DNA of 64,000 nucleotides, from the NCBI RefSeq assembly GCF_030867145.1, contig NC_134433.1, positions 12,661,216 to 12,725,215 of the forward strand, in the 5' to 3' direction. Position 1 is the stretch's first letter, and each line of letters starts with the position of its first letter. Below, piece by piece: positions 1-64,000 of this stretch. Source of the stretch: Opisthocomus hoazin. Taxonomy: Eukaryota > Chordata > Aves > Opisthocomiformes > Opisthocomidae. The position numbers were made by a program, and so were the translations under genes. Under the pieces are notes generated by a model. That model worked only from the letters and a program-made list of their open reading frames with translations, ran no database searches and was not told where the DNA came from.

Positions 1-4825
<4,825 letters not shown>

Positions 4826-5578
4826 TCAGTGGATGGGGAGGCACTGCTGGTGTCCCCAGCTCTGGCAATAGCCCAGCGGCCAGGGGACCGCCCCGGGCAG
4901 GGGGTCTCGCAGGCTGCCCGTGTATCTCTGCTGGCCTCGGAGCCCGGGGTGGTGGGTCCCGATGGAGCAGTAGGCAGGGCTGGGCACGGAGCGCTCCTCC
5001 TTTGGGCTCTCGTAGCGATGAAGCTGCCTCTCGGGGGAAAACCCAGCGTAGAGATGGGATGGAGGGCAGCGCTGCAAGCCAGCAGCGCCTGCGGCGCCGG
5101 GCTCCCAGGGGAGCTGGGGGTGGGCAGCCTTCGCCCCCGGGTCCCGGGCAGTGACCCCGGCCCGGCTGCGGCACTCGGAGTGGGCGCAGGGCCAGCAGCA
5201 CCCGGCGCCGTGCAGGGACAGGGACAGAGCCGTGATCCTGTTGATGGCTCGCCGCAGGGTAGCGATTTTGGAAAGCCTTTTGCCGCCGAGGTCGTGTTTG
5301 AGGGCCAGCCGCAGGGCGTTGAAGGCTTGGTTGTAGTCCAGGATCCTCTTGCGCTCTCTGACGTTGGCAGCCATCCTCCTGGCCTTGGAGCGCACCGGCC
5401 GGCTCCTCTTGCTCACCTTCGTCCCTTCGGTGTCCCCCAGGAAGGTGGGTGCTTCCATCTCCCGGGGGACCCACAGACCCTGCCCGTAGCACGCCTGCGG
5501 TGCGGCCCCCGCTTCCAGCTCCTCTTCCGAGCTGTCGGGCTCGGGCGCTGTGCCTGTCCCCGTGGCTGCTCCGGACAT
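4826..5578 (-). CDS. BHLHA9: BHLHA9, single-exon bHLH transcription factor (250 aa)
   Basis: This is a class A basic helix-loop-helix factor acting in the nucleus. In human it is needed for limb and digit formation, and duplications of its locus cause split-hand/foot with long-bone deficiency. Residues about 66-118 are the bHLH. The basic region is RRMAANVRERKR, with the E-box-contacting Asn72, Arg74, Glu75 and Arg76. Helix 1 is ILDYNQAFNALR, followed by the loop DLGGKRLSK and helix 2 KIATLRRAINRITAL. RPVRSKARR just before the domain and GYCQSWGH near the C-terminus also resemble human BHLHA9 (235 aa). I chose the ATG at 5578 because it has a purine at -3 (GCGGCC before ATG) and gives a family-like length. 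An in-frame upstream Met at 5683 would add 35 residues. The gene is intronless, as in mammals, and lies between TRARG1 and ABR as in human. Confidence 0.95.
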   Translation of the reverse strand: MSGAATGTGTAPEPDSSEEELEAGAAPQACYGQGLWVPREMEAPTFLGDTEGTKVSKRSRPVRSKARRMAANVRERKRILDYNQAFNALRLALKHDLGGKRLSKIATLRRAINRITALSLSLHGAGCCWPCAHSECRSRAGVTARDPGAKAAHPQLPWEPGAAGAAGLQRCPPSHLYAGFSPERQLHRYESPKEERSVPSPAYCSIGTHHPGLRGQQRYTGSLRDPLPGAVPWPLGYCQSWGHQQCLPIH

Positions 5579-6679
5579 GGCCGCGGCGAGGGGGAGCGGG
5601 AAGACGTGCTGCTGTGGTCCTGCCTCCCGCGAGGCGTGGGAGACACTCCTGCAGGGACACGCAGCCGCCTCTAAAAACCCCACCGGCGGGGCTCGTCACG
5701 TGGCTGCCCCCGACCCTCCTCACCTGCCTGCAGGTGTGCTGCCCTGCCCGGGGGCACAGGGCCAGCCCTGCCCGGCCTCTGCTCCCCACCATGCTCCCGA
5801 GCACGGTGCCAGCCCGGAGCGCGCAGCATGGGTGCTGCGGTGCCCACAGCCTGCGGTGGGATGCCCACAGGTCCCGGGGGAAGGACCAAGCACGCGTTGT
5901 GGTCTTTGCTTTAAGTCTTTGCTAAGAGTTTGGTTACTGTGGGGGTTCGCTGTGCTGCTCTGCCCTCTGCTCTGCCAGGCGGGCTGGCAGCTCAGCCTGG
6001 GCCAGGTCATCGCTGGGTTTCACACAGCGTGATAGGGCAGAGCACTGTGGGCATCACCGCCCCGGCACGGGGCTCGGGCTCTGCTCCCCACGCTCACTGA
6101 CACCGCAGCATTTCTGTCATTTTTCCCAGCTAGGGGAAACCGAGGCACGGCGTGAGGAGGGTGCTGAGAGCAGCGAGTCTTGTGCCCGAGTGCAAGAGAA
6201 GAAAAAACGATTCCTGGCCCAGGAACAGGGCTGGAGCACAGAGCTGCCTTGGAGACGGTGCCTTGGGGCTGCTCCATGCAGGAGCAGGATCCGTGGGCAC
6301 GGAGGTAGGGGGGTGCCTGGGCAGGAGCAGCCCCGGGAGCCGGCGGAGGAATGTGGGGGGCTTGGCACGCCTCTGCCCTGCGGAGCAGGAAGCAGGAATG
6401 TGGCAGGGGGGATTGGGGCAGGTGATAAAAGAGCTAAAGTGCTACCTGCCTCCAGAGCCTTCCTGTCCCTTCCCAGCAGCGGGGAGCCCCGGGGCAGAGC
6501 TGTCTGGGCTGGCGCTGCCGGGCCTGCCCGGCATTTACTCTGGGGAAGACGATGCTGAAAGCAGGTCCTTGTTCTCCACATCCCCAAGCCGGTGGGACGG
6601 AGGGGCTTTGCAGGTGTGGTGGGTCTGGAGGCTGTGGGGAGGGACAGGTCCTCATCCTCCCAGCAGCATGAGGCTGCCA
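5579..6679. other. BHLHA9 upstream region
   Basis: This is the 5' side of BHLHA9 on the minus strand. The first 150 bases are CpG-rich and probably hold the core promoter. No further gene is recognisable. Confidence 0.4.
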
Positions 6680-7075
6680 CGTGTGTTTGCCCATCAATCC
6701 ATTAACGAGCAGTCGCTAAATGCCTTCCTGTGCGAGGGGTAACATTTTGAAAAACGGCCCAGGAGTTGGTCTGACAAATTGTTGGGGTGTCTGGTGCAAA
6801 AGCAGAGCCCAGCAGGAGAATGTACCCCCCTTCATCCATCCCTTCCTATCTGATTGTCCTGGCTCATGTTTGATCAATAGCCACAATTAGCGGGGGCTAT
6901 TTGTCTATTGCCCTTCTCCTCTCTTGGGCTCTTTGAAGTCGGAGCTAATTTAGGTGCCTCTGCTTCAGGAACCCAATAAATCAGGAGTTGGGGCCTCGGG
7001 GAGAGGGGAGGACCAGGCAGCAGCACTTCAAAGGGAGGTGAAGCTTGCAAATCTTTTTGAGCACTCACCTGCGCT
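6680..7075. promoter_or_regulatory. Candidate conserved noncoding element 1 near BHLHA9
   Basis: This is an AT-richer island in very GC-rich surroundings, with no plausible reading frame. It holds homeobox-like TAAT/ATTA words and one ATAAATCA (TGATTTAT on the other strand) at 6976-6983, the HOX/PBX composite octamer. Its composition and position resemble a developmental enhancer between BHLHA9 and ABR. Enhancer function is inferred. Confidence 0.4.
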
Positions 7076-7574
7076 CGCTATGGCCCTCTTGTTCTCCCCA
7101 GCAGCCTTCTGGCCGCCCAGTCTTGCTCTGCCCAGGAGCGGGTGCTCCCCTGGCCGCTGACTTACACAGCGAGCTCGGCTCGGGTGCGACGGGCTCTTCG
7201 GGATGCTTGACTGCCAGCAGGACGTGCATGATGGGCTCGCTTAGAGAGACGCCTGCCCAGAACCCAGCTGAGCAGGGCGGATCCCTGTCGTGGGGATGTT
7301 TTTGCTCAGGTGGGAGGTTGGGAGGTGCTGCACGGGGCAGATGCGGAGGTGGCTGAGCTGGGCACAGCGCTGTGTCCCAACCGCGGTGATGCTTGGGCAG
7401 CGAGAGGGGCAGAGAGCAGGCAGCAGCCCCAAGGTGCCCACCCAGCAGGGCAGAACCCACCGCCCCCATCCTGCCCACAGCCCCCGGGAGCGCTGCCGGG
7501 GGTTCCCAGCATCTCGGCTCTGGGCAGCCCCGGTCCTGCAGGGATCCAGCCCCAGCTCTCGGAAGCGGGCAAGG

Positions 7575-7900
7575 CCAGACCATAAATCACGGGTCACTGG
7601 ATGCCACCGGCCGCCTGTAATTAGTGCATCCTGCTGGGCCGTCCCCACCTCGTCCTGGACGCTTCCTATCTAGGTGCCCATTACAGGGTGGGAGGCCAGC
7701 AGGAACGCCCACCCTGGCCCTGCTCCCTCAGCCCCCGCTGATTTATCACTGCGCGCTGGAGAGATTTATGGGCTGAGACCGGGAGCCAGAAACGTGTTGT
7801 AAGGCTCTGCCGGGCCTGTCTGCCTGACAGATGATGAAAGAGCTGTAATTATCCGTCGCCATGCATAAATCAGGCCACTCATGCCTCCTCCACTCCTCCC
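7575..7900. promoter_or_regulatory. Candidate conserved noncoding element 2 near BHLHA9
   Basis: A second non-GC-rich island carries three more copies of the HOX/PBX octamer (ATAAATCA at 7582-7589 and 7865-7872, TGATTTAT at 7739-7746). It also has TAATTAG at 7618-7624 and a TTTATG word near 7764. There is no coding signal. The motif cluster is seen directly; limb-enhancer activity is a hypothesis. Confidence 0.45.
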
Positions 7901-9059
7901 CCCCAGCCTCCATGAAGGGGTTCAGCCCCCGGGGATACCCCAGCATGTGTCCCACCAGACCTGGGCCACTGCTGAGCGTCAGGCACCTGCCCACCCTGGG
8001 CAGCGTCGTCGCAGCTCTCGGGGGGTCCCACAGCCCAGAGGCGCGCTTTGGGCATCTTCATCGCCCCTGAAACTGCCGCTGAGCGGTGGCTGCAGCTCCT
8101 GCAAAGAGCCCTGGGCTGGCTGCCCCTCATCCGCATCCATCCCGCACCCCCAAACCGCTGCTGCTTCCAGGCGGGAGCTGCCGGGACCATCTGGGAGCTC
8201 TCCAGAGGTGAAGCCCTGATGGGGTGGCGAGGGGGCAGCCGACACGGGCTGCGGGGGCTGCCTGGCTCCCGGCGATGTCCCAGCACCGTCCGTCGTCCTT
8301 CGGAAGGCTGTGCTGGGAGGCACGGCTGTGCCGGAGGGACACCACGGAGCAGGAGCCGGTGGTGCCGAGGCCTGGCGTGCCGGGAGGTGCTCACCCCGCT
8401 GCTCTGGGGCAGTGACGGAAGCGAAGGTGAAGGCGGTCGTTGCGACACTGCCTGCGCCCGCGTGGGTAAATAAATAGGGCGTTGTGTTCCTGCCGGGGCA
8501 CGGCCAGGTGGCACGAGGGACACGGGCTCGGGAGTCAGGCACCGCCGGCCGTCACGCAGCGCACGGGAGGACGCGGGGGAAGGCAGCTCCCTGCCGCCAC
8601 GCTGCCTGGGCCTCCCGCCTCTGGCGTCCCGCGCCCCAGCACCTTGCGCCCTGTACGGCCATCGCCCACCCTCCCCACGGCGCGGGGCTGGGATGCCCTG
8701 TCCCGTGGGCTGGGAGTGAGCTACGGGGGCACGCACCCCCCTGCCAGCTCCAACACAGCGGCACGGAGTGGGCGAAAAGCTTGACGCGGGCCTTCATCGC
8801 CCGTCGCTGGCGTCTGGGAGACGGACGGGGCACGCGGTGCATCACCGGCTGAGGATGAGGATGGCTGGGAGATGGGCAGAGCTCTGCGTGCTGGCGGGGG
8901 GCACAGCAGCTGGGGGGCACAGGAGCTACCCCGCGCCTTCGAGGCTATGCGGTTGCTGGCTCAGGGAGCGGTTCCTGGCGGAGCGTGGGATTGTTTGTGT
9001 CATTAGCTGTCGCTGTTAATTGTTCTGACGCTGCTGGCACCAAGCGCTGCCTCTCCCTC

Positions 9060-9401
9060 ACGGCATCCCCCCGGCCCGGGCCCCTCCGCTCCTCCGGGGA
9101 GACCCCGAGGTGGGGACGGAGGAACACCGCACCCCCCCCCCCACCCCGCCCGGGCTCCCGCAGCCCCCCCGCGCACGCAGAGCCGGCGGTGCTGCCCCCG
9201 CGGCCGGCGCGGCGGGGACCGAGCCCCGGGAGCGGTGCGGGGTGGGGGGGCGGTGGCAGCGCTGCTCCCCGCCCCGGCGGGGCCGTGCCGAGGCGGGGCG
9301 GGCGGGGGCGGGCCGGGGGCGGGCTCCAGCGTCAGGCCCCGCAGCGGCGGGGGGCGGAAGGCGGCGGTGCGGGGAGGGGAAGGGGGGGAAACTTCGGGGG
9401 G
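9060..9401 (+). promoter_or_regulatory. ABR: CpG-island promoter of the upstream ABR first exon
   Basis: A dense CpG island with GC boxes (for example GGGGCGGGC around 9300) directly precedes the ATG at 9402. No TATA box is seen. It is the likely promoter and 5' leader for the BCR-like first exon. Confidence 0.5.
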
Positions 9402-9723
9402 ATGGCGGCAGGCGAGGCGGCCCGGGAGGACTTCTTGCGGCACTGGCAGGAGGAGTTCCCGGGGGAGGCGGCTCCCCGCATGGAGCTGGGCTCGGTGCGG
9501 GCCATGGAGCGGGAGCTGGAGCGCTGCCGCCGCCACCTCCGCCGCCTGCAGCGGGCGCTGGCCGAGGAGCGCTTCAAGGTGGGCTACCTGGAGGCGGCGC
9601 TGGCCCGAGCCCCCCCTCCCCGACCCCCCCCCGCCGCCCCCCGCCCGCCGCCGAGCCCCCCGGGCAGCTCCCCGGAGGGAGGCAGCGGCGGCAGCTCCGA
9701 CGCGGAGGACGGCTCCTCGGCAG
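9402..9723 (+). CDS. ABR: ABR alternative first exon with BCR-like oligomerization domain
   Basis: This exon encodes 107 codons plus one base. Residues 11-70 align without gaps, as I recall the sequence, with the N-terminal coiled-coil oligomerization domain of BCR. FLRHWQEEFP corresponds to BCR FAEAWKAQFP, PRMELGSV to PRMELRSV, MERELERC to IEQELERC and EERFKVGYLEAALA to QERFRMIYLQTLLA. A Pro/Ser/Gly linker (71-100) and an acidic tail follow. The exon ends at a CAG|GTGGGT donor in phase 1. That matches the phase of the usual ABR exon 1, so it can join the exon at 25165 to give an isoform of about 948 residues. The kinase-like and SH2-binding region of BCR exon 1 is absent. The ATG follows a CpG island. 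Homology is strong; splicing to ABR is inferred from phase, strand and order. Confidence 0.8.
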
Positions 9724-9920
9724 GTGGGTGCCCGGGGGGATGGGGGGGTGGGGGGGGGTCGTGCCCACCCTGCGCCCCACGCCAGGGACGGGGGTGTCCC
9801 CAGCCCCTCGGCCATCGCACGAGAAAGGGCGTCCCCAGCCCCCGCGCTGTCCCTGGGGAGCTCCCGTGCCGCACCGAGGGCACCCCGTGCCCACCCGTCC
9901 CCACACCGCTGCCAAGGCCC

Positions 9921-9984
9921 CCCCGAGCCCCTCTCCCATCCCTGTCAGCACACCCCGAGCCCCTCTCCCATCCCTGTCAGCGCA
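9921..9984. repeat. Two-copy 32-bp tandem repeat
   Basis: A unit beginning CCCCGAGCCCCTCTCCC occurs at 9921-9952 and 9953-9984 with about one mismatch. It lies just inside the intron after the BCR-like exon. Confidence 0.8.
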
Positions 9985-12900
9985 CCCGGTGCTGCGGCAC
10001 GGCAGAGGATCTGTTGGTCACCCCAGGCTGTCCCCATCACACAGCCAGGGGCACCCCGTGGCTGAGGCTGCCCCAAACCCCTGTACCGTGCCCACCAAGC
10101 AGGTGATGCCACCCCCAGCCCTTGTGCTGTCCCCACGCCACCACTAAGGTCACCCCAAGCCACTGTGTCATCCCTGTCCCACTTCCAAGAGCATCCCATG
10201 CTAAGGCCCCGTCCTTGGGTGTGTGAGAAGGGAGGGTGGCCGGTCCCCTGCGGCTGGCTGTTGGTGATGTGCCACTGGCCCAGGAGCCATCTCTGGGGCT
10301 GGGACACTGCGGGAGAGTCACTTCCTCCAGGGGCGACACAGGGTCACCTCCGCGCCGGTGACACCCTGTGATCTCCCGTGGGGAAATCCTGGAGCCGCTA
10401 AAGCAGAAGCGTGCCGGGGTGGCCAGGTGTCCCAGGACGTTTCGCTGGGCGGATGGAGGACGGTGTTGTTTCGCGAGCGACTGGCTGTTCGGTGGCACTG
10501 TGAAGGCGCAGCCAGCTAGCGCTGTCACCCGTCACGCTGCCCTACTTCCAGCAGCCTGGAAGTTGTTGTTGCATCAGCTTTAATCCCGGGTCACAGTCCT
10601 GACTGCTAGGGAATGTCACTTTTTATGTGGCTAATTCTGCAGCTGACTTGAGTTAATTTTGTTCTTGCTCGATTGTTCGGGGTGGTGGTTTTTCCCCAAG
10701 GCTGTATCCTGCTGGTTTAGGATTGCCTGGGTAGTGAGCGCTCTGATGTTGAAGCGTGCTTGATATTTAGTGTAATTTATATTTATTGCGTGAGTCTACA
10801 GGGCCAGAGAACAGCTCCGTTTCCGTTTCACCTTCCCAAGCTGCCTGGAGGTGAAATGTCCGAAGTACGTGGCTGCTCTTGGTGGCGTTCACACGTGTGT
10901 TCCTGCCTCTCCCCGCTCGGTGGGGACCAGCCGTGGGACCCTGCTCCCAGCACCGTCGTGACGACTGAGGATGTGTCGCCTTCAAAGTGAGCCGTACTCC
11001 AGCCCCCCGTCAGCGAGGACCGGTTGTGGGTTTTGGAGAGCTGCTCAGCAGCTGAGGAGGCTCGAGTGCGTCGGAGCGACCAAGCGCAAATCCTGCTGAT
11101 TTACGCTTGGATCCTGCGTCTTATTTATGTCTGGGTAACGCTCCTGAGTGTTTCCAAACACCCAGGACTGTGCAAGGCTGCTCTCAGGCCGGGGTGGTGT
11201 CGTTAAAGGGGCTTCCCTGGAGCACAGCGTAAGCCCCTGAGGGTCCCAGCTGTGTAACCCGGAGGGGTCCTCCAGCCCCGCACCGACCTGCGAGGCAGCT
11301 GGACCACGACCTTTGTGGCTGGTCGGGGTGAGTCTTTTGAGCAAGACCCTGAAATCCAAGGTTGCATCTGTTACGGTTAACTGTGGCCTCCTCCTCCTCC
11401 TCCCCCGAATGGGTGTCCATCAAAGGTCCCCGGCTCTTGCACTCGTCCGAGGAGGCAGCGTCCCTTCCGCCGAGCACCCGGCTCCTCGCCCCGTGGCACG
11501 GCCGGGCTCTGTGTGGAGGTCGGCTGATGGTGGCGGCGATGAGCTCTCGCCAGCCTTGTCCCGAGCCTTTCCCGGCATCAGCACTTTTCTTTGTTGAGCG
11601 TTATAAGGGCGCCTGTGTGCGCTGATGGCGCTGACATTTAAAAGCAGAATTTGGGAGTACAGTAAAAACGCGTGTGGTCGTTGCCTGGATCCCCCTTTCT
11701 CCGGGCGGTTGGTTAACGTGGTGCTCCTGTCGTTTTCTTCTCACTTCTCTTTACTTTTCAGATATAGTTAAAAATTCCTGATCATGGTGCTGTTTGCTTC
11801 TCCCCCCAGCAGTCCAGGTGGCGTGTAACTGGGTTAGCGCCGCTCTGCCTGGGTCCCTCAGTATTTTCATGTGAATTCTGGAGCTGAACCGTGCTGCGGC
11901 CGTGGCTGAAAGCGGTCCGTCTCCGGCCATTTCACCGTAACCTACGGCAGCGCTGTCTGGACAGCAAGCGAAGGAGAGCTGAATATCGTTTTTGTGGGAA
12001 TTACCAGGGAGAGACAGCGGTGTCCTTTAAGCAGCTTGCGATTAATCTGATTTAAAGCAAGGAAATCTGCAAGATGCCTGTTTGCGGCTCTTGCGCGAGA
12101 GCGGCGCGTGTGACAGCCAGATACATGATCCTGGCATCTGAGAGCCTGTGCCAGCTCACCCGGGACCAACAAAATCTGAGCGTCAGCGAGCAGATGGCTA
12201 GAAACGAAGCGTGGAAAGGACGAAAATTCCTTTCATCTTGGCCGTCACCTGTCCCTGTGGCTAAACACGCAGCTGGCCTCGCAGCTGAGTATGTGCGGTG
12301 CCGCGCGTGGCTGTGCCGGGAAGTGGTCGGGGTGTGCCGGGGCGCGGCGGTGCTTCGGTTGGGTGCTGGCTCCATCACCTCCCTTGCGCACGAGCCTGCA
12401 GCGAAGGGTCCGGTGCTGCGGGTCGGTACCCACGAGGAGGGGGTGAGCTGAGCGGGCGGGAGGCGACTGTGCCGGTGACCGAGAGGAGGAACGCGGTGAT
12501 GCTCGTCGGGAGGTGCTTTGGCCCCAGCACAGAGGTGGAACAAACTCAGCGCTGGGTTTCACCACTTTGCCCTTGGGAAGCGGAGAAGGAGGCCGGCTCT
12601 CCATGGAGCTGGGATGCTGTGGGTGTCTCCTGAAGCTCCTCTGGAAGGCTGCTGAGTTTGGGAGCCCCTGGCCTGCCCTGTGCAGCGCCCTGCACCCCAG
12701 AAATGCGAGCTCTGTGGTGGGGAGCGCTGGCATAGCTGGAATAGTCCACGATGGCATTGGCTGGTGGATCTGGTTACAGCAGGATGCTGCGGCTGCGAGC
12801 TGTGCCGTAAATGAAATTCCCAGCCCTCTATTTAGCTGGAATTACAGTTTCTGTCGTGGAAAGCTCCTGGAGTCACGTGGGCTCTGCAGCTCGCCCCGGC

Positions 12901-15900
12901 ACACTGCCTGCGCTCATGCCTTGGGAAATGGGAAGGGAGGCTGCCGGCAACAGCGGGGTCCCTGCCTGGGGGTGAGCATGGAAGGGCAGCGGTGTCGGCG
13001 TGTGCACCGAAGGGCTGAGATGGGGAAGGTGCCCTGGGGCGTCTGGAGTCTCCGGGGCATCAACCACCTCATGCCTCTGTTCCGGCTGGGGGCTGGATTG
13101 CTGTGGATGTCGTGCTGGGGGCTGCTGGCGTGGTTTGGGTAAAGGCAGGGCTATTCTTCCTCCTCCGTCCCTGCTTTCAGCTCGTGATGCTGGTGGAAAA
13201 TACGTGATACTGCAAAAGTGATGTGTCTGTCCTGGAGAAACTGCTTTGGGATGGGGCAACACTGTGGGCAGGGCTCTGTCCTGCTGCCCTGAGCCACCCT
13301 TGGACCCTGCTGGTTCCTCGTGCCTTTCTTGGAAAAAACCCTGAAACCCCAGCAAAAGGAGGATGGAAAATAGTGAGAAAAGTCCACAGTTTATCCCAGT
13401 GCAACTCTCTCTGTCTGGGGTGGGTCGCGCGTGCAAGAGGTGAAGGAGGCGTGATCCCACAGCGCGCAGGAAGGTGAAGGGTTGCGTTGTCTCTGCAGCC
13501 ATTTCCCCTCCTGTAGCACCCGGAGGGGATCCAGGAGTTGGCGCCGAAGCGAGGAGGTGCGTGGGTGGGAGTTGTCTCTCCCCGAGACCCCGTCTCCCAC
13601 CTCTGCGTCCTCGTGTTTGTTTTTTTAACTTTTACTTCATCACATTTCCCCACAGTTGGAAGTGTTTGTTTGGCTCTGAAGATGCTGAAAGTTCCCCTTC
13701 TGGCTGGGGAAGGCCAGGCAGAGTCTCAGTGTTTAATTTTAACTGCTTAGGCAAGGACAAAACCGCAGCGTGTGTGCGTGTGTGCGCCTGCCGGGGACCT
13801 TTGAACCGTCTCCATCTGCTCTGGGGCCCGGCGGTGTTTCGGGAGGTGGCTTTTCTCCACGCACCCTCCTGATGGCAGGGTGACAACAACCCCTGCGTGA
13901 CATGGGGCTGCCTCCCCGGGGAGCGGTGCTGCCCGAGCTGGGGTCTGCAGGGTTAACGCTGGCGCAGGTTGGCACTGTTAAAGAAAATCATAAATAAATG
14001 CAACAGTTCTCGAGGTTAGAAAGCCTTTGAGTAGAACGGTTGCTGTTTAAAAGCACAGCTTTTAAATCAGAGCAGTAAGTGCTGGTATTTGGAGTAACTT
14101 CCATGCGATGGGCAATAGATGGGCTTGTAAAGCAGCTGGAAGAGGAAAGGGAAAATCTGTGACTGGCTCTGCCCACTGGCATCACCAGGATCTCCTCTCC
14201 GGGGCAGAGCCGGCAGCAGCCACAGCATCTGCCAAGTGGAGAAACAGCCCTTCCAGGCACCAGCACCCTGCAAATGCTGAGCAGGATGGACGCGCGGTGG
14301 GACGGGGGTCCCTGTCCCTCTCACTGGGCCAGGGGATGGTGGGTGAGCTGGTCCCAGTGGGCACATCTGTGCCGCTGGCAAGCTGCCGTGGCTGGGTCTG
14401 GCTTTCCCCTGCCCTGCTCCCCTCGGCCGTCAGCTCTCGCGTCAGCTGAGCGTGGTTGCAGTTGGAATCTGGCTGCTGCCCAGCATCATGAACCTGCATC
14501 CCCTCTGAATCAGATCCTCCAAACTGGTATGAGCGTTCCCGCGGTGGCTTCCTCCTCTCCCCTGGCATGGCTGCGGCATCTGCTCTTGCCGGCCCAGAGA
14601 TGCTGACATCTCACCTGCGGAAGGTGGATCTGGCTGCAGCATCCCCGCGTGTCCCCGCGTGCTGTCAGCTGAGCGCGGTCCCACGGGCTGGGTATTCGCC
14701 CCGCGGCGTTTGGGGCAGAGACGATGCTGAGCTCCCCCCGCTCGGCAGCGTTCGGGCGGTGGGCAGCCCTGGTGCCCTGCGCGAGGGACGGAGGGGACGC
14801 AGTTCCCCTTTCGGTGCCAGCGGTGCCGCAGGCTGCGCCCACTGCGGCGGCGAGCGCTTCGGCTCGGAGGTGGCCCCCAGGCACCCCTGGCTTGGTGCAG
14901 CGGTGGCCGGTTGTGGGGCGGTCGGTGGTCCCCAGGCAGGAGCAGCAGCAGGACACGCAAGGAGCCCTCATTAGGTGGCTGGCTACAGCCAGAAGTGCCC
15001 TGCGGGGCCTGAATACATTTGCATCGTAAGTCTATTGAAATCTGATTTGGGGTGGGTTTTTTCCCCCTGGAAAGAGGCTTCTGTGCAGCGGGGCCCTTTG
15101 TTCGCTGGTTCCTCCTCCCCTCCTGCCCAGCACAGCCAGTGATGCTGCCAGTTGGGATCCCAGCGGATGGCTCTGCTCTGTCTTCTGCTGGATGCCGTCT
15201 GCTGCGTCTGACCCTGCGGCAGCGAGCAGAGGGAGACGCTTTCCCCCGTGCTGGCAGGGGATGAATATTCCCTTGGGTTAGAGAGGGGAGCCCGGTTTGG
15301 CCAAGGCAGCTCGCTGAAGCATGCATCCATCCCGGGAAAACCGCACCTGTCCTCCCAGTTCGTGGCATTGCTGGGTTTGTCCTCCCGCTGAGGTCGGCCG
15401 GAGCAGCCGGAGGGAGCACACGGATCTCTCGCTGCATCCCCAAGAGTCATCTTCAAATAGATTTGACTTTCCCACTCCTAGTTGCTTTATCAGTGTTTGC
15501 TAAGCAGGATAATTTGCATATGTAGATCAGTAGCAGCAGCACTTCTTGGCTCTCTTGGCTGGAGCTGGGGAGTGGAGCCTGGCCAGCTTAGGCAGAATCG
15601 CGGAGGATGTCCTGCAGATCTGCCCTGAGATAAGTCCCAGCTGCAAAGTTCAGGGATTGAGGATCAGGCAGATGGGGAGACCTTTGTGCTCAGACCGGGG
15701 CTTTCTGCCATGGGCAGTTTTTGTTCCGACGCTGCGAACCAACACCTCTTCCTTCTCCTTCTCAGGTCCTTTGGTCGGGAAGCAAACGTGGCCAAGCCAT
15801 CTCGGCAGCGCTGGCACCAGGGCTGGGTGGGAGAGGAGCAGCGTGGGGCTGCCGTGCTGGCAGCTACAGCCATGATCTCCTCCTCCTCAGAAGAGAGATG

Positions 15901-17904
15901 CAATACGATAGCTGGGACAGGCCTTCATCTGATATTAGAGGCTTTTTCCTCCAAGCTGCTGCCACCTTTCTTTCCTTCTCTGTCTGGTATTTTGAGAGGC
16001 CAAAGGTGCTGCTGCTGTGGCTGGGTCTCTGTCCTGCTCTCCACGCTTACTGAGAGGTAACTGCCTGGCTCTGGTGCCCTGCTCGGCTCCCCGAGGGCAG
16101 GAGGCTCTGGGCAGCTGCCCTCTGCTCCGGGCACCTCTCAGCCGTGCCCCAGGGCTGCCAGTGGAGCTTGGGGCCGATGCAGTGCTGGATTTGGGGTTTC
16201 TGTCCCGCAGGAAAGCAATACCCGGGGAGTTGGACTGAGGAGCGACGTGTTCGGGACACCCAGTGGGAAGTATCTGCTGTGCGCCTCAGTTGGGAGGGTG
16301 GAAACATTCTCATTTATTCCTCTTTTCCCTTGGTAAGCTCTGGCAAGGGATAGCTGCAGCTCTGCACCAGCGAGGGACAGCCCAGACCTCCCGGAGAACC
16401 CAGCACAGTGGGCGCCGGAGGAGCTCAGAAAGCCGGGCTCTCAGCTGGCATCTCCCACCACAGCCCTGCGCTCTGCAGCCCTGGCTGTGTCCCTGCCGTG
16501 GCTCCAGGACACGTAGGCTTCACCTCTCCCATCCAAAGGACTCTGGCTGCTCTCTCAGTCCTTGTCTAACCCTCTCCTCCTGCACTCTCCCCCGAAAACA
16601 CCCATTTTGCCCCACACCAGTGCTGGAGGTACAGGCGGCTCCAGAGCTGCTCCCTGGGTGCTGCCAGCCCCAGCCCGGCCCTGGGCGAGCACAGAGGCTC
16701 GTGTGCCGTGGCTGGAGGAGCCTCTTGCACAAGAGTCCAGAAATAGCGATGCGTGGGCTGGTGGGCAGGGGCTGGGCAGAGGCCAGGCAGACAGCCAGAC
16801 ACCAGGCAGGCTGTGCGGGGCCGGCCGGTGGCGGGGAGGGACGGCGGGACTCGGCTTTCGGCTCTCGCCGCAGGGATGCTCCCAGATGGAGTTGTACTGC
16901 AGTCAGAGCTGGGGGTGGTCAGAGGGGGTTGGGAACGTGGTTGGCAGCATCTCCTCACCCAGGGCTGGTCCGTGGCACCGCGGGGTGATGGGTGCCTGGG
17001 TGTGGGGGGGTGCTGCCCCTGCTCCCGGGAGAGAAGGGAGGAGGTTCAGTTGCTTTGCAGGTATCGAGGTTTTGTTGTTGTTGTTTTTGTAAAGGTGAAA
17101 AGAGCACAAAACCCAAAGTGGCCATGAAGCCCAAGAGTTTTTTGGGGCTGGTTTGTCCAGGCTGTGTGAGGTCAGCTGCCTGGGTTGGTGTGTGCAGCCA
17201 GGTAGGGGTACGGCATGGAGGTGGCTCCCATTTGGGTATATTGGTGCATGGGGAGGCTTTCCAGGACACCCGCCTGGCCGGGCTGCCTGGTCCTCCTGGG
17301 CCACGGCACTGCCGGGGCCTGCGGCGCGGTGTCATGCCAGGGGTTACCAGCTGGCCAAGGGCTCTTGGCAGTCTGGTGGCCTCTGGGTGGCTCATCCAAG
17401 TGCTCAGCTCGTGCCCCGTGTTGGATAAAAAGGAAGATGTGCAAAGGGGGGTTTGCACGGTGGTGCGGAGAGCCTGGTGCCGTGGGCAGTAGTGACCAGA
17501 AAGTGTGTCCGACTGGGGGAAGCATGTGGAAAACCCCCCGAGTGCATGTGGAGAGCCATGTGTGGAAAACCAGCAGGCCCGGGGGATGCCCACTGCCGCC
17601 ATGGTTCTGCAGCCACCGTGCCGGAGGGGGAGCAGCTGCATCTTGTGCTGGTGCTGGTGCTGCTGCACTGCTCCCCGAGGCGCACGCGGAGCACGGTTTC
17701 CTGCCATGAACAGGGTTGATGCGCTCAGCCCAACCGCCACCGCCTTCCTGGCAGCTCGCTGCGCCGGGCAGCATGGCCTCGAGCTGCGGGGGTCAGGGGG
17801 GCTGCAGGGGCGTGGGGTTTGGCTGTGGAGGGTAGAGGGGACTCGCCATTAGAACCTTTGAGGGGTGGTGCAAGGACAGGCTGTGGAGCCTGGGCAGGGG
17901 CAAA

Positions 17905-19076
17905 TGGATGCGGGAGCTACGGATGTTGTCTCTCTGGACCTTTGACATGGTCCCCCACAAAATCCTTCTCTCTAAATTGGAGATGTGGATGTGATGGGTG
18001 GACTGTTTGGTGGGTGAGGAATTGGTTGGATGGTTGCATCCAGAGGGTAGTGGTCAATGGCTCAGTGTCTGGATGGAGATCGGTGACAAGTGGTGTCCCT
18101 CAGGGGTCTGTATTGGGAGCAGCACTGCTTAATATCTTCATCGAGGACCTAGACAGTGGGATTGAGTGCACCCTTGGCAAGTTTGCAGATGACACCAAGC
18201 TGAGTGGTGCAGTCAATACACCTGAGGGACAGGATGCCAACCAGAGGGACCTGGACAAGCTGGAGAAGTGGGTCTGTGTGAACCTCATGAGGTTCAACGA
18301 GGCCAAGGGCAGGGTCCTGCACCTGGGTCGGGGCAGGCCCTGGTATCGCTACAGGCTGGAGGATGAAGGGACTGAGAGCAGCCCTGCTGAGAAGGACCCG
18401 GGGGTACTGGTGGATGAAAAGCAGGGCATGAGCTGACAATGTGTGCTCACAGCCCAGAAAGCCAACCGTGCCCTGGGCTGCATCCCCAGCAGCGTGGGCA
18501 CAGGGTGAGGGAGGGGATTCTGCCCCTCTGCCCAGCTCTGGTGAGACCCCCCTGGGAGTCCTGCATCCAGCTCTGGAGCCCTCAGCACAGGACAGAGCTG
18601 GAGCTGTGGGAGCGGGGCCGGAGGAGGCCCCAGCAATGATGTGAGGGCTGGAACCCCTCTGCTGGGAGGAAAGGCTGGGAGAGCTGGGGCTGTGCAGCCT
18701 GGGGAAGAGAGCTGTGGGGAGACCTTAGAGCAGCCTTTCAGCACTCAAGGGGGGCTTATAGGAGAGATGGTGACAAACAGTTTAACAGGGCCTGTTGCGA
18801 TAGGACAAGGGGTAATGGCTTTAAACTAAAAGAGAGTGGATTTAGGCTGGATATAAGGAAGACATTTTTTGCTGTGAGGGTGGTGAGACACTGGCACAGG
18901 TTGCCCAGAGACGTGGCAGATGCCCCATCCCTGGAAACATTCTAGGCCAGGTTGGATGGGGCTCTGAGCGATCTGGTCAAGTTGAAGATGGCCCTGGACA
19001 TTGCAGGGGGGTTGGACTGGATGGCCTCTAAAGGTCCCTTCCAACCCAAGCTGTAACAATTCTATGATTCTGTGAA
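17905..19076 (+). mobile_element. CR1 LINE, 5'-truncated copy
   Basis: This is a chicken-repeat-1 non-LTR retrotransposon fragment. It encodes the late part of the reverse transcriptase, including [10 protein letters not shown], the catalytic KFADDTKL block and [10 protein letters not shown]. It then runs through the CR1 3' region to the characteristic end, CCTTCCAACCCAAGC followed by ATTCTATGATTCTGTGA. Only about 1.2 kb of the roughly 4.5-kb element remains. The reading frame shifts near 17990 ([12 protein letters not shown] is in another frame from [12 protein letters not shown]) and ends at a stop after the KQGMS block, so it is inactive. Orientation is the same as ABR. CR1 is the dominant LINE of birds and other sauropsids, which supports the host assignment. 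The 5' boundary is uncertain by about 50 bases. Confidence 0.93.
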
Positions 19077-20301
19077 ATAGGCGCGTTGGTGAGGGACGGA
19101 GAGCAGCAAACACTGTTTCATCGTGACCACCCTTGTGCAGGGCTGGCACTGCCGGCACAAACGGCTTGGGGACAAGGGAGGTGTTGGCACTTGGCGGTGC
19201 GGGGGTGGTGGTGGTGCCCAGCAGCATCCCGTGGGGTGGCTGCAGGGGATGTGCTCAGGTCCCTGAAATACCTGGGAGCGGAGCAGGCGGGGGGTGGGAA
19301 ATGGCAGCTGTGGGGCTGCAGCCTGTGCTGCTGACTCGGTGACTCACAGCCCGTGGGGGTGGGGGGCTGTGGACGTGGGTCCTTGCCATGTTGGGGCTGG
19401 TTACAGCCCCCTGGGGAGGCAGGGCCGTGCCAGGACCCGCAGTGGCTCCTCACCCTGGATGCCAGCTGCCGGTGGCTCCGTGTGCCCCAGCCGTGCCGAA
19501 CCGCAGCCTTGTCATTGCTACGCTCCCCCAGATCGTATCGGCTGTGTCCGAGCCTGGCGTGGACACCCCTGGGAGCGGGGATCAGGTGGTGGCAGGGTCG
19601 CCTCAGGTTTCCCAGCCAATGCCACCCGCGTCCTGGCACTTCACACTCTGGTGGCTCTACCTTCCCTTGTGCCCGGTGGAGCGTTATCGCTCCTGCCCGG
19701 TTCCCATCTGGCCCCAGCGCCCGGTCCAGGCCCTGCCCCACACGGCTGAGCCCGCAGCCGAGGGCCTGGGCCGGGGATGCTGCCCGCACCACCGGGACGG
19801 GAGCAGCGGTGCTGGCACGGGCTGAACGAGGGCAGCCTCTGCGCTTGAACGCTTGGCTGGTGCCCTGACATATTGGGGTTGATGACTCTGGCACTTTATA
19901 TTTCCTTTGGCTACATGCAGCTGGGGAGGGCGGTTTAACCCCTGCCTGCCCGCGTCCCGCTCTGCCGACCCCGGTTGTATGGGGCAGGGCAGCTCGCGGG
20001 GGTCCTGGTTCCTCCCGGAGCGGGGCCTGGGGAAGGCCGTGTCCTTCAGCCGTGGAGGTTGGAGAGGCTGGGGAGGTTTGGCTGGGGAGGGGGCTGATGC
20101 TGTGGAAAGCCGAAGTTGAAGACTCAATAGTCGGAAGGCTGTTAAGTAGGTATTCTTCATCACAGCATCCCTGGGTGACGGGGGGGAGGGGCGGGGGGGG
20201 ATGGACTGGGTGATGGAGCCGGGCTCCTCCGTTCTCCCATTCTGCTTAGGGTGGCCTGGGGGGCAGCCGCATGCCCCTGTGCCACACCGCCTCCTCCTCC
20301 T

Positions 20302-20326
20302 CCCCCCCCCCCCCCCCCCCCCCCCC
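20302..20326. repeat. C25 homopolymer
   Basis: An uninterrupted run of 25 C lies about 330 bases upstream of the main ABR start codon. It may affect transcript structure, and its length is likely to be error-prone in assemblies. Confidence 0.95.
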
Positions 20327-20329
20327 GGT

Positions 20330-20659
20330 CCCCAGACCCCTGCGGAGGGTCAGCGTGGCTGCGTGCGGGGCGGGGGGGGGGGGTGGCCGCCGAGCTCTGC
20401 TCCCCCCGTCGAGGCAGGGGCGGGAGGCGGGACGCGCTGCCATTGCCGGGCGGCACCTCCTTCCCCCGGGCACCCCCGGCAGCAGAGCTGCCCTGCGCCC
20501 GGGCAGGCGGCCGTGCCCGGCTCTCCCACCCCCCCCAGCCCCCATACCCACCCCCCCTCCTCAGGCCTGCGGCCCCCCGCCTCCCGCCCCTGCCCACCGC
20601 CTTTGTTGTGCGATGCGAGCCGGCTGCCGGGGCTGAGAGCCGGCGCAGCCCCCCCCAGC
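20330..20659 (+). promoter_or_regulatory. ABR: CpG-island promoter/5' leader of main ABR first exon
   Basis: CpG- and GC-box-rich sequence runs up to the ATG at 20660. There is no TATA box. It is the probable promoter and 5' UTR of the 861-residue isoform; the transcription start is not resolvable. Confidence 0.5.
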
Positions 20660-20720
20660 ATGGAGCCGCTGAGCCACCGGGGCCTGCCGCGGCTCTCCTG
20701 GATCGACACCCTCTACAGCA
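20660..20720 (+). CDS. ABR: ABR exon 1 (main isoform first coding exon)
   Basis: It encodes [20 protein letters not shown] plus one base (phase 1), essentially identical to the human long isoform start as I recall it. The donor A|GTACGT completes an Asn codon with exon 2 (NFNYG). Confidence 0.95.
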
Positions 20721-23700
20721 GTACGTGGGGGGGCTGGGGGGGCGGCGGGGGGGTCCCCGCTACCTGTTGTGTAACGCTGCGTCGCGATGCTGTGCCGGCC
20801 GGGGGGGGGGGTGTGCTGGCGGGGGGTTGCGCTCCTCTCCCGCAGCGTCCCGCACGCCCCGGAGTCGGTCCGGCAGCATCACGCAAGGCTGCGGGGTCCC
20901 GGGGGGAGCTCGGTGGGGCCGGAGAGAGCTGAGAGCTGGGGGGTCCTCGGGGGTCCCTCCGTGCCCGTGGGAAGGTGCCTCTCCCCCCGCCGTGATTTTG
21001 GCAGAGGGCTCCGGGGCGCTGCGCCCAGGGTGCTGTGGCAACGCGGTGTGGGTGCCCGGCGGGGCAGGGGGATGCGAATCCCCCCCCCACCAGCAGTCCC
21101 ACGGAGGAGCCCCGCAGCCGTCCCGCTCCCACGGGGGCTGTCTGAACAGGGCCACGGCTCGGGGATGGGGGGAGGCTGGGTCACGGGGTCCCCGTTGTTC
21201 GTTCTGGGGGAGCGCTGAGCTGCGTGGGCACCCCGAGGGGTGGCTTTTGGGGTGAAGTGTTGAGCTCGGAGCTTGGCGTTTGTGGGGCAGCGAGGTTTGG
21301 CGCGGGTGCATGGGAAGGTGGGATGCTCCGGAGGAGTGGGCACGGTGCTCCGTGGGCATCTGCCGAGCCCTGGAGGGAGCGGGGGCTCTGGGGGACACGT
21401 TGCGGATGGCTGAGCCCCCGCAAAGTTTTCCAGCCCGAAGCCTCCGACACCCGCAGCTGGAGGCCCCATCCAGCGGTGGCAATCCCGGGCTCCGGCGCAG
21501 CGTGTGCGGGCGGCTGGGCTGGAGCCCGAAGGCCACATCCAGCCCCAGGCTCCGCGCCCTCCTCCCCAGCCGCAGCATCTCCGCACAGCGCTGGCTCTGC
21601 CGTCCTGACTCCTGCTCCGGCCGCCCTCGCCGTGGAGGGGAGAGGAGCAGGGGAGGCTGCTCGGCGTGTCCGTGTTGTGGGGGATGTGGGGCAGGGTCTG
21701 GCCTTCGTCACACCGGGGAAGGTGGTGATGGTGTGGAGGAGATGCTGTTTGTGTTGAGCCACCCCTTGGAGGAGGCCCGCGGAGGCAGGTCCGAGGCCAG
21801 CTCACGCATCCGTGTTGTCATGGTGAATTTTCACCCAGGCACAGGGAAACCGCGGCGTTTCCCCAAAATCTCGTGGGCTCTGTGCAGATGTTGGGCTTCT
21901 CCCGGCAGTGGGATGGGACGGGTGAGCGTTGGGGTGTGCCAGCGCACTGCCGGGGTGCCGGGGAACAGCATGCGCCCGGCTGGAACGCGAAGAAAATGCC
22001 GCCCTGACTGAGCTGCTGTGACTGTGCTGCCTCTGCCCGGGCTGGGCAGGAGCTGGCTGCTGCCTTTGGCTGTGACCCTTATTGGATTAGCCTGGGGCAG
22101 ACCTGGCAAGACGTGGCAAAGTGGAAACATTATTTTCCAGGGGAAAACAATCCCCGGTGGGGATGCGTTTCTGGCACTGTCAGCCTCCTGGGGCAGCGTG
22201 GCAGCCCACAGGACCCCTGCCCTGACGGAGTGTGAGCATCCATCTCCTGGGCCCCAGCTCTTGGTACGTTGTGGGGCCGGATCCAGCTCAGAGCCGCCGG
22301 GCTGCGTGCGGGAGCCAGGCTTACAAGGCCGCTCCAGGTCAGGGTGTCCTTACCCCCTCCCCGCAAAATGCCTCCCCTGGGCCAGGCTGCCTCCCTCCCC
22401 TCGCTCCCCACGCCTGGGGTGGAGCAGGAGGATTTCCACTGCTGCTAAAAAACAGGAGCAAAAATAGCGCTGGGATTTGGCACGGGCACAGGAACAGGCT
22501 GCAGGGGCAATGCAGCTGTGGGGGAAGGAGGGAGGTGCTCGCTTTGAGGTGGCTGGGTGGCAGGGAGACGCAGGGGCCAGCCCCTCCGTGTCCCCTCGCC
22601 CAGCAACATCCCTCTTGCTTGGTGGTGCTTGGTTCCCACCCTGCAGTGGGTGCTGGGGAGGTCCCTCTGCCTGGTCTCCCTGGGTGAGAGCCCCGTACAT
22701 ACTGCACGGCCATGGGTGGCACAGCTGGAGCCATGGGGACATGGCCCTGTCCTCCCTCCTGTGGGCAGTGCGGTGACCCTCTCCCCGGGTGCCTGTTGGG
22801 GTAGTGTCTGTAGGTTTCGTCCCCAGCTCGCGTCTGGGACTGGGACTGGGACATAGATCTGCTCCGACTGGGAGCAATGGCTGCGTGAGAGCCATGTCGT
22901 TCCCGTGTCCCCACAGGCCAGTCCCTTCCCCCTCTGTCCCATTGGTGCCACCTTCTTCCCTGCACCACTGCAGGTGCCACCTCCCAGGGTCCCCAGCCGC
23001 CTCATTAAAGCTGTGTTCCTCGTTACCTTGCTGCCGAGCCGTCCCAGCCTGGGTTGCCAGGTCTCCCACAGTGCAGGTTCTATTCCGGGTGCCCCTGTTG
23101 TCCGCCTCGCAGTTGGGCCCAGAGCTGCAGACCTTGGCCGTGGTGGAGGGGAGGTGGTGGAGCCTGACAGACCTCTGAGTTGGTGTGCCTGGTGGGGACC
23201 GTCAGCTTTGTCCCCTGTCTGCTGTCTTGGCTCCCCCTTAGACCTCACCTGATGGCAAAGGGCACTTGGGCAAGAGATTTGGGGTTCTTTGGGGCATCCC
23301 CAGCCCGGTTGGGTGGGCTCAGGGGAGCTGCGTGGGGTGGGTGTCCCGGGGAAGTGGCCATCATGGGGGAACACCAGTGCATGTACCTCTTGCTGCCTTG
23401 CTTCTGGCTGGTGCTGGTGGCATCCCGGCTGGGACCTGTCAAAGGCAGGAGGGACGAGGGACATCCCACCGCGAGGAGGCAGGACAGGTTAGAGCCGGGG
23501 ATCCGCTTTCCCTGGAAGCTGAGGGCCAAGGGGTGATACAGGCTCCCCCGTCTGTGCCCACCCAGCTCGTTCATTCCCAGTCAGCTCCTGGGTTGAATGG
23601 GGGCTGTGGTGACCTGGTGAGGGCGGCATCCCAGCCTCTGAGGGATGGTTATTAGCTACTAATTGCTAACGAAGCAAGGTCTGAGAGGGGTTGTGGTGTT

Positions 23701-26700
23701 CTGGCAGAGCTGGGATGTATCTGGCCCGTGTCAGGGCTCTTCTCCATCCCACTCCGGGTGCAGGATGGGACCAGCCATCCCTCCGCACTGGCAGGGCTCT
23801 CCGCCTGAGCGGGCTTCACAGCGCTCTTTGACTTAATGATTAATCTACTTTCAATGTGAAGCTAAATGCAATATTAATGTGCTGAGTGGTGTTGGTGGGA
23901 GTCAGGGGAATCCTCGGCCAGGGTGGCAGGGCCATGGGGGCACGAAGTGGCGGTGGTGCGGGGTTTGGTCTGGGATGGCTGCTCCAGCCCCCAGACACCC
24001 TGTTTGGGCCAGAGTGTTGGCCAGGGTCTTGGCCGAGGTGCCCAGGGAGCCCGTGGGGACAGCTGGGTGGGGAGCAGAGCGAGGGGCTGGCTGGCACGGG
24101 GTCAGGTTGGGTGAGCCGTGCTTGCTGCCTCTTCGGGAGCTGCCGAGGGGGTCTTGGCTACGGGCCCTGGGTGGGGGGTGCTGGCTGCACCCTGCGTCCG
24201 CCCCTGCAGCAGCCAGGCTCCCTTCCCCCTCCCCTTTGTCAGCATCTCGGGGCTGCTGCAGCCGCCTCTTCCCGCCGCCACCGAGCCGCTGCCGTTTCCA
24301 TGGTAACAGGTTAGGATGTACCCCGGTCCCCCGCTGTGCCCCGGGGACCTGCCACAGACCCCGGTTGTGTCTCCCCCCCCCCCGCTCCCACTTGGGGCTC
24401 CGTCTCCCCAAAATGGCTTCCCCTGGGCTGTGGGCAATGGGGTGGGGGTTGTGGGGCATCCAAAAATGGGTGCTGGCCTGGCGTGGCGGTGGCCTCATCC
24501 TGCGCTGGAGGAAAGTGGGACCCTCCTGTCCTCCCAGCGTGGCCCGAGCCACCGACCCGCCATGGAGCTGCTGCCATCCCCCTTCTTCCAGGAGGGGTGG
24601 CACTGTCCTCCGTGCTGCGGACCCGGGCATCCTGGCACCCGTTCCCACGCTCCGAGGAGGGTGGGCACGGGGAAGCAGGGAGGACGGCAGCCGTGGCTGC
24701 CAGCCGGGCTCCATCCCTCCCCAGGGATGGCATGGGGATGGCATGGGGATGACATGGGGATGGTGGCCGCCGTGCTGGCAGGGCAGAGCCGCTGGTGTGT
24801 GGCCGGGGCATCTGGCAGAACAGCTGTTCCCGCACAGACGAGGCTTGCGGCCTCTCAGTGCTGTTAATTATGCAAATATAGGGAAGTGTGTCAAGCAAGC
24901 GGAGGATGCCCTGTGGGGCCAAGGATGCTCTGTGCGATGCCCTGCCTGCTCGGCCGGGCGGGCAGAGAGCAGGCAGCCGAGGCCAGTGGGGCTGGGGTGG
25001 GCTGCGGGTGCGGGCGTGCGTGTCTGTGCGTGGCCCCAAGCGTCAGACACGGGGTCTGTCCCCCGCAGGTACCCGCAGGCTGGGGCAGTTGCGGTGTGCC
25101 ATGCGGTGACCCTCGGCCGTGCCGCTGCCTGGATGCTCACCACCACCCTCTCTTCCCCTGACAGACTTCAACTATGGTGCGGACGAGTACGACGCTGAGG
25201 GCAACGAGGAGCCCAAGGCGCTGCCGGAGGGCTCGGAAACCATGCCCTACATCGATGAGTCACCCACCATGTCCCCCCAGCTCAGCGCCCGCGGCCAGGA
25301 GGGCGGGGACGGCGTCTCACCCACACCCACCGACGGCCTCGGCACAGGGGTAGGTGCTCGGGACGTGGAGCTCTGCGCTGGGTGCGATTGAAGCCGGGGC
25401 TGCGGGTGCCTGGCAAGGTTGTGTCAGCAGTGTCGGTGGTGCTCTGGTGTTGCTGTGACCTGGGGGACTGTCCCCTGGCATCCCAGACCCTGCGGGCCGT
25501 GGCGCTTTGGGGTGCAGCACCCTGTTCTGCTGCTGTTTGGTGAGGGTGTCGTGGCCGTGGGATGTGTCGTGTCCCTGCCCCGTCGTGCCACGCCGGTGGC
25601 AGAGCCAGCACGGCACGGGCCGGTGGGAGAGCGGGGTCCGGGTGCTGGAAACCAGCTGGGCTTGCTGGGAGATGTGAGGTCCCGGGGGTCCCCTGCTCCG
25701 GGGAGCCCTTGTGGACAGGGCGCAGCCGCTCGCCGGGCTGCCAGCTCCATCTAGTGGCACTCGGGGACGAGCCTCCAGTGGGCAGGGACACCTTCTGTGT
25801 CCCCCCCATTCTGAGGAGCTCAGATTTAACCCGTTCTCCCTCTGCTCTTCCGAGAGCATCCTCGGGAAGCGCTTGGGGCTCGTCCCGCATCTTTCGCAGC
25901 AGGGATGTTTGCCGGGCGGGAAAGCAGTGGGAAAAAATGTGGTGTTTTTTTTTTTTTTTCTCGGAATAAAAGTTTCCGTGCAGCCCGGGGGCGGTGGGCT
26001 CTCGGCAGGGCAGCGGGCACCCCTGGCCCCTCGGCGCAGGGCTCGGGGCTGCTGCGGGGCGCGACCGCCTGGCCCCGCAGCAGGCCGGGGAGGTGGGGAG
26101 GGGAGGAGGAGGCTGGGTTGGAAAAGGCGAAGGATTTTGTCGTGGAAAGGGTTAATCGCTTAACCCGGATGCTGAGGCAGAGGAGGCGAGAGGTGTGGCT
26201 TCCTCCCCAGGGCCCCGCCGCCGCGCAGCATCCTCCTCCCGGCACCCAGCGCGGCCCCGGGGCTGGGGCCGAACCCCTGGTGTCCCCCCCGCCCCGCACG
26301 ACGGAGCCCGGCCCGGGGCTGGGGCCAAACCCCTGGTCCCCAGCGGGACGCTGGGCCCAGCCCCGCGAGCCCCAGCCCTGCCACCGCGCTGCCGGGGTTC
26401 GGACGTGCTGTGGGCGGTGGGCTCCGTCCCGGGGGGCCGGCAGGGATGGCAGAGGGTGGGCCTGGGGGAGACCCTGAGGGAGGCTGGCAAAGCGATGCCC
26501 TTGTGGGGGGGGTGCTGGTGGAGCGTGCTGGGGCTGGAGGCGGGCGGTGAAGCTGGCTGGGTTGGAGCTGGCAGGATTGGGGAGCGGTGGAGCTCAGCGC
26601 CGGCTCTGCATCCAACTCTTTATCTTTTTTGGGAGCTGCCAAGGGGGTCTTGGCCGCGGGCCCCTGGGTGGGGGGTGCGTCCCTTGTGCCAGAGCTGAGC

Positions 26701-29700
26701 TGAGCATCGTCTGAACACCACCCAGCCTGCCTTACCCCTCTGACGGGCACAGGCTGGTGTGCAGGTCCTGCTGCGGCCGCTGGCGCGGGGTGCCGGGCTC
26801 ACCCCGTCGCTCTTCTCTGGTGAGGCAGGACGGGTCTCGCTGCCTTTTGGAGGCTTCACCTCCCAGCATGGCGGCTGGAGCGAGGTTTCTGGTGGAGCAT
26901 CTCTTCTTGCAAGCTCCCGGGGCTGCTGCGACCACGTCTGGGGCCCCTGGCCGCCGCGCGCAGACACGGCCCATCCCTCCCTCTCCCGCCTGGGAAACGC
27001 GAGCGTCACGGTCAGGCTGTGGGGTGGTGGCCCACCCCCTGCTTGGGTGCTGCTGGGTTTGGCATGGCGGGTGGCTTTCCCCCCGGCAGGGACCGTTCCC
27101 CGTTCTGGGTGGCCGGGGTACTGGGAACCCGGCACAGACCCCTCTTAGCAAAGACTGGGCAAAGCCTGAGCTGCAACGTGGACGCAGCACGGGGCGTGGG
27201 CTCCGGAAAGTCCCGGTGTCTGTGCCCCTGCCCGCTTCTCACCGCAGGAGTTTGTTCCAGGCATGGACGGGTGCGGGGAGCAGCGCCGGGGTCCTGCGGG
27301 CAGAGCACGCGTGGCCGCTGGTTCCCCTTTTGCTGCCGAGGAAACTGCTGAAACAGCTCTTGCGTTAGCGTCCCCTCCTCCGGCCCGTTCCTGCCCCCCG
27401 CTCACCGGGGCCGCCATGTCTCTCACAGGCGTTGCGCCGATGCTCATGTCCCCGGGGGTCGCGGGTGGGCTGGGGCAGCGGCCAGGTGACAGCGCCAATC
27501 CCCGCGGGGATGCGGGACAGACGCTGTGGGGAGGGGTCCGGGACCCTTCTGGGGTCCCCCTTAGAGGACCCGATCCTGGGGAGGAGTCTGGGACCCTTCT
27601 GGGAGCCGCAGAGCCAGGTCCCCTTTAGAGGACCTGATCCTGGGGAGGGGTCTGGGACCCTTCTGGGAGCTGCAGAGCCAGGTCCCACTTGGAGGACCCG
27701 ATCCTGGGGAGGGGTCCGGGACCCTTCTGGGGTCCCCCTTAGAGGACCCGATCCTGGGTCACTCGCGGTGGCGGCAACCCCCGCGGGGCGAGTGGGGGCG
27801 GGGTGGGGGTCCGGAGGGGTGCTCCCCGCGGGGGGGGGGGCACGGCAGGGGACCCCTCCCCGCGGGTCCCGTCGGGGGCGGAGGGGGGGCCGGCAGCTCC
27901 CCGGCCCCGACCGCAGGCCGCCGGCGGAGCGGCCCCACCTCCCGGCCCGGGAGCGGCGTTTCCTGCAGCGAGGGCGGAGCGGCGGCAGCGGCCCCTCCAC
28001 CGCCGGCGGCCCCCCCGGGGGGGCTGAGCCGAAGGCCCCGGGGAGCACCGCGCCGTCCCGCCGCCGCTTTGCCCCCCCTCGCCGGTGCTGGGAGGCGGGT
28101 GCTGCTGGGACATCCCGGCGCCGGGGGCCGCAGCACCGGGGATCCCATAATGGCTCCTTTCATCCCGCGGCGGGGGCCGGCGGCCAGGGCTGAGTCAGGC
28201 CGGGCCGGCTCGGCCGTGTGAGCCCCTCGCCTGGAGCCTTGGCGGGGGGGGGTGCCCCCCGCCGCCGCCCGGCCGGCCATGGAGGAGGAAGAGGAGGCCA
28301 TAGGGTACCTGGATAAAGTGCTGGAGGATGAAGATGACTCCGAGCCGGGAACCCCCACCAGCCCCGGGTCTCCGTTCTCGGCCGGCGAGAAGGTGGGCGG
28401 GGGGGGGGGGGCGAGGGGGAGTCTTGCTGGTGCGGATGACACCCGGCTCTCGGAGCAGCTCCTGGGGCTGGGGGGGGACACACGGAGCTGGGGGGGGGCA
28501 CAGAGCTGGGGGGGTGGGCAGCGGGGGCATCGCTGCATCCCTGACACCCCCCGGGCTGGCAGTGGCCGGGGGCACGGGGCAGGGCAGCGCCAGGCGTGGG
28601 GTGCAAAGGGCTCAGCGGGTGCTGGCGCAGAGCGGGGCGAGCCCCCGGCCTTCCTCCCGAGGGGGAGCGGGGGCCACGCGTGGGCGGGGGGGGCTGCGTG
28701 GCTCAGCAGAGCCGGCGAGGGATGCTCAGAAGGGGCCGAGGGATGCTCGGGGGGGCCTGGACCACGCTCTGCCACTGCCCCGCTGCTTGGCCACCAGCAA
28801 CCCCTCAAGGGCCCCAAACCCTGGTGCTGGGGGGCTTCCCCAGGGGGATTCCTGCGCTGGAGGGTGCAGCCCAGCACCCTTCTGTCGCCTGCCCTGCCGG
28901 GGGTCCCTGGGTGCCCCGAGGGGCACGGGGCTGGAGGAGGGCTCTGGCCCCGCTCTCCCGGGGTCTTTGTACAGGGTGGGCGCCAGGCCCTGCTTTAGGG
29001 TTGCACCTCTAGGTCGCGGGGGGTCCGGCTGGCATCGTCCCTGCGGGGTGCTGCGTGCCCGGGTGCGGATGGGCCCCTTATCTCCCCCACTCCCACGCAG
29101 GGCCCAGGCTGGGGGAAGCAGGAAGAGCCCGTGACTAATCGGCGGCAAAGAGCCTGCGAGCTCTCAGTGCGCAGAACTGCCCCCCCCCCCGCGCACCCCA
29201 CTGCCGCAGCGGTCCCCACGGGCTGGCCTGAACGGTGCAGGCTGGCGGGGAGCCGCGGGGTGGGCACCCCGGTTGGCGCAGCAGCCCCCGGGGCTGGCTG
29301 GTGGATGCCGGAGCGGGATGGGGAGATGCTGCTCGGTGGCTGCCAGGCACGACGGCCAGGGCTGGTGGGGCAGGCAGGGGCGAAACAGGACCAGTACACC
29401 CCCGGACTGTGCCCAGTGGCTCATTGCCCAGAGCAACTGATGTCCCCGTGGCTCTGCTTCGTCCCGGTCCGGGTGGCAAAGCTTGGCTCCTGAGTGTGAT
29501 TTTTAAGGCTGACAGTGCTGGGGGGGAGGCAGGGGCACGTCGGGCGTTTGAGGCAGTCCAGGGGCTGGGGCTTCCATGCCTGGGCGCTGGCAGAGCTCAC
29601 TGGGGGTCCCGGAGCCCTCCAGCCAGGCTGAGCGTTGCCTGTCTCCCTGCTGTGAGGGTTGTGCTGCTGGAGCAGCGATGCCGCACAGACGTGGGCATGG

Positions 29701-32700
29701 GCTGAGCCGCCGACGGCCGGAGCAGCAGCGGGGCTGCACACAGCCCGGGACCTGCCCTGGTGCCACCGGGCAGCGACCGCTGTGGTGGCACCTTCTGGGA
29801 AAGCCTCAGCTGGGGAAAAGGGTGGTGCTGGATCACGTGGCAGCACCGTCCGCTGCCGGGCATGATTTCACCGGGCGCCTCTGGACTCTGCCCTGGGAGA
29901 GTCCTGCTGTGCCGCGCACCACCCTGGAGCGCTGCCAGTGGCACCGGGCTCCTGGCCAGCCGGGAGCAGGGAAGGGAGCGAAGCCAGCACAGCCCATGGC
30001 TTCCCAGCTGGCTCCAGCCTGGCTGTGCTGCCCAGTGGGCCTGTGCCCGGCCCTTGCCATGGAGCTTCCCCGATCCTGGCGGGGACACGTGCCCATGTGG
30101 GGATCCTGGGAATGAGTCAGTGGGATGATGAGTTTCCTCCTGTGCTGGTTGCTGGCTCAAATGGGCTCTTTACTCTGTTGCTCAGGGCGAGCGAGATGCT
30201 GGCAAAGGCCTGGAGATGCGGAAGCTGGTGCTCTCCGGTTTCCTGGCCAGCGAGGAGATCTACATCAACCAGCTGGAGGCCCTCTTGTTGGTGAGCACAG
30301 CCCCCAGCCTGGGCAACCCCTCCGGCAGGGGTGGGTCGATGGGAGGATGGATGGGAAGATGGGAGGATGGATGCGTAGTTGGGTGGATGGGTAGATGAGA
30401 GGGTCGATGGATGGGTGGATGTGTGGTTGGGTGGATGGATGGATGGATGGGGTCATTTCTTCTTGGACAGCCTCCCCCAGGCAGGCCTGGCCTGGGCACT
30501 ACCTGGGAAGGAGCAGAGCTGCAGGAGCCACATCAGAGCCAGCAATGCTCTGGCCCGGCCGCCCTGTCTCACCTCCCCTTGCTGCCAGCGTGCCTGGCGG
30601 GGAGGTATTTATAGCCCCGCTTCCTCTTGCGGACTTGCTGGCCCCCGTGGAGGAGACACTGTTGCACAATGCAGGGGTCACCACTGCCACGGGGAAGTCT
30701 GCGGGGATGCACGCGCTGGGAGCCGTCCCTTGGTCCTGCTGCTGGCTGAGACCCGTCCTGGGCAGCCCTCGCTGCCAGCTCAGATCCCCCTCGTCTGCCT
30801 CTCAGTTCCCCTCCCAGCCCTCATCTCAAATGCTCTCCCTTCTCCTTCTGCAGCCTATGAAGCCGCTGAAGGCCACAGCCACTACGTCGCAGCCCGTCCT
30901 CACCCTCCAGCAGATTGAGACGATTTTCTACAAGATTCAGGACATCTACGAGATCCACAAGGAGTTCTACGACAGCCTGTGCCCGAAGGTGCAGCAGTGG
31001 GACAGCAACGTCACCATGGGCCACCTCTTCCAGAAGCTGGTACGCGTCTTCCCTGGGGCTTGCTCCGTTTGGAAGAGGAGGAGGGCCAGGGAGATGGAGC
31101 ACCGTGCTGCGGAGCTCAGCCCTATGGCGTGGCTCAGCTCACGCCCTGCCCTGTGCTCACTGGTGGCCGTGGGACTTGCTGCATCCCTCGCTGCCTGCCC
31201 GAGCCCTCCCGTCCCAGGTCGGGTGTTACTGCAGCCTCCGTGCCCCTCGCTGCAGCGGGGATGCCCACGGCTGGCAGGTCCTGCGTGTGACCAAGGTGGG
31301 GTTTTGGCTGGAGGGGCACGGTGTTGCTTTACCTTGGGGCTGGCGGGAGCCCAGACGTGTGGGTGACCCTCTGGGGAGAGGCAGGGAGCCACGGGCTCGT
31401 CGCTGCCTGCGGGCGCTGCAGCGATGGCTCCCTGGGGTCACCCTCTGGGTCCTGCCACCGCTTTGGGCTTGTGAAGGTAGCGTGGCTCTGCCCATGGGTG
31501 CTGTGACTGTGCCAGAGAGGGGAGGAGGAGAGGGCAGGTTGAAGTTTGCCGGGAGGTGGCTGTAGCTTCAGCCCGTGCTGTCCAGACGCCTGTTGGCTTT
31601 CTGCTGGATTTTGGAGGTTTGTGGGGGCACAGGATTGGGCCAGAGCCCCACTGCCCTGCCCCAGGTGAGGGCTTTCCCTGGGGCCCGCCAGCTGGCTGTG
31701 GTCTGGCTGAGCTTCGTGCCAGGAGGGGACAGCTCTGGGCAGTGTCCCCACGGTGCTGCCTGGCCCCTCGCGCTGTGGGGGGTTCAGCATCGCGCCGGGT
31801 GCCCGGCTAACCCCCGCTCCCCACAGGCCAGCCAGCTGGGGGTCTACAAGGCCTTTGTGGATAACTACAAAATCGCGCTGGAGACCGCGGAGAAGTGCAG
31901 CCAGAGCAACTACCAGTTCCAGAAGATCTCGGAGGTAAGCTGGACCGGGGCTGTGCTGGGGGGATGGGGCTGCCACGGCCGGGCTGTCCCAGTGCAGGAC
32001 AGAAGGACAGAGACCGCTGTCCCCGTGGCTGAGCTGACCTTGTGTGCCCTGCAGAGATGTTCTCCCTGCCCTGGGGACTCAGGGACAGGGCCATCGGCGG
32101 CTGTACTGGAGGGTCATGGTCTCCAAGTATTGCGGGGTTCGTTCCCCATGTCGCGCAAGCTCAGGCTGGGCTCAGCCCTTGCTGCCATCCTTTCTGGAAC
32201 GCCGGGGCAGCCTGCACCCGCTCCTCCATCCAGTGAGTGTGGGTGCTGGGTGCTGGGCACCTGTGGCTCATCTCCTGCTGGCTGCATCTTCATGCCTGGC
32301 TCCCCTATAGAGATGGGGACCTCCGTGGTCGCAGCCTGGCTCCCCGCTCCCTCCAGCCCCCCCACAGCAGGGCTGTCCAGCTCAGTGGGACCAGCAGCAT
32401 CCCCGGGCTGCTGTGGGGCTGGGTGTCCTGCGCTGGGGTGCCCCGTGGGTCCACTGCATCCCAGCTGCTGGGCACTGCCAGAGCTGCTCCCGGCCAGGCA
32501 GCATCCCATGCAGTCTGTATCTCCACCCCAGCACACGTGTGTGGTCTCCAGCGTGGCCAGGCTGGGGCTGGGGGGAGATACCAGGGTGCAGGAAGGGTGG
32601 GGAGGGGACCCCCATGACCTTGAGGAATGACCTCCCCCCCCTCCAACCCCCCCCCCGTGGGCTGCTCTGATGGGCCTTTCCCTCCCTAGGAGCTGAAGGT

Positions 32701-35700
32701 GAAGGGCTCCAAGGACTTGAAGGAGAGCCACACGTCCGTCACCATGGAGGGTACGGCGGGTGCGGGCGTGGGGAGGGGGCTGCAGCCTTTTGTCTGCGCG
32801 CGGGCCCGGCGCGGATGAAATACTGAGCAGCTCCCACGAGCGGAGCCCTTTGTGTTCCCGTGTGTGGAGCCAGCGAGGGGGGGGGAACACAGCTCTTCAG
32901 GATGCTGGGGGCGTGCGGCAGCCCCCCACCCCCTGCCCACCCCCTCCTCCCCGCGTGCGCCGAGAGCCGTGCTGAGGGGCCGATGCCGTGCCGCAGCCGG
33001 GCTGAGCTGCCGCGGGGCGGCAGAGATGGCTGCGCGGAGACGGGGCTGCCATGGAAATCCTCGTCGTCGTCCGGCTCTGCTGTAACTGCACCTACGGTGA
33101 GGCGAGGGGTGCGGTTCCAAATTCGGGTGCCCGGCGGGGAGCGATGCTGCGGGGATGCTGGCCCCGGGGCTGGCTGTCCTTGCTGGGGGGGGGGAGGCTG
33201 CGTCGTGCTTTGCAGCCTGAAGTTGGGAGCGTCTTTGTTCCAGACTCTATTGAATCATCTTGGCTCTGGCACACGCGGCCACGCGCTCGCTTTCCCCGCC
33301 GGGCAGGGGCTCGTGCCGGCAGCGGGACAGCGAAGGGCTGGGACGGCGGGGGGACCCCCTGCCCGGGCTGTGCCGTGGGGATGGCGGGAGGGAGGGGTCC
33401 CCGTTTGCTTGCCGGAGGCTGTGAGCATCGCGGGGCTGGAACGCCCATCTCTCAGCGGCTGGGGAGGAGAGGTGCTGAGCATCCCTGGCTCCGTGCTGCC
33501 TGCGTGTGGGTCCCGGGCTGGTGGGACCGTGCTGGTGAGGAGCCTGGCGCTTCTCGCTTGTGCTGGGACAGCCCCTCCCGGCGCTCGCCCGGGCTTTGCG
33601 TGTGGCTGTAGCGATGGCAGCAGGAGGGTCCATCCCCGCTGTGGGTCTAGGGTGGGGGAGAGGGGAGGGACACCCTGCCTGCCCCCTCCATCCCAGAGCA
33701 GGGCTCTCACCGGCTGCTGCCGGGAGCGGGGCTCCGGTTTTACCTGCTGGCATGCAGTCGTGGGAGATGCAGTCTCCAATTCAGGGTCCAGCCCCATGTC
33801 CTTGCCCCCCGAACAGACCCCCTCCTCGCTGGGAGGGGGGTGTCCCTCTCTCAGGACTGAGCACCACAAAGCAGCACCCTCCAGGGGAAAGGCGATGGAG
33901 ACCCCGCAGCTCGTAGCGCAGGGTGGGGTCGGCGGCACCTTTCCCTCCTCTCCCCCGGCCCGAAACCCGGCCCTGCTTGGCCCCGGCAGTTTGGGGAAGT
34001 GCTTCGAAGCGAAAGGGAAACCCAGAGCCATCGGCCTGGGCGCGAGCAGCCCGGGGAGAGACGCGAGCGGGTGGGTGCGGGGAGCAGCACCGTGGATGTG
34101 ATCTGTGCCTTCGCCCACCCAAAGAGCCAGGAAGGAGGAGGAGGGTCTGGCTGCTCAGGGTGAAACGTGCCTCTGAAGACCCCTCGGGGCTGGTTTCCCA
34201 CAGGGAGGGTGCATGGCAGGAGAAAGCGGGGTGTCTGCCCCGTGGGGGGGGCTTCTCTGCCCCCCTGCCCCGGACAGAGTTGTACGTGCAGTCACGGGGG
34301 GCTGCAGGGAGGGGACATGGGGCAGCGGTGTTGGGACGATGCCTCAGCCCCTGGGAGTCTCTCTGCTGGTGGGGCAGGCTGGGTTCCCCTGGCACCCAGG
34401 GCTGCCTGGGGTGGGGGAATACGGGGTGTCCCACGGGGCGGCAGAGCCCCGTGAAGGCAGGGCAGGGACAGGACCCGCCGCTGAGCCAAAAGGGAAACTG
34501 AAAAAGCTGGGGGTGACGAGCAGGTCTCCCGTCCCACAGCCACTGCACGGCGAGCTGGCGGTGCTCGTGCCGGTGCTGTGCCTGGGGAGGTCCTTTGCCC
34601 CCGGCGGGGACACGCTGGTGCGGTCGCAGTGGGGATGTCCTGCAGCTGGCAACAGCTGGGGCAGAGTGGTGTTTTCACGGCGGCCCTGCTGGCTTTGCAA
34701 CCCGTGACCTGTGGCAGCAGAGGGGAGGAGGACGTGGTGGCTGGGTCAGTGTCCCCGTCGTGACCCGTTTTAGGGCAAGGACAGACCTTGCCGGCACGGG
34801 GCCATGGCTGGAGCAAAGCGGCGTGTGGGGTCACCACGCAGCAGTGGTCAGGGCTTGTCACCCCGGCGGGGACCTCGCAGGTGCCCACGCTGCTGGCGAA
34901 ACCCCTCGGGTGCCACCTCAAAATGGAGGTGCATGTCGGGCAGTTGCCAGCGCTGGGCTCTGCCCTTGCTCCGCACACCAACCCGGCCGTGGTCTCTCCT
35001 GCTGCCGGCGTGGCAGGGCACGGGGCTGTGGCATCGAGCCGTGGCTCACCGCTGCTCGTCACAGTGACGTGATGGCCCAGCTGTCTCTGGCTCTGTCCGT
35101 GATGGACCCCAGACACTCCCCAAGGGCTCTGTGCAGACCTGAGGGGGTCTCTGGGCGTCTGGTCTCCCCTTCTTGCCCCTGTGGGATGCGGTGCTGGCTC
35201 TGGTGGGTGGGAGAGGGGGCCAAGCCCCAGCGGTGGGTGGCTGCTGATGCCTTCTCTCTCCCCACAGCGCTGCTGTACAAACCGATCGACCGTGTGACAC
35301 GGAGCACCCTCGTCCTGCACGTGAGTGTGGCACCAGTCCCGTGGCAGGGGACAGTGGGGGCTCTGCTTCCATTGCTCCTGGGGACCCGCAGCCGTGGGGA
35401 GAAATGCTGTGGGGGGTCCCTGGGGTGGGTGCTGCAGGCAGGGCAGTGCCCTTGTGCCGCTCACCCACGCCTGTCCCCTTCCAGGACCTCCTCAAGCACA
35501 CCCCAGCCGACCATCCCGACTACCCGCTGCTCCAGGACGCCCTCCGCATCTCGCAGAACTTCCTCTCCAGCATCAATGAGGACATCGATCCCCGGAGGAC
35601 AGCGGTCACCACCCCCAAGGGGGAGGTGAGGCAGTGGGGAGGGCAGTGCCTGGGCACGGGGTGAGGGCTGAGCCCTCTGCCAGCCCCTGGCTGGTGTCTC

Positions 35701-38700
35701 CACCCTGAGGAGCTCCATGGTGCTTGGCCAGGAGATGGAGGGTTGCCTCTAGACACAGTCCTGGGTGCTCTACCTGGCCCTTGCTGCTTGCTGGCACCCT
35801 ACTGAGAGTATGGGACCCAAAACAGCACCCAGAGGCTATGCACCTTCCCATGCCCCGGTTGATTTAGCCATGGAGAGGGACAGGAGCATCCGTCCCCGGC
35901 GGTTTGTTGGCCTTTGCTGCCTGCCCACTCTCACCCCAGCCCTGCTGCCCCACAGACCCGGCAGCTTGTCAAGGATGGCTTCTTGGTGGAGCTGTCGGAG
36001 GGCTCGCGGAAGCTGCGGCACGTCTTCCTTTTCACCGACGTGCTGCTCTGCGCCAAGCTGAAGAAGACGGCGGTGGGGTAAGGAGGGTGCTGGGCATGGG
36101 GGGAATGTGTCACAACCCCCCCGTCCTCCGTCGGGCAGGGGGATGTGCTGGGGAGGGGGTCAGGCATCACTCGGTGCCTGTGCCCCGGCCGCAGGAAGCA
36201 CCAGCAATACGACTGCAAGTGGTACGTGCCCCTGGCCGACCTGGTGTTCCCCTCGCCGGAGGAGTCGGAGCACTGCCCGCAGGTCCACGTCATCCCCGAC
36301 CACGAGCTGGAGGACATGAAGATGAAGATCTCAGCCATCAAGAGTGAGGTGCAGAAGGAGGTGAGAGGAGGGTGCAGGTGGTTGGGGAGGGTGCGGGACC
36401 TGCTGCTGGGGTGGGCGCCTTCCTCTGGTTCGGGGATGGGACATGGGGGGCCAGGGCTGCCTGCAAAAGCTCCCGTCTGCTCCTTGCCTGCAGAAAGCCA
36501 ACAAGGGGCAGAGCCGGGCCATTGAGCGCCTCAAGAAGAAGATGTTTGAGAACGAATTCTGGCTGCTCCTCAACTCACCCGCCATCCCCTTCCGCATCCA
36601 CAACCGCAACGGGAAGGTGAGGAGGTGGGCTGGGGGCCGGGCTCAACGCTGCCTGCGCACAGCCTGCTGCATCACCCTCTCTCTTACAGAGCTACCTCTT
36701 CCTGCTGTCATCCGACTACGAGAGGTCAGAGTGGAGGGAGGCCATTCAGAAACTGCAGAAAAAGGGTAAGTCTGGGGCTGCCGAGGCATTCTTGGTGGCT
36801 CCTGACCCCCCAGATACCATGAGAAGGTCCTGCAGGATCGCAGCCTGCTCGGTCTCTGGGCCAGCACTGAAGCTCCTCTCCCGTCCTCTCCCAGACCTCC
36901 AGGCCTTCGTCCTGAGCTCGGTGGAGCTGCAGGTGCTCACGGGATCCTGCTTCAAGCTACGCACCGTTCACAACATCCCAGTCACGAGCAATAAGGACGG
37001 TGAGTGTCGGCTGGGCTGGCGGGTCCGTCCTTGCCTCCGGATGATGCCGGGGAGGAGCTGCGGGGTCCCTCGGCCGGAGCGGGGTCCCTGCTCGGGGACC
37101 CTGGCTGTGCAGGGGGACAGCTACCCACCAGGTGGCACTGCCGGAGCAGAGCCAGACTCCCGGCCGGAGCGATCCCGGCTGCAACATGGGGCTGCTTTTG
37201 GGGTCTCTCCAGTATCCCCATGGGCTGGGCAGGACCAGGGGGTCCCCAGGGCGAGACCCAGCCAGCCCTACTGGAACCTCACCCAGGACTGTCCAGCAAG
37301 CAGGAGAGCTCGGGATATCTGGCAGGGATGATCGGCAGTGGGGGATACGTGTCCTCTGCCAGACCTTAGGGACAGCCCTCCAGGGGGGCTGGGGACATCG
37401 GGGTGTCACCGCAGGCACCTAGCACTCGCGATGGCAAAGGCTGCCTTGGGCACGGCGGCTGGCACGCTGGCCCCGGGGCACGGGAGGTGGCAGCTGAGCA
37501 CTGACACAGCCTCTGCTCTCCCCACTGCAGACGACGAGTCCCCCGGGCTCTACGGGTTCCTGCACGTCATCGTCCACTCCGCCAAGGGCTTCAAGCAGTC
37601 TGCCAGTAAGTGTGGGTGCCCACCCTCGCTCGGAGGGGCCGGTGTGATCGGAAGAGCTGGGGTCCAGCACGTGGCCCTGCTCTGCCGACCATGGTCCCTG
37701 GGTTTTCCTCGGGTGCTGAGCAGTGTCTGCTCCCCCAGATCTTTACTGCACGCTGGAGGTGGACTCCTTCGGCTACTTCGTCAGCAAAGCCAAGACCAGG
37801 GTTTTTCGGGACACCACAGAGCCGCAGTGGAACGAGGTGAGAGGAGGGTGAGACGCAGGGAGGGGACTGTGCCGGCCCTTTCCCTTCCAGCCCCAGTTTT
37901 GGAGCTGCTCTGGGGTGCTGGGGCTGAGCCACCCTCCCTCCGCGCCCCAGGAGTTTGAGATCGAGCTGGAAGGCTCCCAGTCCCTGCGCATCCTCTGCTA
38001 CGAAAAGTGCTACGACAAGACCAAGCTCAACAAGGACAACAACGAAATCGTGGACAAGATCATGGGCAAGGGGCAGATCCAGGTACGCGCTGGGACTTTT
38101 GGGCATCTTCTCACGCAGTGTTGGACCTCTTGGGGCCAGGTGCCTGGGCTGGGAGGGTTGCCCTGGGGCGATGCCTGGAACGGGAGATGCCTGGCAGCAT
38201 GGGCAGGCAGCTCTGCTTTTGGGAGTGGGGCACAGGAGTTGTGGCTCAGGGTTGAAGGCAGGGAGGTAGGTGGGCATCAGGCATGTGGGTGATGGTCCTG
38301 GGGTGCAGCAGCTGCAGGAGAAGGTGGGACAAAGTGAGAGGGGGTCCTGCGGACGTGGCAAAGCCAGCAGTTACCCCCAAGACAAGCGTCCAGCCTCAGC
38401 TGGGCTGGAAGCGTTCCTGTCCTGCTGCCCTCTGTGCTGCGGCCCTCGGGGGGGCCCAGGGAGGGCAGTGAGCGTGCAGTCCCCTGTCCCTCCCCGCCAG
38501 CCGTGGCTGTCCCCCTCTGCCACCATCTGCCTCCCCTGCGCCTCCATCAGCCGCTGTTATGGCAACGGGGGTTTCCAGGGCAACGGCTGAGCCGCCTCTG
38601 ATTGGCAGTTGCCAGGCAGGGAGGATGGAGGCCTGGGCTGCCCTGAGATGCTCCCAGGTGAGCAGGACCGGGAAGATGGGGGTGGGGGGGACAGGCAGCC

Positions 38701-41700
38701 CCCAGATCCCACATCCCACCAGCACCCGGCTTGGCCAGGCTGCAGGGAGGCCCAGGGCAGCAGGGACGGTTCGGGACTGGGGTGTCCCTGGGTTTTCCTG
38801 GTGGGGTCCCGCAGTCTGGCTGCCTTCCCCTGTGTGCTGGGGACAGCGTCACGCCTGGGACACAGCCCTTGACCCAAGGCCACTTCAAAGGGCCCGGCGT
38901 GGCCGCCTGCTCCGTGGGAAAGCAGCTGAGGGCAGGTCCCCGGAGAGCAGGGAGCGGCACGGAAATGCTGCCGGGAAGGGGGACACTGCCAGGGGACGGC
39001 ACCGCACGGGGTGGGAGACAGGGGCTCGGCTTCACCAGTGGCTTGTTTGTACCCGAAATCACCCGTCTGTTGCCCTCTCCCCAGGGAAATGGCAGTGTGG
39101 GGGTGGCATTGGGCCAAGTGGGAGGGCTGGGGCAGGGAAGGGGCTCAGCACCCCGCGGGGATCAGCCCAGCTGCGCTCTCGGAAATAGCCTGGGTCAACA
39201 AACATGAGTCACGCTGGGAGACGCAGGGGTCGGGACGGGGACAGCACAGCTCGTCCCTGCCATGTGAAAGTTGTGGGGGAAGAAAGGGGGAGAGAGGAGG
39301 CCCTGGGGCTGCTTATCACAAAGGAGGACCCGGCTGGACAGAATGGTGTCAGGGCTGGGGCTGTCCTGCTGTCACCCAGAGCCACAGCTTGGCCACTGTG
39401 CCAGGAGCTGGGGGGGTGGCAGGGCAGGGACAGGGCAGCGAGGCTGCGGGCAGGACGGGCAGTGCTGCTCGTGGGGCTGTGGGCTGTGGCCGCATTGCCC
39501 TCTGCCCTGAGCTGTTCAGGCAGAGATGCTGCCCCGGGTGGTCCTTACCCTGGCTGGTCCCTGGGCTCGTTGAGGGCTGCTGCTGGTTCCAGGTAGCAGC
39601 AGGAGTGGGAGACGCTGGGAGCACTGGCACCAGCAGCTTGGCAAAGGCCCGTGGTGTGGGGGGGGCTGCCAGGATGGCGGAGCCCCCTCCGCAGCCGGCG
39701 CTGTGGCCGCTGCCCAGCTCTAATCTGATGGCCCAGGCCTGTGGGTTGGCCACAAAAGCAGCGTGGTGGCATCACTAGCTGACGGGAGTGGGTCAGCGTG
39801 TGAGGGGGACGCTGCAGCCCCTCTGCAGGGAGCAGCGGGGGCTCCCGAGGCTGTGGAGGTGCCACAGGTGGGACTCACATCTTGCCAACACTGAGGTCGT
39901 GGCTGGGTCCACAGCGGGGCTGGGGTTGGCACCAGCCTCCTCTCGAGCATCCTGGCAATGAGCTCCAAGGGGTCTGCAGCATGACAAGTGCTGGACGCCT
40001 ACCCCATGCCCCATCCCCGTGGCTGGCAGAGGGTGGGCACCCTGTGTCAAGTGGGCCCGGCTGCTCCGTGGGAAGGTGTGTCTGGGCACGGGGCGGCTCC
40101 GCTGCAGCTCCTGGTTGGCCTTAACTCCAGTTTGTTGTTGTTAACCCCATTTTGCACGCGGTTGCCAAGGCTGGGATGTGCCGTGGTCAGGGTAGAGGTG
40201 CTGTGTGGGGCTCGTGTCCCCGTGGGGGGCTCACGTCCCCAGCGCTGCAGGGCTCAGCCCTGCTCTGAGCTGTCCCAGTTGCTCCCGGCACCTGTGGGTG
40301 CTGGCAGAGGTGCCCAGTGCTGTGATGGGGTGGCAGACAGATGCCAGGGGTGGGCAGAGCAGGCTACAAGTGCTCATGTCCACATTGCAGAGGTGAGAGG
40401 CAGGGTCTGGCCCCTGCGCCCTGAGGCAGGCAGGGAGATGGGCAGTGGGTGCATGAAGGGGGGCATCGAGGTGACGCTGGGGGGACGGGGCAGGAGGGAG
40501 CAGCCCCTTCCCCAGCCCCAATTTGATGCGTTGGGGAGATGTGGCTGTTGGAGTGGAGCCTGTGTTGTCATGGGCACAGTGCCTGCTGTACCCGCAGGCG
40601 ATAGCTGCCTGTCCGTCTGTCTCCCATGCACCGGGCTGGCGGGGGCTCTGGAGGGGGAGATTGGTGGTGTCGGGGCTCCCTGGACCTGCAGGGACCCACA
40701 GGGTGACCCACGTGGGCTCAGGGGGCTGCTGAGGGCTGGATCCAGCAGTGCAAGTCTGTGTGTCCCTCCCCCAACCTGCACCTCGCCTGTCAGGAGCAGC
40801 AGCAGGCAGTCAGGGACCCTGCCAGGGCTGGGGCGCAGGGCAGAGCCCTGCCTGCACCCCCCTATCCCCTCGCCCCGCAGCCCTGCCCCACACCATCACC
40901 CCCTGGCAGTGGGGCTGACAAAGGCCAGGGCAGGCTGGGGGGGGGTGCTCGGGGGGTCCCTACCTGTCCCTAGGCCTGACAGGAGCCCCCCCAAAGTCCC
41001 ATCCCCGTGCCCCTTGCCGAGAGTGGGAGTGCTCCTCCGCGGAGCCGGGGATGCTGCGGCCGACGGAGCCGGGGATGCTGCGGCCGACAGCGGCGATGCC
41101 TCCCGGGGCGGCAGGGACGCGGGTACCGGGTACCGGTGGATAACGGCGGCGGGGAGGCCCGGCAGCCCCTCCAGCCTTCCCGAGCAGCGGCGGCGGGTGG
41201 CAGGGCGAGGGTTAAAAGCGTGGGGGCCGCCGAGGGGGGGGGCTGCCTTTGAGTCACTTCCTCGCAGGGGGAGGGAGGCTTTTGGGGCTGCCGAGCTGCC
41301 TCTCGCCAGCCTGGCTCACACCCTGAAGATGAGCCCTGCCCGCTCGCCTCCCCGCCGCCCCAGCCGGGCTCCCCTCGCCGGCCCCCGCCGCCCCGGCCGC
41401 CGCTGACCCCCCGCCCACAGCAGAAGGGATGCGGGTGCTGTCCTAACCCAGCCCCGGTCAGACCCCCGGGCCCCTCTTGGCCATCCTCTCGCCTCCCGGA
41501 GCCGAAGCGGTCATCGCGATGACGGAGGTGCTGGTGCAGCCGGACGGCAGCCCCGGACCCGTGGGCGAGCAGCCGGAGCGCGGCGTGGAGGAGCCCGAGG
41601 GGAAGCGGCCCCCCAACACGGGCGCTCGCCTCTGGGGCAGGGTGCGCAGCAAGCTGCTCCGGCAGAAGGTGCCTCTTGGGGTGCAGGGGAGGGGGGACAG

Positions 41701-44700
41701 CTCGGGGGGGATGGTGGTGGGTGCCGAACGGGCTCTGGGTTGACTTCCCCGTGTCGCCGGGCTCTGCCGTGCGTGGTGACTATGGCTTTTTGGCTGGTGG
41801 CTTTGTGGGGTGTGGGGGGCTCTGATATGGGGGAGGGGGTCGTATTGCTTGTGGGCAGAGGGCTGTGGGGTCCGTGCGTGGAGCTGGGAGGCTGTCTGGG
41901 TGCTTTGGGAGCTCTCGGAAGCAGTTTGCAGCCTGCGGGGTGCTCGTTCCGCTCGTTCCCCTTCTTCCCTCTCCCTCTGTGCGCTGGGGGGGTCAGAAGG
42001 GCTGAGCTGTTGGGGGGTCTTGTGGAGGGGGGGGAGCTCCCCCGCCGTGGCTGAGGCCGGGCTCCTGGGGTGCTGCAGCACCCGGTGCCTGCGTAGCCCC
42101 CCTCACCAGGGCGCTGCTGGGTTTGCAGCCCCTCACCCCACATCCATCCAGGCTTCCCCCAGCTCACAGCTGTGCTGCAGCCCCCTCAGCCGGACTGCCC
42201 GTCTTTGGGGGAGCACAGGGCAGAGCTGGGCAACGGAGGTGACAGGGGAGGGGGACAGCACCGCCGCAGGCTGTCCCTGAGCCCCCACAGTCTCATGGGG
42301 GGCTCTGGGGGGCTCCCCTCCGTGGGATCCCCCTGCATGGGGAGCTGCTGGCTCGGGGCTCGGCTGTGGCTGCGGGCAGGAGCTGCCTGGGCCCGTGGGG
42401 GTTCGGTTTGGCAGCAGCGGGGCCGGGGTTTGCTCGGCGGCGGGGCTGCCTGTGACGCAGCGGCATTAACCTCGATTCTGTGCCGCCGCCGCTGCTCCCG
42501 CAGAGGGGATTAAGGGGCGGCGAGGGCTGTGCGAGGAAGCTGCCCGGCGGCAGCCGCCGGCTGTTGTTGGGTCAAAACATGAGGGAGTTTCATTTCGCAT
42601 CGCCACACGTCCCCACCGCGGCCAATGGTTTCCCTGCCTGCTTCCAACTGGGAGCACTGGGGCTGCAGGGGCAGGATGCGGCCCCGGCGGGTCCGTGCGT
42701 GGTCCCGGGGTGCTGTGGGTGCCTGCTGCTTCTCGCGTCGCTCTCAGACAAGGCTGTGAATCGCCGATTTTTCCGGGGTTGTGCTTTGCCGCCGGCAGCG
42801 TCCGCTGATGTGGGGACAGATAGAGCAGCTCAGGGACCTCCTGTTCCCTGGGGAGGGAGCTGCTGGTGCGGGGGTCTGGTGGGGGCATCCCCTGCCCACC
42901 GGAGCCTGGGCAGCCGTGGGAGGCCAGGCTAGGGTGCCCATGGGTGCTGTGCTGACGGGAAGCAACCCTGGTTGTAGCAGCTCCCCCGGGATCCCGCTCC
43001 CCAGGACCGTGGTAGAGATGGCCTCACTGGCTGAGTCACCGGTTTGCTCCTGATGGCTTCACCCTGGGATGATGTTTGGGTGACCTCATGGGTGTGAGGC
43101 ACCGAGAAGGGACATGCCCAGCGTGTCAGCCCCTGCCCTGCCACAGCATTCCAGTGCTTGGGGCCCTGGGGAGCTGCCGTGAGGGCTTGGAGCCGTCCCA
43201 GCTCCTCACCTGGGAGCCCTGGGGACCCGGCACCGCTGGGGTCTGTCTCAGCTGCCACTGCCCACGCAGGAGCTGCATCCACAGTGCACAGCCCGGAGGT
43301 GTCTTGAGGACCGAATCCCAGGATGTGGCCTCATCCCCTTGAGTCCACTCGCTCCGTGCATGGGACAAGCAGCAGGCAGGGGCTGCGGGGAGCAAGCGTC
43401 AGCAGGATTCAGGGGGCCCCTCTGCAACCAGAGCCTCCCCAGAACACACGAAGCTCTGTATGGCTGCTGGGATGCTCGTTACCTGCCACTCTGCCACCTT
43501 TCCCTCTGCGATCAGAGGCCTTGTCCTGAAAGCAAACACCTGTGGATAATTTGGGAAAACAGGATGATGGCAAATCCCTGCAGCTGGGAGCAGGGGGTGT
43601 TTCGCCTCGCCATGAGGAGTGTGGCACCGTGGCGGGTGCTGGCCCGAGCATGGATGCTGCGCCGCTGCGGAGAGTTCCCAGAGACGCAGGAGGGACCAGC
43701 CCGGAGAGGCACCGGTGACCCAGCTGAGCTGTTTCCCCAAACACAGGCTGGAGTCTGAAGCTGCTGAACAGGAGCCGAGGTCTGGGACAGCAGCGTGTGT
43801 CACTTGTGCCATCCTGCGCTGCGCTGGCAGGGAGGCTGTTCCCCGGGTCGCCCAGGACAGCAGTTCCCCACCGGCCTGGGACCTCCCCGTGGTGTGGTGG
43901 AGCAAGGCAGCTGCCTGTGGAGCAGAAGGAGATGGTGGTGGCAGCTGAGACGGGAGGGTTTGCCAGCGCTGTGTGGGCAGGAGCAGCCTCTGGTGCCGTG
44001 GGTGGCTGCTCCCATCCGTCCTCCCACGCCTGGAGACGAAGCGTCGGCCGCGGCTTTGCCTCCTGCGGGGAGCGGGCAGCGTGGCAGTGCTGCCCGCTGC
44101 GAGTGCTGCCGGGGCCAGGCCGCAGCCCGCTGCCCTGCGGGTGCGTGGGGACCTGCCTCGGCTGCACGGGAGCCCGGGCCGGTGGTGCCAGCTGAGTTCA
44201 CCCAAATTCGGAGCCATGCCGGTGGCTGCGGGGAGCTGGATGGGGACGGTTCTGCCTGACTGGGGGCAAGCAGCTGCGGGGAGGCGTCACGCTCAGGGTA
44301 AGGTTTGCGACGCTGGCGGCAGCCGACCTGGCTTTTATTAAAGCTTTCTGCAGAGCCCTGCTAAAGCTCTTCCAGATGTGAGCTGCCAGGGCCATCGGAG
44401 CGGGGGGACCCAGGGGACGGGGATGGGGAAGACGTATGTGGTGGTTGCAATTAAACTTGCGCTGCGGAGCAGGGAGGCCCACTGCTCCCGGCTCGGCCGG
44501 CGGTAGAGGGCTTCGCTGCCGCTGCCTGGGGCTCACAAGGACGGACGCTGCCGTGAGCGGGACCGGGCTGTGCGGGGAGAAGGGGTGAAAGCCCCCTGGG
44601 ACGGGCGGCGTTGGGTTGGCATTGGCCATAGTGGGTGCATGGCAGCCATGGGGGGATCTGGTGCTGGGGAGAGAGCGGGGAGGAGTTGGAGCGGCAGGAC

Positions 44701-47700
44701 TGGGGTTGGCGGCAGTCTGGCTGCAGCCTTGTAATCCTGGCATCCAAACGTGCTGCAGGGCCCCATGGGAGCCCAGGGCAGCTGCAGCCTTCCACCTCCT
44801 CCTCCCGCTCCCCCCGCTGCAGTTCCCTGCCGCCGCAGGGCTGGCCGGGCTGTGGCAGGGGTGCCGGGGAGGGCTGCACATCAGGAGCCATTCCTGGGCT
44901 GTGCTGGAGACCGCAGCGTATTGAGCCATGCTGGAGACTGCAGCGTGTCTGGTGGCCCTGTGGCTGCCATGGAGCTGCTCAGGCTCACCATGGCACGGGG
45001 CTGGGCATGGGGTGATGCCGTGGTGCTGAGTCTGTGCCGAGAGCCAGGGCAGCTCGATCCTGTCCTGGGGAGCGTGAGGTCTTGGTGTGCAAGAGGGACA
45101 TGAGGGACCCCAGGGTCTCCCCCATCATGACGTGCCGTGGTTTCATGGGCAGCCAGAAGCTGGGGCAGGGATATGGCAGCTCCGTGGCCAGAGCAGCAGC
45201 TCTGGACATGTTTGTGGTCACCTGGAGCATCTCCCGAGCCAGCAGCTGTAGGAAATTCTTGCGTCCTTGAGGAGTGACCCCGCTCGCTTGGCCCGAGCCT
45301 CGCCTGGCAGCTGCACACACGTGGCCCTGGGAGCGCCCGCCGGTGCCTGCCTGCTCCCGCATCCCATCCCCTTTCCTGAGGGGACATTAGTGCCGGGCTT
45401 CGCCCCGCTGCCCGCCCCGTGCATTACAGGGATCGATGGGGCCAGATCGATGCCACCAGCTGGGAACCCAAAAGCCCCGGAAGGCAACTGCACCCGCTTC
45501 TGCCCAGCCCTGGGGCCTGGCACCCGCTGTGGCGTGTGCCGGGGCCTTGGGAACGCCAGCACCTCGCCGCAGCGGCCGGGCGTCGGGGCAGCATTACCGA
45601 GTCCTCTGCTAGCCCCAAAGCCAGAAATAGCGGAACCCGTCATTCCCAGGGGTTATAAATAGCCTTGGCTATGGGGAGATGTTGTTTTTCTGCACGGAAA
45701 ACGCTGCCCTAGTTCTGTTTCATCAATCTGCCGCCAGAAATAGTCCTGATTTCTTGGAAATTTCTTACTGCTCGGGTGTGGGTTAAAGCTCTGCCTCATG
45801 GGGGGGACCAGGCGGGGAGGCTGAGCCCACCCGGTTTCGGGGCACAGCCTGAGGGACCCCAGACCTTCCCCTCTCCATCCTCCTGCTGCGGGCAGCACAT
45901 TGCCAGGGAAGAACATGTCCCGTGCCTGACACCATCTGCGGGTCAGGGGCTTCGGGGGCTGCCGGGCTGGGGTGGCAGAGGGGCTGGCACAGGGCTGCGT
46001 CCCTGTGGAGCTCACGCACCTTCTCTCCCCGCAGCTGGACCCGCAGGCTGTGCAGACGAAGAACTGGCACATGGACGTGATTGAGATGAACGGGGTAAGC
46101 AGGGCTGCGGGGTCCCGTGGCCCCTCGCTTTGATTGCGGCCCCTTCCCCGGGGCTGTGCTGTGCCCTTGTGCGATGCAGAGGTGACGGGCCAGGGCTGGG
46201 CTGCTGGGACTCACCCCTGGTCTCCCACAGATCAAGGTGGAGTTCTCTATGAAGTTCACAAGCAGAGACATGAGCCTGAAGAGAACCCCGTCCAAAAAGC
46301 AGACTGGTGTCTTCGGGGTCAAAATCAGCGTCGTGACAAAGTACGTGCAGGGCTTGGGGGGCTGATCTGCTCCCATCCCTGTGGGTGTGGCATTGCACCA
46401 TGTCCCCTTGCTCCCACCAACACCGGAGAGCTCAGCTTTTGTTCTCTGCTGGGGACTTGCCTGTTCCTTCGCCAGCCCCATCCTTCCCACCCATCCCACC
46501 CCTGTCCCGGGGTTTGCAGAGCTGGTCTGGCCACTGCGGGGTCCCCTGGGAATCTTTGCTCATGGCTCTGCTCTCCGTGCCAGGCGCGAGCGCTCCAAGG
46601 TGCCTTACATCGTGCGCCAGTGCATCGAGGAGGTGGAGAAGAGGGGCATCGAAGAGGTCGGCATTTACAGGATCTCTGGCGTCGCCACTGACATCCAGGC
46701 ATTGAAAGCCGTCTTCGATGCAAGTGGGTGTCCTGCGGGATGGCCACCCTTCACGTCACGTTCCCTTGGGAGGGTTCACAGGCACTGAGACCTGCCCTGG
46801 CCCCCTGTCCTGCAAGCCCAGGGTCTGGTTATTGCACTGCACGTGTGCAAAACGTGCCAGCGTGCCCAGGGAGGGGCTGGGGGCGAGGAGGAGGGTGTAG
46901 CTGGGAAAGCAAACGCCCAGAGGTCCCAGCTTCGTTTGTGCCTTGGTGTCTCTGAGCTGCCGCTGCGTCTGGCCGGCTCCTGGGAGACACTGAGTCAGGG
47001 CAATGATGCAGATGCGTTTGCAGATTGTTCCGTGTCTCATTACCCGGCTCGGCGGGAGCTGCTCAGCTCTTCCCAGCCCCAGCCTGGCTGAACGGGGCTG
47101 TGGACTCAGCGGTGCTGTCGCTGCCTTCCAGCTGACAGCCTGCCCGGATAGCTGGGGTGAGGCAGGGGTTGAGACCCGGAGGGGAAGGAGGCACGGGAGG
47201 TGTCACGTGTGGGTGCTCTCTGGACAGATAACAAGGACATCCTGGTCATGCTGAGTGACATGGACATCAACGCCATCGCCGGCACGCTGAAGCTGTACTT
47301 CCGTGAGCTGCCCGAGCCCCTCCTCACTGACAGACTCTACCCTGCCTTCATGGAGGGGATTGGTAAGGGCTCAGGGCTGGGGAAAGGGTCAGTGCCCAAG
47401 CATGGCTCTGGCACTGCCTGCTCCGGGATGGGAGACTCCTGAGGGTCCTTCCCAGATCTGCCCACTTGGTCGTGGCCGTCCTTGCTGGCTCCAGGCCAGC
47501 TCGGGGCTCGTGGTGCTGCTCCCCAGGGAGCTCATGCACTGCCTGCCGGGAGGCATCTGGCCATGGTGGGTCCCGCTGCTGCACCAGAAGTCACCAGACC
47601 CTGTCCTGAGCCTTCTCCCTCCTTGTCTCCAGCCCTCTCGGATCCTGCTGCCAAGGAGAACTGCATGATGCACCTTCTTCGCTCTCTGCCTGACCCCAAC

Positions 47701-49824
47701 CTCATCACCTTCCTTTTCCTGCTGGAGCACTTGAAAAGGTAATGGCTGGGCTTGTGGCTCCCGGCGGGCTGCGTGGCGCAGGCGGGAGGTGCGGGGTGCG
47801 TCTGTCTTGCCGCTTTGCCATGGGGATGAGACGTGAGCAGAGTTTGAGCTGCTGTCTGATTGCTGTGGTGCCTGTGCAGCCACAGACCGATCCCAAACTG
47901 GAGGCAGATGGTGCTGTACTGGTGCAGAGCAGGGCTGCGGGCGGCAGCCGGGGCCAGCAACAGCAGCTTGGAGTTGGGCAGGTGGCAGAGTGGCCCTTTC
48001 CTCTTCCAGCCCCTCCAAGAGGGTGCAGCCCCAGGCGTGTCCCACCTGCCCTGTCTCCCTGGGCTCCGGTGTGTTTGCTGGGGTCCTGGCCAGGCTGCAG
48101 CCTGTACAGGCTGGGACCTGGTGTGCTGTGAGTCCCTTTGGCTGATGTTGGTGCTGGCTTCCCATGCCTCCTCTCCGTGGACCCCGTAGGATGCTGGAGG
48201 GATCCTGGAGCTGTTCTGCCCCACGGAGCAGCCCCCGGCGCCCCAGGGCCACCGGCCTCGGGGACTGCGCGGCGCCCGGCCGTTGACGCGGGTCAGCTCT
48301 GCAGGGAGCACTCGTCCTCTGGCGAGATGCAGCTCTTGGCTGCCGCAGCCGGTGTGCAGCTGGCTGGACGAGCTCTCCGCGGGGAGCAGCTGGCCTCGGC
48401 GTAGGACGGGGAGTCATCTGGGAGCTGTGCAGTGTCCCCCTTAGTGCTGCGTCCCTCCCCACCAGGCCAGCAGTAGCCCCTGCAAAACAAGGTGCAGTAA
48501 TTCCTGTAACTACTCTGGAGTGGGTGGCTGAGACCCAGAGACAGCCGGCTGCGCAGCCATGTCCCAAAGCTGCGGGTGGTGCCCCGTGTTGCTCGTCCCG
48601 GGGCGAGTGCAGCAATGCATGGTTTGCCAGGCTTCACCTTGGCCCAGATGAAGCCGCTCTGAACCTGGGGATGGACAGTTCTGGGGCTCGTGGAGGGCAT
48701 GGGGCTGTGGGCAGGGCAGCAGCGCAGCAAGCAGAGCCTGCTCAGGAGTTTGGGACCGGGGCTCACGGCTCGTCTTACTTGCATCATGAAGCAGGTTTTT
48801 TTTTTTCCCTTTGGTTTGGCTAAAACCAAACAGAAAAAGTGATTGATGCTGGGGGATGGGGAAGGAAAAATCCATTTCCATCCTGAGAACCGGGCACAGC
48901 CAGTTCCCACATCTGCTCCCCTGGCCAGAGCTCAACCGTGCAGCCTGTGCCGGGGAGCACAGCTGGCTCCTAACATGGCAATGTTGTGGTCCCGGTTCCC
49001 TCGATGCGGGCTGGCTGGGGTCCCGCGGGGTCCAAGGGGTAGGGAGCCTTGGGGGCAGTGGGTGCGGGGCTGGTGCGGAGCTCGCCGTACCCTGCCAGGG
49101 CTCGGGGAGGGTGGAGGCTCCGCAGCACATAAGCAAGTGAGGGCTTGGTCGCTGCCACATCACACCCGGGGCTCCCGGCCAGGCCCAGCGGCTCCGGCGG
49201 AGGCCGTGAAGGGGGCAGAGCTCCCTGCCCTGCACCTGGGTTTGCCGGGGGCCGCGAAGGGCGGTGGGAAGCCAGAGGTCCCCCCACTGGAGCTGGGAGA
49301 AAGGAGATCAGCACTCACCCCCCACATCACCCCATGGTTGCCCCGCTCCAGGAGAACAGCATTAGGGGCTCACCCTCTTTCTCTCCCCGTACCCCGCAGG
49401 GTAGCTGAAAAGGAGCCTATCAACAAAATGTCTCTCCACAACCTGGCCACGGTCTTTGGGCCGACACTGCTGAGACCCTCAGAGGGGGAGAGCAAGGGAC
49501 ACCTCACCCTGGCCTCCGACATCTGGTCCCACGATGTGATGGCCCAGGTAAGAGCCGTGCTGGCAGTGCGGGGCTGCAGCCTGCGCCAGCACCCCTGGGG
49601 TGGGGAGCGGAGGGGTTTCCCTGCCTGTCTGGGTAGATTTGTCACTCTTTGCTGGATGTGGCTGCACAGGGACAAGCTGGGAGGTGATAGCTCTGCCCCT
49701 TTCTGGCCTAACACCCCCCATTTGCCTGCTACAGGTCCAGGTCCTTCTCTACTACCTGCAGCATCCTCCCATCTCCTTCAGTGAGCTGAAACGCAACACA
49801 CTTTACTTCTCCACGGACGTGTAG
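20660..49824 (+). CDS. ABR: ABR, Rho GEF/GAP (main isoform, 23 exons, 861 aa)
   Basis: ABR is the BCR paralogue. Its DH-PH unit acts as a GEF for Rho-family GTPases, and its C-terminal RhoGAP domain turns off Rac and Cdc42, in neurons and leukocytes among other cells. Coding exons: 20660-20720, 25165-25349, 30186-30290, 30854-31039, 31827-31934, 32690-32750, 35268-35320, 35485-35625, 35956-36077, 36195-36360, 36494-36616, 36690-36765, 36895-36999, 37531-37605, 37739-37836, 37951-38082, 46035-46094, 46231-46340, 46584-46723, 47228-47362, 47633-47738, 49400-49547 and 49735-49824. The 2583 coding bases give 861 residues; human ABR has 859. Domains by residue are DH about 93-286, PH about 303-461, C2 about 507-615 and RhoGAP about 649-847, with arginine finger Arg685 in GIYRISG. 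Every junction keeps frame with GT/AG sites and no internal stop, so the gene looks intact. Alternative first exons lie at 9402, 28279, 41519 and possibly 38625. Confidence 0.95.
20721..25164. other. ABR: ABR intron 1
   Basis: The intron is 4.4 kb and mostly GC-rich. AT-richer patches at 23818-23888 and 24847-24900 contain ATTAAT and ATGCAAAT-type words (octamer-like TTATGCAAAT near 24868). They are possible regulatory elements. No coding exon is seen. Confidence 0.5.
24135..24180. repeat. Dispersed 46-bp element, copy 1
   Basis: This is near-identical to 26631-26678 (shared core GAGCTGCC, GGGGGTCTTGG and CTGGGTGGGGGGTG). No known repeat family is recognised. Confidence 0.7.
25165..25349 (+). 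CDS. ABR: ABR exon 2
   Basis: It encodes residues 21-82, an acidic and serine/proline-rich N-terminal segment containing [20 protein letters not shown], which is conserved with human ABR and loosely with BCR (LPYIDDSPSSSPHLS). It starts after CTGACAG and ends ACAGGG|GTAGGT in phase 0. Both the 9402 and 20660 first exons fit its phase. Confidence 0.95.
25945..25959. repeat. T15 homopolymer
   Basis: An uninterrupted run of 15 T in ABR intron 2, preceded by an A-rich segment. Confidence 0.9.
26631..26678. repeat. Dispersed 46-bp element, copy 2
   Basis: This copy matches 24135-24180 in the same orientation with a few substitutions and a small length difference. The flanks differ between the copies. 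Confidence 0.7.
27531..27758. repeat. Four-copy minisatellite, 50/64/64/50 bp
   Basis: The copies are 27531-27580, 27581-27644, 27645-27708 and 27709-27758. Outer copies 1 and 4 appear identical over 50 bases. Inner copies 2 and 3 share a 14-base insertion (AGC[C/T]GCAGAGCCAG) and several substitutions. The array ends about 520 bases upstream of the alternative ABR start at 28279. Confidence 0.9.
27780..28278 (+). promoter_or_regulatory. ABR: CpG-island promoter of the MEEEEE-type ABR isoform
   Basis: CpG-dense, GC-box-rich sequence immediately upstream of the ATG at 28279, including a CCCATAATGG word near 28143. It is inferred to be the promoter and leader of the second ABR isoform. Confidence 0.45.
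28279..28392 (+). CDS. ABR: ABR alternative first exon (about 817-aa isoform)
   Basis: Thirty-eight codons start [20 protein letters not shown] and end SAGEK at an AAG|GTGGGC donor in phase 0, matching exon 3 at 30186. I recall a human ABR isoform of 822 residues starting MEEEEEAIG that skips exons 1-2 in the same way. The predicted protein is about 817 residues with intact DH, PH, C2 and RhoGAP domains; only the N-terminal tail differs. Confidence 0.88.
30186..30290 (+). CDS. ABR: ABR exon 3 (DH domain start)
   Basis: Residues 83-117, [20 protein letters not shown] through EALLL, phase 0 at both ends. It opens the Dbl-homology domain ([15 protein letters not shown] is conserved region 1) and is the first exon shared with the 28279 isoform. 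Confidence 0.95.
30330..30450. repeat. GGAT/GATG-rich degenerate microsatellite
   Basis: Repeated GGATGGATG words with variants begin 40 bases after the exon-3 donor and end near 30450 in GGATGGATGGATGG. Confidence 0.9.
30854..31039 (+). CDS. ABR: ABR exon 4 (DH domain)
   Basis: Residues 118-179, [20 protein letters not shown] through MGHLFQKL. It carries DH helices around [18 protein letters not shown]. Phase 0 at both ends; acceptor TTCTGCAG, donor CTG|GTACGC. Confidence 0.95.
31827..31934 (+). CDS. ABR: ABR exon 5 (DH domain)
   Basis: Residues 180-215, [19 protein letters not shown] through FQKISE. Phase 0 at both ends; acceptor CCCCACAG, donor GAG|GTAAGC. Confidence 0.95.
32690..32750 (+). 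CDS. ABR: ABR exon 6 (DH domain)
   Basis: [20 protein letters not shown] plus one base (phase 1). The donor G|GTACGG completes an Ala codon with exon 7. Confidence 0.95.
32751..35267. other. ABR: ABR intron 6
   Basis: A 2.5-kb GC-rich intron. No exon, repeat family or other gene is recognised. Confidence 0.5.
35268..35320 (+). CDS. ABR: ABR exon 7 (DH domain)
   Basis: [18 protein letters not shown], including the conserved KPIDRVTR segment of the DH fold. Starts in phase 1 and ends in phase 0 at CAC|GTGAGT. Confidence 0.95.
35485..35625 (+). CDS. ABR: ABR exon 8 (end of DH domain)
   Basis: Residues 254-300, [20 protein letters not shown], then [17 protein letters not shown] and TPKGE. It holds the last DH helix and the linker into PH. 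Phase 0 at both ends. Confidence 0.95.
35956..36077 (+). CDS. ABR: ABR exon 9 (PH domain)
   Basis: [20 protein letters not shown], then [17 protein letters not shown]: the first PH strands. The donor GG|GTAAGG leaves phase 2. Confidence 0.95.
36195..36360 (+). CDS. ABR: ABR exon 10 (PH domain)
   Basis: [20 protein letters not shown], then [17 protein letters not shown]. Length is the same as human. Donor GAG|GTGAGA, phase 0. Confidence 0.95.
36494..36616 (+). CDS. ABR: ABR exon 11 (PH domain)
   Basis: [20 protein letters not shown], then [15 protein letters not shown]. Phase 0 at both ends. It differs from human mainly at EFWLLLN (human EFLLLLN). Confidence 0.95.
36690..36765 (+). CDS. ABR: ABR exon 12 (end of PH domain)
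   Basis: [25 protein letters not shown] plus one base. It contains the PH C-terminal helix with its invariant Trp (SEWREAI). Confidence 0.95.
36895..36999 (+). CDS. ABR: ABR exon 13 (PH-C2 linker)
   Basis: [20 protein letters not shown], then [15 protein letters not shown]. Starts and ends in phase 1. Confidence 0.95.
37531..37605 (+). CDS. ABR: ABR exon 14 (C2 domain start)
   Basis: [25 protein letters not shown], the first C2 strands. Phase 1 at both ends; acceptor CACTGCAG. Confidence 0.95.
37739..37836 (+). CDS. ABR: ABR exon 15 (C2 domain)
   Basis: [20 protein letters not shown], then [13 protein letters not shown], ending in phase 0. These are core C2 strands with the conserved EPxWNE turn. 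Confidence 0.95.
37951..38082 (+). CDS. ABR: ABR exon 16 (C2 domain)
   Basis: [20 protein letters not shown], then [20 protein letters not shown] and GQIQ. Phase 0 at both ends; donor CAG|GTACGC opens the 8-kb intron that holds the downstream promoters. Confidence 0.95.
38554..38613. promoter_or_regulatory. ABR: Cluster of RFX X-box-like sites plus CCAAT box
   Basis: Within 60 bases there is CTGTTATGGCAAC (38554-38566), GTTTCCAGGGCAAC (38571-38584, both X-box half-sites with one central mismatch), GTTGCC (38608-38613) and an inverted CCAAT box ATTGG (38601-38605). RFX factors bind GTTNCC/GGNAAC pairs in promoters of cilia and testis genes. It sits 12 bases upstream of an ATG that opens a spliceable frame. 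Promoter function is inferred. Confidence 0.5.
38625..38657 (+). CDS. ABR: Candidate alternative ABR mini first exon
   Basis: The ATG at 38625 opens an 11-codon frame, [11 protein letters not shown], ending at a good CAG|GTGAGC donor in phase 0, the phase required by the exon at 46035. Splicing would give a RhoGAP-only ABR of about 273 residues. I know of no matching annotated isoform. Support is the donor, the phase and the RFX/CCAAT cluster just upstream. Chance is a real alternative, because 11 codons carry little information. Confidence 0.3.
41000..41518 (+). promoter_or_regulatory. ABR: Internal ABR promoter with AP-1/ETS composite
   Basis: A CpG-rich segment upstream of the 41519 ATG. 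TGAGTCA (AP-1, 41250-41256) overlaps ACTTCCTC (ETS/PU.1-type GAGGAAGT, 41256-41263). Such composites are common in myeloid and lymphoid promoters. ABR is active in leukocytes, so a hematopoietic promoter for the GAP-only form is plausible but unproven. Confidence 0.45.
41041..41088. repeat. Perfect 24-bp tandem duplication
   Basis: A unit beginning GGAGCCGGGGATGCTGC occurs twice head to tail (41041-41064, 41065-41088) in the CpG island upstream of the 41519 first exon. Confidence 0.95.
41519..41668 (+). CDS. ABR: ABR alternative first exon, RhoGAP-only isoform (about 312 aa)
   Basis: Fifty codons start [10 protein letters not shown] and end in a basic tail, [13 protein letters not shown], at an AAG|GTGCCT donor in phase 0 that fits the exon at 46035. 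The product would be about 312 residues: this leader plus the C2-GAP linker and the full RhoGAP domain, with no DH, PH or C2. Human ABR has an annotated short isoform of about 310 residues, which this appears to correspond to; I have not aligned it. The basic Leu-rich end could bind membranes. The donor is weak after +4. Confidence 0.78.
45620..45785. promoter_or_regulatory. AT-richer island, candidate intronic regulatory element
   Basis: This non-coding stretch upstream of exon 17 has sharply lower GC than its flanks, with TTATAAATAG, a CCTTGGCTATGG palindrome-like core and TGTTTCATCAAT words. It looks like a conserved noncoding element, which I cannot test without alignment. Confidence 0.3.
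46035..46094 (+). CDS. ABR: ABR exon 17
   Basis: [20 protein letters not shown], residues 600-619, phase 0 at both ends. It is the first exon shared with the GAP-only isoform. Confidence 0.95.
46231..46340 (+). CDS. ABR: ABR exon 18 (C2-GAP linker, GAP start)
   Basis: [20 protein letters not shown], then [16 protein letters not shown], leaving phase 2 at [17 protein letters not shown] opens the RhoGAP domain. Confidence 0.95.
46584..46723 (+). CDS. ABR: ABR exon 19 (RhoGAP catalytic exon)
   Basis: [20 protein letters not shown], then [17 protein letters not shown] and [10 protein letters not shown]. It carries the arginine finger (Arg685 of GIYR), required for stimulating GTP hydrolysis by Rac and Cdc42. 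Donor A|GTGGGT, phase 1. Confidence 0.95.
46724..47227. other. ABR: ABR intron 19
   Basis: A 0.5-kb intron with nothing recognisable. Confidence 0.5.
47228..47362 (+). CDS. ABR: ABR exon 20 (RhoGAP)
   Basis: [20 protein letters not shown], then [19 protein letters not shown] and [18 protein letters not shown] is the conserved RhoGAP block. Phase 1 at both ends. Confidence 0.95.
47633..47738 (+). CDS. ABR: ABR exon 21 (RhoGAP)
   Basis: [20 protein letters not shown], then [15 protein letters not shown], leaving phase 2 at AG|GTAATG. Confidence 0.95.
47739..49399. other. ABR: ABR intron 21
   Basis: A 1.7-kb intron with a T-rich run near 48796-48808. No exon or other gene is recognised. Confidence 0.5.
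49400..49547 (+). CDS. ABR: ABR exon 22 (RhoGAP)
   Basis: [20 protein letters not shown], then [19 protein letters not shown] and [29 protein letters not shown] is the third conserved RhoGAP block. Donor CAG|GTAAGA, phase 0. Confidence 0.95.
49735..49824 (+). CDS. ABR: ABR exon 23 (terminal coding exon)
   Basis: [20 protein letters not shown], then NTLYFSTDV and TAG at 49822-49824. BCR and human ABR end in the same way (LFSTEV and YFSTDV); the short C-terminal Thr-Asp-Val resembles a PDZ ligand. Confidence 0.95.
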
Positions 49825-52145
49825 CCTGCAGGCAGAAGGCACCAGCTGCAAATGCTCCCAGCTCCCTGCTGGGGGACATGGACTGGATCGCAGCCCCCCC
49901 AAGGAGACCGACCTGGACCCAGGACGGTGCCGCCTGCAGCTCCTGTACAATCGCGTACCGGTGGCCCGGTCCCACCCCAGGCGCCGTGCCTCTCTGTAAA
50001 GTAGTCGTGTCTTATGTCCCTTCTTGTGTTCAAGAATTGTTTTTATGTATATTTGTACAACGGAAGAGGTAGTGACTGACAAGGGCTGTGGACACAGGCT
50101 TCCCCCTTGGATAGTTTTCTCCAGGACTCCTTTCTGCCCGCACACTCCTACCACGCACCCCTCGTCTCGCCCAGCTTGAAGCCTGCAGCATCCCACGAGT
50201 GCCTGTTTCGCTGCCCAGCTCCCCTGCCCGACGCCTGCATGTGCAGCACCGGCTCGCTTCAGAGGCTGGGAGCTCACGGGCTTCCCTCCCCGGTGACGGT
50301 GACGACCAGCTCTGCTTTGGCTCGCTGCCTGCGCAAACGTTGGACCCTGTGCCTGGATCCTGCTCTGGCCCAAGTGAACCTGCGACCACGAGAGCAGAGG
50401 AGCGGGGTGCTGCTCCCTCCTCACCACATCTCTTCTGGGTGCTTTCAGGCCAGTCCCCTGCTGCAGCCCTTATCCTGTGCTTTGCCTGTGCGCGTGTAGC
50501 ATGGCAGCTACTTCCCTCGCTTGTATCTTGCCTCCAAGTAGCGTTTTGGGGTAACCCATCACACAAGGCTGGAGCGAGAGGTGCTGTGCTGGTCATGATC
50601 CACAGCGGGCTTGAGGGACAGCCAGCCGGGCAGGTCTGCTCCCGCTGCCATGGGCTGACCCCCAGGTCTGTGCTCTGGCACTGAGGGGTCCCATCAGGGC
50701 ACGTGGATCCCACAATTTCCCCAACAAGCCCTGGCAGGGTGGGGAACAGGGTCCCTGCCATTTCTGTATGCCTGTAGCTCTGTCGCAGCGAGGCACGAAC
50801 GCCCCTGCCAGCCCAGCAGCGCTGCAGGGGTTGCCGACACGGCTGCGCCCCATGGCAGAGCCTGCTGGGGCACCAGCCTTCCTGCCATGGCCACGAGAAT
50901 GGGGAGGCTTTTGTTTCCCTCCCTGGCCTTCCTTGCTGCCCTGGGCACAGGGCAAATGGCAGCAGCGTGGCTGTGCCTCAGTGCCAGCCAGGCTGCCCGG
51001 GGTGAGTGCTTGGTGAGGCACCTGGACGGTCACCCAGCCTTGAAACCAGTGCAGAGACGGGAGGAGGAAAGCCTTCGTGGCCCTCGCTACCAGAGGCAGA
51101 AGTGTTTCATTTGCTCTTTCTCACAAAGCAGTTGCTGCTGGGCTAGCTGTGCCCGGCCAGCTCAGGTCTGTTTTAGTTAGTGGCTCCAGTTCTTGAGCCC
51201 CAGGCTGATGGCTGGAGTTGTCACGCCATGTCCCAAGGCAGGACAGCCACATGCCTGCACTCAGGCCACCCGAGTGCCTGGCTCCTGGTAAGGCCCCCAC
51301 TCGCAGGTCGGTCACCTGTTGGGACACGAAACCTTTTGCTCTGTGAGCCGAGTCCGTGTTCTCGTGGGAAAAGCCCCCTCCCTGATTGCATCGGCCCTGT
51401 GCTCTCCTGTGCCAAAGGGGGATGGATGAGAAGTGACCAAGCGTATCCCTGCTAACAGCGGCGTTGCCTTTACCCTCCCGACTAACAGACTGTTCCAGGT
51501 AGAGCCTGGCCGCCTGCCACCAGTGCACCAGGTATGTCCTAAGCCCACCTCCCCGGGGAAGGCAGCACCTGCCAGCCCCGCACCAGCAAAGCAACTTAAG
51601 GAAGGGAGGTCTTTCAGCCCCCCCTCCAAAGGGCTCACACTCCAGACCCTGCTCCTCTTGACTACCAGCTAAACAGAAGGGAAACAGCATTGCAGAAAAA
51701 TAACCAGGCGTCTGTCTTGGCCCTGGACCCAGTAAGGAGGCTGAGTTTTAGATCTGACTGCACAACGGATCCCTGAGTGTGTCTGATTTGTTACATGTGT
51801 CCAAGTCTGTCCACGATACTGTCATTCCAGATGGAGACTCTGTACAGCCAAATTTCCCCCCGTACGACAGCGGCTGGAGGCCTGGTCCATGCAGCCCCAG
51901 CACAACAGGCTGCGGCTGTCCCCGTGACGGGCTTTTACTTGTCCCTCCAGGAAGGAAAAGAGGGGGGTGGACTCTTGCAGCTACAGGTAGTATAGAACTG
52001 TTAATTAATATTTGACTTTCAAAAGTTGTTAAGGATATATTTTTGGTTGTGTTCTGTTTCAATTTCTGTAGATTATAAACTTTAAATGGCTGTAAACCAT
52101 GTGAGGAGAAAAAAATGTTAATAAAAATGCAAAGCCCCAACATTT
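49825..52145 (+). other. ABR: ABR 3' UTR
   Basis: About 2.3 kb of non-coding sequence follows the ABR stop and becomes AT-rich from about 52.0 kb. It ends at the AATAAA at 52120-52125, with a GT-rich downstream element (TGTGGTGTTGCTGTTTG) near 52160. The exact cleavage point is inferred. Confidence 0.75.
52120..52125 (+). terminator. ABR: ABR poly(A) signal
   Basis: A canonical AATAAA in an A/T-rich context, followed about 15-20 bases on by a CA-type cleavage site and then a GT-rich element. Confidence 0.8.
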
Positions 52146-53030
52146 GCACAAAAGGAGCCCTGTGGTGTTGCTGTTTGCACTAAACTGATCCCCTTGGCAT
52201 CACAGCTTCTCTTTCTGTCATGGAAATCTTACTAGTTGCACTTCAAGCCAGTGGTATAAGCACAGGCATTGTGCCAGCCAATCTTTAAAGAGGCATCCTA
52301 TGGTTTGGGCTACATCCTTGCATTTCAGTACATTCTGGAGAAAAAACCTGGACCGTCTGGAGCCAGCCTGTTTAATCAGCCCAGAATTACTCAAGCTTAA
52401 AATTCAGCTGACTTGCACAGCTTCTGGCCTGAGGCTACTGCACAGGCACAGCGAGAGACATCAGATGATCTGGAAACCTCATCTGATCAATCACATGGTG
52501 CCGTCTCCCCACTTCTTTCCACATGGAATGGGAGACAACATGCCTCCAAACTGACCAGTGCATCAGCCAAACCACCCTGCTAGTGTTGCCCTTCCAGGTA
52601 AGCAAGTGCGGCCACCCGTTGGGATGTCAGACTGTGGATGCAAAGGAGGGGAACTAGGCGGGAGAACCCCTATTATGTGTGTGCACTGAATCTGAAATCC
52701 CGCTGCCTCAAAATGATGAGGCTGGGTGTTTGCCCTTGTGGAGCGGCTCAATGAAGGTTAAAATCAGCGTGAACTACTCAGAGTATAAAAATTATCCGTG
52801 GAGGGCTAAGAAAAGAGCTTGGTTAGAAGAGCAAGAGGGCCAATATGAACGCAAATCAAAAAAGGAGCAGCTCCTTCAGCTAATGAACAGATGTTTTGAT
52901 TTCAGTACCAATGTTCTGCAGAGACAACACTTCCTCCAGTGTAACACTGGGGCAGTCAGAGGTGGTACAGGAACATGATGGGAAACAGACTGCGTGCTAA
53001 GTGAATGCCCAGTTATCTGTCTAACCGTGG
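52146..53030. other. ABR-TIMM22 tail-to-tail spacer
   Basis: About 0.9 kb lies between the predicted 3' ends of the convergent genes. No coding potential is recognisable. If either transcript runs further, the tails would overlap. Confidence 0.5.
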
Positions 53031-53875
53031 TTTATTCTCACAACTCTGCTTTCTAGTCTCACTATCAAACTGCTGGAACTAATGGTGTAAGCCTGTGGCA
53101 GTTCAAGCAGTAGCAAGATTATTTGTACTCCCACAGCGAGGTTAAATCAGGCTAGCCAAGTGGCTACAGAGAATTATACTTCTGCAGCAACCTCTTTTTT
53201 CCCCTCAAACCGTTTTGTTCATCTGCCAGTAACCACACGGTTCTAAGGCTATGGATTCCTTTTTGCTTTTCCCTTTAAGACATGGTAAAGAAATCTGGCT
53301 CTCATCTCTGTACTGGAAATAAGACAAGTTGTACAGATGGTGGTTTGTCTTCAGCTGGTATTTAAAAAAAAGCCTGGAACAAACATATTTCTCCACAGGA
53401 TCTTACCTCTCCCCAACAGAGTAGCAAGCTGCAAACTGGTAACTATGAAACACTTGCAGCACGTTCAAATACATGGTAACCTAAATCACTGCATTTCTTT
53501 TTGAAGATTGTCCTCCTGCCTCTTTTGATGCTAGCAACAGACTTAATCAAAATCAGACCCAAAGGATCCAAAAAGCTCAGAGTCCAGGCTTGTTTCCTGG
53601 AAACTGACAGTCAGCTGATCCATCCTGGAGATACTGCTCAGTGCGCCTGGCTCCATCCTCGCATACTCCCGCAAGTCTGCCTGAAGCAGCACGCCAGGGC
53701 TCGGAGCCAGATTATTGTTAGTCATTCAGGAAAAGCGGCCAACACCATCCAGCTTGCACTGATCAGGACTCTGAAGGCAGTGGGAAGGTAAGCCTGATGG
53801 TTCTTCTCCCGTGATGCAGGCTCTTAGCAGCAGCACTGGAACAAACGGGAAACTTGCTCCCAAGGGCTCCCACTG
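53031..53875 (-). other. TIMM22: TIMM22 3' UTR with candidate poly(A) signal
   Basis: The sequence 3' of the TIMM22 stop runs left to TTTATT at 53031-53036, which is AATAAA on the minus strand, the first such hexamer I found after the stop. No protein-coding feature is seen. The 3' end is provisional. Confidence 0.5.
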
Positions 53876-53952
53876 TTACCGTAGATAGTAGTCAATTGCG
53901 GCGGAGAAAGCAGCAAATCCACCACAGCCGATAACCCCTGCCTTCAAACCAG
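53876..53952 (-). CDS. TIMM22: TIMM22 exon 4
   Basis: Begins after TTGCAG, completing an Ala codon, then GLKAGVIGCGGFAAFSAAID and YYLR, stop TAA at 53878-53876. It is the last membrane helix. Confidence 0.95.
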
Positions 53953-56900
53953 CTGCAATGCAAAAAGGGTGGGAAAGAATGAGACAAAACAGGAAAGTTA
54001 TTTTCCTTCCCAGTAACTAGCTTATGCTGTGCTGGCTTGAAGAGATTCCACCTGCAGGAACTCGGCAGTCCACGACCAGGGTCACACTACCACTGCCCCA
54101 GGTGAGGGGGTGGGACCTGGCACACGCTGGACTTAAACCACCACGGCTGGACTAGCACGGTGCGCTGGGTGGGCGCTGTGTTGCTGAGTCTGCCCCCAAG
54201 GGCTGGAAGATGTTTTGTCAGTGGCCGTTGCTGATTTCAGCGCGCTCTGATCCGAGCGCTGCAAGTGGCTTTGCTGTTGGACAAGTGATGCATAGGAAGA
54301 GCAGCTGCAGCTCTGGAAGCTCTAAGAGGATTAGGTCCAGGACCAACTTAACAAGCTCAATTAGAAGCACTTTCAAGAGCACTTTCTTTTCTTTTATGCT
54401 CTGTGGACGGTTTCTTAAGGAGAGATGAGAGAATTTTGGTAATTCTAATGAGCAGAGCAGCTCTCTTCCTACTTGGGGCTTTTCTCCAGATGTTGCTGGC
54501 ACTCAAGGCTTACCAAAGTCCCCACTAGTGCCTGCTGGACTAAAATCCCACTGCTCCTGCTCTTTTACAGCTAAATAGAATTGTCTGTTTGAATTAATAC
54601 ATAAGAAAGGAGGAAAGCATTTAATACACTGTACATGTTTACAGAGTTACTGCCAGTGAAATAGTATATATAAGTAGAGCTCCGTTAACACAAGAGCTGT
54701 AGCTTCAGAGAGTTGCTCACTACGAATTTTTGGCTCCCTCCTCACAACACCATAAAGAGTGTGGATAGCTAACATCATTTCCTGATTTTTCTTTCAAGTC
54801 ACTTCTGTGGATTTTCCTCCAATCTCACTGTCCTGTGCGACCAGGCCTTCCCCACCCACACATCTCTTTCAAGCTGATAGGAAAGTGATAGTCTCATGCT
54901 GACATCACCATAACCCCATGTAAAGAGATTTGCAGTCTGCGCTCCGTTAAAAACACCGCATGCTGTTTAACCAAATTAGAGTCTTATCACAGAAATAGTC
55001 CATAGCAGGCACTACCAACCTCTGAAGCCGATTGCTCCTCCTGTGATGCAGCCGCTAATAACACTATTCTTCCAGTCTGACTTTCCACGATACTGTGGAA
55101 TTAAAAATCAGAGTCAACAAGTAAATGCGAAATAAATGCTCGCTATCTATACTAATACCAAGAGGTATTAAATGACCTTCCAGCCCCTGCTCAGCTGAGG
55201 ATGTTTTTCCCTCTGTTCTCAGCAGATGGCCCCCTGCACTCTCAAACATAAGACTTGCAGGGCCAGGAGAAGACGAAGGAACGGGTCACCGGGAGAGGTG
55301 AGACAAATCCATATGGTGCAATGCAGTGCTATGGCAAAGATTCTCAGGCGAGCCGGCACAGCCCCCAGAACACAGCACTGTGCCCCCAGAACACAGCACT
55401 GTGCACGAGCAGCGGCTCAGAGATTTCAAAGGCACTATAACCACAGGAGTGCAACACTCAGCCTGGCCATGCAGCCTGGTTTGCAGCACAGGCGAGAGCC
55501 ACAGCACCCTGCTGACAAAGGTGTACTCTTGCCAGAGCCAGAGCATGGTAGTTTTTCACCAGCGCAGAAGTCTCTTTGTTGTGTTCCATTGTGCGAGCAG
55601 ATACACTTCTCTTCTAGACGAGTTAAGAAATGTGTCTTTCAAGTAAAAGGTAGTACTCAAAATCATAACAGGCTAATTTCTGTGTTTTAAAAAATGGATG
55701 ACAGACTTATCACCGAGCTGCACAAGGACACTTCTTGCTGTAGGGGCAAGATGAAAATAGGCCTGTTACTTAAGAACTCTCATCAAAGGATCCCTTTCTG
55801 CACATGGAATTTTTAGAGGCTCAGATTACCATGTCGCATCTCCCAGTTAGATGTTTTAAAGTAACAAGTACTCATAGATAGGGTTTTATAAAGTAAATGC
55901 AAATACATTCAGGACTCGAACTTCTCCGTTCTTTGAAGTCCTTTTCAGGACTTGGCCATCGCATGCTCTTCTGGTCATTCTGTCAGAGAACAACAGTTCT
56001 GAAGACAGGTCTCAAAGATTAAAAGCTTTGACGGCCAAGAAACAGAACAACCTAGCATACTCCTCCACTCTGCTACAAAGGGATACACATACTTTTTTGG
56101 ATCTAGTAAAAGAGATTAAGTGTACAAGAAAACATTTCTTAATGCTTAAGAAGTTACTACTCACAGATTCTACCACACATTCGGTGCAGGAGAACATGGC
56201 GCCCACAATGGCAAAGTTCTTCGCATAGGATATGCCTCGCTGCCCCATATCTTTGAGGACCTCTTTTGCAGTTGGCGTGCGATATGGATCCTTGGGATCA
56301 AACCCAACGTTGGTGTCGATGCCAGCTGTGAAGACACCAAACGCGCCTCCCAGAACGAATCCTGCAAAAGACAAAACAATTAAAGCGAGTCTTGGCTGGA
56401 TTCAAGCAGCGCGTTTCTCACAGGCATCAGAGCACCTCCGCTCCCGCTGCCCGTCCACGCTGCAGCGTGAGAGGGGCAGCAAGGGAGCGCACACGGCCTG
56501 TCTGCTGACACTGCGGACCCTGCCGCTGACACCCTGCTCGCCGACAGCCTGTGCTGCGCTGAGGAAGGGCTGCAAGCACCCCTTCCTTTGCAAAAGGAAG
56601 GCAGACAGACAGAGATCCCTCCCTGGGACCTGCGACAGACACTGGAGGAGGCTTAGAGAGAGGAAAATTAAGCACTGGGGGTCCCTGTGCTGCAGCCTCT
56701 TCTCTATCCACCCCCTCCCCGAGGCCGCGGGGACCCCCCCCCCCCCCACTCCCTAACCGCCATCCCCCTCCGCGCCCCGTCCCCCCCCGCCGCACCTCCC
56801 ACGCAGGCCAGCGCCGCTTTGAAGGTGCAGCTCTCCATGGCCCGCTCCACCATCTTCTGCTCCTCGCTCTTGGGCGGCCCGGGGATGCCCCCGAGGGCGG

Positions 56901-57027
56901 CGGGGTCCCAGGAGCGGGGCCGCCGCTGCTCGCCCACCAGGTGCTGCAGCAGCAGGCTGTACTGCAGCGGCGGCGGGGGCGGAGGCTCCGGGCCGCCCGG
57001 AGCGGAGGACGGCGGCCCTGCCGCCAT
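53876..57027 (-). CDS. TIMM22: TIMM22, inner-membrane carrier translocase subunit (4 exons, 192 aa)
   Basis: TIMM22 is the channel-forming Tim17/22/23-family core of the TIM22 complex, which inserts multi-pass carrier proteins into the mitochondrial inner membrane. Exons on the minus strand: 57027-56796, 56361-56165, 55092-55020 and 53952-53876, 579 coding bases including the stop. The product has 192 residues; human has 194. An N-terminal Pro-rich segment precedes LQYSLLLQHLVG. Four membrane segments follow, with the glycine-rich FVLGGAFGVFTAGI (from residue 79) and FAIVGAMFSCTEC. Cys67 and Cys139 match the human structural disulfide pair (69 and 141). PKDPYRTPTAKEVLKDMGQR is the conserved matrix/intermembrane loop. 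The end is AIDYYLR followed by TAA. All junctions are GT/AG and in frame, so the gene looks intact. It is convergent with ABR, as in human. Confidence 0.95.
55020..55092 (-). CDS. TIMM22: TIMM22 exon 3
   Basis: YRGKSDWKNSVISGCITGGA IGFR plus one base. Acceptor TTCCACAG; the donor is GTTGGT, a less common but acceptable form. Confidence 0.93.
55361..55402. repeat. Two-copy 21-bp tandem repeat
   Basis: The unit starting GCCCCCAGAACACAGCACTG occurs twice in TIMM22 intron 2. Confidence 0.9.
56165..56361 (-). CDS. TIMM22: TIMM22 exon 2
   Basis: Codes residues 78-143, from the split Gly codon and FVLGGAFGVFTAGIDTNVGF to MFSCTECVVES, phase 0 donor TCT|GTGAGT. Acceptor TTTTGCAG. Confidence 0.95.
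56796..57027 (-). CDS. TIMM22: TIMM22 exon 1
   Basis: ATG at 57027, MAAGPPSSAPGGPEPPPPPP, then LQYSLLLQHLVGEQRRPRS and KSEEQKMVERAMESCTFKAA. Donor G|GTGCGG, phase 1. The N-terminus starts like human TIMM22 (MAAAAP). Confidence 0.94.
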
Positions 57028-57300
57028 GACCGGCCTCGGACACCCGGCGCCGCGCCCCAGCCCACTCCAGGCGCCGGTAACGCGGCTCCCGGCAGCCGTG
57101 GCGACGCGCGGGAGCCCACGGGAGCTGTAGTTCCGCCGAGGGGAGGGCCGGCCGCGCTCTGGCGGAGAACTACAACTCCCGGCAGGCTCCGCGGCGCGGG
57201 CGGGCGGGTCGCGCGGCGTCTCACGGGATTGGCAGTCCCTGGGGACGACCGGGACTACATTACCCGGCGTGCCGCGCGCTGCCCCCCTGGCGGCCGTTGG
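57028..57300. promoter_or_regulatory. TIMM22: TIMM22 bidirectional-type CpG promoter with three ZNF143-like motifs
   Basis: Three matches to the ZNF143/Staf consensus (ACTACAATTCCCAGCATGC type) are visible. One is on the minus strand at about 57134-57114 (GGAACTACAGCTCCCGTGGG). Two are on the plus strand, 57168-57187 (AACTACAACTCCCGGCAGGC) and about 57253-57272 (GACTACATTACCCGGCGTGC). An ATTGG CCAAT box lies near 57229. Such clusters mark strong housekeeping, often divergent, promoters. Confidence 0.65.
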
Positions 57301-57364
57301 AAGCGCTGCAGCTGAGGTGAGGGCTCCGGCGCTGGAGCATCCTCGGGAGCGGCGGCGGCAGCAG
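57275..57364 (+). other. Candidate noncoding first exon of an unidentified plus-strand transcript
   Basis: GC-rich sequence just downstream of the ZNF143 cluster ends at a strong donor, GCAG|GTGAGC (57364/57365). It has no convincing start codon or protein. It could be the 5' UTR exon of the next gene to the right or a promoter-associated lncRNA. In human the next gene upstream of TIMM22 is NXN, divergently transcribed, but NXN coding sequence is not recognisable here. Confidence 0.3.
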
Positions 57365-60300
57365 GTGAGCGCGGCTCGGGCTCCGGTTCCGTCTCCGGCT
57401 GGGGCAGGCTGGCGGCCTCGCCTGGGGCAGCACCCGGGCTGGGGGAGGGCTGAGGTGCCGCAGTGCGGGAGACAATTCCTCTGCCCTGGCTGAGGTGCGG
57501 GGAGGGGGGCGGGAGGCTCGGAGGTGTCGCGGCGGCGGCGCCGTCCCCCCTCTTCCCCCCCCCCTCACGCCGTTCACCCCCTGACTGACTTCTGGCTGCG
57601 CCGGGCTCCGGGGGCAACAGGTCCCGCTCCCCGCGACGGGGCGGGCGGTTGTAGCTTCGCTCCGGGACGAGACCTGCGGTGAGGGCAGCGCATCCCGGCG
57701 GTAACCGGGGTGGGCGCCGAGCCCCGGCTCCCGCCGGAGCCCGCGGAGGGGCGGCTCAGCGCCGCGGTGCCTGAGGCGCGGAGCCGTGCGCGTGGGCAGC
57801 CCTCAGGCGTCGGCTGAGGGGAGAGCGGCGGGCCCGCCCGGTACCTCCGCGCCTCAGCTCCCCGCCCGGGCTCCGGAGAGGCATCTCCCCTCTTCCCCGT
57901 TTTCCAGGGGAAAGTGTCAGCCCGTCTCTGTAGCCTGTCGGAGGAAACCCCGGCTGCCTCCGGCGTAAAGCGGCAATTCTGCTTCAGCGCTTGGCTATCT
58001 CAAAAGGGCTTAGAGAATAACCGAAATCTTTCTGTCGCGAAATGCGAACTCGGCTCGTGTCAAATCCCATGGAAACTTTGGCTCTTGTGGGCTTGTTCGT
58101 TTTTGTAATGAGGTGAGAAATGTTTCTTTCGTGCTCTTTACCCTCGGTAAACCGGTGCTGTGGACGTTAAAAAGCTCCTACGTGTTTTGCTTGTATTGTG
58201 TTTTGCTCAGCCTGCTTTACTTTCTTGTTCTTGTGGACTAGAACCAGTTTTCTGTTCAGCTCGGCACAAGTGAAGATAGGTATGCCTTAAACAAACAGCT
58301 TTCTTAACTTATTTTTTGATATTTTTTCTATTTTAATTTTAAAAGTTACCTGTAGGTTTTTAAACCCCTGACAAACAGCTGTGATGGTTTCAATGGGATG
58401 CTTCGAAGTAGTGTATTTCAATAATAAAAAATTATTTAAAATATTGAAAGACTATTTTTAGACAATGCATTAAGTATAAAATCTTCCCGATACCCTGAAA
58501 TGCAATTCTTTAGACATCCCTAAGTAATCAAATTTTTTTTTTTTATCCTTTGCCCTTTGTCTTGTTCATCTCTTAGTTTAGGACTGGATAGGTAGGTTCA
58601 AGTAACAATTTAAACCGATGGTTTTACCGTTTCAAATATTTCATTATACGAAGTTCATTTTCAGCAACATTCCTCTGAAATCCCACTGCCCTCTACTGGC
58701 TGGACCAGTAGGGTTCACCTGCCCGGTGCTCTTCCCTCTCCACGCTTTTTTTATTCCTTGTTCGTTTGTTGATTTTCTTTTTTTAAGCTCAGAAACAGCT
58801 GAGAAGTGTGCTGTTAAAATCTACGAAACCAGTATCTTTACAAGGTAGAGAAGGTTGCTGGCAAGATGGTCTCCCTAAGGAGCCCTGAACTTTAGATTTC
58901 AATCTTCTCCTTGATACAAACTAACCTAGTTGGGCTGATCTTGAAGTCACACTGCAAAGCCTATTTTACAAAGGCATAAAGGGAAGAAAGATGTGTTGGA
59001 TTTGGCATCTGAGCACTGAGAGTTTACATGTGTAGCTGGAATATTGGTTTGACATTCTTTTCTCTGTTCCCGGGTTCTGGAGAAAATGATGGGTACTACT
59101 TGTTTATGACTATACTTATATAAAATACCTATATTTATAAATATTCATATATATAAACTTATGTATGTTATATCCACACCCCCACACCCCTTCAGTGTTT
59201 AAATAGTTTTCTTCTTTTCTTATTTGTGGTGTTCTGTGTTCTAGATAAGAACAAATACACGTGCTTGAGTATTCGAATAATCTCATCTGCCTGAACAGAC
59301 TTTTTATGTGAGTGAAATCAGATAGAGGATTAAGGCTTGGAGTGAGAATCTGAGAGTTCAACATATCTTTGATAAATAAGTTGTTCAAATAAAACTTTCA
59401 GCTGTTTCTTTTTCACAAGCCTGTGAATCTACATTATTGCAGACTTGCGTAGCAAATGCATTTGGTCCTCTTCCTTCCCAGGCTCTTACCTGAATGCTGT
59501 GCCTGAAATCACACTTTCCTCTTGGAGCTGTTAAGTCCGGTATGAGAGCTTAGGTTATTTTTAACCTTGCCTAGTCCCAGATGAAATATTTTCGTTTCAT
59601 GTGAGTGTGCCTCTTTCCTGTGTGATGACAGCATTAGGTGCAGGTGATCATGGAGGTTTTGCTACAGCCTGCCAGGGACCCAATGCACCGTGCTCAGCAT
59701 CTGTTTCAGCAGAGGGCAGCACATGGGGATATTGGAGAATTGCGTTTCACTTGACCTTTACAGTGACTCAGTCTTTCTCCCACACTGCAATGTTCTCCAG
59801 CCAGGATAAACCCTGGAAATAATGGGCGTTTTGTCCGAAATCCTGTTTTTGCATATGTCTATTAGCTGTAGAGCTCCCAGGTTTTCAACAGGCTTTGGCT
59901 GTCATTTTTGGCATTGCTATTTAAGAAAAAAAGAATAAGTTTTCATAGCACTCAACTTTGTTTTGTAAAACTGCCAGTTCCAGAGTCTTTTCTGAAGTTA
60001 TCTAACTGGGCAGGAAGTGGCTGAAGGTAGAAGTCAATAGTAATTGATTTAATCCTGTTTTTTTCACTCATGCCTATCTGTCGGTACCTTTTTCCCTTAC
60101 CAGAACTGGGATGATCTAGGGGAATGAGAGGAAGAGGGGATAAATTAATGGATATTTTAATGAAAAAGGGAACACTTTCAGTCACACTAGAAGCAGAAGA
60201 AAGTAAGGCTGCTTTGCAGCTGGTTGCACTGCCATCCTTGCCTCTCATGTAGCAAAGAGGTTTCCAGTGGCTACAAAAGGAAGTATACTGGGGCCTGCTG

Positions 60301-63300
60301 GGCTCTGATTCTGGCAGCAACACTTAACGTTTCCTTTCTATAGTCTTCTCATCTATATATTAAGGCTGATACTTTCCTACTTCTCATCCAGGTTGTGAAT
60401 GTGGTAATTTTTTTGTTTGTTTATTGAAAAGATTTTAGGTTTCAAAGGGCATTGGAGAAGTGCTTTGTGAAATATGCCAAAATCCAGTGAAGGAAAGCTG
60501 CTTTAACTTCTATACTTCCCTTGGCTTATATGAGTTTAACTGATTTATTTGTTCAAGAGTGCAGTTGGTTTTTTTTCTTCTGAGGTAGCAAGGCTTTCTG
60601 TGTTGGAGAATACTGTCACTGTCATGGCAAACAGCTAGAAAAAATGTAAGATTGTAGCTAGATGGCAGGTATATAAAACTGAAAAGGTACCCTGACTCAC
60701 AGATTTTTGGTTTTTTCCCTCTTTAGGTCAATATAAGATAGACTGCAGAGAGATATTTCACTAAAATCTCATTTTAGGATCAGCAGACTTCTTTCTTGTG
60801 ACTCTGTTCTGTAATTCAAAGAGAAGGAGCAGGATGTGGGTTTTCAAGATGATTGTTTGATCTTGTCTGATCTCTAACATTTTATACGGCCAAGTGCACA
60901 TCCTTTTTGAAAGTAAGGTGGCTTCTTTGTGTTTGTTCCACTTCAGCATGTTACTCCTTCCCCTCTTCACAATTTGCCTAATATTACACATATTTTTGTT
61001 TTCACCTATGAAATTCAAAATGCTCTTGTGTTGTAACTCATGTTCTAAAAAAAGATCTGTATAAAGTTTCAGACATCATCATCTCCTAGGGATCTTGGCT
61101 GTTGCTATAGAAGCCTAAATTCTCTTCTGAGAGACCTTTCCAATATAAAGAAGTTGATACTGGAGGAAGTTGTCATGGAAATACGCAGCAAAAAGAGAAA
61201 GGAAATATCAATTTGATGACTGTTACATAGGCTTAGCCAACTTGGGGAGGTGGCTTCATACCTAGAGATCTGATTCTGCAGATTCTTTGTTACATTCCAG
61301 TGGACTGGAATGCCGCAGACTAGAACCTAAAGAAATACATTATTTATTATTTACATTGCCAACGATACCTCCTCAACTCGGTGAGCTTCGTGTGTATCCA
61401 GATTAATGTTTCCTCACTGCCTAATAATGTCTAAAAAGCAGTATGATGCTATTCCTCAGGCTACCCAATCTCCAGATGGGGAGGCAAGGTCCCTTTCAAG
61501 CCAAGTTTGTGGTTGTGTGGCAGGAATGGGGCTTGTCAGTTCCCTGGTGTCAGGCCTTTGGGGTGGGTGCAGAGAGCAACGTTGTCTGCAGCTGGCACTG
61601 ATGTTTCTGTTGGAGGGAACCCCCTACAGGTGACGTTGGTAGGCCAGGGAATTTCAAGCAGAGTGGTTCTAATGTGGGATGAGCTGTAGCACAGCTTTTT
61701 ATTATACTTCTGTCAATGGCTGCTCTGAAAGGATTTATAGAGCTACTGCTATTGAAATGAGGCTTTCAGAACCAATTTTTAAATGAGGAACTAAAAATAG
61801 TTTCTTCTTCAAGCTTCAGTGCCATTCCAGATTTGAACAGGAGTCCTTTGTGCCCAGCCAAATGGTGGTATAAGCAAATCTCTCTCCATAAATTACTCAT
61901 CCACTTCTACCATCTGTAAGGCTGGTTGGTTCCCTGGTTTCAAGCTTTTTGTGTCTTTCTTACTAAAGCCTCCTGATATCTAATAGATGTGATTATGAGT
62001 GAGCTGCCTTTAAATATCTATTACCAGTGTCACCATGGTAACTGCTGCAAGAGTTTCTTGCTGGTAGAAGGTTTCAGCTCCCTAAGATACAACAGGGCAA
62101 AGTGCTTAGGCTGTTGTTTTCACAGTTTGAATGAGATCATGCACAATATCGAAGAGGAAAAAATAACATATTTCTTATTTTTAATAGCCATGAATGCTAA
62201 TAGTACTGAAAGGAGTAAGATTGATTCTGGAGCCTGTCCTTAGATAAGAGAATGGAGGACAGCTACATGGGCTGGGACAGACCAAGCTTTCCCTGGAGAG
62301 CATGCCTTCACCAGCAAGCTCCTACAGGAACATGTGACTCTCCTCAACTGAACCAGCACTTGGCCTTTCTTTTGATACTGTCAACAAGTGAACTAATTGT
62401 TCCTAGTGAAGGATGCGAAGTCGTGATATTCCACTTGCCACAGGAGCAGGCAGAGTTGCTGAGTGATTCAGTGTGGAGTAGAAAAAAATGAGCTGGCTTG
62501 TGTGTTATCTCCCCTTTTCTCTGTATTCCCAAACTGTTCCTTTTTTTGCTCTAGGCCTTCAGCTGCTGTGTAGCCAACAGGCTAGAACTGTTGGTTGGGC
62601 AATATCCAGAGTGACTTGCCTGCCTTCCTGGGTTCCATAATCTTCCCCTTTCCTTCTCTGGCATCTGCTTTCTTTCCTGAGCTCCTGTTGCTTGGTCAAT
62701 TAATCCTCTTCTGTTCTGTAATGACAGTTGTTTCTATAGGCTTCTCCACATGACAGGTTCACTAATGTCCCTCATGCTAACTCTGTCACCTCAGGGGGTT
62801 GTGTTGCTTTCATTTATTTATGATAAACAGGTCACAAACTCCATCAGATACTACTTCCTTTTCATGCAATCTGTTCTCTTGATTCATTACCCTCGTATTG
62901 CAGTATCTGCTGGAGATTTTAAATTATCACTTGCTTTTGTAGAAACCTGGAAAGCTGAGCACCTATTTCTGCCACTCTCTTTGTTAGCTGTGCCTGCTGC
63001 TTTTGGCATCTAGGCCTTCTACCTTTTGCTAAGGAAGGCTTCAATTTGTGTAACGGGCTGTTCAGTGTAGCTGTTCTGTAGAAGAAAATGGGAGGCTGAG
63101 CTTAGGGACCTGGAGGAGAGGTGCCATTTGCATTCACTTTCTTTGTGTGTGGACAACAGACGTGACAGAGCCAGAGCGACTGGTACTGTGCACCTCTCTG
63201 ATGGAAAGAGTTCCACCTGTCTGGAGGATAAGTTCATGCTGATGAAGCACTGATATTTGTCCTTACCTGCCTCATAGGCAACACGATCCACATACGAGAT

Positions 63301-64000
63301 CCAAGATCTTTTCTGCTGAGCTTAAAAATGCTCATAATGGATTTCAGTTATAATGTTTGTTGTGTGCCAAATTTGGATTAAGGGTGTAAAATCTGAATTA
63401 ATTATGATTACTAACCAAGAAACCCAAGGAAATAATTTTCATAAGAATGCTTGTAAGCAGAACCTGGATTTCGGGATGGAATTTGCTTGCATTATACCAC
63501 TGCATGTTTCTTAATAGTTATTCTGTAACACTGTGGTTAATACTGGGAGGATCTGAGTGTTTGGGTACTTCAAATTTCAGATGCATGGTTGAAGTTCTCA
63601 AGTGTGCTAAGCTGATTTAAAAGTTTAAGCAGCAGCAAACATGTTTGTTCATAAAAACTGTCTGGAAGTAAGGAATTGCTGAACTTTTAGATTCTCCCTT
63701 TTTTGAGGCTTTGAGTATGTCACCAAAGCCAAACTTTCATGCTCTGATTCTGGGTGCCTATATGTAACAATATGCGTGTCTTCTGCAAAACTGCTAAGTG
63801 GTTATATGGGAGATAAAATCAGTGGGCACTGTAGATCCTTAGTAGCTTGGGATATTTTGTCAATAATTTAGCTGCCTTTGTTTCCCTACCTGTAAAATAG
63901 ATGAGTTGCTAAGTTACTGCAGTGATTAGCTGATAATTAAGAAATTAACATCTGTGGCTAGCAGGTCGAGGGAGTTTCTCCTCCCCCTCTACTCTGCCCT
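57365..64000. other. Right-hand region: end of CpG island, then AT-richer DNA with no recognised gene
   Basis: The CpG island continues to about 57.9 kb. Beyond that the composition falls sharply to AT-rich, with no long frame, recognised exon, RNA gene or repeat family on either strand. It may be the first intron of a plus-strand gene or true intergenic DNA; I cannot tell which. Confidence 0.5.

Follow-up and report, generated by a model that had tools for sequence, protein, structure and literature searches.

The window analysed here, the whole stretch of 64,000 nucleotides of contig NC_134433.1 from Opisthocomus hoazin, contains the ABR gene on its forward strand, whose exons were mapped by tblastn of the human ABR protein. 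The canonical first exon (20660..20720), which encodes 20 residues, has a phase-1 donor, and its match to human ABR conserves 20 of 21 residues. Exon 2 (25165..25349), whose own donor end was set at the best-scoring site, has an acceptor usable by either of two first exons, and further coding exons, recovered as matched pieces, extend over 30195..49821 to the C-terminus. On the same strand, 10.9 kb before the canonical first exon and 15.4 kb from exon 2, lies a putative alternative first coding exon of ABR (9402..9723) of 107 codons plus one base, which comprises a BCR-type oligomerization domain and then a Pro/Gly/Ser-rich tail; its position upstream of exon 1 on the ABR strand, and its translation, are as given in the preliminary description of this DNA. 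The canonical exon 1 donor (GCA|GTACGT, 20720-20726) scores low with the donor matrix used throughout, at 2.7 bits against 9.9 bits for that of the upstream exon.

Several other features accompany the gene. A CD225 domain piece (1798-1890, minus strand, E 6.4e-10), contained in a frame at 1354-3330 upstream of the coil exon, is probably TRARG1 (TUSC5), which we take to be a neighbour of ABR in the human locus as well. A reverse transcriptase piece (17720-18433, forward strand) is found in an ABR intron and, together with a forward-strand motif at 19058-19071 which we assume to be a CR1 tail, presumably marks a LINE; the two elements point to a bird or reptile genome. Directly before an AT-rich stretch starting at 58 kb there is a CpG-rich island (57001-58500, observed/expected ratio 0.91-1.0) that might serve as promoter for the gene that follows; Pfam matched none of four open reading frames with starts in the 55-58 kb interval.

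The open frame at 9402-9723 proves nothing in itself, since all three forward frames are open across this interval, and it is the homology of the encoded peptide that provides the evidence. The Pfam profile PF09036 (Bcr-Abl oligomerisation domain) matches the frame with 92.2 bits (E 1.9e-26) against a curated cut-off of 23.1 bits, and no other Pfam family was found on it at E up to 1. Residues 11-70 align without gaps to the BCR chain in PDB 1k1f (its residues 7-66; E 2e-11; the second-best PDB sequence match has E 0.014), which bears out the gapless match to the BCR coiled-coil domain that had been proposed. Within the exon, the stretch homologous to BCR residues 7-65 (9432..9608) covers part of the short helix, the loop and the long coiled-coil helix and shares 24 of 59 residues (41%) with BCR of the same genome; the low-complexity tail (9609..9723, residues 70-107) has no BCR match. 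Arg/Glu/Leu-rich and GC-rich sequence can mimic coiled coils, and a BCR similarity no better than that of generic coiled coils was the test named beforehand as able to overturn the identification. Chance or generic similarity of this kind is nevertheless extremely improbable, and is contradicted by the Pfam and PDB sequence matches, which have no competing family, and by a shuffle test in which the ungapped BLOSUM62 score between the exon and same-genome BCR was 127, while 5000 residue shuffles averaged -16 and never exceeded 35; the first helix and loop are also matched (F..W...F, PRMEL.SV). A search of the genome (1.48 Gb, 415 contigs) with PF09036 gave two sites at E up to 0.001 among the three candidates scored, BCR itself on contig 13 (132.9 bits), identified by its reading frame and downstream exons, and the exon at the ABR locus (92.4 bits); this search scored the best candidates only, so that a more diverged copy is possible. 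As an observation made on sequence, the presence of a BCR-type oligomerization exon in ABR is confirmed.

Structure prediction is consistent with this assignment. AlphaFold places helices at residues 2-18 and 32-69 when given a two-row alignment and at residues 3-18 and 32-69 when given the single sequence, with lower confidence from residue 81 onward in both models and a pTM of 0.43-0.47. For both models the top Foldseek match is 1k1f (probability 1.00, all other fold matches reaching at most 0.12), with 1.3 Å over 61 columns for the two-row model and 2.1 Å over 63 columns for the single-sequence model, the respective E-values of 9.3e-3 and 2.9e-3 being modest for a chain of this length. The predicted models thus display the short N-terminal helix, loop and long helix of the 1k1f fold. 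With a heptad register assigned from the 3-4 hydrophobic spacing, all 11 core positions of the long helix are either identical to BCR (7) or conservatively replaced (4), compared with 16 of 27 positions outside the core (Fisher p 0.016); of the six remaining registers, one likewise gives 11 positive substitutions out of 11, but with hydrophobic residues at 6 positions rather than 10. The apparent retention of the heptad core is supportive only. Because 9 of the 27 non-core positions are identical to BCR and two aliphatic BCR residues (57 and 62) are replaced by Gly or Ala in the ABR exon, its stability or oligomeric state may differ from that of BCR.

Comparison of the ABR coil exon with same-genome BCR at the nucleotide level gives identities of 49, 64 and 47% at codon positions 1, 2 and 3, where composition would lead one to expect 26, 25 and 32%; the GC content at these positions of the coil part is 0.83, 0.50 and 0.96. 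The corresponding dN of 0.58 and dS of 1.61, the latter near saturation, describe the ABR-BCR pair and are not assignable to the ABR branch alone. For this pair, the codon comparison indicates that the protein sequence was maintained as silent sites drifted. The same figures weigh on the possibility that the exon is a relic, an ancestral first exon that is recognisable but unused, with ABR transcribed from the exon at 20660 (or others) only. The good conservation of canonical exon 1 (20 of 21 residues) agrees with such a reading, but we consider it unlikely, given 59 aligned residues with neither gap nor stop at 41% identity, an identity at codon position 2 far above expectation, a good start context (G at both -3 and +4 of the ATG) and a strong donor, all of which have persisted since BCR and ABR, with their near-saturated silent sites, diverged. 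An unused exon this old should no longer be intact, and only a recent loss of use would fit.

The donor itself (GTGGGT after CAG, 9724..9729, phase 1) scores 9.92 bits and is the best of the GT sites of 9402-10109, the runner-up at 9578, inside the coil, having 8.48 bits; of 3391 GT sites in the window, 0.4% attain this value. The frame remains open to 10106, and a 32-base tandem repeat occupies 9921-9987 within this extension; a longer exon running past 9723 was considered and rejected, there being no BCR match in the extension and the donor after 9723 scoring best. This phase-1 donor, CAG|GTGGGT, fits ABR exon 2, which starts at 25165 after CAG, as had been proposed, and because the canonical exon 1 is likewise phase 1 the two first exons would be interchangeable. 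The identity of the exon and its phase relative to exon 2 are thus strongly supported by PF09036, 1k1f and the splice phases. A GC- and CpG-rich stretch around the exon (8501..9900), delimited by GC content and CpG observed/expected ratio, is a putative promoter island; at 8501-9500 the GC content is 0.759 and the ratio 0.78, but a ratio of 0.5 is exceeded by many stretches of this GC-rich window, which makes the evidence for an island weak.

The arrangement of the exon closely parallels that of BCR in the same genome. BCR exon 1 comprises 505 codons plus one base and ends in ACA G|GTGTGT, again in phase 1, and BCR exon 2, about 49 kb from exon 1, begins ag|AT GCT, the split codon being GAT for Asp. 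The ABR coil exon terminates in GCA G|GTGGGT and, with ABR exon 2 starting ag|AC TTC, the split codon would be GAC, also Asp; the exon 2 peptides of the two genes are alike (E 1.2e-6), one of the pair being MPYIDDSPSSSPHLS. Since exon order, phase and split residue are shared, common ancestry of the first exon is much the simplest account, and the view that the BCR/ABR ancestor already had the coil exon gains strong support from the structure of the two genes, the exon, phase, split residue and exon 2 being common to both; the coil domain would then have been present before BCR and ABR split. The 15.4 kb that separate the coil exon from ABR exon 2 would allow it to be part of a different gene, or of a transcript of its own that is not joined to ABR exon 2. 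We regard this as very unlikely, because the BCR arrangement recurs here in phase, split residue and exon 2 and because the selected open reading frames of the window (sets of 9, 10 and 10 among 266) carry no Pfam domain other than the CD225 piece on the minus strand and the reverse transcriptase. The interval 9402-9723 is therefore very probably a real ABR exon that offers the gene an alternative coding start, corresponds to the beginning of BCR exon 1 and was ancestrally inherited.

The likeness to BCR exon 1 is confined to its beginning. BCR exon 1 in this genome (locus L001, minus strand) encodes 505 residues, while that of human BCR, which we take to be roughly 426 residues, is shorter. 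When same-genome BCR exon 1 was compared with the window by tblastn, residues 7-65 were the only part matched at E < 0.01 among the matches listed. The kinase-like and GRB2-binding region that follows the coil in a complete BCR exon 1 does not follow it in the ABR exon, and a remnant of that region elsewhere in the window was rejected, nothing beyond the coil reaching E < 0.01 among the matches listed. Weaker matches involve BCR residues 84-152, on the minus strand, with E 0.020 unfiltered and a shorter piece at E 3.4 when filtered, and residues 265-304, also on the minus strand (3869-3988), with E 0.10 whether filtered or unfiltered. The absence of BCR exon 1 matches beyond the coil at E < 0.01 agrees with the suggestion that the exon is short and has no kinase-like or GRB2-binding part, and at the level of sequence the coil here occurs without that region.

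These observations suggest how an ABR protein carrying the coil could arise. Transcription would start from the GC-rich stretch around the coil exon, and splicing in phase 1 would link that exon to position 25165, the start of ABR exon 2, leaving out canonical exon 1. The predicted product is an ABR of about 946 residues (859 - 20 + 107 in human numbering), an estimate based on a human ABR length that we take to be 859. Its N-terminus would fold as a short and a long helix and would associate by way of an antiparallel coiled coil in the manner of the BCR domain, which forms domain-swapped dimers and tetramers, so that the RhoGEF-PH-C2-RacGAP part would be clustered by the coil, possibly also with BCR, and GAP activity could be altered by the clustering. 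On this model, ABR with the coil should self-assemble and might pair with BCR.

In the available part of its text, PMC3044668 describes Abr as being without the N-terminal oligomerization domain, which agrees with the statement in the preliminary description that ABR is usually portrayed in this way, and the part of PMC6505627 available describes ABR as without the kinase activity of the BCR N-terminus. Transglutaminase 2 cross-links Bcr and not Abr, a difference attributed to the absence of the domain from Abr (PMC3044668, in the same part), and the functional importance of the BCR coil is apparent from BCR-ABL, which it allows to oligomerize and become active (PMC3044668, PMC10970269, available parts). 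A non-neuronal Abr isoform is mentioned in that part of PMC3044668, so that alternative N-termini of ABR as such are not new. No description of ABR with the coil domain was recognised in openly licensed PubMed Central among the matches listed, and viral, prokaryotic and phage collections contained no relatives of the coil exon, as expected for such collections. Taken as a whole, the preliminary description is partly supported: the identity of the exon, its ancestry, its shortness and the absence of the domain from published ABR stand, and the assembly of the product is retained here as a prediction.

Similar sequences may already be present unremarked in databases, and automatic gene models may list the exon, as the Pfam profile fits it better than does a profile built from BCR only. 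A BCR-only profile of the human and same-genome sequences scores the ABR exon at 48.6 bits, compared with 92 in Pfam, while same-genome BCR itself obtains 132.6 bits in Pfam and 177.1 in the BCR-only profile. Nine variants of the ABR exon, in which residues were changed to those of BCR, were scored for profile preference: in Pfam the score shifted by -0.5 to +1.5 bits in seven of the nine and by +3.5 and +5.5 bits in the other two, whereas in the two-sequence BCR-only profile every variant gained, by 2.1 to 8.2 bits. A tentative explanation is that the Pfam seed includes sequences of the ABR-exon type or diverse invertebrate ones; the differing sharpness with which the two profiles are tuned also contributes to the score gap. 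A wider reading, which we put forward only tentatively and rate as somewhat doubtful, is that two forms of ABR exist across sauropsids, and perhaps beyond them: the short form already known and an ancestral long form whose coil allows ABR to tetramerize and to mix with BCR. If this were true, promoter choice could tune clustered Rac-GAP activity, and what the literature describes as a coil-free ABR would be either an incomplete picture or the result of loss in particular lineages.

The coil has been regarded as distinguishing BCR from ABR; should ABR be able to carry it in some vertebrates, cross-assembly of the two Rac regulators would be possible and the domain would predate the split of their genes. 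Compared with ABR as described in the available part of PMC3044668, a Rac GAP with DH-PH, C2 and GAP domains, the form proposed here belongs to the same gene and has the same exons from exon 2 on, but published ABR is there without an N-terminal oligomerization domain, and the canonical first exon at this locus provides 20 residues in its place. Compared with BCR exon 1, PF09036 and 1k1f, the ABR coil exon shows gapless homology over 59-61 residues and the same succession of short helix, loop and long helix, and like BCR exon 1 it is a first coding exon whose phase-1 donor would yield Asp at the junction with a homologous exon 2. It differs from BCR exon 1 in having 107 codons instead of 505, in its 41% identity and in ending in a Pro/Gly/Ser-rich tail, the rest of BCR exon 1 being unmatched at E < 0.01 among the matches listed.
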